From contig VMTE01000033.1 of NCBI GenBank assembly GCA_013791775.1, positions 1 through 60,561 on the forward strand: a stretch of 60,561 nt of DNA. The letters are read 5' to 3'. The DNA comes from Hyphomonas sp. GTDB taxonomy: Bacteria; Pseudomonadota; Alphaproteobacteria; Caulobacterales; Hyphomonadaceae. Within the stretch, counting starts at the first letter, position 1. The number at the start of each line of letters is the position of its first letter. A program made the translations under genes and the position numbers. Shown here piece after piece: positions 1-60,561 of this stretch. Under the pieces are notes generated by a model, which saw nothing but the letters and a program-made list of their open reading frames with translations, did no database searches and had not been told where the DNA came from.

Positions 1-118
1 ACAATCAACCCGACAAACCTCTTGCGCGCGTCAATCAATGACGCAATCATCCAAAAACCGCGACACCAGATTCTCATCCTGATTGTCGCGCGCTTCTCAT
101 CCAGAATGTCGCGCTACA
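1..118 (-). mobile_element. IS21-type insertion sequence end (terminal repeats)
   Basis: Two copies of a 21-base repeat with the pattern TTCTCATCC...TGTCGCGC lie at 71-91 and 94-114 with a 23-base period. The same repeats occur inverted at the far right of the window (60425-60444 and 60448-60468). Read outward from the boundary the element begins TGTAGCGCGACA near base 118. Multiple short terminal repeats and a TG start are typical of IS21-family ends. The transposase genes would lie to the left, outside the window, so the family call rests on the ends alone. Confidence 0.55.
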
Positions 119-234
119 CGCTAGCAGATTTTACACGCGCTCAGAAGGGCGGCGAAATGACGAAAGAGCATGCTCCAAGCCGGTGAGTCTGAGAGACAAG
201 ACCCTAGCGTTCCTGGTTCATTTCGAAAGCCCTT

Positions 235-1434
235 TCAGTCCAGCGTCAGAAAGTACCGGGTGGATTTGAGTTCCCCCTCTCGGACGATCGCGCCTTTGGC
301 GACCATGTCCGCAAGGTCTCGGGTCGCCGTTGCGGTCGTCGCTCCCGTGATCGTCATATTATTCTTCGCGCTCAGGCCGCCCTTGAATCCCTCAATCCCC
401 TCCGCGAACATGCGCAGCAACGCCTTTTCCTGCCTTGTGTTCAATTGCCCTCCGAGCCAGTCGAAGAGGCGGGTCTTGGCCAGCATGAAGTCGACTTGCC
501 GCAGGCTCCTGTCCTGCGCCTCGAGCGCGATGTCCGCAAACCAGTTCAACCATCGGTCCGCGTTCAGAGTGGCGCTTGCCAGCTCCAGTTCGCGGTAATA
601 GTCCTTGCGATGGCGCAGCAGGGCGCCAGCCAGAGAAGTAAAGACAGGCCGCTGTCGCCCTTTAGCGAGCGCCTTTTTACGAGATTGCGCGGCCAATCCG
701 ATCATTCCCGTCTTCATACGGATGGATGCACTCAAACCAGAGATGCGCAAGTCCGGATCGTTCGATCGGAAGCAGCGGCACCTCGCCTGTCGGCGCGGTT
801 CGGCTAAACCAGGCGATAAACGCCGCCATGTGGCCGGGAACAACGCTTGACGGCGGCGCCTCATAGTGAACTTTTGGCGCATAGGAAGCGCCCGATATGA
901 TCTGCATCGGTTCTTCATGCTAGCGATAGCCACCGACGCTCTTCAGGTTGCTGCGGCGTTCAGCATTTTTAGGTGCCAGCGATGAAGCATCCCCTCCGAA
1001 AGCGGATCACCTGTTGTCATCAGAAGGTCGACCATCATTTCCGCAATCCCGCTTTCGGCAGGGCGCTCGGATGTCGGGGTTGCCTTCAGCCGGAGGGCAC
1101 GATGAATGGAGTATTGGACACTTGCCCGATCCAGCGTTTCCCCCTCGATCTGAGACGTATCGATCGCTTCCATGCTCATGACCGAAATGCTCAGGCCGCT
1201 CCTGTCTTCATCGAAAATATGACGGGACGCACCGATCAGGACGCCGGCCTGTTCGAGAAAATGGGCCTCGCGCGCGGCGAGTTTCTGCCGGTCCAGGACG
1301 AAGTCAGGCCGGTCGCGACGTTCCCAAGCATGATCGAGAACACTCCATTTTTCGATCACAATATGTGGGAAAAGTGATTGATAAACGGGCATTTTATCGA
1401 TCCTGGCGCGCCAGGACGAGGGCAAGTTCTTCAT
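235..1434 (-). pseudogene. Fic family protein (DUF4172 type), frameshifted
   Basis: Three reading frames on the minus strand together give one Fic AMP-transferase-like protein. The N-terminal part (943-1434) holds the inhibitory-helix motif TSQIEGE. The middle part (about 690-907) holds the Fic motif as HPYEDGNDRIGR, with the usual Asn of DGNGR changed to DGNDR. The C-terminal part (235 to about 690) ends in the wing that closes STRYFLTLD. Frames break near 943 and again at an A5 tract just after the Fic motif, where the middle frame meets a TAA. The start is uncertain: ATG at 1434 or 1392. The damaged catalytic motif and two breaks argue for a dead gene. The downstream half is homologous to an inverted fragment at 1635-2215. 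Confidence 0.75.
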
Positions 1435-1634
1435 ATGAACCGCAGCGTTCCTTGGAAAATCCGGAATGTTCTGCAGGTTAGCTCCTGGACCGTGAGGCGG
1501 CTGAGGCACTTTGATCCTGGGCGGGAAGACTGACCTTTCGGCCAACACAGCAGGCTTGATCCCCTCCAGCGCCGTGCCGGATCAGATGACGACGTTAGTC
1601 GGATAGTTTAACAGCACCGCGCCATCCGGCACAA

Positions 1635-2215
1635 AGCCGTTGCTACCGGTTGAGCGAGCCGGTCTGGCTCATCTGTGGTTTGAGTGCATCCATCCGTATG
1701 AAGACGGGAATGGCCGGATCGGTCGCGCCATCTCCGAAAAAGGCGCTTGCGCAGGGACGTCAGCGGCCGGTCTTTACCTCGCTGCTGGCGGGCGCACTGC
1801 TGCGTCATCGGAAGGACTATTATAGCGAACTGGAACTGGCGAGCCGGACGCTGAATGCGGACCGTTGGCTCGTCTGGTTCGCGGATATCGCGCTTGAAGC
1901 GCAGGACCGAAGCTGCCGGCAGGTCGACTTCATGCTGGCCAAGACCCGCCTCTTCGATCGGCTTGAGGGACAATTGAATGAGTGGCAGGAAAAAGCGCTG
2001 TTGCGGATGTTCGCCGAGGGCATAGACGGGTTCAGGGGCGGCCTCAGCGCGAAGAACTATATGACCATTACGGGCGCACCGACCGCTACAGCCCTACGCG
2101 GGACCTTCTGGACATGGCTAAAAAGGACGCCCTGGTCCGCCAGGGCGAATTCAAGGCGACGCGATATTTTCTGAACCTGGACCAAGGACTGTTGAGGTTC
2201 AGCGTAATCGGATGA
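1635..2215 (+). pseudogene. Fic family protein, C-terminal fragment, frameshifted
   Basis: The fragment starts abruptly within a Fic domain and keeps an intact-looking motif HPYEDGNGRIGR. It then shifts frame at GAAAAAGG (removing one A would restore the frame) and again near 2095, before a C-terminal wing ending ATRYFLNLD. The N-terminal half is absent. The sequence parallels the minus-strand Fic remnant at 235-907 at clearly less than full identity, so this is an old inverted duplication or two related insertions. Both copies carry the frame break at the same A5 tract. The stretch 1435-1634 between them shows no gene. Confidence 0.7.
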
Positions 2216-2452
2216 CGGTGGCGCAGAGATAGATCAAGGCGCTGTAGCTGTGTGGCCGGCTTTGCCTCCGCCGAAAATCAACGCCGGAGAAGTCCAGTTT
2301 TCAAGCCGTTTAATTTTCGGGATGATTACCCGATAGGGAATGGCCCTTTTTTAATCCGGCAATCCCGCCGGTCAGACCACCAAAATGTGGCCCCTTTTAT
2401 TGCCAGCGTTCACAAGTTTGGCTGTGCGACGCAAAATGCGAACGCCTCGCCG

Positions 2453-2854
2453 TCACTTTGACCAGTTCGCGAGACGCAAGCCCCCGACGCGGTTGAACTC
2501 GCCTTCATTGTTCGTAACGAGACACAGGCCCCTGGAGCGGGCGTGACCGGCTATCATGACGTCGAAAGGCCCGATCGGGGTTCCAGCTGTCGCCAGCTCC
2601 GCACGGATCTGGCCAGCGTGTTCGGCTGCACCGAGGTCAAAGTCGAGGAGCTCGAGACGCCCAAGCAGGCCCTCTATGATTTCCAGGTTGCGGCGGACGG
2701 CCTGCGATTTGTGCGCGCCGTAGAGAAGCTCCATCGCCGTGACGCTCGATGCGCAGATCTCTCCGTCATGCGCCTCGAAGTGCTGGCGAACCACGTCCGG
2801 CTTGTTCTTGATCGTGTAGATCAGAATATTCGTATCCAGCATGTATCGAAGCAT
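2453..2854 (-). CDS. vapC: VapC-type PIN-domain ribonuclease toxin
   Basis: A 133-residue PIN-domain protein with the N-terminal signature MLDTNILIY (first acidic residue Asp7), a central TAMELLYGA containing the conserved Glu, and a C-terminal PFDVMIAGHA followed by VTNNEGEFNRV, which supply the remaining metal-binding acids. VapC toxins are Mg2+-dependent endoribonucleases that cleave tRNA or rRNA and are neutralised by VapB. The length is normal for the family. The start codon overlaps the stop of the upstream antitoxin (TGATG), indicating translational coupling. The module sits among decayed genes, as is common for toxin-antitoxin cassettes. The ribonuclease target cannot be read from sequence. 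Confidence 0.9.
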   Translation of the reverse strand: MLRYMLDTNILIYTIKNKPDVVRQHFEAHDGEICASSVTAMELLYGAHKSQAVRRNLEIIEGLLGRLELLDFDLGAAEHAGQIRAELATAGTPIGPFDVMIAGHARSRGLCLVTNNEGEFNRVGGLRLANWSK

Positions 2855-3063
2855 CAGAGCGCCGAGCGCTCCTGGTCTGCGGGCTGTTCACGCTCTTCCA
2901 TGAAATCGCGGCTGACCCCCTCACTCTCGAACCATGCTGCCCAGCTTTGTTCAGAGGGTGTGATAACCCAACTGCGGCCGCGGCGCTGTATGTCGACACT
3001 CGTGACGCCGTCGGGCAGGCGCACCGATTTCGGGAAACGAACGGCTTGTGTCTTGTTCGTCAT
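2854..3063 (-). CDS. vapB: VapB-type antitoxin (AbrB/MazE-like fold)
   Basis: A 69-residue protein starting at the ATG at 3063 (MTNKTQAVRFPKSVRLPDGV). An N-terminal SpoVT/AbrB DNA-binding strand set is followed by a polar C-terminal tail that would wrap the toxin. The longer in-frame extension upstream begins with an implausible hydrophobic stretch and would run through the operator, so it was rejected. The gene overlaps vapC by one base in the classic antitoxin-first order. Autoregulation is likely through the palindromic site at 3118-3138. Confidence 0.85.
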   Translation of the reverse strand: MTNKTQAVRFPKSVRLPDGVTSVDIQRRGRSWVITPSEQSWAAWFESEGVSRDFMEEREQPADQERSAL

Positions 3064-3117
3064 GAATACCGATCCACGCTCCATGTCACACGTCTCCCTT
3101 ACAAGTCCGCAAATGAA

Positions 3118-3138
3118 GTATATACAAATAGTATATAC
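3118..3138 (-). promoter_or_regulatory. Putative VapB/VapBC operator
   Basis: Two copies of the self-complementary octamer GTATATAC (3118-3125 and 3131-3138) are separated by AAATA, 55 bases upstream of the vapB start. AbrB-fold antitoxins bind such paired AT-rich inverted repeats to repress their own operon. The position and symmetry support the call. Confidence 0.65.
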
Positions 3139-3608
3139 GGCCGATCCTGTCAACCTCCTCATGCTGGCAACTGTTGTATCCGCCGCCGTCTGCCATCAGC
3201 CGTCTGGGTCACCAGGTCTGACTTCACGTCAAATGAGTTCAAGCGCAGCCGCGAACAGGATCCCCTTGTTTTCCGCAAACCCGCGCCCGGCAACACCTGC
3301 GAAGATGCACTGGAAAAGTGATGGCGGTTTTCCCGCGCGCCAGACAATGCATACTGTCGTGAACCGGTCGCCCGTCAGCTGATCGGCGTCTACGATGAGG
3401 TGCCCCTGCCATTTGGAAACCGGCCCGCGTTTCACATCACTCACGACGGCGTCATCCTCACAGATGCAGGCATCGTTGAAGGCGGCGGCGTTGGTGCAGC
3501 CCTTCCGGTGATTGGCGTGCTCGCTGCAGCTGGCGCAGCGGCCGCTGCCGGCGGCGGGAGTGACCGCGCCTCCAGCCCGTGATCTGATCGGGATATCCAG
3601 TTCTTTTG

Positions 3609-3638
3609 GCCCGCCGGATAATCTCCAGCGGGCTTTTT
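3609..3638 (+). terminator. Rho-independent terminator-like hairpin
   Basis: The stem GCCCGC (3609-3614) pairs with GCGGGC (3628-3633) across a 13-base loop and is followed by TTTTT. It lies 26 bases after the stop of the Ala/Gly-rich frame at 3400-3582, suggesting the end of a former transcript. Confidence 0.55.
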
Positions 3639-4022
3639 GATGGGGCTGGGCCAGGATTTCGTGATGACGATCACTTCCCGCATCTCTTTGCCAGCGAAGT
3701 TGAGACGCACGGTTTGCGGACGTCCCGAAAATGGGTTCCGGCACTGAGCAATTTCGGATTTCTGCGAGGAGCCTCCCAGGCTGCAGGAGCCACTGGTGCG
3801 ATATCTCGGGTAGAAATTCAGGCGATCTGACCTTTCCTCCTTTGCGTTCGTGCCGTATGGTTTTGCCCGGGTGGGCCGGCGCGGTGATAAGGTCCCTGAC
3901 TGAAAGCCTCGCCCCGTTGCGCATGCTTCGCGGTTTTCCGACGGCCCACCTTTTTCTTTTTTGGGTTGCATTTTTTCTTTCCTGTTGTAGAACCCAACTT
4001 AGCGTCTTCGCAAGGAGAAGCT

Positions 4023-4174
4023 CGGGGCGTCGGAAACCCTGCCAGAGCATGAACCTGACAATCGTCGCCCGAGTGGTGCGGATAGTCTGTCATCTGCCTG
4101 CAGGCTTGCAGTTGCTTTGAGCGTTCCTCCGGGCTCGGACGCACGGGGCGTCGGAAACCCTGGTGAAGCATGAA
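4023..4174. repeat. 31-base direct repeat pair, 121 bases apart
   Basis: CGGGGCGTCGGAAACCCTG is identical at 4023-4041 and 4144-4162. After four unrelated bases each copy continues AGCATGAA (4046-4053 and 4167-4174). The function is unknown. It lies upstream of the sigma-factor gene and could be a binding site or a short duplication. Confidence 0.6.
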
Positions 4175-4290
4175 GTCCTGACTGTGCGCCTGATCGCGCA
4201 GCCGATGACGATTGCCTTGGTTTCCCGTCCCGAAGCACGCGCACGAGGACGCCATGATGGTCGATGACTTAAGAAGATCGGGGCAACAGC

Positions 4291-4947
4291 ATGTCTGACA
4301 TGCCTGCCGGATCCGGCGCACCCCATCCGGCGCGCCTGAGACAGCCGTCGGCCGAGGAGGTCCGCGCTGTTCCGGATCTCATAAATTCTCCGCCGGAAGC
4401 AGAGGCGGCCCTAAACGGGGCAAAAGCGCTCTCCCAGCTCTTCCGGTCCCAGTATGGTCAGCTTCTGAGATTCTGCCGTGTACGGATCAGGAGCGAGGCG
4501 GACGCAGAAGATATCGTGCAGACGGCCTTCCTGTCGGCGCGGCGCGCCTATCCCGACAAGGGCGTTGAGGAGCTCCGCCCACTGCTCTTCACCCTGGTGC
4601 GCAACCTCTCCCTCAACCATCTGAAGCTCTACTGGAACCAGATGCGTGACGGCGAGGACATCAGCGAGGCGGGAGCCGGCCTGGCCTGCCCGCATAGCCC
4701 GACACCGGAGAAGCAGCTTATGGACGCGCAGGACCTGGCGATCGTGGAGGCCTCACTGTCCGGAATGATCCCGCGCCGGCGCGAAGCGCTGAGGCTGCAC
4801 AGGATCGAGGGGCTGACCTATGCCGAAATCGCGAAACTCTTGTCTGTTTCTCCCACGACGGTCAAAAGTGATGTGGCGGAGGCGGTGGCGGAAGTTGCAG
4901 AAGACCTCGCGCGCGCCGGGCGCCGGACGGATGGCTCGGCTGAGTGA
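4291..4947 (+). CDS. ECF-type RNA polymerase sigma factor (FecI-like)
   Basis: A 218-residue sigma-70 family protein. Region 2 (about residues 45-110) includes the run from LFRSQYGQLLRFC to EDIVQTAFLSA. Region 4 (about 155-205) has the helix-turn-helix LTYAEIAKLLSVSPTTVKSDV. The stop overlaps the FecR gene (GTGA), followed by a TonB receptor with an STN domain, which is the standard iron-starvation/cell-surface-signalling order. It should direct polymerase to the receptor and isopeptidase promoters when the receptor binds its ligand. Sigma-FecR-receptor sets next to a lasso isopeptidase are known from proteobacterial lasso clusters, so the inferred ligand is the lasso peptide. Confidence 0.9.
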   Translation: MSDMPAGSGAPHPARLRQPSAEEVRAVPDLINSPPEAEAALNGAKALSQLFRSQYGQLLRFCRVRIRSEADAEDIVQTAFLSARRAYPDKGVEELRPLLFTLVRNLSLNHLKLYWNQMRDGEDISEAGAGLACPHSPTPEKQLMDAQDLAIVEASLSGMIPRRREALRLHRIEGLTYAEIAKLLSVSPTTVKSDVAEAVAEVAEDLARAGRRTDGSAE

Positions 4948-5924
4948 CAGGCAAGATGATGGTCCAGGGCGATCATGCAAGCCGGGTGAAAGCGGCTGCC
5001 CGCTGGTACGCAGAACTGCAGGCGCCGGAGGCGGGGGCTGAAACCTGGGACGCGTTCCGCGCCTGGGAGCGTCACCCGGCCAACGCCGCTGCCTTTCGCG
5101 AAATCGAGGCGGCGCTGAGCACGCTCGACCGGTCGTCATTGGCGGCACATGCGGCGGTGCGGGCCAGGCCGCCTCAGCGCGCACGCGTCTGGCTCGGCGC
5201 GGTCGCTGCGGCGGTGGTGATGGCCGCACTGGGCGCGGCGACGCTTTTTAGTGGACGCGCGGCGCAGCCGCCCGCCGACACGCTGCCCCTCGTCTATGCG
5301 ACATCGGTCGGCGAACAGCGCCTTCTCGAACTCGCGGACGGGTCATCGGTGCGGCTGAACACGGCAAGCCGGATAGAGGTGGCCTTTTCTGCCCAAGAGC
5401 GCCTTGTCCGGCTGACCGGCGGACAAGCCTTTTTCGAGGTCGAGCCGGACGCTGTTCCCTTTGTCGTCGATGCGGCGGCCTCCCGGACCCGCGCGCTTGG
5501 AACGGCCTTCGACGTGTTCGTCAAGGCGGAGGGCGCTCAGGTCACCCTTCTCGAAGGCTCGGTCAGCGTAGTGTCACCCGGGTCTGCGGCAGGGGAACTT
5601 ACTATGCTTGAACCCGGCGACCGGTTGGTGATCTCGGGCGGCAAGGCGCAGCCGGTAGTGCAAGTGGATCTCGCCGCGGCGCTATCCTGGCGCACCGGTA
5701 TCCTCCAGTTCGCCGATGTCCGCCTCGCCGACGCGGTCGACGAGCTGAACCGGTATTCTGGCACCAGGATCGTTGTCCAGGATCCTGCCCTAGCCGAAGA
5801 ACGCCTCAGCGGGTCGTTCAAGGCGGGCGACCAGGAGATGTTTGTCTCGGCGCTGTCCCTATTCCTCCCGGTCGAGGCCGAGCGCTCCGGCAATACGATC
5901 CAGATTGTCCTGGCCAGCGACTGA
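4944..5924 (+). CDS. FecR-type transmembrane anti-sigma factor/signal transducer
   Basis: A 326-residue FecR protein. Residues 1-75 are the cytoplasmic domain (DUF4880-like, with WDAFRAWERHPANAAAF) that would hold the sigma factor. A single membrane helix follows near 85-108 (WLGAVAAAVVMAALGAATLF). The periplasmic FecR domain spans about 120-230 (from TSVGEQRLLELADGSSVRLN) and a C-terminal DUF4974-like part contacts the receptor's STN domain. The start may be GTG 4944, overlapping the sigma gene by four bases, or ATG 4956. It relays occupancy of the outer-membrane receptor to the sigma factor, probably by regulated proteolysis as in Fec/Fox systems. Confidence 0.9.
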   Translation: MTGKMMVQGDHASRVKAAARWYAELQAPEAGAETWDAFRAWERHPANAAAFREIEAALSTLDRSSLAAHAAVRARPPQRARVWLGAVAAAVVMAALGAATLFSGRAAQPPADTLPLVYATSVGEQRLLELADGSSVRLNTASRIEVAFSAQERLVRLTGGQAFFEVEPDAVPFVVDAAASRTRALGTAFDVFVKAEGAQVTLLEGSVSVVSPGSAAGELTMLEPGDRLVISGGKAQPVVQVDLAAALSWRTGILQFADVRLADAVDELNRYSGTRIVVQDPALAEERLSGSFKAGDQEMFVSALSLFLPVEAERSGNTIQIVLASD

Positions 5925-5959
5925 CCGCGGCAAGAGCCTCTGGTCGGTTCCCTCAATAA

Positions 5960-5975
5960 AATCCTTGTACGGATT
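5960..5975. promoter_or_regulatory. Small inverted repeat upstream of the lasso-type receptor gene
   Basis: AATCC (5960-5964) and GGATT (5971-5975) form an inverted repeat with a 6-base spacer in the 164-base gap between the FecR gene and the receptor start. It is placed where an operator or ECF promoter element would be expected. The symmetry is short, so the call is weak. Confidence 0.3.
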
Positions 5976-6088
5976 AAAAAGATTCGCGCGCAAGGCCGCG
6001 TATGTTTTCCGACCTTTTCCCGGAGACGGTTGTTGTTCCTCCAGTTGCTGCAGCGAAGGGCCGCAGCGCGGGGAAAAGGGAAGACAAC

Positions 6089-8845
6089 ATGGGTCGGTCG
6101 AAAGATTTGAGACGCAGCCTGCTGGGCGCTGCCGCGCTGTCGGTATTTGTGGCCGGGCCGCTCGGGAGCGCACGCGCCGAGGCGCCGCGCGCCGCGGCGG
6201 CGGTAGAGGTCAGCATCGAGGCGTCCGCGCTCGGAGATGCCCTCCGGGCGTTCAGCGCGCAGGCCGGAATATCCGTGATTTTTTCGGAGCGCCAGGTCGC
6301 GGGCCGCGAGGCGGCTGCGCTGAAAGGCGCTTATACGCCGGACGCAGCGCTGCGCAGGTTGCTGGACGGGACGGGCCTGCAAGCCGTGCGGGGAGAGGGC
6401 GGGGCCTATGTACTGCGCGGGGCCGCGCCGGACGGCACACCCGGAGGCGGCGCCGGGGAGGATGAAAAGCCGGGCGCGCCCGCGCGTGTGCCGCAACCGG
6501 ATCCTGAAATTGCAGCAACGGAGCTGCGGGCCGAAACGGTAATTGTCACGGGCACGAGCCTGCGCGGGCTGGCGCCCGAGAGCTCGCCGCTGCAGGTCTT
6601 TACGCGTGAAGAGATCCTCGGGTCGGGCGTGACGACGACGGAACAGTTCATCCGTACACTGCCGCAGAACTTCGGAGGCGGATCGACGGAGTTCACGGCG
6701 GGCGGCCTGCCGAATGACATCAATTCAAGGCAAAACTTCACGTTCGGGACAGGCGCGAACCTGCGCGGTCTTGGTTCACGCGGGACGCTGGTCCTGCTTG
6801 ATGGCAACCGTCTCGCGCCGACCTCCGGGATCGGAGATTTTGTGGACCTGTCACTCATTCCGGTCTCGGCGCTCGATCGCGTCGATGTCCTCACCGACGG
6901 CGCGTCCTCGATCTATGGCGGGGACGCTGTCGCCGGCGTGATCAACTTCGTGCTGCGCGGCGACTATGAAGGTGCGGAGACGTCGCTCCGGTACGGGTCT
7001 GTCACGCAGGGCGACATGGACGAATACCGCCTCAGCCAGACGGTCGGCACCGCCTGGGAGGGCGGATCGGTGCTGGGCACTTACGAGTATTTCAACCGGG
7101 GCGCCCTGAGCCTTGCCGACCGCCCGTCCATTGCCGCGCCTGAACTGCTCAACGGCCAGGCGATTACAGCGATCGATGCGTTTGATCTCCAGCCGGAGCA
7201 GAAACGCCACAGCGCCGTCCTGTCACTCAGGCAGCAGCTGGGGACTCGCCTCAGCCTGCGCGGCACGGGATTTTACTCGAGGCGGACTGTCGACAGCTCG
7301 ACCGTACTCGCAAGCGTCGCGAGCACCATCACGCGGTCGGATACAAGTTCGGAAAACATCGCGCTCAATATCGCGGCCAGCTACGAGATCTCGCCCCAAT
7401 GGCAGGCGTCCGTCAGCGCGAACTTCAGTGAAGTGAGGAACAAGGAAGTCATCGGGAGCCTGGTGACGCCGCCTCGCGCGCCGAATGTGTCTGATTTCAA
7501 GTCCCGACTGCTGTCCCTCGACGCCCTGCTGAACGGCGATGTGATGTCTGTCCCGGGCGGCCAGGTTGTGGCCGCGATCGGCGCGCAGGTGCGCCGGGAG
7601 GAGTTCGATTTCCAGACGAGGGGGGCCGCCAAGCTGAGGGATGGCACGCGGGACGTGTCTGCGCTCTTTGGCGAAGTGCTGGTTCCTGTCATTGGCCCGG
7701 ACAACGCTTTTCCATGGGCAGAGCGACTGGAAGTCAACCTGTCGGGCCGCGTCGATGACTATTCGGACTTCGGGCGCTCTGCGAACCCCAAAATAGGCGT
7801 CCTCTGGTCCCCGGATGAGTCCCTGATGATCCGGGGGTCTTACAGCACGTCATTTGCGCCGCCGGCGTTGGGGCGCTCCGGAGCCATCGACCGTGCGGGG
7901 AGTGTGTTTCCCTATTCCTTCATCCTGAGCCGTCTGCGCTTTCCCCTGCCTGATCCGTCCCTTGCCGGCGTCGACTACCTCGTCACAGGCGGGACGCAAG
8001 CAAACCTCGAACCCGAGACATCGCGGGCATTCACGTTCGGATTCGATCAGGCGTTTTCCGTAGGTCGTCACAACTGGTCCGTGAACGGGACATTCTACGA
8101 CATCGCGTTTGAAGACCGGCTCGGCACGACGCCGCTCCCCCAGAACCTCAATTCCAACTTTGCCCCGAACATTGCGTTCAGCGATCCGGGCGCGTTGCCA
8201 CCCGGAACCGTGATCTTTTTCCCTACCCAGGACGAGATCAACGCCTTGCTGGCAACCTTTACCCAGCCCGTGGTTCTGGTGGCCGGAGGCAGGCTCAGCA
8301 ATATCGGGATCATCAACAATGCCAACGTGGTCCGCAACCTTGCGTCTACCGAGACCCAGGGCCTCGACCTCCAGGTCGGGTATGATGTGGACACGCCGCT
8401 CGGCGCCGTTTCGGCGAGCCTCAATGCCAATTACCTCTTTGGCTTTTCGGAGCAGGCCTCCGCCACCACGCCGGTAGTCGAGACTGTGAATTCCATGTTC
8501 AATCCTGTCGACCTCAAACTGAGGGGCCGGGTGGGGCTCAGCCGGGCAGGGTTCGCCGGCAGCCTCTTCGTGAACTACACGGACAGTTACAAGACGGATG
8601 GGACGGCGGCGGCCATTCCGATATCGTCCTGGACGACGGTTGATCTCTCGCTCGCCTATCAGTTCGATGACAGCCGGCACGGACCGTTCGAGGGCACGCG
8701 GATCGGTCTCTCGGTCACCAACCTCCTTGATGAGCCGCCGCCAGCAGCGCCCGCCAGCGGACTGTTCAGGATTGCCGGCTACGATCCGGCGAATGCCTCG
8801 CCGCTCGGCCGGTTTGTCGCCATCGAGATCAGCAAGTCGTTCTGA
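6089..8845 (+). CDS. TonB-dependent outer-membrane receptor with STN signalling domain
   Basis: A 918-residue receptor. A signal peptide ends near SARAEAPR. A secretin/TonB short N-terminal (STN) domain lies at about 35-105, containing SIEASALGDALRAFSAQAG. Next come a plug domain beginning near ETVIVTGTSLRG (probably containing the TonB box) and a 22-strand-type barrel ending in an aromatic residue (FVAIEISKSF). ATG 6089 is chosen over ATG 6002 because it has AGGGAAG just upstream and directly gives the signal peptide. The STN domain would touch FecR at 4944-5924. Placed directly before the isopeptidase, it probably imports the lasso peptide, as inferred for astexin-type clusters. A siderophore ligand is the alternative. 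Confidence 0.9.
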   Translation: MGRSKDLRRSLLGAAALSVFVAGPLGSARAEAPRAAAAVEVSIEASALGDALRAFSAQAGISVIFSERQVAGREAAALKGAYTPDAALRRLLDGTGLQAVRGEGGAYVLRGAAPDGTPGGGAGEDEKPGAPARVPQPDPEIAATELRAETVIVTGTSLRGLAPESSPLQVFTREEILGSGVTTTEQFIRTLPQNFGGGSTEFTAGGLPNDINSRQNFTFGTGANLRGLGSRGTLVLLDGNRLAPTSGIGDFVDLSLIPVSALDRVDVLTDGASSIYGGDAVAGVINFVLRGDYEGAETSLRYGSVTQGDMDEYRLSQTVGTAWEGGSVLGTYEYFNRGALSLADRPSIAAPELLNGQAITAIDAFDLQPEQKRHSAVLSLRQQLGTRLSLRGTGFYSRRTVDSSTVLASVASTITRSDTSSENIALNIAASYEISPQWQASVSANFSEVRNKEVIGSLVTPPRAPNVSDFKSRLLSLDALLNGDVMSVPGGQVVAAIGAQVRREEFDFQTRGAAKLRDGTRDVSALFGEVLVPVIGPDNAFPWAERLEVNLSGRVDDYSDFGRSANPKIGVLWSPDESLMIRGSYSTSFAPPALGRSGAIDRAGSVFPYSFILSRLRFPLPDPSLAGVDYLVTGGTQANLEPETSRAFTFGFDQAFSVGRHNWSVNGTFYDIAFEDRLGTTPLPQNLNSNFAPNIAFSDPGALPPGTVIFFPTQDEINALLATFTQPVVLVAGGRLSNIGIINNANVVRNLASTETQGLDLQVGYDVDTPLGAVSASLNANYLFGFSEQASATTPVVETVNSMFNPVDLKLRGRVGLSRAGFAGSLFVNYTDSYKTDGTAAAIPISSWTTVDLSLAYQFDDSRHGPFEGTRIGLSVTNLLDEPPPAAPASGLFRIAGYDPANASPLGRFVAIEISKSF

Positions 8846-8889
8846 CACACCCCCCCCCTCAGTCCACGGAAAAAAAAGGAGTTCGCACG

Positions 8890-11439
8890 ATGCGTGCTGC
8901 AACGGGCTTTCGGCGGCTGCGGGTAGTTATTGCGGTTCTTGTGGCCGGGTTCTTTCCTGGCGGCTGCGCGCTCGCAGACGGGCGTCCGCTGACCGTGGAC
9001 GATATGATGAAGGTGGGGGGATTTGGTTCAGCCGCCGTTGACCCGGAAGGACGCTGGGCCGTCTATGAGAAGCTGCGCCCCTACGAGGAGGCGCGCGATT
9101 TCAGCTTCCGGACTTATGCCTTTGCCAAGTCCGGTCACCAGCTCTGGCGCGTCGATCTGCAGGCGGGAACACCGCCCGAGCGCTTGCCCGGGATCGATCC
9201 GGAACCGCATTCGTATGTTCTGGATTTCTCAGCGTCCGGACGGTTCCTCGCCGTAATGCAATACAGCTTCGGCGAGGTCCGTGTCGGCGCCTATGACATG
9301 GAGGCGGATGAGGCCGCGTACTTTGCGCCTGCGCCCGCGTTCAGCCGGACCGGGGACCACAACCCGGTCTGGGTTTCAGAGACGGAACTCGTCTATGCGG
9401 CGGTGCCGGATGGCGAGTTCCCGTTGGCGACAAGTATTCGCGCCGTAACGGGCAGGGCGCTAGGCCAGCTCTGGGAAGAGGCATGGAGCGGGCAGCGCGT
9501 CACGGCGACAGAGGCCCGCGCCACGGTAACCGATCAGTCGGATGAACAGGAGGCAGGATCCCTTGTCCGCGCCCATGCCGCGTCCGGGAAGACAGAGGTT
9601 CTTGCCGAAGGGCTCTTTGCCGACCTCCGGGTGTCGGCGGACGGGCGCCGTCTTGCCGCGATGGCGGTGTCGAAGCCGCGTCCCACGGATGCGGCCGAGC
9701 GCGTCACCTATGACGCGCGCCGGTACCGTCTCATGGTCTTCGACCTTGAGGCCGGGACCAGGAAAACCTTGGCCCCGGGCCTCGAGTTCTTCCCTTACAC
9801 CCTCGCCTGGGCACCGGACGGACGCCGCCTCGCCGCGTTCGGCTGGGCAAGCGATGAAAGCCCGGCGCGGGGCCGGTTCCATGTCGTGGACACCGTCACC
9901 GGCGAAGTCACCCCGTACCAGCATGACGGCCTCGACCTTGCGTCCGAACGCGAGCGCGGCTGGCTGCAACGGCCGGAGCGCGTGATGTTCCTCGCTGACG
10001 CGCTCGTTGTCTTTGCCCGGAATATTCCGCCGGAGGAGGCCCAGTCGCCGCGCTTCTCGGCGCAGGACATGAACGATCCGTCGCTTCCCGATGCGCACTG
10101 GTATGCGCTCTGGCCGGATGGACGCTCCCTGAACCTGACGTCCGGCCTTGCGGGCGTCTCAGGGGTGCCGGTCCAGGCCGGGGAAGGGCACGTGACAGTG
10201 TCTGCGCGTGACGGAGTTTACCGCATCCATCCCGGCGGCCGGCGCGAGCGCCTGACGCCCGGGTCTGCGACCGAGGTGCGCCTCGCGTCGCCCGGGACAT
10301 TTGCCACACGTAGCGGCGTCGCACGCCCTGAGTTCCGCGGTGAAGCGTTACTCACTCTCAAGGTGGAAGGTCGGCCAAAGGTCATGATGCTGGACTTGCA
10401 GGCGGGCCGCGAGGACGCTGCTGCGGTGAGTGCCAGCTCGGGACCCGGCGCTGTTCCGGTGGTGGGCGCGCGGGCTACAGGAACATTTCTCATTCGCGCC
10501 GATGAGGGGCCAGCCACCAGGCTCCTGTCTGCAGGGCGGGGAACGACGGCGGAGGTGGACCGCGTGAACACCCACCTCGAGGACGTGCAGTTCGGCACAT
10601 GGCAGTCATTTTCCTACACGGTCTCAGACCCTGGAGGCCTGCTTGACCCGCAGGTCCTGGAAAGCTGCGTCCTCCTTCCGCCCGGTTATTCGCAAGGACG
10701 CCCGCTACCGCTGATCGTCGATGTCTATCCCAACATTGCCTCCGGATGCGGCGAGCGTGGTGCCGGGATCAGCTATCCGGACCCTCATTCTCCGCAGCTA
10801 TGGGCCGGAAAGGGTTTTGCCTACGTGAAGCTTGCCGCGCCGCGGGACCTGATCCGGACCCCAGAAGGCCCGATCGCCGGACTGGACGAGGTCACCGCCG
10901 CAGGGGTCCAGGAACTCGTAAAGATGGGGCTTGCCGATCCGGATCGCCTGATCCTTCACGGCTATAGTCAGGGAGGCGTTTCAGCGCTCTATGTTGCGGC
11001 AACCTCTGACCTCTATGCGGCGGTCATTGCCAAGAACGGTTGGGCAGACCTGTTCAGCCATTATTTTGGCCCAGGCGGTGTATTCTCCATCCTGTATCCT
11101 GAGTTCCTCGGAGCCGAGTCCGGGCGTTACGACGCGGTCATCGGCACCGATTTCGGGATCGGGCGCACGCCGTTCGAGGCGCCGGAAACCTTCTATGAGA
11201 ATAGTCCCGTGTTCCTTGCCCCCAGGATCAACATCCCGGTCTTGCTCATGCATTCCGACATGGACATCTTTTCGATGTCCCAGTTCGACGAGATGTTCGG
11301 CGCCCTGAAGCGCGCCGGAAGGGATGCCCGTTACGTGCGCTACTGGGGCGAAGGTCATGGCCCGTCCAGTCCGGCAAACATCCGGGACATGTGGCAGAGG
11401 ACCGACGCGTTCCTCGCCGAACATGATCTGGATCCGTGA
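8890..11439 (+). CDS. Lasso peptide isopeptidase (AtxE-like, S9 prolyl oligopeptidase family)
   Basis: An 849-residue S9-family serine peptidase with an export signal (the hydrophobic run RVVIAVLVAGFFPGG, then CALADG). An N-terminal beta-propeller occupies roughly residues 35-560 and a C-terminal alpha/beta hydrolase the rest. The catalytic residues visible are Ser693 in HGYSQGG, Asp792 in MHSDMDIF and His823 in GEGHG. Lasso isopeptidases of this family cut the macrolactam bond and linearise the cognate peptide. AAGGAG stands 8 bases before the ATG. It follows the receptor by 44 bases and its stop lies 6 bases from the stop of the convergent cyclase gene. A general oligopeptidase is possible from sequence alone, but the cluster context makes isopeptidase by far the best reading. 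Confidence 0.88.
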   Translation: MRAATGFRRLRVVIAVLVAGFFPGGCALADGRPLTVDDMMKVGGFGSAAVDPEGRWAVYEKLRPYEEARDFSFRTYAFAKSGHQLWRVDLQAGTPPERLPGIDPEPHSYVLDFSASGRFLAVMQYSFGEVRVGAYDMEADEAAYFAPAPAFSRTGDHNPVWVSETELVYAAVPDGEFPLATSIRAVTGRALGQLWEEAWSGQRVTATEARATVTDQSDEQEAGSLVRAHAASGKTEVLAEGLFADLRVSADGRRLAAMAVSKPRPTDAAERVTYDARRYRLMVFDLEAGTRKTLAPGLEFFPYTLAWAPDGRRLAAFGWASDESPARGRFHVVDTVTGEVTPYQHDGLDLASERERGWLQRPERVMFLADALVVFARNIPPEEAQSPRFSAQDMNDPSLPDAHWYALWPDGRSLNLTSGLAGVSGVPVQAGEGHVTVSARDGVYRIHPGGRRERLTPGSATEVRLASPGTFATRSGVARPEFRGEALLTLKVEGRPKVMMLDLQAGREDAAAVSASSGPGAVPVVGARATGTFLIRADEGPATRLLSAGRGTTAEVDRVNTHLEDVQFGTWQSFSYTVSDPGGLLDPQVLESCVLLPPGYSQGRPLPLIVDVYPNIASGCGERGAGISYPDPHSPQLWAGKGFAYVKLAAPRDLIRTPEGPIAGLDEVTAAGVQELVKMGLADPDRLILHGYSQGGVSALYVAATSDLYAAVIAKNGWADLFSHYFGPGGVFSILYPEFLGAESGRYDAVIGTDFGIGRTPFEAPETFYENSPVFLAPRINIPVLLMHSDMDIFSMSQFDEMFGALKRAGRDARYVRYWGEGHGPSSPANIRDMWQRTDAFLAEHDLDP

Positions 11440-11445
11440 CCATCT

Positions 11446-13266
11446 TTACGGACGCTTGCGACTGTCCGGCCTGGCCTCCTTTTTCCAGCGCCTCAGCCAC
11501 GCCTCTGCTACGTAGGTCACAAGGAGGCGGCTTCCATGGGCATCAATCTTGTGGCCATCGCGGGTGAGCAGCCGAGCGAACTCCCGTTCGTCAGCGAGCG
11601 AAGCTTCGACGAGAGCCCCTCCGGTCAGTGCGTCTTCGAGACGCGCGCGGTTGGTTGAAATGAGCTCAGAAAAGTAGCCGGACGCGTGACCCTTTATCAT
11701 CCGCTGACGGATGGACTCCGGTATATCGCCTTCAAAGGCGAGCCGGGCAAGCCCGCGGCTGACGCCGCCGGCGGCCAGCGTGTAGACGGGCAGCTTGAGG
11801 CAGAGCTCGACAAGCGGCTGCGAGATCAAGGGGTGGATGATGTCTGTCGCGGCCGACCTCACCATGGGCTCGCGGAGCTGGAACATGTGGACGAGCCGGC
11901 TGGTCTGGTCGAACTTTCCTTTCGGCAATCCCTCCGGGAATGCCGCCCAGTCCGGAATCCAGTCGCGGGATGAAAGCGTCTCGGCTTCGCTTGCCGGGAC
12001 TTTCTTGCCGATGGCCGCCAGCATCGCGCTTTGCCGGCGCGGCGGGCCAGCGTGCGCCTTGAGCACGTCCCAGACAGACAGGCCCGAAAGGCGCGCTGAA
12101 TAGGCCAGTTCATGGAAGAGGCGGGGATGGAGGCCCCGGTCATTGAGGAAGTCCGAGAAGCCATCCGGGCTGTGGGTGTGAAGGAAGAGGTGGTCTCCGC
12201 CCTGTCCTGTGAAAAGCGCAGGCGGCGAGGGGAGGTTGCCAATGAGTGCCTCGAGGCCGGGATCGAGGAACGGGCGCAGCGGGCGCACCGAAAGGGGGTG
12301 CGCGTCCGGATCAGGCAGCTGCCGGCGCGCAGGTATTTCCACTTCGACGAACGTGCATCCGGCGGACCGGGCAGCTTCGGCCGCGTACGCCGTTTCTGGC
12401 GGGTCGTCGGAACCCAGCCGCTGATGTACGGCAGTTAAGTCTTCGCCGCGCCCTGCAGCCGCGAGGCAGGCCAGCACGATTGACGAATCCAGTCCGCCGG
12501 AGAGGCTGAGCATGATTGCGTCCTGCGGCGCGCTCCAGGCCGTGACAACGTGCTGGACCATCTGCTTCAGCAGGCGCGCAGCTTCAGGCAAAGCCATGTC
12601 CAAGCGGCTTGCCGCGACGCGCCGGGGATCCCATGCCTGCTCCGTCTTACGGATCGCCGGACCAACAACCAGCCTCTCGCCGGGCAGGAGTTCGCGGATT
12701 TCGTTCAGTCCGGTTTCCCCGTTCTGGACGCGGTCATAGACAAGCAGGCGGGACAGGAAGGCGTAGTTTACCGTGAACGTGGAGCGGTCCAGGAAGTCGC
12801 ACAGTTCCAGATGCGAAAAGACGAGCGTGAGACCGGAGTAGGATGTGTAGTAGCAGGGGATGCTGGCGGCCGGATCCGCCAGAACCAGCCAGTCCTCGCC
12901 AGAGCGTATGAAAGCGACATAGCTTCCCCAGAAACCGTCCAGGAGCGTGCGTCCGCGTGTGCGAGAGATCTCTTCGCCTTCATCCCTTGAAAGACTAGCA
13001 ACGAGGCTCGCCTCGCGCCCGGGATCCGTCGCCCGGAACAGGCGCCCGAACACGGCGCCGCTTGCGCCGCCGCGCCTTGTCGGGAGATGCGTGATCTCGC
13101 CCGATTGCTCGCCAGCCGAGAGACTGAGGAGGAAAAAGCCGCTGCTTTCGAGTTGCGGGCGTGACGGGCGGGCGGACTGGCCCAGGGAGCGGATTATGTC
13201 GCGCGCAGCGTGTTCTGCGGCGGCGTTGCCCGGATTCCATGTCATGGCAAAAAAGGAGCGGATCAT
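11446..13266 (-). CDS. Lasso peptide macrolactam synthetase (asparagine synthetase-like, C protein)
   Basis: A 606-residue asparagine synthetase B homologue. The N-terminal glutaminase-like half lacks the catalytic Cys2. The ATP pyrophosphatase domain shows SLSGGLDSS (SGGLDSS at 256-262). In lasso systems (McjC) this enzyme adenylates the ring Glu/Asp side chain and closes the amide with the core's N-terminal amine. The start ATG 13266 has AGGT upstream and follows the B stop by 11 bases. An in-frame extension back to 13359 would overlap B extensively and was not used. It is the last gene of an A-B-C operon, whereas most proteobacterial clusters read A-C-B. Confidence 0.92.
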   Translation of the reverse strand: MIRSFFAMTWNPGNAAAEHAARDIIRSLGQSARPSRPQLESSGFFLLSLSAGEQSGEITHLPTRRGGASGAVFGRLFRATDPGREASLVASLSRDEGEEISRTRGRTLLDGFWGSYVAFIRSGEDWLVLADPAASIPCYYTSYSGLTLVFSHLELCDFLDRSTFTVNYAFLSRLLVYDRVQNGETGLNEIRELLPGERLVVGPAIRKTEQAWDPRRVAASRLDMALPEAARLLKQMVQHVVTAWSAPQDAIMLSLSGGLDSSIVLACLAAAGRGEDLTAVHQRLGSDDPPETAYAAEAARSAGCTFVEVEIPARRQLPDPDAHPLSVRPLRPFLDPGLEALIGNLPSPPALFTGQGGDHLFLHTHSPDGFSDFLNDRGLHPRLFHELAYSARLSGLSVWDVLKAHAGPPRRQSAMLAAIGKKVPASEAETLSSRDWIPDWAAFPEGLPKGKFDQTSRLVHMFQLREPMVRSAATDIIHPLISQPLVELCLKLPVYTLAAGGVSRGLARLAFEGDIPESIRQRMIKGHASGYFSELISTNRARLEDALTGGALVEASLADEREFARLLTRDGHKIDAHGSRLLVTYVAEAWLRRWKKEARPDSRKRP

Positions 13267-13277
13267 GCGCGATACCT

Positions 13278-14003
13278 CTAAACGGCGAGGATGGGCGTGA
13301 AGCTTGCCGCGCTTTCGAGATGGTCGTTGAGGACAATCCCCCTGTATTGAATCCAGCAATGCGCCAGGAACGGTGAGAGGCGCACACCGAACACGAGGTC
13401 GGGGGCGGCGCCTCGAAGCGTGAGGTAGCGAAGTAGCAGCAGGCTACGAAACAGGCAGGCGTCCTGAGCCGAAAAGAACAACGGAGACGCGGCGTGGAAC
13501 TGGCGTGCAAGTTCTGCGACCCGCTCGGGCGGCGCGGGCCGGCGGCCTTCCATTTGTCCTTTCCAGCGTCCCACGGCTGCAAGGCACGCAGCGATGTGCG
13601 GGCGGCGTTGGAGCGCGGCGCAGTAAGCCAAAGACTGGAGCAGGCGGAACATGCCCGGAAGCGTTGCGTTGCGCCGGGCTGCGGAAGGCGGCTCGAGCAC
13701 TGAGCCCGTTGGAGGACATTTGCGAAAAGGCGCTATCGGCTTGCCGTCGCCGCGGCCAGGCACGAGAATCCCCTTACTTGCCAGGATGCCGGCAAACTTG
13801 CGGGCTTCAGCCGAAATCTCGTGACCTGATGCTGCCCCGCGAACCTGCCGGAACCAGTCGGCCTGTTGTCCGCAGATCAGAAGGTAGCGATCAGACTTGA
13901 TGTCGAGGAAGATACAGGCGGCAGGCAATTCGCAATACGCCGCGTCGCGGCTGAGGGCGTAGTCATTGAAGGGGGCCGGCTCGGCAGACGCTATCGCTTG
14001 CAT
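13278..14003 (-). CDS. Lasso peptide leader peptidase with fused recognition element (B protein)
   Basis: A 241-residue McjB-like protein. Residues about 22-85 form a PqqD-like RiPP recognition element (LPAACIFLDIKSDRYLLI) that binds the leader. Residues about 115-241 are the transglutaminase-like cysteine protease with Cys183 (DACLFRSL), His215 (LAHCWIQ) and Asp227 (VLNDH) as the triad. It removes the leader so that the core's Gly1 amine is free for cyclisation. ATG 14003 was chosen because AGGAG lies 10 bases upstream and it falls after the hairpin at 14038-14060; a GTG at 14048 inside the hairpin is less likely. One fused B protein is the proteobacterial form, unlike the split B1/B2 of Gram-positives. 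Confidence 0.92.
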   Translation of the reverse strand: MQAIASAEPAPFNDYALSRDAAYCELPAACIFLDIKSDRYLLICGQQADWFRQVRGAASGHEISAEARKFAGILASKGILVPGRGDGKPIAPFRKCPPTGSVLEPPSAARRNATLPGMFRLLQSLAYCAALQRRPHIAACLAAVGRWKGQMEGRRPAPPERVAELARQFHAASPLFFSAQDACLFRSLLLLRYLTLRGAAPDLVFGVRLSPFLAHCWIQYRGIVLNDHLESAASFTPILAV

Positions 14004-14037
14004 GGTGTCCGGGCTCCTGAAGGCTGGGACCAGGAAA

Positions 14038-14060
14038 TGAAGGGGCACGCGGCCCCTTCA
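14038..14060 (-). terminator. Attenuator hairpin between lasso precursor and processing genes
   Basis: A perfect 9-base-pair stem, TGAAGGGGC against GCCCCTTCA, with a 5-base loop lies 11 bases after the precursor stop and 34 bases before the B start. On the minus strand it is followed by TTTCC, a weak U-tract. Hairpins at this point are known in lasso operons and let precursor mRNA exceed enzyme mRNA. Complete termination is unlikely because no separate promoter for B was seen. Confidence 0.75.
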
Positions 14061-14071
14061 TCCCTGTGCGG

Positions 14072-14209
14072 TCAGTCGCGGCTTACGGGGCTGCCGAGAT
14101 TGAACTCGTTGCTTTCACCGATCTGGCCGCGGGTCTCCTCCGACACCGATCCGAGGTCGATGGGCGCGAATTCGTCCGTGCCGAGATGGTCTTCGTTCTG
14201 GGTATTCAT
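14072..14209 (-). CDS. Lasso peptide precursor (A protein)
   Basis: A 45-residue precursor. ATG 14209 is favoured because AGGAG ends 7 bases upstream; the ATG at 14215 is too close to it. The leader is residues 1-27 and carries the recognition region APIDLGSVSEETR, including the hallmark Thr at position -2 before the core. The core (28-45) reads GQIGESNEFNLGSPVSRD: Gly1 as the ring amine, Glu8 as the ring acid (an 8-residue macrolactam), and a 10-residue loop/tail ending Ser-Arg-Asp. My hand-calculated monoisotopic mass for the cyclised core is 1886.88 Da. Adjacent B and C genes make the assignment secure. The core sequence is not one I recognise. Confidence 0.93.
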   Translation of the reverse strand: MNTQNEDHLGTDEFAPIDLGSVSEETRGQIGESNEFNLGSPVSRD

Positions 14210-14280
14210 GGTCATTCTCCTGTTGGGTTTGGGGGGGTGTCGCTGGCCGGGCGACAAGTGGAGAGTGAGCGCAACCTTAG

Positions 14281-14332
14281 ATAGAGTCAAGAATGAGATT
14301 GTTAAAAAAAGTATATATTACAACATAGTACA
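14281..14332 (-). promoter_or_regulatory. AT-rich promoter-like segment upstream of the lasso precursor
   Basis: A strikingly AT-rich stretch (14298-14331, including TTAAAAAAAGTATATATTAC) in otherwise GC-rich DNA lies 72-123 bases upstream of the precursor start. It fits a strong promoter or UP element for the A-B-C operon. I could not pair convincing -35 and -10 hexamers at 16-18 base spacing. Confidence 0.4.
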
Positions 14333-14401
14333 CAAGCGCCTTCGCGTCGGCGCAGATCGCCGGCGGGGTTTCGGTCCGGAGTGTGACTTCCAGCACTGCC
14401 G

Positions 14402-15817
14402 TCAGACCATTCCGGGACCCTCCGCGGTCTGAGTATTCAGATTCACGTCGCCTGGGAGCGGTGGCAAGGCAAAGCTGATGGGGGACTGCCGGACCAGCGC
14501 GCGGGCTTTTTCGGTATCGCCGGCCATCAGAGCATTTGCCGCCCGCGCGGCGGCATAGTAGGCCCGCGTGAAGTCATCGGTCTTGTAGAGGGCAGGCGAA
14601 CTGATCGCCGATGCAAATCCCTTGTCCGGCGTCCGCCAACTGGGTCCGTAGGTTTCGGAAAGGTAGCGTTCCCGATCATCCGGAACGCTCCAGGCCTCGC
14701 CCTGATAGGTCTGGCTGACGAGCCCGAACGCGCTGAAGCGCCACTGGATATCTCCTTTGAGATCTCCGAGGCCGCAGACCAGCGCGCCGTCCCGGGCATC
14801 GTGCAGGAAGATATCGATCGCGGTGCCCTGAAACACGGTCCCGAAATACCGCTCGCCCGGCCGGGCGGCGCGGGGACAGATCAGGCCCGGGTGCGTGCGC
14901 AGGAGGCCGGCGATATCAGGTGATCCGTCTGCAGCGCGCAGGACGCCGATATCAATGTCCCGGTCATGCGGAAGCGGTCTGCCATTGCGGTGGAAGCCGA
15001 GCAGTGTGCCTGCCGCCAGGAAATGGACGATGCCCTGCGCGCGGAGGATTTCGCTGAATGCGCGCAAAGCGCGCGCAGCGTCGCCTGGATCGAAAGCGCT
15101 TGGGCGGAATGTCTGCGGCAGACCGCGCGTTTCCAGATGGGCGAGCGCCAGCGCCTTGTGCCGGAAAGCCGCACGGAAGGCGCCGATATTGTAGTGCGCG
15201 CGCGCTTCAGCATTGTGAGCGGCCGCGAGGTCTCGAAACCGGGCGCGGTGTGTTTCAGCGAAATGGACCGCATCCTCAAATCGGTGGGCGTCGACAAGGG
15301 CGCGGCTGCACCGGTCGAAGAGCGAAGCGGGCGCCCGGTCTTCCAGGCAAAGCCGCTCGAGGACATCAGCCGCGCTGCGAACCGCGAACACGCGCTCTGG
15401 TTCGTCCGGCGCGGTGTCAGCCATCGACTGCCAGGTCTTCCAGGCCTTTGGGTCGCTTGCGGCCGCGTTTCGGAACGCGCCCATGGCGGCGCTGACATCG
15501 CCGAGGGCATGAAGGGCGAGGCCGCGTCCATGCAGGCAGTCAGTGTTGTTCGCGGCGAGCTTCAATGCCGCGTCAAAAACGGCCAGCGCGCGGGCAGGTG
15601 CGCCTGATCTCAGGAGGACGGCGCCCAGATCGTGCAGTGCCGGGACATGGCCCGGGCGAAGCTCAAGCGCCCGCGCAAACATCGCGGCAGCTTCGGCCGG
15701 CTTTCCCGATCTCGCAAGCTCGGATCCGGCGCGCATGCAGTCCGGCCAGGTCCGCGCCGCGCCGGAAGGCGCGTCAACAGGGGACGCCTTATCGATGTTC
15801 GCCTTCTGGAAAATCAT
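14402..15817 (-). CDS. TPR protein with C-terminal LicD-like nucleotidyltransferase-fold domain
   Basis: A 471-residue protein starting at ATG 15817, where AGGAGG stands 7 bases upstream; the extension to 15940 was rejected. Residues about 25-225 are tetratricopeptide-like helices (for example PAEAAAMFARALELRPGHVP). Residues about 250-420 match the LicD/fukutin type: FLAAGTLLGFHRNGR, then HDRDIDIG at 284-291 with the metal-binding Asp pattern. LicD proteins transfer phosphocholine or other phospho-groups. The gene lies 192 bases upstream of the lasso precursor on the same strand, so it may be co-regulated. Tailoring of the peptide (it has three Ser residues) is an attractive but unproven role; surface-glycan modification is the alternative. 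Confidence 0.7.
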   Translation of the reverse strand: MIFQKANIDKASPVDAPSGAARTWPDCMRAGSELARSGKPAEAAAMFARALELRPGHVPALHDLGAVLLRSGAPARALAVFDAALKLAANNTDCLHGRGLALHALGDVSAAMGAFRNAAASDPKAWKTWQSMADTAPDEPERVFAVRSAADVLERLCLEDRAPASLFDRCSRALVDAHRFEDAVHFAETHRARFRDLAAAHNAEARAHYNIGAFRAAFRHKALALAHLETRGLPQTFRPSAFDPGDAARALRAFSEILRAQGIVHFLAAGTLLGFHRNGRPLPHDRDIDIGVLRAADGSPDIAGLLRTHPGLICPRAARPGERYFGTVFQGTAIDIFLHDARDGALVCGLGDLKGDIQWRFSAFGLVSQTYQGEAWSVPDDRERYLSETYGPSWRTPDKGFASAISSPALYKTDDFTRAYYAAARAANALMAGDTEKARALVRQSPISFALPPLPGDVNLNTQTAEGPGMV

Positions 15818-16102
15818 TCGGGCTCCTCCTGATATTTCCGCCACGTGGCCTTGGTTGAGAGCGCCTGCAGCCCACTCCTGGCATATGTGCAGCAGGCGTT
15901 CCTGCGAGGCATTCCGTGGGTCATCGCCGAGCAGGGACACCCGGCGCCGTCTCGATTGCCGTTGGGGCGGATCCGATTGGACTAAACCATAAAATAGAAT
16001 TCACTACAATCTAAAGATGTATTCTGTGGCTGCCGATCGGGGCTCTGCCCGGCCGGCAGGTCAGGTGCCCCTCCGTCATTCTAGACGGGTGACATTTTGC
16101 GC

Positions 16103-16119
16103 CCTACGATTGTTGTAGG
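16103..16119. promoter_or_regulatory. Inverted repeat upstream of the XRE regulator
   Basis: CCTAC (16103-16107) and GTAGG (16115-16119) flank GATTGTT, 38 bases before the XRE start. Its arm CTACAACAA resembles CTACAATCT at 16004-16012 and TTACAACAT at 14321-14329 upstream of the lasso precursor. It may be an autoregulatory operator shared with the lasso promoter. Confidence 0.35.
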
Positions 16120-16156
16120 TTGCACGTGGGGGGCGCGTAGCAACTGGGAGGGAACC

Positions 16157-16555
16157 ATGAAGAAGTCCGGAACAGAGGGCGGGAAGCCGCGCTCGCCAAA
16201 GGATGTGGACCGGCTGGTCGGCGAAAATGTCCGCAGGCTGCGTATCCAGAGGAACCAGACCTTGTCTCGGCTGGCGTCCGAGCTCGGCATCAGTCACCAG
16301 CAACTGCAAAAATATGAGACAGGCGCGAACCGGCTCAGCGCGGGTACGCTTTTCGATGTCGCCGCAGCGCTCGGTATATCGATAGAACTCCTGTTCCGCT
16401 CGGAAGGCGCCGAGACGAAGAAGCCGGCCAGCGTCAAGGCGACCGCGATGGACGCGCTCCGAACGGAAGGCAGCTACTGGCTTGGGCGGGCCCGGTCAGA
16501 GCAGACGCTTCGCCAGATGGTCGAGGTGCTCAAGGCCCTTTCATCGGACAGATGA
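16157..16555 (+). CDS. XRE-family helix-turn-helix regulator
   Basis: A 132-residue DNA-binding protein. ATG 16157 follows GGGAGG at a good spacing; an upstream in-frame start lacks a ribosome site. The HTH (about residues 20-75) reads from LVGENVRRLRIQRNQTLSRLASELG through the recognition helix ISHQQLQKYETGANRLS, as in small alphaproteobacterial Cro/CI-like regulators. The C-terminal 50 residues are helical and charged (RSEQTLRQMVEVLKAL), probably for dimerisation. It is transcribed divergently from the TPR-LicD gene and points towards luxR-luxI, so it is a plausible regulator of either set. No ligand domain is evident. Confidence 0.85.
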   Translation: MKKSGTEGGKPRSPKDVDRLVGENVRRLRIQRNQTLSRLASELGISHQQLQKYETGANRLSAGTLFDVAAALGISIELLFRSEGAETKKPASVKATAMDALRTEGSYWLGRARSEQTLRQMVEVLKALSSDR

Positions 16556-16747
16556 AGCCGCCCCTGGGGCGAAACGTCTTGCCGCTTGCTCACACACGAC
16601 GCCCGTACTTTTTTGGGCGATTGGCCGGTCGGAGCACGGCCCGCCTACTCAGCCATGTGGATTTGCAGGGCTAATATTCGGGTCGCAATTCATTCTTGCA
16701 AAGATTGAACGCTGGTTCTATTATTGAGCGCATCGCGGAGCAGTCTC

Positions 16748-17476
16748 ATGCATGACTATGATGGATCGACCGTCCTCGAAGCGATCCGGACGATTCAGTC
16801 GGCGAACACGCCGGAGGCAACCGTCTCTGCCCTGTCGATCTTCATCGAGCGCTACGGGTTTGAGCGCATCTTCCTTGGCCAGCTTGTCAATCCGGCGAAC
16901 GTCCCCCTGAAAAATATCCTGTACCTCTCGGACTGGCCCGAGGAACTCAAAACTCATCGCCGCAATCAGATGGCTATTCTGCATGATCCGGTTGCGATCT
17001 GCGCGCTTCGCTCAAAGCGCCCGTTCACCTGGGCAGAGGCACGCGCCCATGCCACACGGCTGGGCCGGATGGTCGTGGACATGGTGCACGATTTTGGGAT
17101 TACCGACGGCATGATGTTTCCGATGCATGCCCTGCAAAGTGTGTCAGGCGGCGTATCACTGGGCGCCCGCCAGAAAACGGACCTCACAGCGACGCAGGTC
17201 AAGGAACTCGAGATCGTCTGCCAGACCGCCTACTACCATCTTGAAGTCATGCTCGGCCCGTTCCCCTACCAGAAGCTCGCCGAACTCACCCGGCGCGAGA
17301 CCGAATGCGTCCAGTTCGCGGCCGCAGGCAAGTCGAACTGGGAGATCGCCCGCATTCTCGGGATCGAGGCGGACACGGTCAAGAAAACGATGATCCGGGC
17401 GGGCGGCAAGCTAGAGGCCGGAAACCGGGCGCACATCGTCGCGACCGCAATCGCAAAGAACCAGATCTTCCCCTGA
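16748..17476 (+). CDS. LuxR-family quorum-sensing regulator
   Basis: A 242-residue protein. The N-terminal autoinducer-binding domain (about 15-165) keeps the aromatic acyl-HSL pocket residues seen in LYLSDWPEEL and the region after DMVHDFGITDGMMFP. The C-terminal LuxR HTH (about 178-240) begins LTRRETECVQFAAAGKSNWEIA. ATG 16748 was chosen with CGGAG 7 bases upstream; a TTG at 16724 is possible. The synthase luxI follows after 75 bases, so this is a cognate pair. Targets may include the neighbouring lasso operon, but no canonical lux box was identified. Confidence 0.88.
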   Translation: MHDYDGSTVLEAIRTIQSANTPEATVSALSIFIERYGFERIFLGQLVNPANVPLKNILYLSDWPEELKTHRRNQMAILHDPVAICALRSKRPFTWAEARAHATRLGRMVVDMVHDFGITDGMMFPMHALQSVSGGVSLGARQKTDLTATQVKELEIVCQTAYYHLEVMLGPFPYQKLAELTRRETECVQFAAAGKSNWEIARILGIEADTVKKTMIRAGGKLEAGNRAHIVATAIAKNQIFP

Positions 17477-17479
17477 CAA

Positions 17480-17535
17480 GTCCCCGAATGGGGACATTAC
17501 GCGGCGCGCCATTGCTTGCAGGATTTGCCTGTCAA
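17480..17535. promoter_or_regulatory. luxR-luxI intergenic hairpin and imperfect inverted repeat
   Basis: GTCCCC-GAAT-GGGGAC (17480-17495) forms a 6-pair hairpin directly after the luxR stop but has no U-tract. TTGCAGG-ATTTG-CCTGTCAA (17516-17535) is an imperfect inverted repeat 17 bases before the luxI start. The second is roughly lux-box sized but lies too near the ribosome binding site for normal activation. Confidence 0.3.
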
Positions 17536-17551
17536 CAGAGGAGGCAAGCCC

Positions 17552-18202
17552 ATGTTCAAGGTCATCACTCCAGCAAATCGCCGCGCGTACCGCAGTCTGC
17601 TCGATGATATGCACGAGATGCGCTACCGGGTCGTCGTGTGCGAATGGGGCTGGGACATACCGGGTGTGATCGTCGGCTACGAGGCCGACCAGTTTGACAC
17701 GGACGAAACGACTTACGTCATTGTCCAGAATGATGCCGGGGAAGTGGTGGCGTCCTCGCGCCTCAATCCGACCACGCGCCCGCACATGATGAGCGAGCTC
17801 TTTGCGGCGCATTGCGACCTGCAACCCTGGCCTGTCGGAAGCGATGTCTGGGAATGCTCCCGGTTCGTGACAGAACGCTCGAAGCTGACCGATCCTGTCG
17901 AGGATTTCCGCGTACGGTGCCGGCTGGGGATCGGGCTGACCGCCCACTGCATCGACAAAGGCGTCACGCGTCTCAGCTGGCTGACGCACCAGAAGTTCTA
18001 CAATCTCGTCCAGAAGGTCTGGAAGACCGAGCCGCTCGGCCTGCCGCGGCGCGATGACGGGGACTGGGCGTGGATCCCTGCGATGTCCTGGATCGATCTG
18101 GAGACGCTTGACCGGCAACTCGACCGATACCGCAACGCAGAGGCTATCGTTGCGGCCTACATGGCGCCGAAGCTGGCGGCGAAAGCTGGGAGGGTCGCTT
18201 AA
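17552..18202 (+). CDS. Acyl-homoserine lactone synthase (LuxI family)
   Basis: A 216-residue LuxI-type synthase making an AHL from S-adenosylmethionine and an acyl donor. ATG 17552 has GAGGAGG 7 bases upstream. Family positions can be seen: MRYRVVVCEWGWDI (Arg and Trp of the N-terminal motif), acidic residues in YEADQFDTDE, Arg70 in VASSRLNPT, and VWECSRFVTER (Glu101, Arg104) in the core. The stop overlaps the next gene's start (TAATG), so a dioxygenase is translationally coupled. Acyl-chain length cannot be predicted reliably from sequence. Confidence 0.92.
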   Translation: MFKVITPANRRAYRSLLDDMHEMRYRVVVCEWGWDIPGVIVGYEADQFDTDETTYVIVQNDAGEVVASSRLNPTTRPHMMSELFAAHCDLQPWPVGSDVWECSRFVTERSKLTDPVEDFRVRCRLGIGLTAHCIDKGVTRLSWLTHQKFYNLVQKVWKTEPLGLPRRDDGDWAWIPAMSWIDLETLDRQLDRYRNAEAIVAAYMAPKLAAKAGRVA

Positions 18203-19191
18203 TGGGAAACCTCGAGCATATGTTGTCGCCGCGCGACTGCCGGGCCTTTGACGAAGACGGCGCGGTCTGCCTGCGCGGGGTCCTGACACCGGGTGAGATC
18301 GAGCACCTGCGCCGCGCAGTGGACCGCCAGATGGCTGAGCTGCACACCTCCCGGACAGGATACGATTTCGAAGCGCTTGCCCGCCAGGTCTGGGACGCGG
18401 AAAGCGCCGTCGATACCGGCGCAGCTGACCGGTTTGACATGGCGCGGTTGAAGGAGACGGTGCGCGCGGACGCGTCGGCGCGGCCGCTGCTTGAAGAAGA
18501 GACGGGCGGAAGAGGCGGCATGTTCTTCTATGATGTTGCCGCGTGGAAGCACGACCTGGGTGTCCGGGAAGTCGCCTTTGACTCGGCGCTTCCTGAAATC
18601 GTCAGCCGGCTGATGGGCGCAGCCTATGTGAACTTCTGGGAAGACACGACGTTTGTGAAAGCGCCGCATACGCGCCAGAAGACCGCGTTCCATCAGGACC
18701 TTGCCTATTTCCAGATTCAGGGTGACCAATGTGTCATTGTCTGGATTCCGCTCGACCCGGCGGATCTGGGAAACGGTGTTCTACAGTATGTGCGCGGATC
18801 CCATCGTTGGGGAGAGATCTACGCCCCGAATGTGTTCGTCTCGCAGACGCCGATTGCGTCTTCGCCTGAAAAACGCTGCCCGGATATCGAAGGCGCCCCC
18901 GATGACTACGACATCATCACATTCGATGTTGAGCCAGGCGATGTGATCATCCACCACGTGAAGACCGTGCACGGCGCAGGCGGGAATACGTCAGACCGAT
19001 GGCGGCGGGCGGTGTCGTTCCGGTATTGCGGAGACCAGGTGAGATATCTCGGCCGAAAGGGCGCAATTGCCCAGGTCGGTGTGACGCATGGGCTCAGGGA
19101 TGGCGACAGGCTGTTTGCAGCTGATTATCCGGTCGTCTGGCCGAAGCCTTGGCCGGAGATGCGCCTGGCACGTCAGTATGGGGCCGGATAA
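18202..19191 (+). CDS. Phytanoyl-CoA dioxygenase family (PhyH-like) Fe(II)/2-oxoglutarate oxygenase
   Basis: A 329-residue PhyH-type protein. The double-stranded beta-helix iron ligands are visible as His and Asp in TAFHQDLAYF and the distal His in KTVHGAGGN, followed by the 2-oxoglutarate-binding Arg in RWRRAVSFRY. The gene overlaps luxI by one base. PhyH-like genes linked to luxI occur, as I recall, in some other alphaproteobacteria. The simplest inference is that it hydroxylates the acyl donor or the finished AHL. The substrate is not determinable here. Confidence 0.85.
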   Translation: MGNLEHMLSPRDCRAFDEDGAVCLRGVLTPGEIEHLRRAVDRQMAELHTSRTGYDFEALARQVWDAESAVDTGAADRFDMARLKETVRADASARPLLEEETGGRGGMFFYDVAAWKHDLGVREVAFDSALPEIVSRLMGAAYVNFWEDTTFVKAPHTRQKTAFHQDLAYFQIQGDQCVIVWIPLDPADLGNGVLQYVRGSHRWGEIYAPNVFVSQTPIASSPEKRCPDIEGAPDDYDIITFDVEPGDVIIHHVKTVHGAGGNTSDRWRRAVSFRYCGDQVRYLGRKGAIAQVGVTHGLRDGDRLFAADYPVVWPKPWPEMRLARQYGAG

Positions 19192-19495
19192 TTGGGGAGG
19201 CGGACGCCTGGCCCGAGATGGTGCCGATCACGAACGCAGAATTGAGGGGCATGGAACGCCACTTCGCCGAAGTTCTGGATGAGCTTTTCGGGCCTCGGGC
19301 CTGATGGGCCGCAGAAACTCGAAGAAAATTCAAGTTGAGACGCCACTGGATATTGGGGGTGTTTGAAGCACATACCCTCCTTACTCAGCTGAGTTGGAAT
19401 GCCCGTATCACTTGGGCTGGGAATGCCAACTGCAGGGCTTGGGAGGAGGCGGTTGGCCAGCCTGAAAGCCTGCATGGCTTTAATCGGCTCGCAGG
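19192..19495. other. No recognisable gene
   Basis: Only a short 28-codon frame (from about 19218 to the TGA at 19301-19303) stands out and matches nothing I recognise. The interval separates the quorum-sensing unit from an IS3 remnant and is probably insertion scar. Confidence 0.4.
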
Positions 19496-19849
19496 TTATT
19501 GGAGTAAGATTCTACATTCATTAACAGCGTTCCGGCGCCATTCAGGGAAGCAGGATGGCAGCAGGCCTGCCTTGCCGAGTGCTCCGGACAAAAAATCATT
19601 CTCCAGTGCCAGCTGGCCGATTTTGGCATGAAGCTCCTTCAGATCGACAGCAGGGGCTTCTTCTTTCGACGCGTCGCCGAAGACACCTGTCGCCCCTTCC
19701 AAGAGCTGGTCTTTCCGCTGCTTGATCTGGTTCGGGTGAACATCAAACTGCTGCGCAAGCTCGGCGAGGGTCTGTTCACCGCGGACCGCGGCGAGGGCCA
19801 CCTTCGCTTTGAAAGCCGGACTGTGATTCCGGCGGGGTCGTCTGGGCAT
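19496..19849 (-). pseudogene. IS3-family transposase OrfA, truncated; OrfB missing
   Basis: The first ~95 residues are a good IS3 OrfA: an HTH region (MPRRPRRNHSPAFKAKVALA, then LAELAQQFDVHPNQIKQRK) and the leucine-zipper stretch IGQLALENDFLSGALGKAGL. The usual continuation into OrfB is replaced from about 19560 by unrelated sequence that ends at a stop at 19496. No DDE domain is present nearby, so this is a dead remnant. Confidence 0.8.
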
Positions 19850-20009
19850 GGGTCGTCTCCTGTGCTCGGCAAAATAGCCGATCTGCAGGCAGAAATCTCA
19901 CCCAACCTCGCTGTTCAGATTTCCCGAGCCACCTCTCTATAGTCCTTGTGATGGTGAAGCTTGAGTCTACTTCAATATCGGCATTCGGTTCAGCAAAGTA
20001 ATTGAAGCG

Positions 20010-20516
20010 CTAATTCTCACTCAACCGTTCGATGACCGATTTCAGCGGCATCATCAGCATCAGGCTGTCGGCTGGCGACCGGCTAAAGCCGAATTTCTGA
20101 TAGAAGGCTGCCGCATCCTCATCGAGGGCGTGAATCAAAAGAGCGCGCACGCCGATGGTGTTGGCGGCTCGAACGGTTTTGAGCAGGGCATCTCTGAGCA
20201 GGGCTGTCCCAAAGCCTTTGCTTTGAAGGCTTCTGTCGACTGCTAGGCGTGCCAAGATCACAACCGGGATCGGGGAGGGCATGTTACGTCTCACAGCGCC
20301 GGTGGCTTCAGTGGCGATGACGCTGCCAGCGGCAAGGGCATAATAGGAAAGCACGGCGCCGTCATTGTTTGTGACGACATAGGTTCGGCTGGCGCCTTCA
20401 GTCTGGTTTTTGAGGGCGCGGCGCTTCAGCCAGTCATCCAGGCTTGGTTTGCCTGAGTCAAAACCGTCAACCTGATGGTCGGCGGTTAAGAGTGTGGGAG
20501 CGTTAAGTTGCGGCAC
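20010..20516 (-). CDS. GNAT-family acetyltransferase toxin (TacT-like)
   Basis: A 168-residue GNAT domain with the acetyl-CoA loop (RSLQSKGFGTALLRDAL) and a C-terminal AAFYQKFGF carrying the likely catalytic Tyr. The N-terminal FDSGKPSLDDWLKRRALKNQ is typical of toxins that acetylate aminoacyl-tRNA and pair with RHH (DUF1778) antitoxins. The start is GTG 20516, 12 bases after the antitoxin stop. The target tRNA is unknown. Confidence 0.85.
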   Translation of the reverse strand: MPQLNAPTLLTADHQVDGFDSGKPSLDDWLKRRALKNQTEGASRTYVVTNNDGAVLSYYALAAGSVIATEATGAVRRNMPSPIPVVILARLAVDRSLQSKGFGTALLRDALLKTVRAANTIGVRALLIHALDEDAAAFYQKFGFSRSPADSLMLMMPLKSVIERLSEN

Positions 20517-20528
20517 TGGAAAAGTTTA

Positions 20529-20801
20529 TCACCCTTTCCAGGGTGTGGGGCTGTTGAGAAGCGCATCGAGTTTGGTGACATCGACCGGCGCATCAAGCGC
20601 AGTTTCGAAGGCTGCCCACTGGTCAGCATCGAGCACGAATATGCGTTGATCGAGCAGCGTGTTCTCGGCCTCACGGATTGACGTCTCAAGCATGAATTGC
20701 GACCGCGACAGACCGACTGCAGCGGCGGCACGATCAATCAGCGCTTGCACCGATTGGGGAGCGCGGATCTGGATTTGGCGGTCACGGCGAAGGGCAGTCA
20801 T
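20529..20801 (-). CDS. RHH-type (DUF1778) antitoxin
   Basis: A 90-residue protein from ATG 20801. The N-terminal ribbon-helix-helix begins RRDRQIQIRAPQSVQALID and continues AAAVGLSRSQFMLET. The C-terminal toxin-binding tail reads FVLDADQWAAFETALDAPVD. A much longer in-frame extension to 21002 crosses the operator region and was rejected. The gene is the first of the pair with the GNAT toxin and is probably autoregulated through the site at 20848-20866. Confidence 0.85.
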   Translation of the reverse strand: MTALRRDRQIQIRAPQSVQALIDRAAAAVGLSRSQFMLETSIREAENTLLDQRIFVLDADQWAAFETALDAPVDVTKLDALLNSPTPWKG

Positions 20802-20847
20802 GGCGTGGGTTCCTTTATTGCCCTTATGATGGACCGCACAAGCGAAA

Positions 20848-20866
20848 ATGTCAATACAAATGACAT
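20848..20866 (-). promoter_or_regulatory. Putative operator of the GNAT/RHH module
   Basis: ATGTCA (20848-20853) and TGACAT (20861-20866) are perfect inverted repeats with a 7-base AT-rich spacer, 47 bases upstream of the antitoxin ATG, where an RHH repressor would bind. Confidence 0.55.
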
Positions 20867-21000
20867 ACACCCTCGACAGGTCGCTGAGTAACCGTCGTAG
20901 TTGCGAGTCATAGCCAGCCAGCGACGGGGAGTGTACCAATTGGCACATATCCATTGACGCAAACCGCCGAGGATCGCCTAGGCTGGGGAGGTAGGACGTC

Positions 21001-22083
21001 ATGGTTCGGCTCGTTTTTGTGCACGGCGTCTCGACGCGGCGGGGGCCGACCTATGACGCCGCCGTAGCGGCGCGTCACCGCCGGTTCCGGCGGGACAGCT
21101 TTCCGGGGCGGACGGTGACTTTCTTTGATCCCTATTGGGGCGAGTTCGGTGTGGGGCAAAGCGAGTTTGCCACAATCCCGGATTCTGACCGGCCAGATCC
21201 GGACTGGCTGACGGCGCTGACGCTGGCCCGGGGCTCCCAACAGCTTCTGACTCGGGCGAAGCAGGATCCGGCCGGTGTGATCGCCGCGTTGGGTGTCCTG
21301 TGCGCAGACCTCGCGATCCGGGAGAACGATCCGGCGCTCGAAGCCCTTGGCGATGCCATATCAAACCTCTTTGTCCACGCGCCGCAGATGCAGATGCCGT
21401 TGCTCCTCGCCAGATGCAGCAACGATCTGGACCTCATGGAGCATCTCACAGGGATGGCGCTGGCCGCGCAGGGCCTTCGCACGGCGGATGAGGCCGCAGC
21501 CGGCTATGCCGAAATGCTTCTCAGCGAGACACTGATCCAGCTCGCGCGGCACCTCTCGGCCCCGGTTGGCGTCTTTACCGGCGACGTGCTGCACTACATG
21601 CGGTGCGGGGCAGCCCGGCGCGGGACCCGCGCCGCCGTGTATCGCAGTCTCGTCGAGGCGGGCCGGAGCGCGGCGGATGGCCCGCTGGTGCTCATCGGCT
21701 ACAGTCTCGGCGCCGTGATCCTCTACGAGCTCCTCGCTGATGAGACGGTGGTGCGCCAGATCGAGGCGGAGACTGGCCGGCCGTTCCGGGTCGATCTCCT
21801 GCTGACGGTCGGCGCCCCGCTCGGCCTGTTCCGGGAGATCAACATGGTTCCGGCCGCGCCCGCCGGCATGTGCGGGCCAAACGGGCTCGTCCGGAGCTGG
21901 CTCAACACCTATGCCCGTTACGACCTGCTGGGGTTCCGGTGCCGCCCTGTTTTTCCGGCGGCAGCGGACTTCGAGATCGATCTCGATGCCGGGATCGTCA
22001 ATGCCCATACCTCCTACTTCCTCCACCGGGGCTTCTACAGGCGATTGCGCGCTCACTTGCCGGAGACGGTGTCTGCAGACTGA
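21001..22083 (+). CDS. Alpha/beta-hydrolase fold protein, function unknown
   Basis: A 360-residue protein opening MVRLVFVHGVSTRRG, the oxyanion HG of lipase-like hydrolases. The nucleophile elbow is LVLIGYSLGAVILYELL (Gly-Tyr-Ser-Leu-Gly) near residues 238-248, and a late His in AHTSYFLHRGFY could complete the triad. No signal peptide is seen. GGAGG precedes the ATG by 9 bases. An esterase or a scaffold role is possible. It is followed 84 bases later by a cyclase-ATPase gene on the same strand, so the two may form a unit. Confidence 0.65.
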   Translation: MVRLVFVHGVSTRRGPTYDAAVAARHRRFRRDSFPGRTVTFFDPYWGEFGVGQSEFATIPDSDRPDPDWLTALTLARGSQQLLTRAKQDPAGVIAALGVLCADLAIRENDPALEALGDAISNLFVHAPQMQMPLLLARCSNDLDLMEHLTGMALAAQGLRTADEAAAGYAEMLLSETLIQLARHLSAPVGVFTGDVLHYMRCGAARRGTRAAVYRSLVEAGRSAADGPLVLIGYSLGAVILYELLADETVVRQIEAETGRPFRVDLLLTVGAPLGLFREINMVPAAPAGMCGPNGLVRSWLNTYARYDLLGFRCRPVFPAAADFEIDLDAGIVNAHTSYFLHRGFYRRLRAHLPETVSAD

Positions 22084-22167
22084 CATGCGCTGTTCGCGCG
22101 GGCCTTTTGCAGCCCGGGCAAGGACCGCTATGCTATTCTCCGAGCCGCAGGAAGAGATGCCGGGGAC

Positions 22168-25080
22168 ATGACAGCCAGTTCTGTACACAGCGAAGCCCGT
22201 TGCCAGGTCACGATCGTATTCTCGGACCTCTCCGGCTCGACAGAACTGTCCTCACGCCTTGAGCCCGAAGAGTATGCGGGCCTTCTTGACCGCATCCGCG
22301 CGGCGATGATCGCCGCGATCGACCGGCACGGCGGCAGCCTTGTCCGCATTGATGGTGACGGGTTCCTCTACATCTTCGGATATCCAGCCGCCCAGGAAGA
22401 CGCGACCCGGCGCGCAATCGAAACCGCGCTTGAGCTGCATGCAACCGTTCCCGGACTTGCCGGCGGGCTGTTCCTGCATACGGGCATCCATTCGGGCGTG
22501 GTGATCGTGCGGGCCGGCGACCTGTCGAGAGGACGCTACGAGATCCTCGGCGAGCCGACAAATGTAACGGCCCGGCTCTGCGATCACGCGGGGCCCGGCG
22601 AGATCCTCATCAGTACCGAAACCCTCGGCGCGGACCGCCGCCTGTTCGAAGCGGGACCGCCCGAGCCGCTCACGCTGAAGGCGAGCCGCGGCAGTGTGAT
22701 GGTCCAAACGGTGACCGGGCGCCGGTTGCCCGGGCCGGGTAGCCCCCTACGCATCCCCGAGGCGCCGACCCCGTTCATCGGGCGCAGCGCCGACCTGGAC
22801 TGGCTGCAGGACATCCTCGGGCGCCGCGCCGAAGCGGCGACCATAGCCGTGATCCAGGGGGAAGCCGGCCTCGGCAAGACCCGGCTCGTGTTCGAGTTTC
22901 TGAAGCGGGCCTCAGACGCGGGCGCCGAGACCCATTGGGGATATTGCGAAGCCTATCTCGGCGCCGCGCCGCTGCAGCCGGTTCGGCAGGCCGCCCTCTC
23001 GATTCTTGACCGGGCCGCCGGCGCTGCGCCCGGGCGCGCACGGCCGGAACTCGCCCGGCTGAACACCGTCCTTGAGGCCGCATCGGTGTCGGTCTCCGAA
23101 ACGGAGATTGCCGACCTTGCGAGCGGGTTTGCAGACGTTCTGGCAGCCAGTCCGCAATCCCAGCCTTACGTCCTTTTCTTTGACGATTGGCACTGGGCCG
23201 ATGCTGCCTCTCGCGCCTTTCTTTCACATCTCTCACGCCTTCCGCTGCCCGGTGTCATCCTGATCCTAGCGACACGTCAGTTCGATCCCTATTTTGCTGA
23301 GCTCCAGACGGCCGAGGTGCGCCGCCTCGAGCCCCTGTCTCCGGAGGAAACCAAGTGGTTCATTGGTGAGATCGCGCCCTCGCTTGATCCGTTTCTCGCG
23401 CAGCGCATCCAGTCACATTCCGGAGGAAATCCTCTTTATACGGAAGAGCTTTGCCATGCGGCCGGCCATGGTGAGCGCCCCTTCCTGCTGGACCGGAACG
23501 ATACCTCGCTGCGCGCATCGGTGAACGCGAGATACCTTCGCCTGCCGGCGGATCTTTCCGCTATCGTCAGAATGGCGGCGGTCATCGGACACATGGTGCC
23601 GTTGGACCTGCTGGCAGGCGCGCTCGGGACGGAGCTTGCCGCCCCGACGCTCGAAGGCCTCCGGAGCGCTGACTTTCTCTACCCTTGTGAAACGCCGGGA
23701 TTTCTCCGGTTCAAGCATGGCCTGACCCGTGAAGCGGTCTATGCGCTGATCGGTCTCGCGGAGCGCCAGGCCTGCCATGCCCGGATCGCCGAGGCCTTGG
23801 CGAGCGCTTCTGAACACCCCGACCATGGCGCGCTCGCCTATCACATGATGCAGAGCGGTCATCCGGCGAAGGCGGTCACTCACGCCCTGGAGGCGGGCAG
23901 CGCCGCGCTCGCTGCCTCCGCGCTCGACCGCGCGCAGGTGCATTTTGAACTGGCGCTGGACGCCATCGCCAAGGGAACAGACCCCGATCCGCGCACCAGT
24001 GACATCCTGCGCAAGTATGTGCTGGCCTGCATGATCGATCCCGGATGGGAACAGGTCAGGGTCCTGCAGACGGGCACCGCGATCATGACCCGCTATCAGG
24101 ATACGGCGGGACTTGCGCTCAGCCAGTTCTGGCTCGGCTCGATGCTTTACGGACTCGGCGAGCCGCGTAGGGCGCTCGAGCAGTTTGAGGTCTCCCTGGC
24201 CGCGGCCCGCGAGAAGTCAGACGAGTTCCTTGTCAATCAGCTGGGCGCCTCGATCGGCCAGGCCCATGCCGCCGCCTGCGACTACCGGCAGGCCTTCCTC
24301 CACCTGGACGCTGCCATTGAAGACCGCCGCCGCCGGCGCAAACCCGGCGCGCCGTCCGTCTCTCTCGCCTATGTCTTGTCCTGCAAGGCCTTCGCCCTCG
24401 CCGACCAGGGCGCGTTCGAGGATGCCTGCGTCCTCTTCGATGAGGCCATCGAGATCATGGCGCCCGTCCAGCACGAAGTCTGCCTCTCGATCCTCGGGCA
24501 CCGAAGCGCCGCGCATCTCTGGCACGGCCGGTTCGAAGACACGGTCCGGATCTCCGGCCAGGTGCTGGACATGGCCGGGCAGATGCGCTCGCGCTATCAC
24601 TATGCGATGTCGCAGGCCCTCAGCGGCGCCGCCGAGTTCTTTCTCAGCGGCGACGTAGCCGCCCTGGACCGCGTCGAACGCGTGGCCGAATGGATGGTGG
24701 CCGGCGGCAGCCAGCAATACGTCTCCCTGAACTATGGCTATCTGGCCGATGGTCATGCCCGCCTAGGCAATTCGGAAAAAGCTGTCCGTTTTGCGACCCT
24801 CGCACTACGCCGGGCGCGCAAGGGCGACCGGCTGGGCGAGGCCTTTGCCTGGCGCGCTCTTGCGATGCTCGCCGCCGCAGGCGCGCTGCAAAAGCCGGTC
24901 GATCACTACCTGAAGCGCGCGGGCCAGGCCGGCGCGCGCCGCGGCTCTGTCCGGGAAGAGGCACTCACCCGCGCGCTAGCTGCGCGCCTTGCAGGCGGCG
25001 CCGCGTCGCAGAGCCATGCCCCGGAGGGCTTCTACGGCGCGTCAGCGCGGCTGGTCCTGCGTCCTTTCTTACCAGTCTGA
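22168..25080 (+). CDS. Adenylate/guanylate cyclase-domain protein with AAA ATPase and TPR-like region
   Basis: A 970-residue multidomain regulator. Residues about 12-185 are a class III cyclase homology domain (VTIVFSDLSGSTELSSRL, then VRIDGDGFLYIFG with Asp20, Asp62 and Asp64 as metal-binding candidates). Residues about 203-470 are an AAA/orc-like ATPase with Walker A GEAGLGKT (231-238) and a Walker B region VLFFDDWHWAD. The rest is helical and TPR-like. Proteins with this order are common in alphaproteobacteria and their real nucleotide product is often unproven. Its 3' end overlaps the convergent peroxidase/P450 gene by 12 bases. Confidence 0.8.
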   Translation: MTASSVHSEARCQVTIVFSDLSGSTELSSRLEPEEYAGLLDRIRAAMIAAIDRHGGSLVRIDGDGFLYIFGYPAAQEDATRRAIETALELHATVPGLAGGLFLHTGIHSGVVIVRAGDLSRGRYEILGEPTNVTARLCDHAGPGEILISTETLGADRRLFEAGPPEPLTLKASRGSVMVQTVTGRRLPGPGSPLRIPEAPTPFIGRSADLDWLQDILGRRAEAATIAVIQGEAGLGKTRLVFEFLKRASDAGAETHWGYCEAYLGAAPLQPVRQAALSILDRAAGAAPGRARPELARLNTVLEAASVSVSETEIADLASGFADVLAASPQSQPYVLFFDDWHWADAASRAFLSHLSRLPLPGVILILATRQFDPYFAELQTAEVRRLEPLSPEETKWFIGEIAPSLDPFLAQRIQSHSGGNPLYTEELCHAAGHGERPFLLDRNDTSLRASVNARYLRLPADLSAIVRMAAVIGHMVPLDLLAGALGTELAAPTLEGLRSADFLYPCETPGFLRFKHGLTREAVYALIGLAERQACHARIAEALASASEHPDHGALAYHMMQSGHPAKAVTHALEAGSAALAASALDRAQVHFELALDAIAKGTDPDPRTSDILRKYVLACMIDPGWEQVRVLQTGTAIMTRYQDTAGLALSQFWLGSMLYGLGEPRRALEQFEVSLAAAREKSDEFLVNQLGASIGQAHAAACDYRQAFLHLDAAIEDRRRRRKPGAPSVSLAYVLSCKAFALADQGAFEDACVLFDEAIEIMAPVQHEVCLSILGHRSAAHLWHGRFEDTVRISGQVLDMAGQMRSRYHYAMSQALSGAAEFFLSGDVAALDRVERVAEWMVAGGSQQYVSLNYGYLADGHARLGNSEKAVRFATLALRRARKGDRLGEAFAWRALAMLAAAGALQKPVDHYLKRAGQAGARRGSVREEALTRALAARLAGGAASQSHAPEGFYGASARLVLRPFLPV

Positions 25081-28000
25081 GACCCGGACAATCAGCGAGG
25101 CCGGCAATGCCTGGAGACGGCCTGCGCCCAGCAAGGCCGAGAGAAGACCCGTCATCGCGCCCATCGCCATGTCCATCGCCGGGCAGGCATGCAGCGGATG
25201 GTCGGCGAGCGGCGCGCCGTTTGCGGCCTTGCGATAGCCGCCGAAGACGAGTTCCGGGCTTGGCCGGCCCGCTTCGAGGAGTGCCTGCGTCGCGCCCGGC
25301 AGGCAGAGAACGACGAGATCGCGGCGGCGCGCGGCGACAGGGCCGATTTGGATCTCGTCCGCCTCCACGGTGCGGTAGATCAGATCCGGCGCCGGGCGCA
25401 CGCTCATGGCGCGTACGATCGGATCCTCCAGCGCATCGCGCATCGCGCTCCAGTCGCATGGCGCGCTGGCCGTCGCTTCGGCGAGACGTGCCTGATGGCG
25501 CCACAGCGTCTCCGACTCCAGCCAGTCAAACAGGGTCCAGCGCAGATTGGCATCCATCGGCGGAAGCGCCCCGATCATGATCCCGATGAGGTTGCGCCCG
25601 AGCAGCTCCTTGAATTCTGCCTCGGCCTCCGGACGTGGATCGGCGTCGGCCCGCGCCTTCATCGCCCGGTGCATCTCTGACGCGACCGACCCTTTCAGGA
25701 AGGCCGGATCATCCCATCCATGTGAGACGTAACTTTCCACCGCGTGCCGCAACGCGCTGCCATGACGTTGGCCATAGCGGGTGATCGAGCGAGATGGCCG
25801 CGGATAGAAGGCATGGCGCGACGGAGACAGGAAGTCACCGGGGCAGACGGGTTTGCGGGGTGTATTCCAGTTCCAGCCGCCCGCCTCGATGAACTGCCCA
25901 TCGGGAATACCGAACCAGCCTTTGCAAAGAACACCGAGCGCCGGATGGATGTACTGGCGCCCAAGCTCCAACTTGAACTCCGGTGGTTGCCCGCGCAGCT
26001 GACCCAGTTTTTCGGCAATCCTTTTGTGGCCGTCGATCACACTTGTGCCGGCCTCGAAGCCGGCCTTCACGGCAGCGTCATACGAATGGCTGATCAGGAT
26101 ATCATTGGTCGGATAGGCTTCCCGGACATAGCGGCTGGCCGCATATCCGGCAGGGTCGTGCGTGCGGTCCGGCGCATCAAGGGAGACGTAGATTGTCCCG
26201 AATGAGGCGCGGTGGCTGATCCGGTCAAATTGTTCTCTTGAAGAATAGGGGCAGGCTGGCGGGGCGCCGGGCGCATCTGCCGAACGACTGGCGGTGTTAT
26301 CGTAAATCTGCCGGATGAGGGCGGGATCGGTCACCAGAACGACGGGCTGGCGGTTGTCGGCCGAGCCTTCGTCAAACGCCACACCGCCCACTATCCGATA
26401 GGCCCCGCCCCGGGCCTGGATAGCCTGCCAGATGCGCGGTGCAAGATTGTACTCGCCGGGATCCTTCGCGAGAAAGTCTTCGAGGATACGCTTCCACGCC
26501 TCCTGCTGGCGAAGCGGGGCGAGCGCCTCGATCTCGCTGATGAACCGCTCACCAGCCTTTGCGCCCGTGCCTGGCGTCTGCCGCGGCGAGGTGATCGCGA
26601 GTAGAGCAGACCGCGAGGGGCAGAAGAAGTATTGACCCCATTCAAGCCGTGTGAGCGGTTGACCGGCGTAGCAGCGCGCGACATTTCCGCCGGCGTCAAA
26701 GAACCGGAAGGTCCGGGCCCCGCCGGGCGGCGGCGTGCCGGTCAGCGGATCGTTCTGGCTGGAGGAGATCCCGGTCGGATTGCCGGCATTGAGCCAGCGC
26801 TGGACGACTTCATACTGCTCGGCGAGGCTTGCGCAGAAAGCCATGAACACGATGCCCCGGTCGGCCTTGTGCGTGGCCGGATCATCCGGTTCGAATTTCG
26901 GGCCATAGCTCATCCCCCGGCGGAGAATCATCGGATGGCGCCGCCCGTGAAACACACCGCGCGGATTGGCCAGGCGGATATGGGCCGACAGCGGGCAGGC
27001 CCGGCCTTCCGGATCATCCTTGTAGGTGAAATCATTGGACAGGTCAGAAGGCGCGGCGAGCGGGACGCCGTCCGGCGTGCGCCCCATAAGCCGCGCGCCG
27101 CCTTCGAGCGAGGGTTCGGCGGCGACGAGGTCGCGGAAGGCTGTCACGTCCTGGGATATCTTGCGAACCGCGAGGAAGCTGCCATTGAAGAGGAGGCTGT
27201 TTCGCATGCGCGGCAGGTGCCCGTCGCCGCGAAGGTTGCGGTACCCGTAGATCACATCGCCGGCATAGACATCGGTTGGCCGCTCCGCCTCGCCCCCGTC
27301 CGGGACAATCACCGGCTGGCTGATGCCGTCCCGAAATCCAAAATGATCTGTAGGCGTACTGCTCGTGGGCGGGTCTGTCAGTGTGTCCAGGCCGGTGCCG
27401 GCGGCGTCGGGTCGGTGCATGTCCTCGACGCTGAGGATCGTGAAACCATAGCGGCGCCCAAGGAGGCCGATGAAAGCGATGAAGACTTCAATCGGCGAAC
27501 GCAGACCGCTTTCTGATGTCCGGGAAAGTTGTCCTAGCAGCCAGTCGAATGCGCCGGACCTGCCGTCTGCCGTTTCAGGCGCGGCCGCCAATCCGGCAGG
27601 CATGTACTGCGCCTCGAACCGGCGATAGAGGCCGTCAAATCCCTCCATCCGCGCCGAACTCAGCAGCACATCTGCGATCTCGTGAAAAGGAATGTGGCCA
27701 GCCTCGATCTGGCTCTTTCCGGGCCCGAGCCCGAGGCCTGAGCGGACGTGAATGGCGAAATCGACTTCCGAAAGCTCGACCGGCGGCGCCCGGTCAGCCC
27801 GGCCGCGCGGCCAGTTGCGGGCAGGCAGGCGCCAGCGCCTCGGATGATGGGCAAACTTGTCGCCGAGCAGGGCCGCGCGCTCTGCCATGCCGTCCCTGAA
27901 CTCCTTGGGAAACTGCATCAACTCTGCCTCGCCGACTCCGAGCCGTTCGAGGCCCGCAGCGGTGAAGAAGATGTTCTTGTAGAGCTTGTCCCAGAAATGA

Positions 28001-29097
28001 GTGTCCAGATCGGAGCCGATCGGTCCGGCCTCCCAGCTCCAGTCAGTTGCGGCGAGGAATTGGCGGGCCGCTTCGGGATCATCGATCCGCAGCAGGATCA
28101 GGGCGCCGTGCGTGACGACGAAGGTGTCATCATACGCCGTCAGGAGCCCTTTCTGAATTTCCGTCCTGTCAAAGTCCGGATCCGGGAAACGCGGAACATC
28201 GTCCGCCGGCAGAGACTGATGGAACCATTCGACCGGCTCCCGGTAAATGTCGCTCACCAGTTTGTACACGGGCTGCAGCGGCGGCGGCAGGCGGTCGAAC
28301 CGGTAATGTCCGAGCAGGCTCTGGGCGGCCCTCAGGAGAAGGCGGCCTTCGCCGCCGGGCTTGTTGACGGTATCGGCCGGATAATAGTCGGTCAGTTTGT
28401 AGAGGACGTTCAGAGCTTCGAGCGCGAGCCGAAGCGCCTCGCCGGGATGGTGGAGCCTGACATTGCCGGCCACCGTGTCTGGATCGGGGGCGGCAAGGCC
28501 CGCGATCAACTCATCATTCAGTGCGGGCGCGTTCGTGCGCTGGATCCGCTCCAGTTCGGCCAGGTAGATCTTGTCGGTCACGGTCAGGCCGGACGTGGAA
28601 TAGAAGATCGCCGAGTCCAGCTGATTGTCGCGCACCCATTGCGCATAGGTTTCGAAATCGCATTCGCTCGCCAGGACGTAGCCCTCGCAATTGCAGAGAA
28701 GCAGGTCGAGGAAATAGCCGAGCGGTCGCCAGATCAGGCGGATGTAAGGCTCCCAGGGGCCGTCGAAGGTCGCGACGAGGTACATGTAACGGCGCGGCCG
28801 CAACCGCTCGTCCGTGCCGGGCTCGTAGAGGGGGCGATCGACAATCCCGATCCGGAAGTCGAGCAGTGAAAGAATCCGTTTGGCAGTGTCTGCGAACGGC
28901 TCAACCAGTTCGTGCTCGCGCGCACTCTGGCGGATCCGGTGAAGGGCCTCGCCGACCTGCTTCAACCGTGTCTCGTAGGTGATGTTCGAAAACGCGTCGA
29001 TGAATCCGTCCCGGATCGGCGCCCAGACCACAAGGTCGCTGATACCATCGATTGATTTGCTGGTGACGTCTCGCGTCGCCGGGTCTGCATGGGTCAT
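25069..29097 (-). CDS. DyP-type peroxidase fused to a cytochrome P450-like domain
   Basis: A 1342-residue fusion. Residues 1 to about 300 are a region I do not recognise. Residues about 312-840 are a DyP-type heme peroxidase with the GFRDG motif at 587-591 and proximal His706 in SAHIRLANPR. Residues about 885-1342 resemble a cytochrome P450: a late region FGGYRKAANGAPLADHPLHA leads to the putative heme-thiolate Cys1305 (LHACPAMDM), in place of the canonical FxxGxHxCxG. ATG 29097 was chosen as the first plausible start after the divergent regulator; an extension to 29637 runs antisense through that gene. No signal peptide is seen, so it is probably cytoplasmic. The substrate is unknown. Confidence 0.8.
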   Translation of the reverse strand: MTHADPATRDVTSKSIDGISDLVVWAPIRDGFIDAFSNITYETRLKQVGEALHRIRQSAREHELVEPFADTAKRILSLLDFRIGIVDRPLYEPGTDERLRPRRYMYLVATFDGPWEPYIRLIWRPLGYFLDLLLCNCEGYVLASECDFETYAQWVRDNQLDSAIFYSTSGLTVTDKIYLAELERIQRTNAPALNDELIAGLAAPDPDTVAGNVRLHHPGEALRLALEALNVLYKLTDYYPADTVNKPGGEGRLLLRAAQSLLGHYRFDRLPPPLQPVYKLVSDIYREPVEWFHQSLPADDVPRFPDPDFDRTEIQKGLLTAYDDTFVVTHGALILLRIDDPEAARQFLAATDWSWEAGPIGSDLDTHFWDKLYKNIFFTAAGLERLGVGEAELMQFPKEFRDGMAERAALLGDKFAHHPRRWRLPARNWPRGRADRAPPVELSEVDFAIHVRSGLGLGPGKSQIEAGHIPFHEIADVLLSSARMEGFDGLYRRFEAQYMPAGLAAAPETADGRSGAFDWLLGQLSRTSESGLRSPIEVFIAFIGLLGRRYGFTILSVEDMHRPDAAGTGLDTLTDPPTSSTPTDHFGFRDGISQPVIVPDGGEAERPTDVYAGDVIYGYRNLRGDGHLPRMRNSLLFNGSFLAVRKISQDVTAFRDLVAAEPSLEGGARLMGRTPDGVPLAAPSDLSNDFTYKDDPEGRACPLSAHIRLANPRGVFHGRRHPMILRRGMSYGPKFEPDDPATHKADRGIVFMAFCASLAEQYEVVQRWLNAGNPTGISSSQNDPLTGTPPPGGARTFRFFDAGGNVARCYAGQPLTRLEWGQYFFCPSRSALLAITSPRQTPGTGAKAGERFISEIEALAPLRQQEAWKRILEDFLAKDPGEYNLAPRIWQAIQARGGAYRIVGGVAFDEGSADNRQPVVLVTDPALIRQIYDNTASRSADAPGAPPACPYSSREQFDRISHRASFGTIYVSLDAPDRTHDPAGYAASRYVREAYPTNDILISHSYDAAVKAGFEAGTSVIDGHKRIAEKLGQLRGQPPEFKLELGRQYIHPALGVLCKGWFGIPDGQFIEAGGWNWNTPRKPVCPGDFLSPSRHAFYPRPSRSITRYGQRHGSALRHAVESYVSHGWDDPAFLKGSVASEMHRAMKARADADPRPEAEAEFKELLGRNLIGIMIGALPPMDANLRWTLFDWLESETLWRHQARLAEATASAPCDWSAMRDALEDPIVRAMSVRPAPDLIYRTVEADEIQIGPVAARRRDLVVLCLPGATQALLEAGRPSPELVFGGYRKAANGAPLADHPLHACPAMDMAMGAMTGLLSALLGAGRLQALPASLIVRVSDW

Positions 29098-29274
29098 TCT
29101 CGGTAGGGTCCTTGATTGCCGCCCGTCGGGGGCCGGTTCGTCGATCTCCGATCGTTCGAGCGCAGCGGCCGGATTGAATGTGCCAAACAGCACAAATCTT
29201 CCCTCCGCCGCCAGTAATTGCGCCGCCTCGCCTCTGCGGCTAGCTTCCTGCCGGGCCGGTGCGGGGAAGATCGG

Positions 29275-29973
29275 ATGAACAAGGCAGGACAGGGGGTCTA
29301 TTCGGACATGACCCCGGATGAAGTCTCGGGCCTCGAGGCTGGTCTTCAATGGACGAAGGCGCCGGCCGGCACGCGCCTCATCGAGACGGGCAGCCGTGAC
29401 ACGTCGGTGTTTCTGCTCGCTGAAGGGTGCGCGCGCATCGCCCGGTTTGCCGAGTCCGGGCGCGAGATCAGCTACACCGATGTTGTCGCGCCCTGCTTCA
29501 TCGGCGACCTTGCGGCGATGACCGGGGACCTGCGTTCGGTCGATGTGACGCTGCAGGCTCCGGCGCGCTTTGCGCGTCTCACAGCCGCTGGCTTTTCTGC
29601 CCTCCTGCAAGCCTCGCCCGCACTGGCGCTCGGCCACATCCGGACCCTGAGCATTCTTGTCCGGGACCTGTCAGACCGGGTGTTCACGGCCATCGCCTAT
29701 CCGTTGCATGACCGGCTCGTGATTGAACTGCTGCGGATGGCGCGCGATGCCGTGCAGTCGGAAGCAGCCAGCGCTGTCCTGGACCCGGCACCTTCACACT
29801 ACGACATCTCGACCCGCGTCGGTGGTCACCGGGAGGCTGTGACCCGGGCGCTGAACAGTCTCGCGCGTCAGGGCCTTGTCAGCCTCAGCCGTAACCGGCT
29901 GGCGATCCTCGACTTGAACCGTCTGCGTGCGCTGGCTCCGGTAGACGCGCGGATCGAAGCCGGCGGGAATTGA
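29275..29973 (+). CDS. Crp/Fnr-family transcriptional regulator
   Basis: A 232-residue protein from ATG 29275 with GGGAAG upstream. Residues about 20-125 form a cyclic-nucleotide-binding-type beta-roll (GTRLIETGSRDTSVFLLAEG), then a dimer helix. A winged HTH follows at about 165-220 (YDISTRVGGHREAVTRALNSLARQGL). No Fnr-type cysteine cluster is visible, so it is not an oxygen-sensing iron-sulfur type. It is divergent from the DyP-P450 gene and close to a cyclase-domain protein, so cAMP responsiveness and control of the peroxidase are plausible. Confidence 0.85.
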   Translation: MNKAGQGVYSDMTPDEVSGLEAGLQWTKAPAGTRLIETGSRDTSVFLLAEGCARIARFAESGREISYTDVVAPCFIGDLAAMTGDLRSVDVTLQAPARFARLTAAGFSALLQASPALALGHIRTLSILVRDLSDRVFTAIAYPLHDRLVIELLRMARDAVQSEAASAVLDPAPSHYDISTRVGGHREAVTRALNSLARQGLVSLSRNRLAILDLNRLRALAPVDARIEAGGN

Positions 29974-30187
29974 ATGGACTCTTGTTTCGGTTCGCCGTGT
30001 CGCCGGAGCCGGGATGGAGGTAGCCGGCAAGGGTGCCTCGCCCGCCGCGCAGATCAAGATCCGGCCCTTGACGGCAGAAAATCCGTAGGCAGAATAATCC
30101 GTCTATTTAACTCCCTGCTGCCGTCACTGCCCAAGGCGCGGATGTGAAGAATTCCGCACCCCGCGAGAGTCTCGCCTACGGCCTGCT
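29974..30187. other. Intergenic, nothing recognised
   Basis: Non-coding stretch between the Crp/Fnr gene and the minus-strand terminator. No repeat, RNA or promoter was recognised. Confidence 0.4.
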
Positions 30188-30232
30188 AAAAAAATGGGTG
30201 CCTAGCGTCGGAGGGGTAACGCCAGGCACCCA
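30188..30232 (-). terminator. Rho-independent terminator
   Basis: On the minus strand TGGGTGCCTGGCGT pairs with ACGCTAGGCACCCA (one mismatch) across a short loop and is followed by seven T residues. It ends the transcript of the minus-strand genes at 30254-31001 and is one of the strongest terminators in the window. Confidence 0.85.
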
Positions 30233-30253
30233 GGCGCAGGGGAAACAAGGGTA

Positions 30254-30754
30254 TCAGCCTGCTCGGAAGGACCAGATCACATTCAGATCTTCCGTCGTCT
30301 GGAGCACTGCCATCCAGCCGAGATGTTCCGGCATACCGGGCATGATGCCGTCAGCGAGAGCCGGCACTGCGACATCCTCCGCCGGTACTTCGAAACGGTG
30401 ATACCCCCGCCCACCTGGAACCCATTGCGTGCACGGTGGCGGTGCCGGCACGCTATTGGTACGGCTACGGATCATTGCCGCGATGTGCCGTGGGCGCACA
30501 TTCTTCACCGGTCCCATCACCGAGAAGGAATTCTTTGCGGCCGGCCGGGAGACCCACGCTAGGCCGCTGACCTCTGCGCGGCATTCGACGGGCAAGACGA
30601 AGGCGGCGGCAACAATAAGTGCGCTGGTCGCCGCCTTGTGGATCCTTTCAGTTGAAGATGGCGTCGTCTTGCGCCGCTTTGCCGAACGCCCCGATCGACC
30701 TGGCCTGGAAGCCGGCAACGAAGGGAACATTTTCCATCTGCTACCGACCATCAT
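30254..30754 (-). CDS. Hypothetical protein with probable export signal
   Basis: About 166 residues, family not recognised. A basic N-terminal stretch (GRSGRSAKRRKTTPSST) precedes a hydrophobic run (ALIVAAAFVLPVECRAE) that looks like a signal peptide with an unusually long n-region. The mature part is Pro/Gly-rich (SVPAPPPCTQWVPGGRGYH). The start may be ATG 30754, overlapping the upstream gene by 14 bases, or ATG 30730. Reality is supported by the strong terminator 22 bases past the stop and by coupling to the upstream gene, but a frameshifted remnant of a larger gene cannot be excluded. Confidence 0.45.
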   Translation of the reverse strand: MMVGSRWKMFPSLPASRPGRSGRSAKRRKTTPSSTERIHKAATSALIVAAAFVLPVECRAEVSGLAWVSRPAAKNSFSVMGPVKNVRPRHIAAMIRSRTNSVPAPPPCTQWVPGGRGYHRFEVPAEDVAVPALADGIMPGMPEHLGWMAVLQTTEDLNVIWSFRAG

Positions 30755-31001
30755 AGGGACACGCGGCGGATCCGAGCGAAGCGCCCTGTCTGGTGTTGTT
30801 GAACTTGTCAAACCCTGCAGCGGTCACACACTCTGATGTGCAGCGCTTCCGGCATCTGCCCGAATTGCCCTCGAACGGCCCCTTGACCCGGGCGTCGGCC
30901 GAAGGCTGCAACTGCGCGAGCGATCCAGTCGGCAGCGCCATCGCGGAGACTGCGACACGCGCTGGCTTGATTTGGGTGACGTCAGAAAGATTCAGTCCCA
31001 T
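30741..31001 (-). CDS. Small Cys-containing hypothetical protein
   Basis: An 86-residue protein with an excellent ribosome site (GGAGG, 7 bases before ATG 31001). No family recognised. It has four Cys, three clustered (GRCRKRCTSECV) and one near the C-terminus (AACPYDGR). It could be a small secreted or regulatory peptide, or a RiPP-like precursor, but no modifying enzyme is adjacent. It is probably co-transcribed with the following gene and shares its terminator. Confidence 0.5.
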   Translation of the reverse strand: MGLNLSDVTQIKPARVAVSAMALPTGSLAQLQPSADARVKGPFEGNSGRCRKRCTSECVTAAGFDKFNNTRQGASLGSAACPYDGR

Positions 31002-31477
31002 TGTCTTTCCTCCAGCCGGGCCCTTCCAATTCAGCTCGGATGTCTGATTGTCGCCGCGCCCCGCCTGATGAATGTCCAACTAAGGGATGGCCGCAACCTT
31101 GCCTGTGATGAATGTCACACTCATTGAAAGGAACGCATGCGCGTGATGTCAGCGAGGCACGCCATGAAATGTTGCTCTGCCCCCACCAAACTGGATCGTT
31201 TCTGCTTGGCGTTTCCGGTAGTCGGGAGCTCGGCTGGAAGGAGCGCGGCCGGATGCGGGCATCGAAGTTCACGGACGTGCAAAAGGCCTCTGAACCAGCG
31301 CGGCCGGCGAGCCAGCATCATGGGCTCCAGGCTTTCCTGGCCGAGTGCCCCCTGCCCATTGATGGCAACCGGGACTAGCCAGGCAGAAGCTTGACTCTCA
31401 GCTGCGGGACTACACGACCAGCGGCTTGGCTGCGTCCGCACCCGCGCGGCCCGATACCTTTGACCCACCCAAATCTC
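31002..31477. other. No recognisable gene
   Basis: Short overlapping frames on both strands lack domain signatures or ribosome sites. The interval separates the Cys-containing ORF from the broken HipBA locus and should hold the former's promoter. Confidence 0.4.
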
Positions 31478-31521
31478 ATACGCGATTGCGTATTACACTG
31501 ATTTATACGGAAATGCGTATA
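31478..31521 (+). promoter_or_regulatory. Pair of HipB-type operators
   Basis: ATACGC-GATT-GCGTAT (31478-31493) is a perfect palindrome and TATACG-GAAAT-GCGTATA (31504-31521) a near-perfect one, 26 bases apart and just upstream of the broken hipB. Paired palindromes are the usual HipB autoregulatory arrangement. Confidence 0.65.
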
Positions 31522-31559
31522 CCGTGCATTCATGCGCGAACGCTTATGGAGATGAAGTC

Positions 31560-31814
31560 ATGCCCGATCTGGTCCGTAGTCCGAGAATGGCAGGTGCCCT
31601 TGTTTGCAAGGAAAGCCTCACCAGAGGCTGGGACGCAACAGGAACTTGCAGAGCGCATCAACATGCGCCAGGCAACGGTCTCGGAACTTGAAAGCGGCGT
31701 GCCGGCAACCCGGCAACCCGGATGGCCGTGCTGTTCGATGGGCTTGCTGCCCTCGGCCTTGAACTCGTCGTGACGACGGGAGACGACAAATCCGATTTCA
31801 AGGACATGTTCTGA
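31560..31814 (+). pseudogene. hipB: HipB-like XRE antitoxin, frameshifted
   Basis: Starting at ATG 31560, the frame gives MPDLVRSPRMAGALVCKE. It breaks near 31633, and the HTH continues in another frame as TQQELAERINMRQATVSEL. It breaks again at a duplicated GGCAACCC and returns as MAVLFDGLAALGLELVV to a TGA at 31812. Joined, these make a normal HipB. The two breaks, with an intact operator pair upstream and hipA overlapping by one base (TGATG), indicate a recently inactivated module. Confidence 0.7.
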
Positions 31815-32149
31815 TGGCGCGCCGGTCAAACGCCCAGAGCCTTGCCGTATATCTGAATTCGAAGACTGTAGGGCGGCTTGTGTGCGCCGCTTCGGGGGCC
31901 ATCACATTCCGCTATGACGAGGCATGGCTTACCTGGCCAGGCGCGATGCCGGTGTCGATCTCACTGCCACTCATCGGTGAAACCTATCGTGGCGCCCCCG
32001 TCATCAACGTATTTGAAAATCTCCTGCCTGACGCAGATCAGATCCGCCGCTATGGAGCGCAGCGCCTCGGAGGGTATCTCGAGAGTTTCATTGTGCGTTG
32101 GGACTTTTCACCCGGTCACGTCACCGGTCACGTCACCACTCAAGTCTGA
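31814..32149 (+). pseudogene. hipA: HipA N-terminal fragment, truncated
   Basis: About 111 residues matching the N-terminal subdomain of HipA kinases (LAVYLNSKTVGRL, then AMPVSISLPL and FENLLPDADQIRRYGAQ). The kinase core is missing: the frame ends in a short tandem repeat (CGGTCACGTCAC twice, 32114-32137) and runs 17 bases into the 3' end of the convergent intact hipA. The kinase is inactive by truncation. Confidence 0.8.
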
Positions 32150-33428
32150 GCGTGCGTTGGACGTGGGATCGCAGCTTATCTGGAACGCCGAGTGCTTCAG
32201 CGGTTTCCTTCCAACCGGCAAACACTGCCACGGTTTGTTCAAGAATATGTTTGTCACGCCCACGCGGCAGGCCTGCATATCTTGCCAGGCCTTTAATATC
32301 GTCCCGGGAGAACCCTGTTGTCTTGCCGTTGAGGCTCAATTGATGAAACCGGGTAAAGTCACTGCCTTCGGCGTGGCAAAGGTCGTAGGCTGGCGCCAGG
32401 TCCCAATTGCCTTTGCGATCCATGGTGAAGGCGAAGTTCTTGACATGATCATCCTGGTTGCAGCCCACCAGGTTGAACACAACCCGCCGGAACTGCTCTT
32501 CCATGGCGCTTTGCGGCATATCGAGCTGGCGCATGGTCATGAACAATTGCTCGTAGGAATAAAGCCCACTCTCGTAATAGTCGTAGTGCTGGGCGGCGGC
32601 GAAGGTCTGAACAAAGGTCTTTTGGCCGCCTGGTTCGCGGTCGAAACGCCGCGTCATGAAGTGGTTTCGGCCGTTCTCGCTGAACAGACGGCTTTCCATC
32701 ATGTTGATCGCGCAGGCGCGGGCCATCTTGTAGTAGCTGTACTCCAGAAGGCCGTAACCTGAAGGATCGGCGACGCCCCAATCGCCGCTAAAGGCAACGC
32801 CGTCAAATTTGATCAGCCAGTGTTCGAAACCTTTCGGCAGATCAAGTTGTCCTGATCGGACCTGGCGTGTTTCCGGGTTGAAGGCGATCACGGCTTTTGC
32901 CCGCGCGCCGCCTGCCGACGTGCCGACGCTGAGAATGTCGAGCAGGGCCTGTTCTTCCTTGCCATCCGCAAGCCGGGTATCGAGTGTCTTCTTGTCTGCG
33001 AACGCCATGGAGGCGAGTTCGATCAGGTCCTGGATTTCCAGCAATTTGTCTTTCGCCGTGTCGCCGCCCATCGCGGGTTCAAACTCGAGGGCGCCCATTC
33101 CGCGCCGACCGGTATAGCAGAGCCGGTCAACGGAGTTGAACGCGTCAGGTGTTCTGCCGGTCCGGGCGAGCCAGATGTCGATCAGCTTGTGGCCGTATTT
33201 GTCTGGCAGGCTGTCGGCGATGAGTCCGGGCAGGCCGTAAAAGGATCTGGGGTTGAGGCTCTCAAAACGATAGATGTGCCGTGCACGGACCGGCATATGC
33301 AGGGGGGCCGGCTCTATGCCGAATTCTGCAAAGGCTGGATCATATTCAAAACGCGCGTAGCGCTCTTCGGCATCCATCGAGACATAGCCGATGGGCGTTC
33401 CCCAAAGTTTGACGGTCGCCGTGCTCAC
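32133..33428 (-). CDS. hipA: HipA-family serine/threonine kinase toxin
   Basis: A 431-residue HipA kinase. HipA toxins phosphorylate glutamyl-tRNA synthetase or related targets and cause dormancy. The N-terminal subdomain precedes LPGLIADSLPDKYGHKLID. The kinase core shows SVGTSAGGARAKAVI, the nucleotide-binding FEHWLIKFDG, the catalytic NQDDHVKNFAF and the metal-binding WDLAPAYDL. GTG 33428 overlaps the hipB stop by four bases. Full-length with all motifs present, so it is likely active. Confidence 0.9.
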   Translation of the reverse strand: MSTATVKLWGTPIGYVSMDAEERYARFEYDPAFAEFGIEPAPLHMPVRARHIYRFESLNPRSFYGLPGLIADSLPDKYGHKLIDIWLARTGRTPDAFNSVDRLCYTGRRGMGALEFEPAMGGDTAKDKLLEIQDLIELASMAFADKKTLDTRLADGKEEQALLDILSVGTSAGGARAKAVIAFNPETRQVRSGQLDLPKGFEHWLIKFDGVAFSGDWGVADPSGYGLLEYSYYKMARACAINMMESRLFSENGRNHFMTRRFDREPGGQKTFVQTFAAAQHYDYYESGLYSYEQLFMTMRQLDMPQSAMEEQFRRVVFNLVGCNQDDHVKNFAFTMDRKGNWDLAPAYDLCHAEGSDFTRFHQLSLNGKTTGFSRDDIKGLARYAGLPRGRDKHILEQTVAVFAGWKETAEALGVPDKLRSHVQRTLRLEW

Positions 33429-33757
33429 TCGGACTCGTCTCCCCAGACAATGCCGGTGGTGCTTTTGGCTTTCCGGCGCTTGCCGGATGCCGCGAGGGCT
33501 TCGGCCATCGGGGAGTTGAAGTTTTCGGGCAAGAGCGCGTCGATTGCTGAGGTCATGCTGAGGCTCTTCAGCAACTTCAGCCAGGACTCGATTTGGCTAT
33601 CCTGGCCAGCTTCAATGCGTCTGAGTGTGGCAACACCGATGCCGGCGTCATCGGCAAGGCGGGTCTGAGAGAAGCCTTGTTGCTTGCGTATCCTGGCAAG
33701 CCGTACGCCCAGCTCTTTCAGGATTTCTGTCTCGGGGGTCAGCGGACTGATTTTCAT
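33425..33757 (-). CDS. hipB: HipB-like XRE antitoxin
   Basis: A 110-residue XRE HTH protein from ATG 33757 (MKISPLTPETEILKELGVRL). The HTH is RIRKQQGFSQTRLADDAGIG with recognition helix VATLRRIEAG. A C-terminal tail contacts the kinase. A start at 33769 is also possible. It is coupled to hipA and probably autoregulated by the palindrome 41 bases upstream. Confidence 0.87.
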   Translation of the reverse strand: MKISPLTPETEILKELGVRLARIRKQQGFSQTRLADDAGIGVATLRRIEAGQDSQIESWLKLLKSLSMTSAIDALLPENFNSPMAEALAASGKRRKAKSTTGIVWGDESE

Positions 33758-33797
33758 GATATCACACAAGATAGCTTTTGGCGGTCTGAGGCAGCTT

Positions 33798-33815
33798 CAT
33801 ATCATAAATGATATG
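33798..33815 (-). promoter_or_regulatory. HipB operator palindrome
   Basis: CATATCAT-AA-ATGATATG is a perfect 8-base inverted repeat 41 bases upstream of hipB. Related AT-rich half-sites (ATGATAT, ATATGATATAA) recur at about 33755 and 33868, which suggests cooperative binding. Confidence 0.7.
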
Positions 33816-34580
33816 ATCCGTCAGTCTCTCTCGCAAGAGTGAATATTGCAATAATGCAATCAAATATGATATAATATATCCAATTATTCCAAAAATAGAT
33901 CAATTGTGATATCGATCTGGTTGCGACTGCCGGGCCAATTGCTCGTTCACAGGCTGGAGACCTGCGGTCTATGCTGCGCCGTTTTCGCTCATGGGCAGAG
34001 GATGTTGGCGCAAACGCGTCTCTCGCCGCCGGCGGGATTCAAGTTTGGATCGGGCGCCAAGCAGGGTCGACGGTACGATGCCTCGAGGCAATTTCCAGGA
34101 ACGATCGTCGACCTTGTCTTCGAGGTCAGCAAAGCCGCATCCATCGACCCCGGCGAGTTTGTCCTTCCAGATGGCTGTGCTGTCCAGCACCATGATCCGG
34201 CTCCAGACGAAAAGCGCGCGTGACTGGCCGAACGCAATGAAGCCGTCACGGCGCCCGACGGAGGTCTATGCCTTGGATCGCCGTTTCGAATCTGGATTCT
34301 GCGCAGGTACAATTGAACGCCGCATCGATGGTTGCGCTCTGATCGTCCCCGTGTGTCCCTAAACCTTCAGAAAATAGACCCGAGTGATCATCGCGGCCTT
34401 CTGCGGTGTCGATGCCGCCGAAGCGCGCCAGCATGCGCCGACCGTTGTGCTCCTCGGCGACCATAACGAGATCAAGCTTCCGGGCTGACCGGCAGGCGGG
34501 TGAAAGGCCCGCCCCCTGGGGTTGCCTCATATTGCGCTTTCTGCGAACGCTTCACCCTTCAATGGAGAGGTGAAACGCGC
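33816..34580. other. No recognisable gene; AT-rich then degenerate
   Basis: 33820-33915 is notably AT-rich. From about 33906 to 34530 several frames on both strands are open for 70-120 codons, but none shows a domain, ribosome site or consistent codon bias. Probably eroded coding sequence from an earlier insertion. The promoter of the S9 peptidase lies at its right end. Confidence 0.4.
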
Positions 34581-36542
34581 ATGAACTGGCTCTCAAGTCT
34601 TTTGTGTGTGGTCTGTTTGCTTTCTTCGGCTGCGGGGCTTGCCTCGGCGCAGGCGCCGCAGCCTGCGCTTGAAGACTATGGCGACCTGCCAAGCGTACGT
34701 TCAGTGGCGATTTCTCCGGATGGTGAGCGGGTAGCGTTCATTGCCCGACAGAACAATTCCGAGTTCGTCGTGATTTACGATGTCGCGAAAATGACGGTCA
34801 TCCGCACCGTCGGTCTGGCCAAGATTGCGGCGCGCGGCGTAAGTTTCGTGACCGACGACTATGTGTTGGTGAACGTTTCGCGCACTACCCGGCAACTCGG
34901 CTACAAGGGACGTTTCGAATATTCAGGCGCCTATTCCGTGGAAGTCGAGTCCGGCGAAGTCACGCAGATGCTGCAGAAAACCGAGGGGCTCTATCCGGCA
35001 CAATCAGGGCTTGGGCGGGTGGTCGGGCAGCTGGAAGGTGAAGACGAGATCTTCATGCCGGCTTATACTGAACGCGGATCAAGCGACCCAACGTTTGATC
35101 TCTACAAAGTTAGCTTGAAGACTGGCAAAGGCCGCGCGCCTCGCCGGGGCGTCTCCAAGACCTTCGACTGGATCGTTTCGCCGGACGGGCGCGTCCTGGC
35201 ACGCGAGGATTTTGATGCGAGCAAGAAGCGCTACGGCGTTCAGGTCGAGCAGCAGGGGCAGCTCAAGGACATTTATGTCGTCACAGAAGCGGAAGATCCG
35301 CCGTTTTCCCTGATCGGCGTTACACCTGACTTTGCCTCTTTGATCGTCATTGCCAATGCTGATGACGATCAGGGCTTTGGTGAATTGCGCAAGCTCAGTT
35401 TCGACGGAAAGCTCTCCGAACCTATCTTGACCGCGAACAACCGGGACATTGGCGGCGCCTTCGTTGACCGCTTCCGCAGGGTTCACGGTGTGGTCTATTC
35501 CGGCGTGTTGCCGTCTTACCACTTTTTCGATCCGCAGACGGATGAAGCGGTTCAAGATGTCATCGACAGCCTGCCCAACGCGTCGGTGTCCGTCGTTGGT
35601 TGGTCGGACGACTGGAGCCGTATCCTGTTCAAAATTTTCGATGGTAGGACATCGGGTCGCTACGCGGTCTATGACAAGGCCACCAATCGCATGGTCAATA
35701 TCAGCGACGCGTACCTGAAGATTCCGGGCCCAGCGATCGGCGAAGTCGCGGCCATCCGGTACCCGGCACGCGACGGACTGGCGATCGAGGCGATTGTAAC
35801 CGTTCCGCCCGGTACACATTTCAAATCGGCGCGCGACTTGCCGATGATCGTGATGCCACATGGAGGTCCAGCGTCTTACGATTCCATTGGGTTTGACTGG
35901 ATGGCCCAGTATTTTGCGAACCGGGGTTACCTTGTGCTCCAACCCAATTTCCGTGGTTCCACGGGATACGGTAAGGCCTTCCTTCAGGCGGGTGACGGGG
36001 AATGGGGGCGCAAGATGCAGGATGACGTCACGGACGGCGTCAAAGCCCTGGTCGATGATGGGTTCGCTGATCCGTCGCGGATCTGCATCGTCGGGGCAAG
36101 CTATGGCGGTTATTCGGCGCTCGCCGGCGGCGCCTTCACGCCAGATCTCTATGCCTGCATTGTCGCCATCGCGCCGGTTTCGGATCTCGCCCAGATGATC
36201 GCATCGGTTGCGAATAGCAAAGGCCACAAGGCTTGGTCGGTGTTCTATTGGAAGCGTGTGATCGGCGACCCGTCAACAGAGTCTGACCGGATCAATTCGG
36301 TTTCGCCCGCGCGGCAGGCCTCGGCGTTCAAGGCGCCGGTTCTTCTCGTGCATGGCAAAGATGATACTGTGGTATCGATCCAGCAATCGGAGACGATGGA
36401 TGCCGCGCTTCGGTCCGCTGGAAAATCGGTCGAGTTCGTTCGCCTGGCGGGTGAAGATCACTGGCTTTCGGATGGTCCAACGCGGATTGCAACGCTTCAG
36501 GCCGTGAGTGACTTCGTCGAGCGTCATATCGGCGAACCTTGA
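34581..36542 (+). CDS. S9-family prolyl oligopeptidase (exported)
   Basis: A 653-residue serine peptidase with a clear signal peptide (WLSSLLCVVCLLSSAAGLASA, cleavage near AQA). The beta-propeller spans about 35-390 and the peptidase domain about 400-653, with Ser507 in VGASYGGYSAL, Asp595 in HGKDDTVV and His627 in GEDHW. This is the acylaminoacyl/dipeptidyl peptidase S9C type, typical of peptide-scavenging bacteria. It differs from the lasso isopeptidase at 8890-11439 in motif context and lies far from the cluster. ATG 34581 has GGAGAGG upstream. Confidence 0.88.
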   Translation: MNWLSSLLCVVCLLSSAAGLASAQAPQPALEDYGDLPSVRSVAISPDGERVAFIARQNNSEFVVIYDVAKMTVIRTVGLAKIAARGVSFVTDDYVLVNVSRTTRQLGYKGRFEYSGAYSVEVESGEVTQMLQKTEGLYPAQSGLGRVVGQLEGEDEIFMPAYTERGSSDPTFDLYKVSLKTGKGRAPRRGVSKTFDWIVSPDGRVLAREDFDASKKRYGVQVEQQGQLKDIYVVTEAEDPPFSLIGVTPDFASLIVIANADDDQGFGELRKLSFDGKLSEPILTANNRDIGGAFVDRFRRVHGVVYSGVLPSYHFFDPQTDEAVQDVIDSLPNASVSVVGWSDDWSRILFKIFDGRTSGRYAVYDKATNRMVNISDAYLKIPGPAIGEVAAIRYPARDGLAIEAIVTVPPGTHFKSARDLPMIVMPHGGPASYDSIGFDWMAQYFANRGYLVLQPNFRGSTGYGKAFLQAGDGEWGRKMQDDVTDGVKALVDDGFADPSRICIVGASYGGYSALAGGAFTPDLYACIVAIAPVSDLAQMIASVANSKGHKAWSVFYWKRVIGDPSTESDRINSVSPARQASAFKAPVLLVHGKDDTVVSIQQSETMDAALRSAGKSVEFVRLAGEDHWLSDGPTRIATLQAVSDFVERHIGEP

Positions 36543-36570
36543 TCAGCGCGAGGCCGTTCCGGGGCCCGTC

Positions 36571-37806
36571 TCAATCCTGTCCATTCTCTTCCAGCTCAAG
36601 CCAGTCGCGCGCGGGCAAGCCCAGCGTCATGTCCAGGAACATCGGCCCGATGGACCACATCCGCTTCGAGCGGGCGTTGGACAGCACCACGATGCCGGTA
36701 TTCCGGTCCGGCAGGAGCATGATCTGCGCCGCATAGCCGTCCACCGAGCCGCCATGGGCAACAACGGTCCGCCCCGCATAGTCATAAACCCGCCAGCCCA
36801 GTGCATATTGGGACGCGCTGAGGTCCGGCAGCGCCTCGCGCATGCGCCGCGTCTCGGACGGGGTGCTGACTTGCGGCGCATGGATCAGGTCCAGCACCTC
36901 CGGCGGCAGCACCTCCGGCGCGTTGCCGAGCTGCGCCTTCAGCCACTGCGCCATATCGTTGATCGAGGCATTCACGCCGCCGGCTGCAGGCGTCATGTAA
37001 TAGGGCAGCTTGACGTCGATCCGGGTCCATGGGGTCGGCGGCAGGCCCGGATCGGTCTGGCGCTTGCGGCTGTGCGGGCGCGCCCAGTTCCCGCTCGCGA
37101 CCAACCCGTCCAGCCCATAGCTCGCTGTCTTCATCCCCAGCGGCTTGAAGAGCTTTTCTCCAACGAGGTCGGCATAGGCTTCCCTGTAGGCGCGTGCCAA
37201 CGCCCGCGAGGAAAGGTCGTAGAGGATGTTCTGGTAGGCGTAGCAGTCGGAGACCGGGCAGATCGATTTGACCTTCCGGTATTGAGGCAGGATGGCGCTC
37301 GGCGCGGTGCCCGCTTCCAGCAGGTTGTCAAAAGCGTTTGGCGGCAGGCTTGTCCGGTGGCTGAGAATGTCGGCCAGGGTCAGCGATTTTTCCGCTCCGC
37401 CCGGCAAGGCCAGTTCGGGGGCGAACGCCGCGACCGGTTCATCCAGCGACAGCCGGCCCTCGGATACAGCGAGGCCCACCATGCTCGACGCGAACCCTTT
37501 CGACAGAGAGGCCAGCCGGAACAACGTTTCGGGATCGACTGCTTCGCCGCTGCCAATCTCGGTTTCCCCATAGGTGTGCAGGAACGCGACTTCACCGCCG
37601 CGCACGACCGCGACCGCCAACCCGACGAAATCCCCGGTTTCCATTGCCTTTTGCAAGTTGGCGTCGAGGCGCAGCATCTGCGTCTCGGCAACCAGCTCCG
37701 GCGAGGCGAGCGGGGCCAGCGCCGCGCGCTGGAACCCGTCCGCGCCGGCCCTGGGCGCTGCGGCGGACAAGCCGGCGGCCAGCATCAGGATCAAGGATTT
37801 ACGCAT
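36571..37806 (-). CDS. Serine hydrolase of the class C beta-lactamase/esterase family
   Basis: A 411-residue protein with a signal peptide (MRKSLILMLAAGLSAAAPRAGA). Catalytic motifs are SLSK (Ser-X-X-Lys, in FRLASLSKGFASS), YAYQN (Tyr-X-Asn) and HGG (VVAHGGSVDGY). AmpC-like esterases, D-aminopeptidases and low-activity beta-lactamases share these, so antibiotic resistance should not be assumed. Periplasmic. It converges with the S9 peptidase, with a 28-base gap between stops. Confidence 0.85.
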   Translation of the reverse strand: MRKSLILMLAAGLSAAAPRAGADGFQRAALAPLASPELVAETQMLRLDANLQKAMETGDFVGLAVAVVRGGEVAFLHTYGETEIGSGEAVDPETLFRLASLSKGFASSMVGLAVSEGRLSLDEPVAAFAPELALPGGAEKSLTLADILSHRTSLPPNAFDNLLEAGTAPSAILPQYRKVKSICPVSDCYAYQNILYDLSSRALARAYREAYADLVGEKLFKPLGMKTASYGLDGLVASGNWARPHSRKRQTDPGLPPTPWTRIDVKLPYYMTPAAGGVNASINDMAQWLKAQLGNAPEVLPPEVLDLIHAPQVSTPSETRRMREALPDLSASQYALGWRVYDYAGRTVVAHGGSVDGYAAQIMLLPDRNTGIVVLSNARSKRMWSIGPMFLDMTLGLPARDWLELEENGQD

Positions 37807-37902
37807 GCGAACGATCCGCTTCGGTTCTGGCCAGGGGCTGCGTTTAGAATCGAGTCCGGCGGTTTTGTCCAGTTCGCCGCCTGCCCGGTCTGCAGAGGGG
37901 GA

Positions 37903-38925
37903 TCAGGCGTCCGGCCGGGCGCCTGATTTCAGTTTCGCCATCACGTCCGCAATGATCTCCACCGACCGGCGGCGCTTGTCCGGGTCATACATGTCGGACA
38001 CGATCATCAACTCGTCGGCCCCGGTGCGTTCGATCAGCGCCTTGATCCCTGTGCGGACGGTGTCGGCATTTCCCACGATGCTGAAGTTCAGCATGTGCGA
38101 GGCCTGTGCGCGTTCCTGCGGCGTCCAGTAGGTGTCGATGTCGTCAATCGGCGGCTGGGTCAGCTTGCGCTCCCCGCGCACGAGGTTGGCGAACGACATC
38201 TGCTGCGACGTGGCGAGGTATTTCGCCTCCTCATCGGTCTCCGCCGCGATGATGTTCACGCCGATCAGCGCGTAGGGCTTTGGCTGCTGCTTCGAGGGCC
38301 GGAAGCTGCCCCGGTAGATCGCCAGCGCCTGGTCAAGCATTTGCGGCGCAAAGTGCGAGGCAAAGCCGAACGGGAATCCATACGCCGCCGCCATCTGCGC
38401 GCCGTAGAGGCTGGAGCCGAGGATCCACAACGGCACATTCGAATTCGACCCCGGCACCGCCTCGATCCGCTGACCGGGCACCACCGGGCCGAGCCAGGCC
38501 TGCAGCTCCAGCACGTCCTGCTGGAAATGTTCGGAGGCGGACGGATCCCGCCGCAAGGCACGCAGTGTTATCTGGTCCGTACCCGGAGCGCGTCCGAGGC
38601 CGAGGTCGATCCGGCCGGGATAGAGCGCCTCCAGCGTGCCGAACTGTTCGGCAATCACGTACGGGGAATGGTTGGGCAACATCACACCGCCGGCGCCCAC
38701 CCGGATCGTCGTCGTGCCCGCCGCGATGTGGGAAATCACCAGCGAGGTCGCCGCCGTGGTCACCGTGGGCATGTTGTGATGCTCGGCCACCCAGAAGCGC
38801 GTATAGCCGAGCGCCTCGGCATGCTGCGCCAGCCGCCGCGCTTCGTTCAGCGCATCCGCCCGGGTAAACCCCTCGCGCACCCGGCCAAGCTCAAGGATCG
38901 ATATTTCGGGCAAGGGCGGCTCCAT
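37903..38925 (-). CDS. LLM-class flavin-dependent oxidoreductase
   Basis: A 340-residue bacterial luciferase-like monooxygenase (LLM, MsnO8-type subfamily). The N-terminal strand LPEISILELGRV, the segment YTRFWVAEHHNMPTVTTAAT and GRIDLGLGRAPGTDQ match the family's F420/FMN-binding barrel. Cytoplasmic; substrate unknown. No partner reductase is adjacent. Confidence 0.88.
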   Translation of the reverse strand: MEPPLPEISILELGRVREGFTRADALNEARRLAQHAEALGYTRFWVAEHHNMPTVTTAATSLVISHIAAGTTTIRVGAGGVMLPNHSPYVIAEQFGTLEALYPGRIDLGLGRAPGTDQITLRALRRDPSASEHFQQDVLELQAWLGPVVPGQRIEAVPGSNSNVPLWILGSSLYGAQMAAAYGFPFGFASHFAPQMLDQALAIYRGSFRPSKQQPKPYALIGVNIIAAETDEEAKYLATSQQMSFANLVRGERKLTQPPIDDIDTYWTPQERAQASHMLNFSIVGNADTVRTGIKALIERTGADELMIVSDMYDPDKRRRSVEIIADVMAKLKSGARPDA

Positions 38926-39080
38926 GGATCGCGTTCGCCATTAGATGGTGTCTGATCGGTTCGCGCCAATAGAAATTTCGTCCTGCGCTCCCCCTCCTTC
39001 GTCACTCCCGATGACCGCAGGCCATCTGGGGGCCCATCTCCTGACAATTCGAAGCAAGCAAATGGCGCCGCACCGATCCT

Positions 39081-40127
39081 CTAGAATCCCGCCGGCACCG
39101 GTAGCCCGGCCGACGACAGGCAGATCGCCTTGAAGCGCGCGCCCATGTCCTTCGGGTCGATCAGCTTGCGAGCCGCTTCGAACACCTGTTCGGCGTTTTC
39201 GGGATCGGCGGCCACCAGCTGGTTCAGCCGCGCCTGAGCGCCGAGGCCGAGGAGGAACATGCCCTGAGGCGTCGGTCCGGCGACATCGAGGCCGGCCGCA
39301 ACCGCGAGCCGGGCGAAGCGCCCGAAATCTACGTCCACTGTCAGGTCGCACACACCGGGCGCCTCGAGCGGCGACACCTGGCGGCCCTCCCGGTAGGCAC
39401 GCAGCGTGTCTCCCGGTGCCGCCTCGCTCGGGCCATAGTCGATGAACAGGGCCCGTACCGGCGCGCGGCGCGAAACGAGATCGGCCACCACGAGGTCGAG
39501 CCCGGTCTGCACCTCCACCGCGTCGCCGGCCAGTGCGGTGCCATGCGGCGGGCGGGGCTCGTCCGCCGCAAGACCGAACGCCAGGCGCCTTTCGGTATCG
39601 AGGCCGATCACACATTCGCGCCAGGTCTCGCCCGCCTTGCGGAACTGGCGGACGGGCAGGCAGTCGAGATACTCGTTGGCCACGATCAGGGCCGGCCCCT
39701 CCGGCACTTGCGCCAGCGTCGCCGCAAAGGAGGGGACCGACGGCGCGAACTGCTGGCTGAGCGCCCCGGCGAGAACCGGGCTCGGCTCGACAAACACCAG
39801 CTGCATGGCCTCGGCGAACGCCTTGCCGCCCGCGGTGCCGGCGGCCCGCAGCGCGTCCAGCATCAGCTGGCCGCGGCCGGGGCCGATCTCGACCAGCTGG
39901 AACGTCTCCGGTGCGCCCATGGCCCGCCATTCATGCACCAGCCAGAGGCCGATCAGTTCGCCAAAGATCTGGCTCGTCTCGGGGGCGGTCGTGAAGTCAC
40001 GCCCGATGCCGGGCCGGGCGGCATAGTAGCCGCCTTGCGGGTCGTGCAACGCGATCTGCATGTAGGTGGACAAGGGGATCGGACCGCCTGTCTCGATCAG
40101 GCGTACCAGCCGGTCTTCGATGGTCAT
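39081..40127 (-). CDS. SAM-dependent methyltransferase, MidA/NDUFAF7 family
   Basis: A 348-residue class I methyltransferase of the COG1565 family. The N-terminal PISLSTYMQIALHDPQGGYYA and the SAM loop LVEIGPGRGQLMLDALR are diagnostic. The mitochondrial homologue NDUFAF7 methylates an arginine of a complex I subunit. The bacterial role is presumed similar. It is the last gene of a minus-strand set with lgt, an association seen in many alphaproteobacteria. Confidence 0.88.
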   Translation of the reverse strand: MTIEDRLVRLIETGGPIPLSTYMQIALHDPQGGYYAARPGIGRDFTTAPETSQIFGELIGLWLVHEWRAMGAPETFQLVEIGPGRGQLMLDALRAAGTAGGKAFAEAMQLVFVEPSPVLAGALSQQFAPSVPSFAATLAQVPEGPALIVANEYLDCLPVRQFRKAGETWRECVIGLDTERRLAFGLAADEPRPPHGTALAGDAVEVQTGLDLVVADLVSRRAPVRALFIDYGPSEAAPGDTLRAYREGRQVSPLEAPGVCDLTVDVDFGRFARLAVAAGLDVAGPTPQGMFLLGLGAQARLNQLVAADPENAEQVFEAARKLIDPKDMGARFKAICLSSAGLPVPAGF

Positions 40128-40149
40128 GGTGTCAGTATCCCGAAACGCG

Positions 40150-40512
40150 CTAGCGCGCCTTTGCGGGAACCAGATAGGCCGCGCCGAATATGCCCGCCAG
40201 CAGGATCAGCGCCCAGGACGCCAGGGAGCCGAAATCATACACGGGCTGGTCGCGGTAGAACCAGTGCAGCCCGACGTGCACGACCGCAAACACGCACAAG
40301 CCGTAGCGAAGCGCCGTCCGGCTCCCGGATTCCGCAAGCAGGACCAGGCCGAACACGATGGGCACGTGGGCCCACAGGAAAATCTGCTGGTCGAGGGAGG
40401 TAAATGTGTGCGCGCTGGCCGCAAACGGGTTGCCGGACAGGCGCAAGGTCGATTCCAGCTCGTGCGTGACCAGGCACGCGGCCGTGAGCCGGTAGAGGCT
40501 GTCTGATCGCAT
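40150..40512 (-). CDS. Small membrane protein, four helices, unknown function
   Basis: A 120-residue hydrophobic protein with about four membrane segments (near residues 42-62, 65-82, 85-100, 105-118). The N-terminal region (LVTHELESTLR) and LHWFYRD resemble DUF6713-like membrane proteins. It lies between lgt and the MidA-family gene on the same strand. Confidence 0.6.
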   Translation of the reverse strand: MRSDSLYRLTAACLVTHELESTLRLSGNPFAASAHTFTSLDQQIFLWAHVPIVFGLVLLAESGSRTALRYGLCVFAVVHVGLHWFYRDQPVYDFGSLASWALILLAGIFGAAYLVPAKAR

Positions 40513-40577
40513 CGCGCCGTCCTCCCCCGGATTGGGCGACTGTGGAATATCCGTAAATCTACTTATTAACTAAGTCT

Positions 40578-41531
40578 TTATACCTGCTTTGGCTGCCGTT
40601 TCAAGGCATTCCAAATCAGCCAGCCCCCGCCAAGCCACATCGGTACCGACAGGATCATGCCCATGGTCAGCCATTCAGGCAAGCCGCTGACAAAGGCATC
40701 CGGCTCCCGGAAATTCTCGGCCACAGACCGGCCCACGCCGTACATGATGAGGAACAGGCCTGCCACGAGGCCCGGCCGCTTGAGCGCCCCGAAGCGCCAG
40801 ATCAGGACCGAAAGGACGATCAGCGGGATCCAGCCCTCGAGCACGGACTCGTAAAGCTGGCTCGGATGGCGGGCCACTTCGGCACCGTTATAGACCCAGC
40901 TCCCGGCGTCCCAGTCATAGGCCGGCGGCGTCGAGCCCGGCACATAGCCTTCCGGGAACACCATGCCGGCGGCGCTGTCCGTCGGCCGGCCGTAGAGCTC
41001 CCCGTTGACGAAGTTTGCGATGCGCACAAGGCCGATGCCGATCGGCGCGGTCACGCCGGCGATATCGCCTACCGAGAGCAGTTTCACGCCCCGCTTCGCC
41101 GCGAAGAACCACAGGACGATCGCCACGCCGAGGATGCCGCCATGGAAGGCCATACCGCCGTCCCAGATGCGCAGCACGGTCAGCGGATCGGCCGTCAGCA
41201 CGTCCATCTGGTAGGGCACCATGTAGAACAGGATATACCCGAGACGTCCGCCGAGGATGATGCCGATGATGATCCAGAACATCAGGTCGTCGAAGGCATC
41301 CTTGCCCAGCGGCGCCTCGCCGCCGAACAAGACAGGGCGTTTGAGCAGCTGCATGCCATACCACCAGGCGCCGCCGATGCCGGCGATATAGCCGAGCGCG
41401 TACCAGCGCAGGTGGAAGGTGCCGAGGCCGATGAACCCGAAATCGACCGAAAAGAGAGCCGGGCTCCATTCCGGGAATTTCAGGGCGGCTTGTGTGAGGT
41501 AAACGCTGAGCGCGGCGAGAAGGTCAGTCAT
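40578..41531 (-). CDS. lgt: Prolipoprotein diacylglyceryl transferase
   Basis: A 317-residue inner-membrane enzyme that moves diacylglycerol from phosphatidylglycerol to the lipobox Cys of prolipoproteins. The family signature GGRLGYILFY, the following HGGILGVAI region (MAFHGGILG) and RIANFVNGELYGRPT are all present, with seven or so hydrophobic segments. ATG 41531; divergent from ubiK. An essential housekeeping gene. Confidence 0.95.
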   Translation of the reverse strand: MTDLLAALSVYLTQAALKFPEWSPALFSVDFGFIGLGTFHLRWYALGYIAGIGGAWWYGMQLLKRPVLFGGEAPLGKDAFDDLMFWIIIGIILGGRLGYILFYMVPYQMDVLTADPLTVLRIWDGGMAFHGGILGVAIVLWFFAAKRGVKLLSVGDIAGVTAPIGIGLVRIANFVNGELYGRPTDSAAGMVFPEGYVPGSTPPAYDWDAGSWVYNGAEVARHPSQLYESVLEGWIPLIVLSVLIWRFGALKRPGLVAGLFLIMYGVGRSVAENFREPDAFVSGLPEWLTMGMILSVPMWLGGGWLIWNALKRQPKQV

Positions 41532-41606
41532 GCGGCGTCTTATCCCTGTCTGGCCGGCGCCCTATCTGCTAGGCCACCGGCATACCCGGCGCGAAGGAGT
41601 AGCCGC

Positions 41607-41867
41607 ATGGCTGGCACAAATCCACTGCTCGATGACATCGCAAGCCTGATGACCGGCGCCCTCGGTGCGGCGCGCTCGGCAGGCGAGGAAGCCAAGACCG
41701 CCGCGCAGGCCCGCGTGCGGGCGTTGATCGCGGACATGGACCTTGCCGGCCGCGACGAAGTCGAGGCCCTGAAGGCCATCGCCTCGGCCGCGCTCGACCG
41801 GGTTGAAACCCTTGAAGCCCGCATCGCGGCGCTCGAGGTAGCGCAGGCCAAATCCACTGGTTCGTAA
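41607..41867 (+). CDS. ubiK: UbiK-family accessory factor (BMFP domain)
   Basis: An 86-residue protein. A short N-terminal amphipathic segment (NPLLDDIASLMTGALGAAR) is followed by the C-terminal coiled coil ALDRVETLEARIAALE. UbiK/YqiC proteins assist ubiquinone biosynthesis at the membrane. ATG 41607 follows AAGGAG. The divergent ubiK/lgt pair is conserved in related genomes as I recall it. Confidence 0.85.
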   Translation: MAGTNPLLDDIASLMTGALGAARSAGEEAKTAAQARVRALIADMDLAGRDEVEALKAIASAALDRVETLEARIAALEVAQAKSTGS

Positions 41868-41980
41868 CCACGTTACTGCGCAAGACCATGGACAATCCCG
41901 GACCGCCCCGGTTTGTTCGGGTGTGGATTTGTCACACGAATCCCGCACCAATCCAGGAAACCCGAAGTGGAGGTGACCGA

Positions 41981-42484
41981 ATGAGCCTTGAACTCGATCC
42001 CGGCCAGGACTTCGAAATCGACCCGCTCGACATTGTCGAAGTGGTGCTGGAAGCCGCCAACTGGCCGTTCGAGCGTGACGAGGAGGGCACCCTCCAGGTC
42101 GTTGCCGAGACGCGCTGGGGCGACATGGGCGCGCTGTTCGCCTACCGGCCGGAGCCCTCGGCGATCCACTTCTCGCTGACCCTTGATGTCAAGGCGATGG
42201 CCGCCAAGCGCAGCGCGATTGCCGAACTGGTGATGCTCGCCAATGAACGCCTCTGGGTCGGCCACTTCGATTTCTGGTCGGACGACGGCGTCATCATCTA
42301 CCGCTACACCTTCCCGATGGAAGGCCGCGACGAAGTCAGCCAGGGCGAAATCCGCGCCGTGATCATGGCCGCCGTGAGCGCGGCAGACCGGTTCATGCCG
42401 GCTTTCAACTTCCTCGTCTGGGCCGGAAAGTCGCCGCGCGAAGCCATCGACGCGGTGATGTTCGAAACCCACGGCGAAGCCTGA
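41981..42484 (+). CDS. YbjN-domain protein
   Basis: A 167-residue protein of the YbjN/DUF1790 family, chaperone-like fold of uncertain role. The run WPFERDEEGTLQVVAETRWGD and the later VSAADRFMPAFNFLVWAG are typical. GGAGG lies upstream of ATG 41981. It precedes proC by 7 bases, as in many alphaproteobacteria. Confidence 0.85.
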   Translation: MSLELDPGQDFEIDPLDIVEVVLEAANWPFERDEEGTLQVVAETRWGDMGALFAYRPEPSAIHFSLTLDVKAMAAKRSAIAELVMLANERLWVGHFDFWSDDGVIIYRYTFPMEGRDEVSQGEIRAVIMAAVSAADRFMPAFNFLVWAGKSPREAIDAVMFETHGEA

Positions 42485-42491
42485 GCCCGCC

Positions 42492-43301
42492 ATGGCCGAC
42501 GCGCCGTCCCTTGTTCTGATCGGGGCCGGCCGCATGGGCACGGCGCTGGTGCGCGGCTGGCTGAAGGGCAAGTCGAAGCGCAAGATTGCCGTGATCGAGC
42601 CGCGCCCGTCCGAAGAGATTTCGGCCTGGGCTGCAGACGGCAAGATCATCCTCAATCCGCCGCCGTCGGCCGCCGCCCTCCTGGTGATCGCGGTCAAGCC
42701 GCAGCAGTTCGCTGGCATTGCCGAAGCGGCGCGCGGCTTTGTGGGTTCCAAAACGCTTGTCGTCTCGATCATGGCGGGGGTGCGCATCGCGCAGCTGTCG
42801 CGCCGGCTCGAAACGTCCCGCGTTATCCGCTCGATGCCGAACACGCCGGGATCGATCGGGCAGGGCATCACGGTCATCTCGGCGGCGCCCGGCCTTGCCG
42901 CCACCGACCTTGACGCCGCGACTGCGCTACTGGCCCCGCTCGGCGATGTGCAGGGGCCGGTGGATGAAAACCTGATGTCGGCCGTCACCGCCCTCTCAGG
43001 CAGCGGGCCGGCCTATCTGTTCCTGCTCGCCGAGACGATGGCCGAAGCCGGCGAATCCGAAGGCCTGCCGCGCGCGCTCGCCCAGCTGCTCGCCCGGCGC
43101 ACAGTCGAAGGCGCCGCTGCCCTGATGGCGGCCAGCGGCGACGATCCGGAAACCCTCCGCCGCGCGGTCACTTCCCCCGGCGGTACCACCCAGGCAGCCC
43201 TTGACATCCTCACGGACACGGGTGGGATGCCCCGGTTGATGAGAGACGCCCTGCGCGCCGCCGCCGCCCGCGACCGGCAGCTGTCGAGAGAGGCGGACTG
43301 A
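42492..43301 (+). CDS. proC: Pyrroline-5-carboxylate reductase
   Basis: A 269-residue enzyme catalysing the NAD(P)H-dependent last step of proline synthesis. The Rossmann motif VLIGAGRMGTALVRGW is at residues 8-23. The family signature is spread over SGSGPAYLFLLAETMAEAG and TSPGGTTQAALDIL. Length and motifs are normal. Confidence 0.95.
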   Translation: MADAPSLVLIGAGRMGTALVRGWLKGKSKRKIAVIEPRPSEEISAWAADGKIILNPPPSAAALLVIAVKPQQFAGIAEAARGFVGSKTLVVSIMAGVRIAQLSRRLETSRVIRSMPNTPGSIGQGITVISAAPGLAATDLDAATALLAPLGDVQGPVDENLMSAVTALSGSGPAYLFLLAETMAEAGESEGLPRALAQLLARRTVEGAAALMAASGDDPETLRRAVTSPGGTTQAALDILTDTGGMPRLMRDALRAAAARDRQLSREAD

Positions 43302-43318
43302 ACCCTGGGAGGCCCGCC

Positions 43319-43933
43319 TTGGCGGTTCGTGAAAAGATCATCGAGAAGGGGCTGAAGGCCGCCCTTGAGCTGGCCGCGTCTCGGCCGTGGCCGGATATTC
43401 CGCTTGCGGACATCGCGGCGAAGGCGAAGCTGACGCTCGCGGATTTCCACGGCGTTGCCTCGCGCGAGGACCTCGTCGAAGCGCTGGACGCGTATTTCGA
43501 CAAGGCCATGTCGGCGGAAGGCGTGCCGGACGAGGCCTCGCCGCGCGAGCGCTTGTTTGATGTCATCATGCTGCGCTTCGAAGCGATGGAGCCTTACCGG
43601 GCGGGCCTCGCCGAACTCATGAGGTTCCGCGAAACCTCGCTCACCCATGTCGTGCGCCTGCCGGGGCATCGCCATGCCAGCGCTGCCTGGGCGCTCGCCT
43701 CGGCGGGGCTCGACCATGACGCCGGCGCGCCGGCCAGCCTCAAGCGCATCGCCATCGCGCTTGTCATTGCGCAGGCCGAACGCGCCTGGCGCAAGGAGAC
43801 GAGCGGCGATTTTGCCCTCACCATGGCGGCGCTCGACAAGGGCCTGCGCCGGGCCGAGGAACGCCTTGGCCAATTCCGCCGCTTCACCGGCCGCCGCCAC
43901 GAAACACCGTCCACAGAGGAAACCGAAGCATGA
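43319..43933 (+). CDS. TetR/COQ9-like protein
   Basis: A 204-residue protein with a TetR-type N-terminal HTH (IPLADIAAKAKLTLADFHGVASREDLVEA) and a helical C-terminal domain resembling COQ9. The start is TTG 43319, with GGGAGG 6 bases upstream. It could be a regulator or a COQ9-like lipid-binding factor. Its stop overlaps the next gene's start by four bases (ATGA). Confidence 0.7.
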   Translation: MAVREKIIEKGLKAALELAASRPWPDIPLADIAAKAKLTLADFHGVASREDLVEALDAYFDKAMSAEGVPDEASPRERLFDVIMLRFEAMEPYRAGLAELMRFRETSLTHVVRLPGHRHASAAWALASAGLDHDAGAPASLKRIAIALVIAQAERAWRKETSGDFALTMAALDKGLRRAEERLGQFRRFTGRRHETPSTEETEA

Positions 43934-45021
43934 GCCGTCCCGGTCTCGACACCCATCCCCTTGAGCTGGGACCAGACTGGTTCAACCAGCTCTTTGCCGA
44001 GATCGGCATCGACGCCGAAGTGCGCGGCCTGACCTCGAAGTCGATCGGCACGGGCCAGATCGGCGAGAACGTGCGCTTCGTGTTCGACTATGCGCGCGCC
44101 GGCGCGAATGCACCAAAGACCCTGGTGGGCAAGTTCCCCTCGGCCAGCGAAGCCAGCATCATGACGGCGAAGATGCTGAACCATTACAAGCGGGAAGTGA
44201 TGTTCTACCGCACCTTCCCGAAGGTGGCGGGCCGGATCACACCGAACGCTCTCTATACGGATTATGACGAGGCCACCAACCGCTTTGCCCTGATCATGGA
44301 AGACATGGCGCCGTCCGAACAGGGCGACCAGCTGAAAGGGTGCGGCATTGCGGAGGCTCGGCTTGCGATGGAGGCCGCTGCGGTCCTGCATGCCGCGCAT
44401 TGGGAAGATCCCGTGCTTGACGAACATGACTGGCTGCAGGGCTCCGCCAAGGCGCCGCCGCCGGGCCTGAGCCCGGACATGGTCGCCGGCCTCTGGACCG
44501 GGTTCAAGGACCGGTACGCTGCGCGTCTCAGCGCAGATATCATTGAAGTGGGCGACGCCTATGCCGCCAGCCTGCCGAAATGGGGCGAGATGTACCAGGG
44601 CCCGTTCGCGCTGACACATTCGGACTACCGGCTCGACAACATGCTGTTCGGCCAGCCCGGCGCGAAGAAGCCGCTCGCCGTCGTCGACTGGCAGACCGCC
44701 GGCAAGGGCGCGCCGGCCAATGACATCGCCTACTTCATCGGCGCCGGTCTCACCCGCGAGGAGCGCCCAAAGCACGAACAGGCGCTGCTGCGCCATTACC
44801 ATGACCGCCTGAAGGCCGAAGGCATCACCAACTATTCCTTTGAAGATCTTTATACGCACTACCGCTGGTTCGCCTTCTACGGCATCTCGGTCGCCTTCGC
44901 CGCCGCCATGATCGTCAAGCAGACCGAGCGGGGCGACGACATGTTCCTCACCATGCTGCGCCGCCACACTGCGCAGGTCCGCGACAATGGCAGCCTCGAG
45001 CTTCTGAAGACGCTGGCGTGA
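43930..45021 (+). CDS. Phosphotransferase of the APH/ecdysteroid-kinase-like family
   Basis: A 363-residue protein kinase-like-fold phosphotransferase. The catalytic loop HSDYRLDNMLF holds the Asp and Asn of the family, with the DFG-equivalent VVDWQTAGKG. Such enzymes phosphorylate small molecules; sequence gives no substrate, and resistance to aminoglycosides should not be inferred. Translationally coupled to the preceding gene. Confidence 0.82.
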   Translation: MSRPGLDTHPLELGPDWFNQLFAEIGIDAEVRGLTSKSIGTGQIGENVRFVFDYARAGANAPKTLVGKFPSASEASIMTAKMLNHYKREVMFYRTFPKVAGRITPNALYTDYDEATNRFALIMEDMAPSEQGDQLKGCGIAEARLAMEAAAVLHAAHWEDPVLDEHDWLQGSAKAPPPGLSPDMVAGLWTGFKDRYAARLSADIIEVGDAYAASLPKWGEMYQGPFALTHSDYRLDNMLFGQPGAKKPLAVVDWQTAGKGAPANDIAYFIGAGLTREERPKHEQALLRHYHDRLKAEGITNYSFEDLYTHYRWFAFYGISVAFAAAMIVKQTERGDDMFLTMLRRHTAQVRDNGSLELLKTLA

Positions 45022-45304
45022 GGCGAGGCCTCTGCAGACGGCCCGTGCCGCTGCGCTACTCCCGGGACCGGGGGCGGATGTGCGTCCGTGCGGCTTTGTT
45101 CTCGACCTGCAATCCGGTCGTCAGAATCGGATCCTCGTACAGCGCGCCAGGCCTGGGGGTAGTCCGTATGCGACGCATTCCAGGGCTACCGCGCGCCTCA
45201 AACGGGCGATGAGTGGCGCAAGCTCGTGCGTCACACCCAAAGGGCAAACCAGGCCTCCAGGCAGCCCGCCGAATTGTCCTCCGGCCCCGGAACCGGGCCG
45301 GGTT
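45022..45304. other. Intergenic, nothing recognised
   Basis: 283 bases between convergent genes without coding signature. No hairpin with a U-tract was found. Confidence 0.4.
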
Positions 45305-46357
45305 TCAAACGGAATACCAGGTCGAGCGCGCCTTGCCATGCCGGCGCAATCGTCCAGCCACCACCAACTCGCGCAAGCGCACCTTGATGGTGTTCCGGTT
45401 CGCGCCGGTGAGCTCCTCTATCCGTCCCGCATCGAGCCGTGCATGATCCTTGAACAGCGCGAGGATCTGCAGCGAAAGTGCGGGCAAAGTATCATCACCC
45501 GCCTGCTCGGTCTTCTCGCCATCAAGACGCCGCGCGAGTGAGTCCTTCTGCTTCTTCAGGGAGCGCAGGAAGAAACCGATCCACGGCTCCCAGTCGGGCG
45601 TCTCGCTTTTCAGCGTGCCCTGCGTGCGGCGAAGAGCTTTGTAGTAGAGGTCCTTGTTCTCCTCGATAACGCGCTCAAGCGAGGCGTAGGGCACATAGTG
45701 ATACCCAGCCCGGAGCAGCAGCAAGGTGGTGAGGACGCGCGAAAGTCGGCCATTGCCGTCCTGGAACGGGTGAATGGCAAGGAACTGAACAACGAAGACA
45801 GAAATAATCAGGAGCGGATGAAGGCCTTCCTCCTCAATGGCCTTTTTGGTCCAGACGACGAGTTCCTCCATTTCGCGGGGCGTATCGAACGGCGTGGCGG
45901 TTTCAAAGACGACACCGATCTGTTTGCCATCGGCGCCGAACGCGACAACGTCGTTTCGAAGTTTCTTGTAAGCGCCGCGATGGCGCTCATCCTTGCTGCT
46001 GTGACGGAGCAAGGTGAGGTGAAGCTGGCTGATATGGTTCTCGGTCAGGCGCATGTCCTCATACGCCTGGAACACGAGATCCATCGCCTCGGCATAGCCG
46101 GCGACTTCCTGCTCGTCGCGCGTCTTGAAGGACTGCATCCTGATGTTGGAGAGCAGTGTCTCGACCTCGGCATCCGAGAGCTTGGAGCCTTCAATACGCG
46201 TGCTGGAGGCAATGCTCTCGACGGTCGCCACGCGGCGCAAAGCCAGAAGTCGGTCAGGAGACAGCGTCTTGAGGGCTTCCCAGCGGCCTTTGAACTCATC
46301 GATTTCAGCGATGAGTTTAACGAGGTCCTGGCCGAGAACGATGGTTGGCGGCTTCAT
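45305..46357 (-). CDS. Fic family protein (intact)
   Basis: A 350-residue Fic adenylyltransferase-like protein. The inhibitory helix motif SSTRIEG lies at 51-57 (class II, N-terminal). The catalytic motif IHPFQDGNGRLSR sits at 195-207 with His196. A C-terminal winged-helix-like region (DAGRIEELTGANRNTIKVRLREL) may bind DNA or targets. The arrangement predicts auto-inhibited AMP transfer to proteins. It differs from the DUF4172-type Fic remnants at the left edge. Confidence 0.88.
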   Translation of the reverse strand: MKPPTIVLGQDLVKLIAEIDEFKGRWEALKTLSPDRLLALRRVATVESIASSTRIEGSKLSDAEVETLLSNIRMQSFKTRDEQEVAGYAEAMDLVFQAYEDMRLTENHISQLHLTLLRHSSKDERHRGAYKKLRNDVVAFGADGKQIGVVFETATPFDTPREMEELVVWTKKAIEEEGLHPLLIISVFVVQFLAIHPFQDGNGRLSRVLTTLLLLRAGYHYVPYASLERVIEENKDLYYKALRRTQGTLKSETPDWEPWIGFFLRSLKKQKDSLARRLDGEKTEQAGDDTLPALSLQILALFKDHARLDAGRIEELTGANRNTIKVRLRELVVAGRLRRHGKARSTWYSV

Positions 46358-46371
46358 AGCCCGATAGCCTC

Positions 46372-46414
46372 AATATCCGATTTCATGCCCGATTATACCC
46401 GATAATATCCGATT
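46372..46414 (-). repeat. Direct repeats over the Fic promoter region
   Basis: AATATCCGATT is identical at 46372-46382 and 46404-46414, 32 bases apart (three helical turns), with CCCGAT copies between. The position just upstream of the Fic start suggests an autoregulatory binding array, perhaps by the Fic protein's own winged helix. Confidence 0.5.
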
Positions 46415-46711
46415 CAGCGCGGTGGTCCAAAGCCTTTCGGGCTCGGCGCTGACGGGTGCAACGGCGCCAGGCGGAATGGGAATTCTGGCCAATGTTACCG
46501 GAATCTGGCACACAAGTCCGTCTTGTGGTCTGTTTTCGCCTCATTCCGCCGGATTGTCCCGGCCCGGAACAGGTTTGCGAACAGGCTCCTAACGGGGCTC
46601 TCCAAACTCATCTTCCGAGGCAAGGCCGGGCTTAAACTGCCTCGTGTAGTGTCCTGTCATACCCCTGCAGAAGCGGGGTTGAACGCTTAGGACCGTGAAG
46701 TGGTTATTGAA
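46415..46711. other. Intergenic upstream of sciP, nothing recognised
   Basis: 297 bases of non-coding DNA. No CtrA box or clear promoter was found in it, although it must hold the sciP promoter. Confidence 0.4.
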
Positions 46712-46984
46712 ATGAACATGCAGAATGCACGACCGATGAGTGTCAAAGGCCCGGATGGCCAGAAACTCACCCTCGCCGACCTGCCGTCGCCCGGCATTTC
46801 CCGCTGGGTCACCCGCCGCAAGGCCGAAGTGGTTGCCGCCGTTCAGGGCGGTCTCCTGACCCGCGAAAGCGCCTGCGAACGCTACAATCTGACCGATGAA
46901 GAGTTCGAAGGCTGGGAACGCCTCTATGCCCGCCATGGCTCGAAAGGCCTGCGGACGACCCGGCTTCAGCAATACCGCCGCTGA
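46712..46984 (+). CDS. sciP: SciP-like CtrA inhibitor (DUF1153)
   Basis: A 90-residue protein with a basic N-terminal region and HTH-like core (SPGISRWVTRRKAEVVAAV, then GLLTRESACERYNLTDEEFEGWERLY), the DUF1153 pattern. In Caulobacter SciP binds CtrA and blocks its activation of target promoters in G1. ATG 46712 was chosen (46718 possible). It lies just before a CtrA box and the flagellar operon, matching the sciP-fliF neighbourhood I recall from Caulobacter. Confidence 0.88.
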   Translation: MNMQNARPMSVKGPDGQKLTLADLPSPGISRWVTRRKAEVVAAVQGGLLTRESACERYNLTDEEFEGWERLYARHGSKGLRTTRLQQYRR

Positions 46985-47000
46985 ACTGGTAACTGCCCTG

Positions 47001-47015
47001 TTAAACCTGCCTTAA
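47001..47015 (+). promoter_or_regulatory. CtrA-binding box (TTAA-N7-TTAA)
   Basis: TTAA (47001-47004), a 7-base spacer ACCTGCC, and TTAA (47012-47015) form the full CtrA recognition site, 57 bases before the first flagellar gene. This is the position expected for cell-cycle-controlled class II flagellar promoters, and the CtrA inhibitor gene sciP lies directly upstream. Confidence 0.8.
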
Positions 47016-47071
47016 GGCGGGCCTTCTAGCTTTCCGGGAATCTGCCGGCCTTCTGGCCGGTCCCGGAGAGC

Positions 47072-47743
47072 ATGATGGCGTTTGGCGACAGGACTGCAGC
47101 GGCACGGGGTGGGCGCGCGCGCCTGCTGGCGGCGCTGGCCTGCGCGCTGGCCCTGGGCCTGCTGGCCTGGCGCGGCGCAGCCTTGCTGACCGGCCCCGGC
47201 GCACCGGTCTCAGCGACCCCGGCTGAGGCCGCCCTTTCGGACATCCTGTCTCCGGTGGCGGGCCCTGGCCTGTCGCGCGTCAGCGTGGCCTATAACGGCG
47301 GCGGTGGCCGGACCGTGCTGATCCTGCTGGACGAGACCGCCGCCCCGCGAATTTCCGAACTCAATCGCATCGCGCCGCTCGCCGCCGGGATCATCCCGGA
47401 GCGGGGCGACCGGCTGGTCATCGAAACCGTTGCCTTCGCCGGCGGCCTGCCGGGCCGTCCAGACCTGGCCGCCTGGATCGAACTCGCTGCGCTGGCAGGT
47501 CTCGTGCTGATCAGCGGCGCCCTGGCCTTCTTTGCCGGTGCCTCCGCGCCTGTTGCGGCGGTGCCCGCCCAGATCCTGCCAGCGGCCACGCCGGCGCCCC
47601 AGCCGGTAGACCGCCCGCGCGCCGTGCGGCCGGCTGCAACCACCGCGCCTGCCGATGCCGCCGCCGATATCGCCCGCCGCGATCCGGCCCGCGCTGCGGC
47701 GGTTGTGCGCGGCTGGATGAATTCCCGGGACGAGACGGCATGA
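47072..47743 (+). CDS. fliF: Minimal FliF: membrane segments and FliG-binding tail only
   Basis: A 223-residue protein where normal FliF has about 500-560. A membrane helix at about 17-40 is followed by a ~95-residue periplasmic part (VSVAYNGGGGRTVLILLDET, then ISELNRIAPLAAGIIPERGDRLVIETV), which matches only the last piece of the FliF periplasmic domain before the second helix at about 134-156. The C-tail IARRDPARAAAVVRGWMNS (199-217) is a good FliG-binding helix. The ring-building motifs and most of the beta-collar are absent. No upstream frame supplies them. The four-base overlap with fliG and the CtrA box argue for a maintained gene, not decay. Whether a full FliF exists elsewhere is unknown. 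Confidence 0.75.
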   Translation: MMAFGDRTAAARGGRARLLAALACALALGLLAWRGAALLTGPGAPVSATPAEAALSDILSPVAGPGLSRVSVAYNGGGGRTVLILLDETAAPRISELNRIAPLAAGIIPERGDRLVIETVAFAGGLPGRPDLAAWIELAALAGLVLISGALAFFAGASAPVAAVPAQILPAATPAPQPVDRPRAVRPAATTAPADAAADIARRDPARAAAVVRGWMNSRDETA

Positions 47744-48654
47744 ACGCGCTCGCCCGGCCCCTTGGCGACCTGGCGCCCGGCCTTGCCCGGTCAGCCCGCC
47801 TGATGCGCGCGCTCGGGCCCGACGCGGCCGCGATCTGGGCCGAGCTGGATCCGCAGGAAGCTGCTGCCCTCAGCGCTGCCATGGACCGGCTCGGGGACGA
47901 TCCGGCCGGCGAGGCCGACGCGCTGCGCCGCTTTGCCGAAGCTCGGCGCAGCCCGGCTGCCTCCGGTGTGTGGGCAGACCTTTCGGCGCTGGACACACGT
48001 TTGCTGGCCGGACTGATCCGCAACGAACGGGCGCAGGTCGTGGCGCTGATCCTGTCGCGCCTGACCGGCGAGGCGGCCGCGCGGTTATTGCGCGCCTTGC
48101 CGCCGGCCTTGTCGATCGAGGCGATGCAGCGTCTTCTGCACATCGGCGAAGTCCACCCCGCCGCGATGGCGAGCCTCGAGCAGCACCTGCGGGGCCGCGT
48201 CGAGGCGGTGGCGGGCGACTCCGGCCAGGGGGGCGCAGAGCGGATCGCCCGCATCTTCGACCGCCTCGATCCGCGCGCCGGGACGCTGTTCCTGGCGGCG
48301 CTGGAGACGGCCGAACCTGGGACGGGCGAAAAGATCCGTTCCCTGATGTTCACCTTCGACGATCTCGCCGCGCTGGATGCAGCCGGCATGCAGACGCTGC
48401 TGGCGGCGGCCGACCGGGCGGTGCTGGTGGCCGCGCTGAAGGGCGCGAAGGAGGCGACCGCAGCGGCCGTCTTTGCCAATGTCACCCAGCGCGCCGGTGA
48501 CCTGCTGCGCGAAGAGATCGCCGCACTCGGACCTGTCCGCCGCAGCGAGGTGGACACCGCCCGCGCCGAACTGGTGGAGCTTGCCCGCCAGCTGATCGGG
48601 CGCGGCGATATCCGCACCGGCAAGACCAGTGATGCCGACGAGTTGGTCGAATGA
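47740..48654 (+). CDS. fliG: FliG-like flagellar switch protein, divergent
   Basis: A 304-residue FliG. The middle domain (about 80-180) carries NERAQVVALILSRL where the standard EHPQ motif stands, so the FliM-binding EHPQ is changed. The C-terminal torque-type domain is intact (IRSLMFTFDDLAALDAAGMQ, then ALKGA and LLREEIAALGPVRRSEV). Overlaps fliF and fliH by four bases each. In an ordinary motor it links the MS ring to FliM/FliN and to the stator. Confidence 0.82.
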   Translation: MNALARPLGDLAPGLARSARLMRALGPDAAAIWAELDPQEAAALSAAMDRLGDDPAGEADALRRFAEARRSPAASGVWADLSALDTRLLAGLIRNERAQVVALILSRLTGEAAARLLRALPPALSIEAMQRLLHIGEVHPAAMASLEQHLRGRVEAVAGDSGQGGAERIARIFDRLDPRAGTLFLAALETAEPGTGEKIRSLMFTFDDLAALDAAGMQTLLAAADRAVLVAALKGAKEATAAAVFANVTQRAGDLLREEIAALGPVRRSEVDTARAELVELARQLIGRGDIRTGKTSDADELVE

Positions 48655-49052
48655 CCGCGCGCGCCGTCAAATCCGTCACGCCATTTGACTTCCGGGCGGA
48701 TTTCGGTCCGCAGCCGGAGGAGGCCGCCGGCGATGTTGCCCGCGTCAGTTTCACCGGCGCGGAGATTGCCGGACTGATCGCGCAGGTGCGGGCCGAGACG
48801 TTGGCGGACGTGGCCAGGGTGAAGGCCGAGACCGAGAGCGAGCGGCTGGCCGCCGCCGCCGCTGAACTCGCCCAGGCACTCGAGGAGATCGGGCAGGTGA
48901 TGCGCCTGATCGAGACCTCGCAATTCCACGCTGCAACCGAGGCCCGCCTGCGCAGCCTCATTGATGGCGCGGCCGCCCGGATCGTTCATGGACAGGGTGA
49001 CCTGTTTGCGGCAATCGGGCACGCGCCGATACGGAAGGAAGACCGGACATGA
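48651..49052 (+). CDS. fliH: Short FliH/FlbE-like protein
   Basis: A 133-residue helical protein (LIAQVRAETLADVARVKAETESERLAAAAAE region), at the position where Caulobacter has FlbE/FliH. It is shorter than usual FliH (about 200 or more), so the C-terminal ATPase-binding part may be lost. The assignment rests on gene order and coiled-coil character more than on motifs. Confidence 0.6.
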   Translation: MTARAVKSVTPFDFRADFGPQPEEAAGDVARVSFTGAEIAGLIAQVRAETLADVARVKAETESERLAAAAAELAQALEEIGQVMRLIETSQFHAATEARLRSLIDGAAARIVHGQGDLFAAIGHAPIRKEDRT

Positions 49053-49315
49053 CCGAACCTGGCAATCCCGCGTTGCACCGCATGCTGATGGATGTTCCTG
49101 TGCGGGTTGAAGTCGTCCTCGGCGAAATGCGCCTGACCATGGAAGAACTGTCGGCCCTGACACCCGGCGAAGTGCTGACCATGGAAAAGCAGACCGGCGA
49201 GCCGGTGGACATCTACGTGTCCGGCCGCCTGATCGCCCGCGGCAAGCTGGTGGTTGCCGACGGCGAACTGGGCGTGACGCTGACCGAGATCGTGGACGCT
49301 CGCACGGTCAATTGA
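49049..49315 (+). CDS. fliN: FliN-like C-ring protein (SpoA domain)
   Basis: An 88-residue SpoA-domain protein: MDVPVRVEVVLGEMRLTMEE, then EPVDIYVSGRLIARGKLVV and GVTLTEIV. Close to the conserved FliN core, lacking an N-terminal extension. Overlaps fliH. Last gene of the set; flbD, which follows in Caulobacter, is not here. Confidence 0.88.
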   Translation: MTEPGNPALHRMLMDVPVRVEVVLGEMRLTMEELSALTPGEVLTMEKQTGEPVDIYVSGRLIARGKLVVADGELGVTLTEIVDARTVN

Positions 49316-49323
49316 GTCCGGCA

Positions 49324-49351
49324 GGAATTAGTTTCATCTGGAACTAATTCC
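49324..49351. promoter_or_regulatory. Perfect 10-base inverted repeat upstream of phhA
   Basis: GGAATTAGTT and AACTAATTCC flank an 8-base spacer, 22 bases before the phhA ATG and 8 bases after the fliN stop. It lacks a U-tract, so it is more likely an operator for phhA than a terminator. Confidence 0.6.
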
Positions 49352-49373
49352 AGGTTCGGCTTATAGTCCGGCC

Positions 49374-50246
49374 ATGGACACGGCTTTTGTAAAGAATCGC
49401 TATCACGGCGCGCCGCGCGCGGCCGATTTCACCATTGACCAGGCGTGGGAAACCTACAGCGCCGAGGAGCATGACCGCTGGGACCGGTTGTTCCGCCGCC
49501 AGCGGGAGGTGACGAAGGGCCGGGCCTGCGAGGCGGCCCTGAAGGCGATGAACACGCTGGAACTGTCGCCGTCAGGTATTCCGCACATGGGGCGCCTGTC
49601 CGACCGGCTCGAGGCGCTGACCGGCTGGCGGATCGTGCCGGTGGCCGAGCTTGTGCCGGACGACCTCTTCTTCAACCACCTCGCCAATCGCCGCTTTCCG
49701 GCCGGCGCCTTCATCCGGCCCGAGGCGGAGTTCGACTACCTGCAGGAACCCGACATCTTCCACGACATCTTCGGGCACGTACCGCTGCTTGCGGACCCGG
49801 CCTTTGCGGACTTCATGGAGGCCTATGGCAAGGGCGGGCAGCGGGCGATGCGCCTTGGCCAGCTACACAATCTGGCGCGCCTCTACTGGTACACGGTAGA
49901 GTTCGGGCTGATCCGGGAGGCGGGCGGCCTGCGCATCTATGGCGCGGGAATCATGTCGAGCCCGGAGGAGACGGTGTTTGCGCTCGAGGATGCCAGTCCC
50001 AACCGTATCGGGTTTGATGTGAAACGCCTCATGCGGACGAAATACATCATCGACGATTTCCAGCAGACCTATTTCGTCATCGACAGTTTCGAAGCGCTGC
50101 TGGAGGCCTGCTACAAGGATTTCGGCAATGTCTATGCCGAGGTGAAGGGTGAGCCGGATTTCGAGGCGCATGACGTGTCGCCGGAAGACCGCGTGATCAC
50201 GCGCGGGACGCTGGACTATTTCCGCGCCGGCGGCCGCAAGGGCTGA
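49374..50246 (+). CDS. phhA: Phenylalanine-4-hydroxylase
   Basis: A 290-residue non-heme iron, tetrahydropterin-dependent hydroxylase converting phenylalanine to tyrosine. Metal ligands are His130 and His135 in FHDIFGH and Glu176 in YWYTVEFGLI. Normal length for bacterial PhhA. Stands alone on the plus strand with a palindrome in its upstream region. Confidence 0.95.
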   Translation: MDTAFVKNRYHGAPRAADFTIDQAWETYSAEEHDRWDRLFRRQREVTKGRACEAALKAMNTLELSPSGIPHMGRLSDRLEALTGWRIVPVAELVPDDLFFNHLANRRFPAGAFIRPEAEFDYLQEPDIFHDIFGHVPLLADPAFADFMEAYGKGGQRAMRLGQLHNLARLYWYTVEFGLIREAGGLRIYGAGIMSSPEETVFALEDASPNRIGFDVKRLMRTKYIIDDFQQTYFVIDSFEALLEACYKDFGNVYAEVKGEPDFEAHDVSPEDRVITRGTLDYFRAGGRKG

Positions 50247-50324
50247 GCGCAACCCGAAGGGCCGGACTTTGCCGTTTAGAGCTGGCTGATCGGTCTCACA
50301 ATCGGCGACGGGGACCAGGGTGTG

Positions 50325-51182
50325 TTAGGGCGACGTCTCGATAAGTCTTTTCAGCTTCGCCAGAAAGAAACGTTCGCTCCACAATTGGAGTGATTTCAAT
50401 TCTTCAGACTTGAGGAAGCGGCGGACATCCTTCTTAGCTTCGTCCCATTCGATCGAGTTTATTTTCCGTGAGAGTTGCTGTTCGAGCCATCGCCTGTTCA
50501 CGATAAGCTCAGCCTCGTCCGCCCACGGACCGAACTGTCTGAGTGCCGCTTCGAGGTGCGCGAGATTTGGGAACACACCTTTGCTGACATACCAAGAGAA
50601 ATCATACCAGTCGCGCCCCTTGAGGAAGCTGCGGCAAAGCAGGGCATGTATTTTCAGGGCGAAGTTCGAAGTGAGGTCTTGATGGCGGACTTCATAGTCC
50701 GTCGGGAAATCGAGGAAAGTCCACGTGTCTTGCGAATGGGCGGGCGGCTCGACATCAATTTCAAGCTTGATGTTGATTTTCTCGCCAGTCTGCCGGCCGG
50801 CAAAGGCGAGGTTGAGCTGGCTGACCGCCAAGGTATCCTTCAGCACCGCCGCGCGTATGCGCTTATCCACGGCGCCTTTGGCGCGAGCTTCGAGCTTGAT
50901 ACCGAAGGTTTCAAACGTCGCTATGAGCGCATCAAGATAAGGTGCCCAATCGAAATCCGGATCCGGTGCGATCAGCATGAAATCGAGGTCTTCTGAAAAC
51001 CGAGACAGGCCGTGCAGGATCCGGAGGCTCGTTCCGCCCTGGAAGACGGCAACGTCGAAGAAGTCTGCCCTCCACAGCCCATAAAGGGCGATCTCCTGCA
51101 TGATCTCCTTGATCGCATTCTCTTCCTCGATCCGGGTCGAGGCAGAATAGGACCGTAGCTTTTCCTGTATGAGGTCAATCAT
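50325..51182 (-). CDS. AbiEii-type nucleotidyltransferase toxin
   Basis: A 285-residue protein with the AbiEii signatures GGTSLR (49-54) and FSEDLDF (62-68, acidic metal ligands). Such toxins are nucleotidyltransferases acting on RNA (type IV toxin-antitoxin, abortive infection). Overlaps the antitoxin gene by 8 bases. The N-terminal coiled region and length fit the family. Confidence 0.88.
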   Translation of the reverse strand: MIDLIQEKLRSYSASTRIEEENAIKEIMQEIALYGLWRADFFDVAVFQGGTSLRILHGLSRFSEDLDFMLIAPDPDFDWAPYLDALIATFETFGIKLEARAKGAVDKRIRAAVLKDTLAVSQLNLAFAGRQTGEKINIKLEIDVEPPAHSQDTWTFLDFPTDYEVRHQDLTSNFALKIHALLCRSFLKGRDWYDFSWYVSKGVFPNLAHLEAALRQFGPWADEAELIVNRRWLEQQLSRKINSIEWDEAKKDVRRFLKSEELKSLQLWSERFFLAKLKRLIETSP

Positions 51183-51864
51183 GCCTGATTTCTTTCCGGC
51201 TATGTTGTGCAGACTTCAAGGTGAGCACTTCGGTTTCAAGCTTGTTGAGAAAGTTGCGAGCCCGCTTGTGTTTGTAGACTCGTCGCAGCGCGGTAAAATC
51301 TGATTTCCGCAGGTTGGTCAGGTCAGCGCGATCGATGCGCAGTCCATGCTCGATCCAGTTTACCCCCTGCCATTCGGCCTTCCTGAAGGCAACAAGGTCC
51401 ATGAGCGCCCGCAGGGGCTGCGCGACCAATGCGATGGAGTCGCCCAACTTGATCCTGTCGACGCTGACCAGAAATCCATACTGTTCGATCGCGATCGGAT
51501 TGAAGCTGAGATGACCAAAGGCATCTGTCTCCCGCTCGGTCGTTTTGCGATCCGGCGTAACACTGGTGGTCGTGTAGACCGCTTCAGGGATCCAGCCATG
51601 ATAGGAGAGTGCGGACTCGAAAGAGACATAGCTGCCGGGTCTGAGCGACTGCGCGACTGCAAAAGGATGGATGGCGAGTGGCTGCTTGGTGGCTATCGCA
51701 TACAATCCGCGTCTGATCCGGATGAGCGATCCATCCTTCAAAGAGCGGTTGACCAGGCCATAACGACGCGCATCCCCGCCGCCGACAATCCGCGCAAGCT
51801 GTTTGTCGGTTAGAATGCGATCTTCGTATCCGGCGCTCAGAATGGCATCGACGAGCTTGCTCAT
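51175..51864 (-). CDS. AbiEi-type antitoxin with winged helix
   Basis: A 229-residue AbiEi/DUF6088-like protein. The N-terminal HTH region (DKQLARIVGGGDARRYGLVNRSLKDG) is followed by GSLIRIRRGLYAI and the AbiEi core YVSFESALSYHGWIPEAV. It represses the operon and counters the toxin. ATG 51864 lies 10 bases from the palindromic operator at 51874-51898. Confidence 0.88.
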   Translation of the reverse strand: MSKLVDAILSAGYEDRILTDKQLARIVGGGDARRYGLVNRSLKDGSLIRIRRGLYAIATKQPLAIHPFAVAQSLRPGSYVSFESALSYHGWIPEAVYTTTSVTPDRKTTERETDAFGHLSFNPIAIEQYGFLVSVDRIKLGDSIALVAQPLRALMDLVAFRKAEWQGVNWIEHGLRIDRADLTNLRKSDFTALRRVYKHKRARNFLNKLETEVLTLKSAQHSRKEIRHD

Positions 51865-51873
51865 AAAATTCTA

Positions 51874-51898
51874 GATACTTCCAAAAAGTGAAAGTATC
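51874..51898 (-). promoter_or_regulatory. AbiEi operator (inverted repeat)
   Basis: GATACTT and AAGTATC are perfect 7-base inverted repeats with an 11-base spacer, immediately upstream of the antitoxin start. AbiEi proteins bind inverted repeats at this place to autoregulate. Confidence 0.65.
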
Positions 51899-52058
51899 AA
51901 GAATTTATTTGCTGAGACTCGCAGAAGCCGAGAAGCGCGCGCCGCATACGTTTCATGAAGCCGACTTCCTCCTCGGCGTAACCGACGTCTCAAGGTTCGG
52001 AGCGCTCCGGGCTGCGAACGTAGGCGTTCGGCGAGACTTGTGCCTACGTTTGCGCCCG

Positions 52059-52505
52059 TCAGTAAGCGGCGGCGATCTGGCTGAGGTCGCGGCGGAGGGC
52101 TTTGCCGCTGGTGGAGAGGTGGGTGTCCACTTCGTCATGGGTGCGGCGCCAGACGGGGACAGCGGCTTTCAACAGGTCGCGGCCGGCGTCGGTGAGGTAC
52201 AGGCGGCGGGAGCGGCGATCTTCCGTATCCGGAACAATGTCCACCAGGCCGCGCTTCTCGAGCGGCTTCAGGTTGGCGGTCAGTGTGGTGCGGTCCATCG
52301 CCAGGAAGCTCGCAGCGTCCCCGAGGCGCGGGGCGGCCGGACGGTTCAGCGACATCAGCAGGGAATACTGTCCGTGGCTGATGCCGAACGGGGCCAGCGC
52401 ATGATCGAACCGGCGGGCGAGGGCCCGCGCGGCGCGGTGCACATTCAGGCACAGGCAGCGTTCATAGACTTCATGGGTGACGCTCAGGGGCAAATCGGAT
52501 CGCAT
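52059..52505 (-). CDS. MarR-family transcriptional regulator
   Basis: A 148-residue winged-helix regulator. The central HTH and wing read SLLMSLNRPAAPRLGDAASF, then MDRTTLTANLKPLEKRGLV and TEDRRSRRLYLT. ATG 52505 was chosen. It is divergent from a glutathione transferase operon, with an inverted repeat in the shared upstream region, the classic arrangement for a ligand-released repressor of detoxification genes. Confidence 0.88.
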   Translation of the reverse strand: MRSDLPLSVTHEVYERCLCLNVHRAARALARRFDHALAPFGISHGQYSLLMSLNRPAAPRLGDAASFLAMDRTTLTANLKPLEKRGLVDIVPDTEDRRSRRLYLTDAGRDLLKAAVPVWRRTHDEVDTHLSTSGKALRRDLSQIAAAY

Positions 52506-52518
52506 GACGATTATGTAT

Positions 52519-52542
52519 GTTGACATCAACGTATTCGTCAAC
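52519..52542. promoter_or_regulatory. Putative MarR operator
   Basis: GTTGAC (52519-52524) and GTCAAC (52537-52542) form an inverted repeat with a 12-base spacer between the divergent MarR and GST genes. Position fits dual repression. Confidence 0.55.
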
Positions 52543-52583
52543 GAGAACAAGCAGGCAACACAGGATGCGGGAGGGAGAGTCTG

Positions 52584-53240
52584 ATGCCGGAAGTGACCGC
52601 CTTTAACTGGGTGCCGGATTTTGCCCAGGGATTCGTGCGCGACCTGAGGGTGCGCTGGGCGCTGGAAGAGGCCGGAACCACCTATACCGAAAACCTCATC
52701 GACCATGAGGGGAAGCTGACGGCGGCCTACCGGATGCGCCAGCCATTTGCGCAGGTTCCCGCCTACCGCGACGGGCCGGTCGACATGTTCGAGTCGGGCG
52801 CGATCGTGCTGCGTATCGCGCAATCCTCCGAGGCGCTGATGCCGAAGGATGACGTGGGACGCGCACGGACGATGAGCTGGGTGTTTGCGGCGATGAACTC
52901 TGTCGAACCGGTGGTGATGAACGTGCGCATCGCCGAGCTGTTCTGGGCGGATGAGCCGTGGGCGGCCGACTTCGGCCGGAAGGCAGGCGAGATGCTGACA
53001 ATACGCCTGCAGCGACTGTCGGACTGGCTCGGGACCCGCGATTATCTGGAGGACCGGTTCACGGCCGGCGACCTGATGATGGCCTGCGTGCTGCGCGAGA
53101 TTGCGGGCTGCGAACATCTCGCGCCGTTTCCGGATCTGGAGGCGTACTGCGCCCGGTGCACGGGGCGGCCTGCCTTTGGGCGGGCGCTGGCGGCGCAGCT
53201 GAAACATTTCGAGACGGCCGGCCCGGCGCCGGTGGCATGA
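52584..53240 (+). CDS. Glutathione S-transferase family protein
   Basis: A 218-residue GST: a thioredoxin-like N-domain with DMFESGAIVLRIA (the glutathione-binding ESGAI), and a helical C-domain with the N-capping-type segment DRFTAGDLMMACVL. Cytoplasmic conjugation or detoxification. First gene of a four-gene set (GST, two VOC, DUF1428) with overlapping or close junctions. Confidence 0.9.
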   Translation: MPEVTAFNWVPDFAQGFVRDLRVRWALEEAGTTYTENLIDHEGKLTAAYRMRQPFAQVPAYRDGPVDMFESGAIVLRIAQSSEALMPKDDVGRARTMSWVFAAMNSVEPVVMNVRIAELFWADEPWAADFGRKAGEMLTIRLQRLSDWLGTRDYLEDRFTAGDLMMACVLREIAGCEHLAPFPDLEAYCARCTGRPAFGRALAAQLKHFETAGPAPVA

Positions 53241-53251
53241 AGGAGGACAAG

Positions 53252-53737
53252 ATGGCTTTGCTTGAGAAGAAGGTCCGGACCTGCCTGTGGTTCCACAAGG
53301 GCGGGGTGGAGGCGGCGGAATTCTATGTGTCGCTGCTGCCCGGCAGCCGGATCGACGGCGTGATGGACCACGGCAATGCGGCCGATCCGATGGTGGTGGA
53401 ATATACGCTGGCCGGTGCGCCGATGATGCATCTGACGGCCGGGCCGCACTTTACGCTGACGCCGGCCGCGTCGATCAGTGTGCTGACGAAAGATCAGGCG
53501 GAGACCGATCGGCTGTGGAGCGCGCTGCTGGCCGGCGGCGGCCAGGAGAGCATGTGCGGCTGGCTCACCGACCGGTATGGTGTGTCCTGGCAGATCATCC
53601 CGGAAAAGCTGATCGAACTGCAGCGCGTTCCGGACCGGGACGCGGCCGGACGGGTGCGGGACGCGATGATGAAGATGAGCAAGATCGAGATTGCCGCGAT
53701 CGAAGCGGCGTTTGCAGCTGAAGGAGCGAGCGGATGA
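53252..53737 (+). CDS. VOC-family (PhnB/3-demethylubiquinone-like) protein
   Basis: A 161-residue protein from ATG 53252 with AAGGAGG 5 bases upstream; an overlapping ATG at 53237 is less likely. The 3-dmu-9_3-mt-like fold is shown by CLWFHKGGVEAAEFYVSLLP and CGWLTDRYGVSWQIIP. The family includes glyoxalase-like and resistance proteins. Function unknown. Overlaps the next VOC gene. Confidence 0.82.
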   Translation: MALLEKKVRTCLWFHKGGVEAAEFYVSLLPGSRIDGVMDHGNAADPMVVEYTLAGAPMMHLTAGPHFTLTPAASISVLTKDQAETDRLWSALLAGGGQESMCGWLTDRYGVSWQIIPEKLIELQRVPDRDAAGRVRDAMMKMSKIEIAAIEAAFAAEGASG

Positions 53738-54237
53738 CGACGACAAGGAAGAAACCGGTGGCGGAGATCGCCGCTGAAATGGGGGTCGGCCTGTTGATGC
53801 CGCACCTCACCTGCCGGAACTGCGCGAAGGCGATCGACTTCTACAAGTCGGCCTTCGGCGCTGAGGAAATGATGCGCCTGCCGGGGCCGGACGGGCGGCT
53901 GATGCATGCCTCGGTGCGGATCAATGGCGCGGTGGTGATGCTGAACGACGAGTATCCGGAGATGGGCGGCGCTTCGCCGCTGGCGCTCGGCGGCTCGCCA
54001 GTGACGCTGCACCTGATGGTCGATGATGTCGATGCGGTGGTGGCGAAGGCGGTCAAGGCGGGCGCCGTGATTACGATGGAGGTGGCCGACCAGTTCTGGG
54101 GCGACCGCTACGGCGTGGTGAAGGATCCGTTCGGGCACCTGTGGTCGGTCGCAACGCCGGTCTGGCCACCGAAATCGCCCGACGAAATGGAAGCGGCGCG
54201 CGACGCCGCAATGCAGCAAATGTCGGGAGAGATGTGA
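53734..54237 (+). CDS. VOC-family (glyoxalase/PhnB-like) protein
   Basis: A 167-residue vicinal-oxygen-chelate protein (LTCRNCAKAIDFYKSAFGAEE, then GDRYGVVKDPFGHLWSVAT) whose C-terminal tail carries Asp/Glu-rich residues. Resembles bleomycin-resistance/glyoxalase-like proteins. Coupled to its neighbours (ATGA before, TGATG after). Confidence 0.87.
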   Translation: MTTTRKKPVAEIAAEMGVGLLMPHLTCRNCAKAIDFYKSAFGAEEMMRLPGPDGRLMHASVRINGAVVMLNDEYPEMGGASPLALGGSPVTLHLMVDDVDAVVAKAVKAGAVITMEVADQFWGDRYGVVKDPFGHLWSVATPVWPPKSPDEMEAARDAAMQQMSGEM

Positions 54238-54956
54238 TGGCCTATGTGGATGGATTTGTGCTGGCCGTGCCGGACGCGAACAAGGAAGCCTACCGGAAGA
54301 TGGCGGCCGACGGCGCGAAGATTTTCCGCAAGCATGGCGCGATCGGGTTCGTGGAGAACTGGGGCGAGGACGTGCCGCAGGGCAAGACCAACTGCTTCAA
54401 TTCGGCGGTGCTGAAGAAGGACGGCGAGTCGGTTGTGTTTTCGTGGATCGTTTGGCCCGACAGGGCGGCGCGCGATGCCGGCAATGCCGCAACGATGGCC
54501 GACCCTGATCTGGGCGGGCCCGGCATGGAGATGCCGTTTGATGGTTCGCGGATGATCTTTGGCGGGTTCGAGCAGCTGTGCGGGGACGTGCTGGCGGCGC
54601 CGGGGATTGTTGACGGCACGGTGCTGCCGGTGCCGGCCGGCAAGCGGGCGGACTATGCGGCGGCGGCGGCCAGAATGGCGGACCTGTTCGTCGAGCATGG
54701 CGCGACGTCCGTGGTGGATGCCTGGAGCGACGATGTGCCGGAGGGCAAGGTGAACTCATTTCATACGGCCGTTCTGAAGAAGCCGGGCGAGGATATCGTG
54801 TTCTCGTGGATCAACTGGACGGACAAGGCTGCCCGGGACGCCGGCTGGGAAAAGATCATGGCGGACCCGCGCATGGCTGAGTTCAGCCCGGCCTCGGTGG
54901 GCGCGGACATGGGGCGGATGATTTACGGCACGTTCCGGCCCATCGTTGCGGCCTGA
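54237..54956 (+). CDS. Tandem DUF1428 protein
   Basis: A 239-residue protein containing two DUF1428 (alpha/beta barrel dimer-type) repeats. The first (about 1-115) begins YVDGFVLAVPDANKEAY, with WGEDVPQGKTNCF. The second (about 123-239) repeats the pattern as DGTVLPVPAGKRADY and WSDDVPEGKVNSF. A single-repeat form dimerises in the family, so this fusion may make an intramolecular pair. Function unknown. It closes the detoxification-type set. Confidence 0.85.
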   Translation: MAYVDGFVLAVPDANKEAYRKMAADGAKIFRKHGAIGFVENWGEDVPQGKTNCFNSAVLKKDGESVVFSWIVWPDRAARDAGNAATMADPDLGGPGMEMPFDGSRMIFGGFEQLCGDVLAAPGIVDGTVLPVPAGKRADYAAAAARMADLFVEHGATSVVDAWSDDVPEGKVNSFHTAVLKKPGEDIVFSWINWTDKAARDAGWEKIMADPRMAEFSPASVGADMGRMIYGTFRPIVAA

Positions 54957-54972
54957 CGGGCTGCGACAAATT

Positions 54973-54995
54973 GTAAATGAGAATGAGTTGCATCT
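54973..54995 (+). promoter_or_regulatory. Fur-box-like site upstream of the siderophore receptor
   Basis: GTAAATGAGAATGAGTTGCA lies 58-80 bases before the receptor start and resembles the NAT-rich iron box (AATGATAAT hexamers). Iron-repressed transcription of the receptor is expected. Confidence 0.55.
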
Positions 54996-55052
54996 AGCAA
55001 CGCCCCCTGTTACGGCGAATGAGAAACATTCGCAACAATTGGGGCCTCCCAG

Positions 55053-57188
55053 ATGCCAACACCGATTTCCGCCCATGCCGGCCTGCGCCGACGATATTCG
55101 CGATACCTGCTCGGGTGCGCCGCCACGCTGGGGCTGGGCCTCGGGGGCGGCTTGGTGGCCGCGGCCGACGAAGCGCCCGACGAGGTGAAGCGGCAGGAGA
55201 CGGTGTACGTTTACGGCGCGCGGTCTGGTTATACGGAAGACACCTCGCGCGGCGCGACCAAGACGGACACGCCCATCGTGGAAATCCCGCAGGCGATGAC
55301 GGTGATCACCGGCGACCTGATGCGCGACCAGGCGACGACGGGCGTGGGCGAGGCGCTGCGCTTTGTGCCGGGGGTGACCGTGGCGCAGGGCGAGGGCCAC
55401 CGCGACGCGCCGGTGCTGCGCGGGAACACGACGACGGCGGACTTCTTCGTCGACGGCGTGCGCGACGATCTGCAATACTACCGCGATGTGTACAACACCG
55501 ACCGGATCGAAGTGCTGAAGGGCCCGTCGGGCCTGGTGTTCGGGCGCGGCACCGGCGGCGGGGTGATCAACCGGGTGACCAAGTCGGCCGACGGCGCGCG
55601 TGTGCGCGATGTTACGCTGGGGCTTGGATCGTTCGGCTACGGACGGGTAAGCGTGGACGCCGGCGACGCGCTGACGGAGACGGCCGACGGACGGGTGAAC
55701 CTGGTGTACGAGCAGGCGGGCAGCTACCGCGAGGGCGTGGACGCGGAGCGGTATGGCATCGCGCCTTCGGCGGCGATCGATCTGGGCGCCCGCACAACGC
55801 TTCGCCTGTCGGCGGAGCATTTCGTGGACGAACGGGTAACCGACCGCGGCGTGCCGTCGATGCTGGGCCGGCCCTATGACGTGTCGGAGAAGGCTTTCTA
55901 CGGCAATCCGGCGCTCAGCCCGAGCGAGGTGACCGTCAGTACGCTGACGGCGGTTGTGGAACATGAGGTTTCGGACAAGCTGACGCTGCGCTCGGCGCTG
56001 CTGTACGGCGACTATGAGAAGTTCTACCAGAACATCTTTGCGGCTGGTGCGGTGAACGCGGCGACCGGGACGGTGCAACTGGCCGCGTACAATTCGGTGA
56101 CCACGCGCGAGAACCTGATCAGCCAGACGGACCTGATCTGGACGGGCCGGTTCGCGGGGCTCGAGCACACGCTTCTGCTGGGCGTGGAGGCGGGCCAGCA
56201 GACCAGCGATAACCAGCGCACCGAGGGCCAGTTTCCTTCGGCGGGCGGGCTGGAGCGGCTGACGGTCTCGGTGGCAGACCGGGGGCAGGACGCCGTGGCG
56301 GTCTTCGGGCGCCTGTCGCGCGACAATGTCAACAATCTCGGCCTGCTGGCCTTCTATGTGCAGGATCAGGTGAAACTGACCGAGACCTTGCAGGTGATCG
56401 CCGGCGCGCGCTTCGACCGGTTCGATCTCGAGTTCGACAACCGGATCGGCGCAGATGCGTCGCGCACGGACGAGTTTGTCTCGCCGCGTCTCGGCATCGT
56501 GTATGAGCCGGTCGAGGATCTGGCGTTCTATGCCAGCTGGGCGCGGTCCTTCCTGCCGCAGTCTGGCGAGCAGTTCTCGTCGCTGACCCCGGCACGGGAG
56601 GATTTCGAGCCTGAAGAGTTCGAGAATACCGAGATCGGCGTGAAGTGGCAGCCCTCGGACGAGCTGCTTCTCACGGCGGCGCTGTTCCGCCTCGACCGGA
56701 CAAACACGTTGTCACCGGGCGCGGTGGCCGGCACGACGGTGCAGACCGGCGCGCAGCGCAGCGAAGGCCTTGAACTGTCGGTGCAGGGCGAGATTCTCGA
56801 AGGCTGGGACATGGCGGCGGCCTATGCCTGGCAGTCGGCTGAGATCACCGAGACGACCGCGTCCGCGCCGGCCGGCCGGGACGTGCCGCTGGTGCCGGAG
56901 CAGAGCGCAAGCCTGTGGAACAAGGTGCACACGGCGGACCGGCTGGATCTCGGGCTGGGTGTCGTCTGGCAGGATGACCGGTTTGCGTCGATCTCGAACG
57001 CCGTGGTGCTGGCCGCGTTCACGCGGCTGGATGCGGCGGTCTATTATCAGCTGTCGGATGATCTTAAGCTGCAGCTCAATCTCGAGAACCTGACGGGCGA
57101 GACCTACGCGGTCAGCTCGCACAACGACAACAACATCACCTTGGGCGCGCCGCTGACGGCGAAAGTGACTCTGAGTGCCCGGTTCTGA
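55053..57188 (+). CDS. TonB-dependent siderophore receptor (catecholate type)
   Basis: A 711-residue outer-membrane receptor. Signal peptide (YLLGCAATLGLGLGGGLVAAADEA). A plug opens with a TonB-box-like ETVYVYGARSG and VEIPQAMTVI, then IEVLKGPSGLVFGRGTGGG. The barrel ends in a C-terminal Phe (TLSARF). No STN domain, so it is transport only, unlike the receptor at 6089. Fiu/CirA-like in character; actual siderophore unknown. Confidence 0.9.
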   Translation: MPTPISAHAGLRRRYSRYLLGCAATLGLGLGGGLVAAADEAPDEVKRQETVYVYGARSGYTEDTSRGATKTDTPIVEIPQAMTVITGDLMRDQATTGVGEALRFVPGVTVAQGEGHRDAPVLRGNTTTADFFVDGVRDDLQYYRDVYNTDRIEVLKGPSGLVFGRGTGGGVINRVTKSADGARVRDVTLGLGSFGYGRVSVDAGDALTETADGRVNLVYEQAGSYREGVDAERYGIAPSAAIDLGARTTLRLSAEHFVDERVTDRGVPSMLGRPYDVSEKAFYGNPALSPSEVTVSTLTAVVEHEVSDKLTLRSALLYGDYEKFYQNIFAAGAVNAATGTVQLAAYNSVTTRENLISQTDLIWTGRFAGLEHTLLLGVEAGQQTSDNQRTEGQFPSAGGLERLTVSVADRGQDAVAVFGRLSRDNVNNLGLLAFYVQDQVKLTETLQVIAGARFDRFDLEFDNRIGADASRTDEFVSPRLGIVYEPVEDLAFYASWARSFLPQSGEQFSSLTPAREDFEPEEFENTEIGVKWQPSDELLLTAALFRLDRTNTLSPGAVAGTTVQTGAQRSEGLELSVQGEILEGWDMAAAYAWQSAEITETTASAPAGRDVPLVPEQSASLWNKVHTADRLDLGLGVVWQDDRFASISNAVVLAAFTRLDAAVYYQLSDDLKLQLNLENLTGETYAVSSHNDNNITLGAPLTAKVTLSARF

Positions 57189-57213
57189 GATTTCCTTCCA
57201 CTCAGGATCGGCA

Positions 57214-57240
57214 TGGCCCGGGCATTGCCCGGGCCATTTC
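57214..57240. terminator. Terminator hairpin after the siderophore receptor
   Basis: TGGCCCGGGC-ATT-GCCCGGGCCA is a perfect 10-pair stem followed by TTTC. It lies between the convergent receptor and dehydratase genes and may serve both. Confidence 0.7.
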
Positions 57241-57244
57241 AGTT

Positions 57245-59137
57245 TCAGGCCGGCTGGCGCTTGCGAGTGGCGGCCAGGGCGGCGCCGTATTCGGGCACAA
57301 GGTTGCCGAGAAGTCTCAGCGCCTCTGACGTTTCGTGCCGGCGCGCGGCTTCTATCAGCACCGTGAGTTGTTTTTCGAGCAGTTCGCTGCTCGGCGCGAC
57401 GGAAACGACGCGGTTCACGCCTTCCACACTTGTCGGCTGGAGCTGTTCATACGTGTAGGTCAGCGATTCGTGGCGCTTCTCGCCCTTGCGCATACCCATG
57501 GTCACGATCTCGATATCGACACCGGGGATCTTGCCCTTCAGGCGGATCATGGTTTCAGCCAGCTGCAGGATCGCAATCGGCTCGCCCATGTCGAGCACGA
57601 AGAGTTCCGCGTGGCGCTGCTCGCGCTGCAGCGCGGCCGCCTGCAGGACGAGCGAGGTCGCTTCCTCGATGGTCATGAAATAACGGGTGGCTTCGGGGTC
57701 GGTGATGGTCACCGGGCCGCCGGCGGCGATCTGGCGTTCGAACAGGGGCACCACGGAGCCAGACGATCCGAGCACGTTGCCGAAGCGCACCATCGCGCCG
57801 GCCATGCCGGCCTCGGTGATGATCCGGCTGATCGCCAACTCGGCGAGACGTTTGGTGGCGCCCATGACGTTGTCGGGGGCGACGGCCTTGTCGGTGGAGA
57901 TGAACACGAACTGTCGGGCACCGGAGGCGGCGGCCGCGCGGGCCACGCTTATGGCGCCGCCGACATTGGTGAGGATGGCGTCGCAGATGTTCTCTTCCAT
58001 CAGCGGCACGTGTTTCAGTGCGGCCGCGTGGATCACGATGTCAGGCTGGGTCTGGGAGAAGGCGGCGCTCATCCGGACCGCGTCCCGGACATCGCCGAGA
58101 TGCGAGGTCAGCTGTAGGCCGGGATGGGCGGTGCGCAGGTGATGATCAATCTGGTAGAGATTGAACTCGGAGGAATCGATGATCGCCAGGGACGCCGGCG
58201 CCGTGCGCGCGACCTGGCGCGCCAGTTCCGAGCCGATCGAGCCGCCGCCGCCTGTCACCAGGACTTTCGTGCCTGTAAAGAGCTCACGCACGGGGGTGCG
58301 ATCCAGGTCGCGTTCCGGACGGGCCAGAAGATCGGCTGGCCGGACGGGTTCAAGAGTCTGTGCCGCTTCGTCATGGCCGAGCGCCATGACTTCCGCCCGG
58401 TGAACCGAAGCGATCTCGAGGATGCGGGCCATGTGTGCGCGTTCGCGGGCGGGGCCGGTGACCGCGACCCAGGGGGCGCTGCCATAGCGAAGCGCGAGGA
58501 CGTCGATGACTTCGCCCAGATTGTCCAGATTTCCCATGATCGGCACGCCGCGTACGGCCCGACCGGGCTGCTCAGCGTCGACTTCGATGAGGCCGAGTAC
58601 ACGGACCGTAGAGCCTGTCGTGGGGGACTCCATTCGGCGAAGAACGTCGATCCAGCTGACCGGGTCACCGACCAGAAGCACCGGCTGGCTCTGGCGGGGC
58701 AAGCGCTGGAAGATCTGGAACGGCGCATTGGTCGTGCGGTAACGCGCCACCATGCGGCCGGCAAACAGGGCAGCCGTCCAGAGCGCGATGGCCAGGAGCA
58801 AAGCCGGGAGCGGACCGAGCAGGCGGCCGTTGAGCGCCACCATGACGGGAAGGTACAGCATCACCGCCAGCGCGATGCCCTGGATGATGCGGATGGCGTC
58901 CGGCGCCCCGATATGGCGCCAGACTTGGCGGTGGACGCCGCCGATCACCAGCCCGCAGGTTGCGGCCAGCATGAACGAGCTTGTGGCCAGCAGCCAGGCT
59001 TCAACCGGAAAGTGCGTGATGGACGGGTCGGACACCAGCAGGGCAAGGTGTGCAAGTGTCATTGCGAGGCCGGCCATGACCAGGTCGAAGGACAGCGTGA
59101 GGGCCATTGCGCGCCGGGCGGCGTCTTTGGGGGTCAC
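57245..59137 (-). CDS. Membrane-bound nucleotide-sugar epimerase/dehydratase (CapD/WbpM-like)
   Basis: A 630-residue protein. GTG 59137 was chosen because AAGGAG lies 8 bases upstream; a longer GTG at 59191 lacks a site. About four N-terminal membrane helices are followed by an extended SDR domain with the cofactor motif VTGGGGSIGSELARQ and ALKHVPLMEENICDAI, then FVFISTDKAVAPDNVMGATK. Such enzymes make UDP-sugars for O-antigen, capsule or holdfast glycans. No other polysaccharide genes flank it here. Confidence 0.88.
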   Translation of the reverse strand: MTPKDAARRAMALTLSFDLVMAGLAMTLAHLALLVSDPSITHFPVEAWLLATSSFMLAATCGLVIGGVHRQVWRHIGAPDAIRIIQGIALAVMLYLPVMVALNGRLLGPLPALLLAIALWTAALFAGRMVARYRTTNAPFQIFQRLPRQSQPVLLVGDPVSWIDVLRRMESPTTGSTVRVLGLIEVDAEQPGRAVRGVPIMGNLDNLGEVIDVLALRYGSAPWVAVTGPARERAHMARILEIASVHRAEVMALGHDEAAQTLEPVRPADLLARPERDLDRTPVRELFTGTKVLVTGGGGSIGSELARQVARTAPASLAIIDSSEFNLYQIDHHLRTAHPGLQLTSHLGDVRDAVRMSAAFSQTQPDIVIHAAALKHVPLMEENICDAILTNVGGAISVARAAAASGARQFVFISTDKAVAPDNVMGATKRLAELAISRIITEAGMAGAMVRFGNVLGSSGSVVPLFERQIAAGGPVTITDPEATRYFMTIEEATSLVLQAAALQREQRHAELFVLDMGEPIAILQLAETMIRLKGKIPGVDIEIVTMGMRKGEKRHESLTYTYEQLQPTSVEGVNRVVSVAPSSELLEKQLTVLIEAARRHETSEALRLLGNLVPEYGAALAATRKRQPA

Positions 59138-59837
59138 GTACTCAACTCCTTCACGCTGTACCGCCTGAACGGTGCCTGAAATTACTGCCACTGAAGAGCG
59201 TCCGCGAAAAGGCCGAATTCGTTGGCTGGGTGTAATCCATGTTAGAAAATCGCAGCAGCGGCGAATTTTCGCCAGTAAAGCAGGGGTGATCCGGCGCGGA
59301 AGCCAGAATGCCCGCTTTCGGGCGGCCGGCAGGCAACGGGTTCGGGGCTACCTATCACGCAATGACCATCCCCGATGTGTGTTTTTGTACAGACCTTCAT
59401 CTGCCCGATGCGCGTTGGGATTGCAAACCGGGAGACGATTTTCTGTGCTTTAACATCGGTTTGTCGCACTTTTATTAGGCGGCCTGCAGCCGGTTCGCTG
59501 GAAACAAGAGCGACCTGGAACTCCGGGGCAGGCCGTGAGCGGCCAGGGAGTAACTGCGCCCGTCGGCAACGGCGGCGCAAGCCGTCCAAACAGGCGATCT
59601 GCATCCAAGCGTTCGGCAAACTACTGGGCAGTATCGAGCATCATCTCGACAATACCGTCGACATTGCAATCAGCGGGCAATATCCCGCCAACATCCCTGC
59701 CAAGGCGCCTGGCGACAGTAGAACCGTGCCATGCGCCCGCGGGCCGGATTACGAAGGTGGGCGCGGTGAGCCGCGAGGCGAAGCAAAAAGTAATAATATA
59801 GTGGCAATTTTAATGATTTTAGCCTATAAATGCTCAG
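59138..59837. other. Non-coding, nothing recognised
   Basis: About 700 bases without a convincing gene. The last ~50 bases before the HipB gene are AT-rich and include TATAAAT, a possible -10 element. Confidence 0.4.
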
Positions 59838-60146
59838 ATGGTATCATTTTTGACGCCAACCAATGCCCAAGAGGCGCTCGCCCGTAACCTGCGAGCGCGG
59901 CGTCTGGCTATCGGGCTGACGCAGGCAGGACTTTCGTCCCGCTCGGGTGTGGCGCTCGGAACATTACGCAAGTTTGAGCAAACAGGTGCGGCCTCGATCG
60001 AGGTGCTATGTAAGCTATTGCTGGTCGTGGGCGGCTTGGAAGATATTGTTGAGGCCAGCGCGCCGGAGCAAAGCGAATTCGCCACCATTGATGATGTTTT
60101 GAGGGCGGAAGGCAAGCCCCAGCGCAAGCACGGGTGGCGTTCATGA
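59838..60146 (+). CDS. hipB: HipB-like XRE antitoxin
   Basis: A 102-residue XRE HTH protein (LARNLRARRLAIGLTQAGLSSRSGV, with recognition helix GTLRKFEQTG). Antitoxin of the HipBA module whose kinase gene is broken. It overlaps the hipA start by four bases (ATGA). The protein is intact and may still repress its own promoter. Confidence 0.8.
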   Translation: MVSFLTPTNAQEALARNLRARRLAIGLTQAGLSSRSGVALGTLRKFEQTGAASIEVLCKLLLVVGGLEDIVEASAPEQSEFATIDDVLRAEGKPQRKHGWRS

Positions 60147-60442
60147 GCTTTACCCCTGTGAATGCCGTCAATGTCGGTATCGCTTTCCAAAGCGGCTCTT
60201 TGCCAGTTGGTCGTCTGGCTGTGCGAGAGCGGAAAATCTACTTCGAGTATGATCGCAGCTTTATCTCAAGCGACCTTGAAATATCACCGGTGCGCCTGCC
60301 GCTGCAGCCGGGCCTCAAGACCTTCGAGGCTAGCTTATTCGAAGGTTTGCCAGGCGTGTTTAATGACAGTTTGCCGGATGGCTGGGGCCGCCTGTTATTC
60401 GACCGGGCCATGCGGGCAGATGCGGCGCGACAATCAAGATGA
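60143..60442 (+). pseudogene. hipA: HipA N-terminal fragment, cut by an IS21-type end
   Basis: About 93 true residues of the HipA N-terminal subdomain (SGSLPVGRLAVRERKIYFEYD, then SLPDGWGRLLFDRAMRAD) before the frame enters the insertion-sequence end near 60421 and stops at 60440. The kinase domain, if present, is outside the window on the far side of the element. Confidence 0.82.
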
Positions 60443-60561
60443 GACTTGCGCGACAAACAGGATGAGAACGCTTCGGGGCGGGAACGTAGGGAGGGCGTAG
60501 CCCGACTGGAGTTCCTGCCCCGAAGCGTAAGTTTTCAGAACTTTCTGGTGCTCGCGGTCGG
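60421..60561 (+). mobile_element. IS21-type insertion sequence end with large hairpin
   Basis: The element begins TGCGGCGCGACAATC at 60421, inside hipA. Terminal repeats (GCGCGACA...GATGAGA) stand at 60425-60444 and 60448-60468, 23 bases apart, matching those at 71-114 in inverted orientation. A long inverted repeat, CGCTTCGGGGCGGGAAC (60469-60485) against GTTCCTGCCCCGAAGCG (60511-60527, one mismatch), follows. The hairpin may shield transposase genes from outside transcription. Transposase genes lie beyond the window. Confidence 0.6.

Follow-up and report, generated by a model that had tools for sequence, protein, structure and literature searches.

In lasso peptide biosynthesis, formation of the lasso by the B and C proteins is an established mechanism, and clusters of the isopeptidase type are common in Caulobacterales. 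These contain genes for a TonB receptor, a sigma/anti-sigma pair and a prolyl-oligopeptidase-like protein, while a GntR gene precedes the precursor gene A; what these peptides are for is still described as enigmatic (PMC9266682). The closest described systems are the subterisin- and benenodin-type clusters of Alphaproteobacteria, including one annotated as benenodin-family on plasmid p1 of Caulobacter sp. FWC26. In the pseudomycoidin cluster of Bacillus a kinase, PsmK, which acts first, and a nucleotidyltransferase, PsmN, accompany the lasso genes, and the C-terminal Ser of the tail is the reported target (PMC9266682). Furthermore, in BGC 38 from a soil metagenome a TPR-protein gene was cloned together with lasso genes A, B, C and D, the last coding for an ABC transporter; LicD is never mentioned in the main text of that report (PMC12670498). 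Outside lasso biosynthesis, the nearest known proteins are the ribitol-5-phosphate transferase FKRP and the LicD family.

The window, that is the whole stretch of 60,561 nucleotides of Hyphomonas sp. DNA that was analysed, contains the following features:

4291..4947, plus strand: ECF sigma factor, FecI-like (Sigma70_r4_2 48.7 bits, Sigma70_r2 34.1 bits)
4944..5924, plus strand: FecR-type anti-sigma factor (PF04773 69.3 bits, cut-off 24)
6089..8845, plus strand: TonB-dependent receptor carrying an STN signalling domain at its N-terminus (99.5 bits for the TonB barrel, 52.7 for Plug, 48 for STN)
8890..11439, plus strand: S9-family hydrolase of a divergent subfamily, convergent with C, in the isopeptidase position (PF00326 57.5 bits, cut-off 22.6)
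11446..13266, minus strand: gene C, Asn-synthetase-like macrolactam synthetase (PF00733 69 bits, cut-off 21)
13278..14048, minus strand: gene B, leader peptidase with N-terminal extension (NF033537 lasso_biosyn_B2 66.6 bits, cut-off 33; PF13471 63.5 bits, cut-off 26)
14072..14209, minus strand: lasso precursor gene A (leader MNTQNEDHLGTDEFAPIDLGSVSEETR, core GQIGESNEFNLGSPVSRD)
14210..14260, minus strand: 5' leader of the A mRNA; a 6-bp hairpin with covariation (TGTCGC...GCGACA) lies ahead of the ribosome-binding site (25-sequence alignment)
14402..15940, minus strand: LicD/FKRP-like transferase with TPR part, immediately upstream of A (LicD 26.8 bits, cut-off 22.6)
16157..16555, plus strand: XRE-type regulator, divergent from TPR-LicD (HTH_3 43.1 bits)
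16724..17476, plus strand: LuxR-type regulator (Autoind_bind 71.6 bits, GerE 46.5 bits)
17516..18202, plus strand: LuxI-type acyl-homoserine-lactone synthase (Autoind_synth 71.8 bits)
18202..19191, plus strand: PhyH-type dioxygenase (PF05721 112.9 bits, cut-off 22)

With the subterisin- and benenodin-type clusters the locus shares the leader type, Thr at -2, Gly1 and Glu8, and the convergent hydrolase-TonB-FecR-sigma block; its layout is the same as that of the FWC26 cluster. Conversely, the GntR gene found before A in those systems is lacking, and the genes before A in the window are TPR-LicD, XRE, LuxR, LuxI and PhyH. With pseudomycoidin, to which it is likened by description only, the locus has in common a nucleotidyltransferase-type transferase in a lasso cluster and a tail Ser, but it combines TPR with LicD, shows no kinase among the nine neighbouring proteins scanned, and its Ser is followed by Arg. 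The likeness to BGC 38 is likewise one of description. The active-site motif and predicted fold are those of FKRP and the LicD family, whereas the proposed substrate is a ribosomal peptide and a TPR superhelix precedes the domain.

Gene A is an ORF of 45 amino acids with its start ATG at 14209, its stop TGA at 14074-14072 and the ribosome-binding site AGGAGA 6 nt before the ATG. The initial annotation had described the ORF, its own ribosome site and the core correctly, leaving unstated that they lie on the minus strand. The leader ends in ...SEETR, with Thr at -2 as had been claimed, and the core has Gly1 and Glu8, within the lasso pattern of Gly, Ala, Ser or Cys in first position and Asp or Glu at 7-9; genes B and C lie beside it. 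The product matches Pfam PF24178 (Subterisin) with 27.4 bits (E 3.3e-6), marginally over the gathering score of 27, which is reached by four of nine related precursors scanned, and lies below the cut-off of the NCBIfam benenodin family NF033522 (27.1 bits vs 33). PDB holds no match to precursor, C or B, PHROGs gave none, and a plasmid search with the precursor returned one weak match only (E 0.1), a benenodin-family gene. The masses of the core, calculated by hand in the initial annotation as 1904.89 and 1886.88 Da, are reproduced on recomputation (linear 1904.886, minus water 1886.876 Da). The core had been reported as unrecognised, and indeed core and leader strings are absent from the open-access papers searched, which is the literature within which novelty is claimed here. 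Gene A very likely makes a lasso peptide, with ring closure and threading predicted from sequence, and this peptide is very likely a new lasso member by its core.

The lasso interpretation of the initial annotation thus stands, but the gene had been treated as isolated, though it is one of a family in Caulobacterales. Of 105 Hyphomonadaceae genomes, 22 have precursor-like matches (E<=0.1) and 24 have a B match, including 20 of the 22; the precursor matches in G042 and G080, the weakest of the set and without a B match, look like chance. From 34 loci, window included, 27 distinct cores of LicD-type clusters were collected (7 repeats); none came from L112 or from the cut locus L085, while in L077 A is present and the LicD gene falls outside the contig, which begins just before A. 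The core counts exclude chance ORFs fitting the pattern (three kinds of rows, and two further kinds in L107-L110). The search pattern itself required a Thr at -2 and, in first position, a small residue, so neither is independent evidence; residue 8, conversely, was left free for 25 of the 27 cores. Gly1 and Glu8 occur in all 27, Asp or Glu is also present at position 7 in five and at position 9 in none. Because Glu8 is thus universal, mostly without demand by the pattern, and no acidic residue occupies position 9, an 8-residue Gly1-Glu8 ring is the best reading of these sequences, and the ring predicted in the initial annotation is well supported. The leaders of the set end in LGSVSEETR or variants of it, a conserved stretch, whereas ring and loop residues vary widely. 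In one relative (G027, contig 14) the LicD and B matches each run across a stop.

The B and C neighbours, called clear in the initial annotation, are borne out by the NF033537 and PF00733 scores given above. For B the listed start is GTG (14048), an ATG at 14003 being also possible; the N-terminal part, to which no profile model matched, is probably a fused leader-binding part. C starts with ATG at 13266, within a longer TTG ORF from 13359, and misses the lasso-specific NCBIfam cyclase models (73.5 vs 300 and 38.1 vs 525). C adjoins the LicD gene in 30 of 35 LicD loci, and identical B proteins occur in Brevundimonas nasdae and in a member of another Caulobacterales family (rows L117, L053), which puts the window in the order of Brevundimonas. 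In two genomes of another family (L106:10419-10766 and L113:1012-1359) the B match covers only query residues 46-159 and the stretch examined, which for L113 is a 4.3-kb contig, holds no C match, while A and TPR-LicD remain; because of the partial B match and the missing C match, the lasso cluster may be damaged in both.

The sigma, FecR, TonB receptor and S9 hydrolase genes form one plus-strand row (4291-11439) running towards C, which has the TonB receptor, sigma/anti-sigma and prolyl-oligopeptidase-like genes of the isopeptidase type (PMC9266682). Against the AtxE2-family isopeptidase model NF033523 the hydrolase scores 36.7 bits, over the hydrolase part only and far from the equivalog cut-off of 400; two other LicD-type cluster hydrolases reach 43 and 41.9, whereas the FWC26 isopeptidase reaches 583.2. 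Identity to an AtxE2-family protein is 25% over the hydrolase part. The LicD-type hydrolases scanned (window 8890-11439, L059:12240-14822 and L107:12234-14732) measure 849, 861 and 833 amino acids, and a relative lies within the stretch examined in 27 of 35 LicD loci. On their sequences, these proteins are possibly a separate isopeptidase subfamily, and the hydrolase of the window would linearise this peptide.

The gene that sets the locus apart, TPR-LicD, went unreported in the initial annotation, although it is adjacent to A. Its LicD match is a modest one, limited to the end of the profile that contains the active site. The active-site motif GT-LG-R...D-D-D-G...D-F is invariant in all 35 LicD proteins, the DxD aspartates of the window protein being D328 and D330, and the predicted fold is of the nucleotidyltransferase type. 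Because TPR proteins dominated the results of full-length profile and fold searches, the LicD part served as a query on its own, and FKRP is the closest to it by both. In all loci of readable order TPR-LicD precedes A on the strand that codes for A, B and C, and within Caulobacterales it was not found away from lasso genes; L112 is a LicD locus without any precursor found. A class-wide sample, in which few candidates per genome were scored, returned the own genome only (1/385). In a plasmid search, 6 distant LicD records of another order appeared, at about 32% identity, and the three examined adjoin flagellin or capsule genes and not lasso genes: the Octadecabacter relative is beside a cytidylyltransferase and flagellin, while for the Paracoccus one tagD and capsule genes lie at most 6 kb away. 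These neighbourhoods fit a CDP-linked chemistry for the wider LicD family, not a lasso role. The Octadecabacter arcticus 238 plasmid pOA238_118 carries, at L164:4757-6711, a 515-aa LicD-domain protein beside the cytidylyltransferase and flagellin genes; a phospho-alcohol modification of flagellin is possible there. The TagD model TIGR01518 (CDP-glycerol synthase) is passed in none of 42 genomes of the genus, weaker matches being present in 17, and the own genome has no match.

The tail of the cores offers a candidate site for such an enzyme. In all 27 distinct cores a Ser or Thr, 4 to 8 residues after Glu8, is followed by Arg or Lys; in the window these are Ser16 and Arg17. Shuffled tails contain the motif in 5.4 of 27 cores on average and in 13 at most. 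Two control sets of clusters without LicD gave the motif in 2 of 21 distinct cores (Caulobacterales; 32 loci examined, 16 of which gave 24 rows) and in 0 of 14 (20 loci examined, 11 of which gave 15 rows; a TonB-receptor match lies near 9 of the 11), with one core common to both sets; control cores had to begin with Gly, Ala, Ser or Asn, carry Asp or Glu at 7-9 and have an ORF preceded by a ribosome site, and false rows may be among them. No LicD match was found in the control stretches, which in the first set reach only 1.5 kb beyond the B match, and the motif is absent from the three FWC26 cores. Ser-Arg is found in a few previously known lasso peptides too, caulonodin I and astexin-1 for example, and by itself therefore has no force as proof. 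Moreover, a tree of 65 B proteins (30 from LicD-type clusters, with L077 included and L080, L106, L109 and L113 left out, and 35 others) joins 28 of the LicD-type proteins in one clade with support 99/95, the distant pair L111/L112 being placed uncertainly. Motif and enzyme therefore constitute one evolutionary association and not 27, and their link could be shared ancestry.

The following scheme is proposed. B would remove the leader after Arg27 and C would link the side chain of Glu8 with the amine of Gly1, so that a tail of 10 residues threads a ring of eight; with the genes in place and the chemistry taken from known systems, this part is near-certain. TPR-LicD would then bind the peptide through the TPR superhelix and, using an activated donor that is probably nucleotide-linked, place a phospho-linked group on the invariant Ser/Thr hydroxyl of the tail (Ser16), a step for which the chances appear evenly poised. 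Since the tail may be decorated in this way, 1886.88 Da is perhaps not the final mass; the masses computed for candidate decorated forms are 1966.842 Da with phosphate, 2040.879 with glycerol-phosphate, 2051.931 with phosphocholine, 2100.900 with ribitol-phosphate, 2191.917 with CMP and 2215.928 with AMP. By analogy with isopeptidase-type clusters, the convergent row (sigma/anti-sigma, TonB receptor and S9 hydrolase) probably serves re-import and linearisation of the peptide. A lasso peptide with a tail decorated by TPR-LicD and a convergent re-import row is, as a whole, the explanation towards which we lean, with mild confidence; against it count the possible role of Ser-Arg as a simple steric plug, the common lineage of motif and enzyme, the L112 locus without precursor and the stop-crossing matches of G027, the missing TIGR01518 synthase in the genus, the capsule and flagellin neighbours of distant LicD proteins, and the modest LicD match of the window. 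That a whole branch of Caulobacterales lasso peptides carries an alditol phosphate, phosphocholine or nucleotide on the invariant tail Ser/Thr, added by a dedicated TPR-LicD, is put forward tentatively, at somewhat less than even confidence.

Arg can serve as a lasso steric lock, and a peptide that remains undecorated, with the mass of 1886.88 Da, is a serious if rather less probable alternative, in which Ser/Thr-Arg/Lys would be the plug and TPR-LicD would be used otherwise, for instance in self-protection of envelope or receptor. Lasso formation typically requires just A, B and C (PMC12670498), and distant LicD relatives adjoin capsule genes, as this alternative would have it; steric locks, for their part, are described as bulky, mostly aromatic residues (PMC13352647). 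The constant position of TPR-LicD upstream of A, with no copy away from lasso genes in Caulobacterales, speaks against it, and an invariant hydroxyl residue would be needless for a plug.

The regulators upstream raise a different question. An XRE relative is present within the stretch examined in 18 of 35 LicD loci, and the LuxR-LuxI-PhyH row (16724-19191 in the window) lies beside 19 of 35 (e.g. L056, L072, L073); LuxR-LuxI with phyH has already been described in Novosphingobium (PMC3704786), and a possible role of PhyH is hydroxylation of the signal's acyl chain. LuxI at >=58% identity is found in 16 of 18 LicD/lasso genomes, whereas none of the other 24 genomes of the genus has it; as these 24 hold no LuxI match (E<=1e-20), the row as ordinary core genes of the genus was rejected. 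Several observations argue against a strict tie: G055 has an additional copy (L083) that is not near lasso genes, LuxI is missing from G037 and G070, both lasso genomes of the genus, and weaker matches to LuxI, at 33-39%, occur in three genomes that belong to other genera. Between the luxR stop and the luxI start (17480-17495) lies a perfect palindrome, GTCCCCGAATGGGGAC, a probable lux box; of 20 luxI copies, 12 are preceded by an exact GTCCCC-N4-GGGGAC and the others by a degenerate form, and its one exact site in the window is before luxI only. Lux-type boxes before A (14 loci), FecI (4) and XRE (11) score at best no higher than one shuffle per sequence, so that a shared box controlling the lasso genes was discarded; before TPR-LicD (19 loci) L065 alone exceeds its shuffle (15/21 vs 13). 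Direct control is unsupported, because the palindrome is absent before the lasso genes, and the lasso cluster as a direct target of the neighbouring quorum-sensing pair is unlikely in spite of the LuxI distribution and of the shared neighbourhood in the LicD loci, the more so as the 11 LicD loci outside the genus lack the Lux genes. At the borders of the region, similar protein fragments in opposite orientation (235-933, minus strand, and 1650-2174, plus strand) share HRKDYY.ELELAS..NADRW..WFADIALEAQDRS and are possibly a duplicated, broken gene at the cluster edge. The ORF 19496-19849 (minus strand), just beyond phyH, presumably resembles a transposase helix-turn-helix subunit, and mobile-element activity may have occurred at this edge.

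Nucleotidylation or phosphorylation of leader or peptide by TPR-LicD, as a step of control or immunity in place of phospho-alditol or phosphocholine transfer, is distinctly improbable: FKRP ranks first by profile and fold, and no kinase was found among the nine neighbouring proteins.

Upstream of A, the hairpin is paired in 94.7% of 150 cells over the 25 sequences, and five of its six pairs show changes on both sides; shuffles score as high in 0 of 500 cases for four of five measures and in 5 of 500 for the fifth, while the single-sequence fold of the window hairpin is not unusual in stability (z -0.75). As clusters without LicD likewise fold hairpins ahead of A, the element is not tied to LicD. 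Nothing passes the Rfam gathering score in 3500-20000. A -35-like TTGACTC precedes the hairpin in 19 of 25 loci (window 14210-14340, minus strand). With this covariation, an intact ribosome site, a conserved leader, invariant Gly1 and Glu8 and intact B and C, the idea that 14072-14209 is open by chance, or is what remains of a lasso gene and has no product, can be dismissed as extremely improbable, even with a Subterisin score barely over its cut-off.

A lasso peptide decorated by TPR-LicD on its tail is thus retained as the preferred reading, and the locus is proposed, from its sequence, to hold a new core and a new variant of the lasso cluster defined by a dedicated TPR-LicD transferase. In the open-access literature searched, nothing relevant links LicD or fukutin to a lasso peptide. 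The pairing of a dedicated transferase with an invariant tail residue gives a testable prediction of the mature molecule, in mass and in site, and a decorated peptide could escape a search made for the plain mass only. If the reading is true, it would add to lasso tailoring a chemistry absent from the papers searched and to RiPP chemistry a new tailoring reaction, with a tool for placing phospho-linked groups on stable peptides, and an OGT-like architecture of TPR and transferase would be acting on a small knotted peptide.
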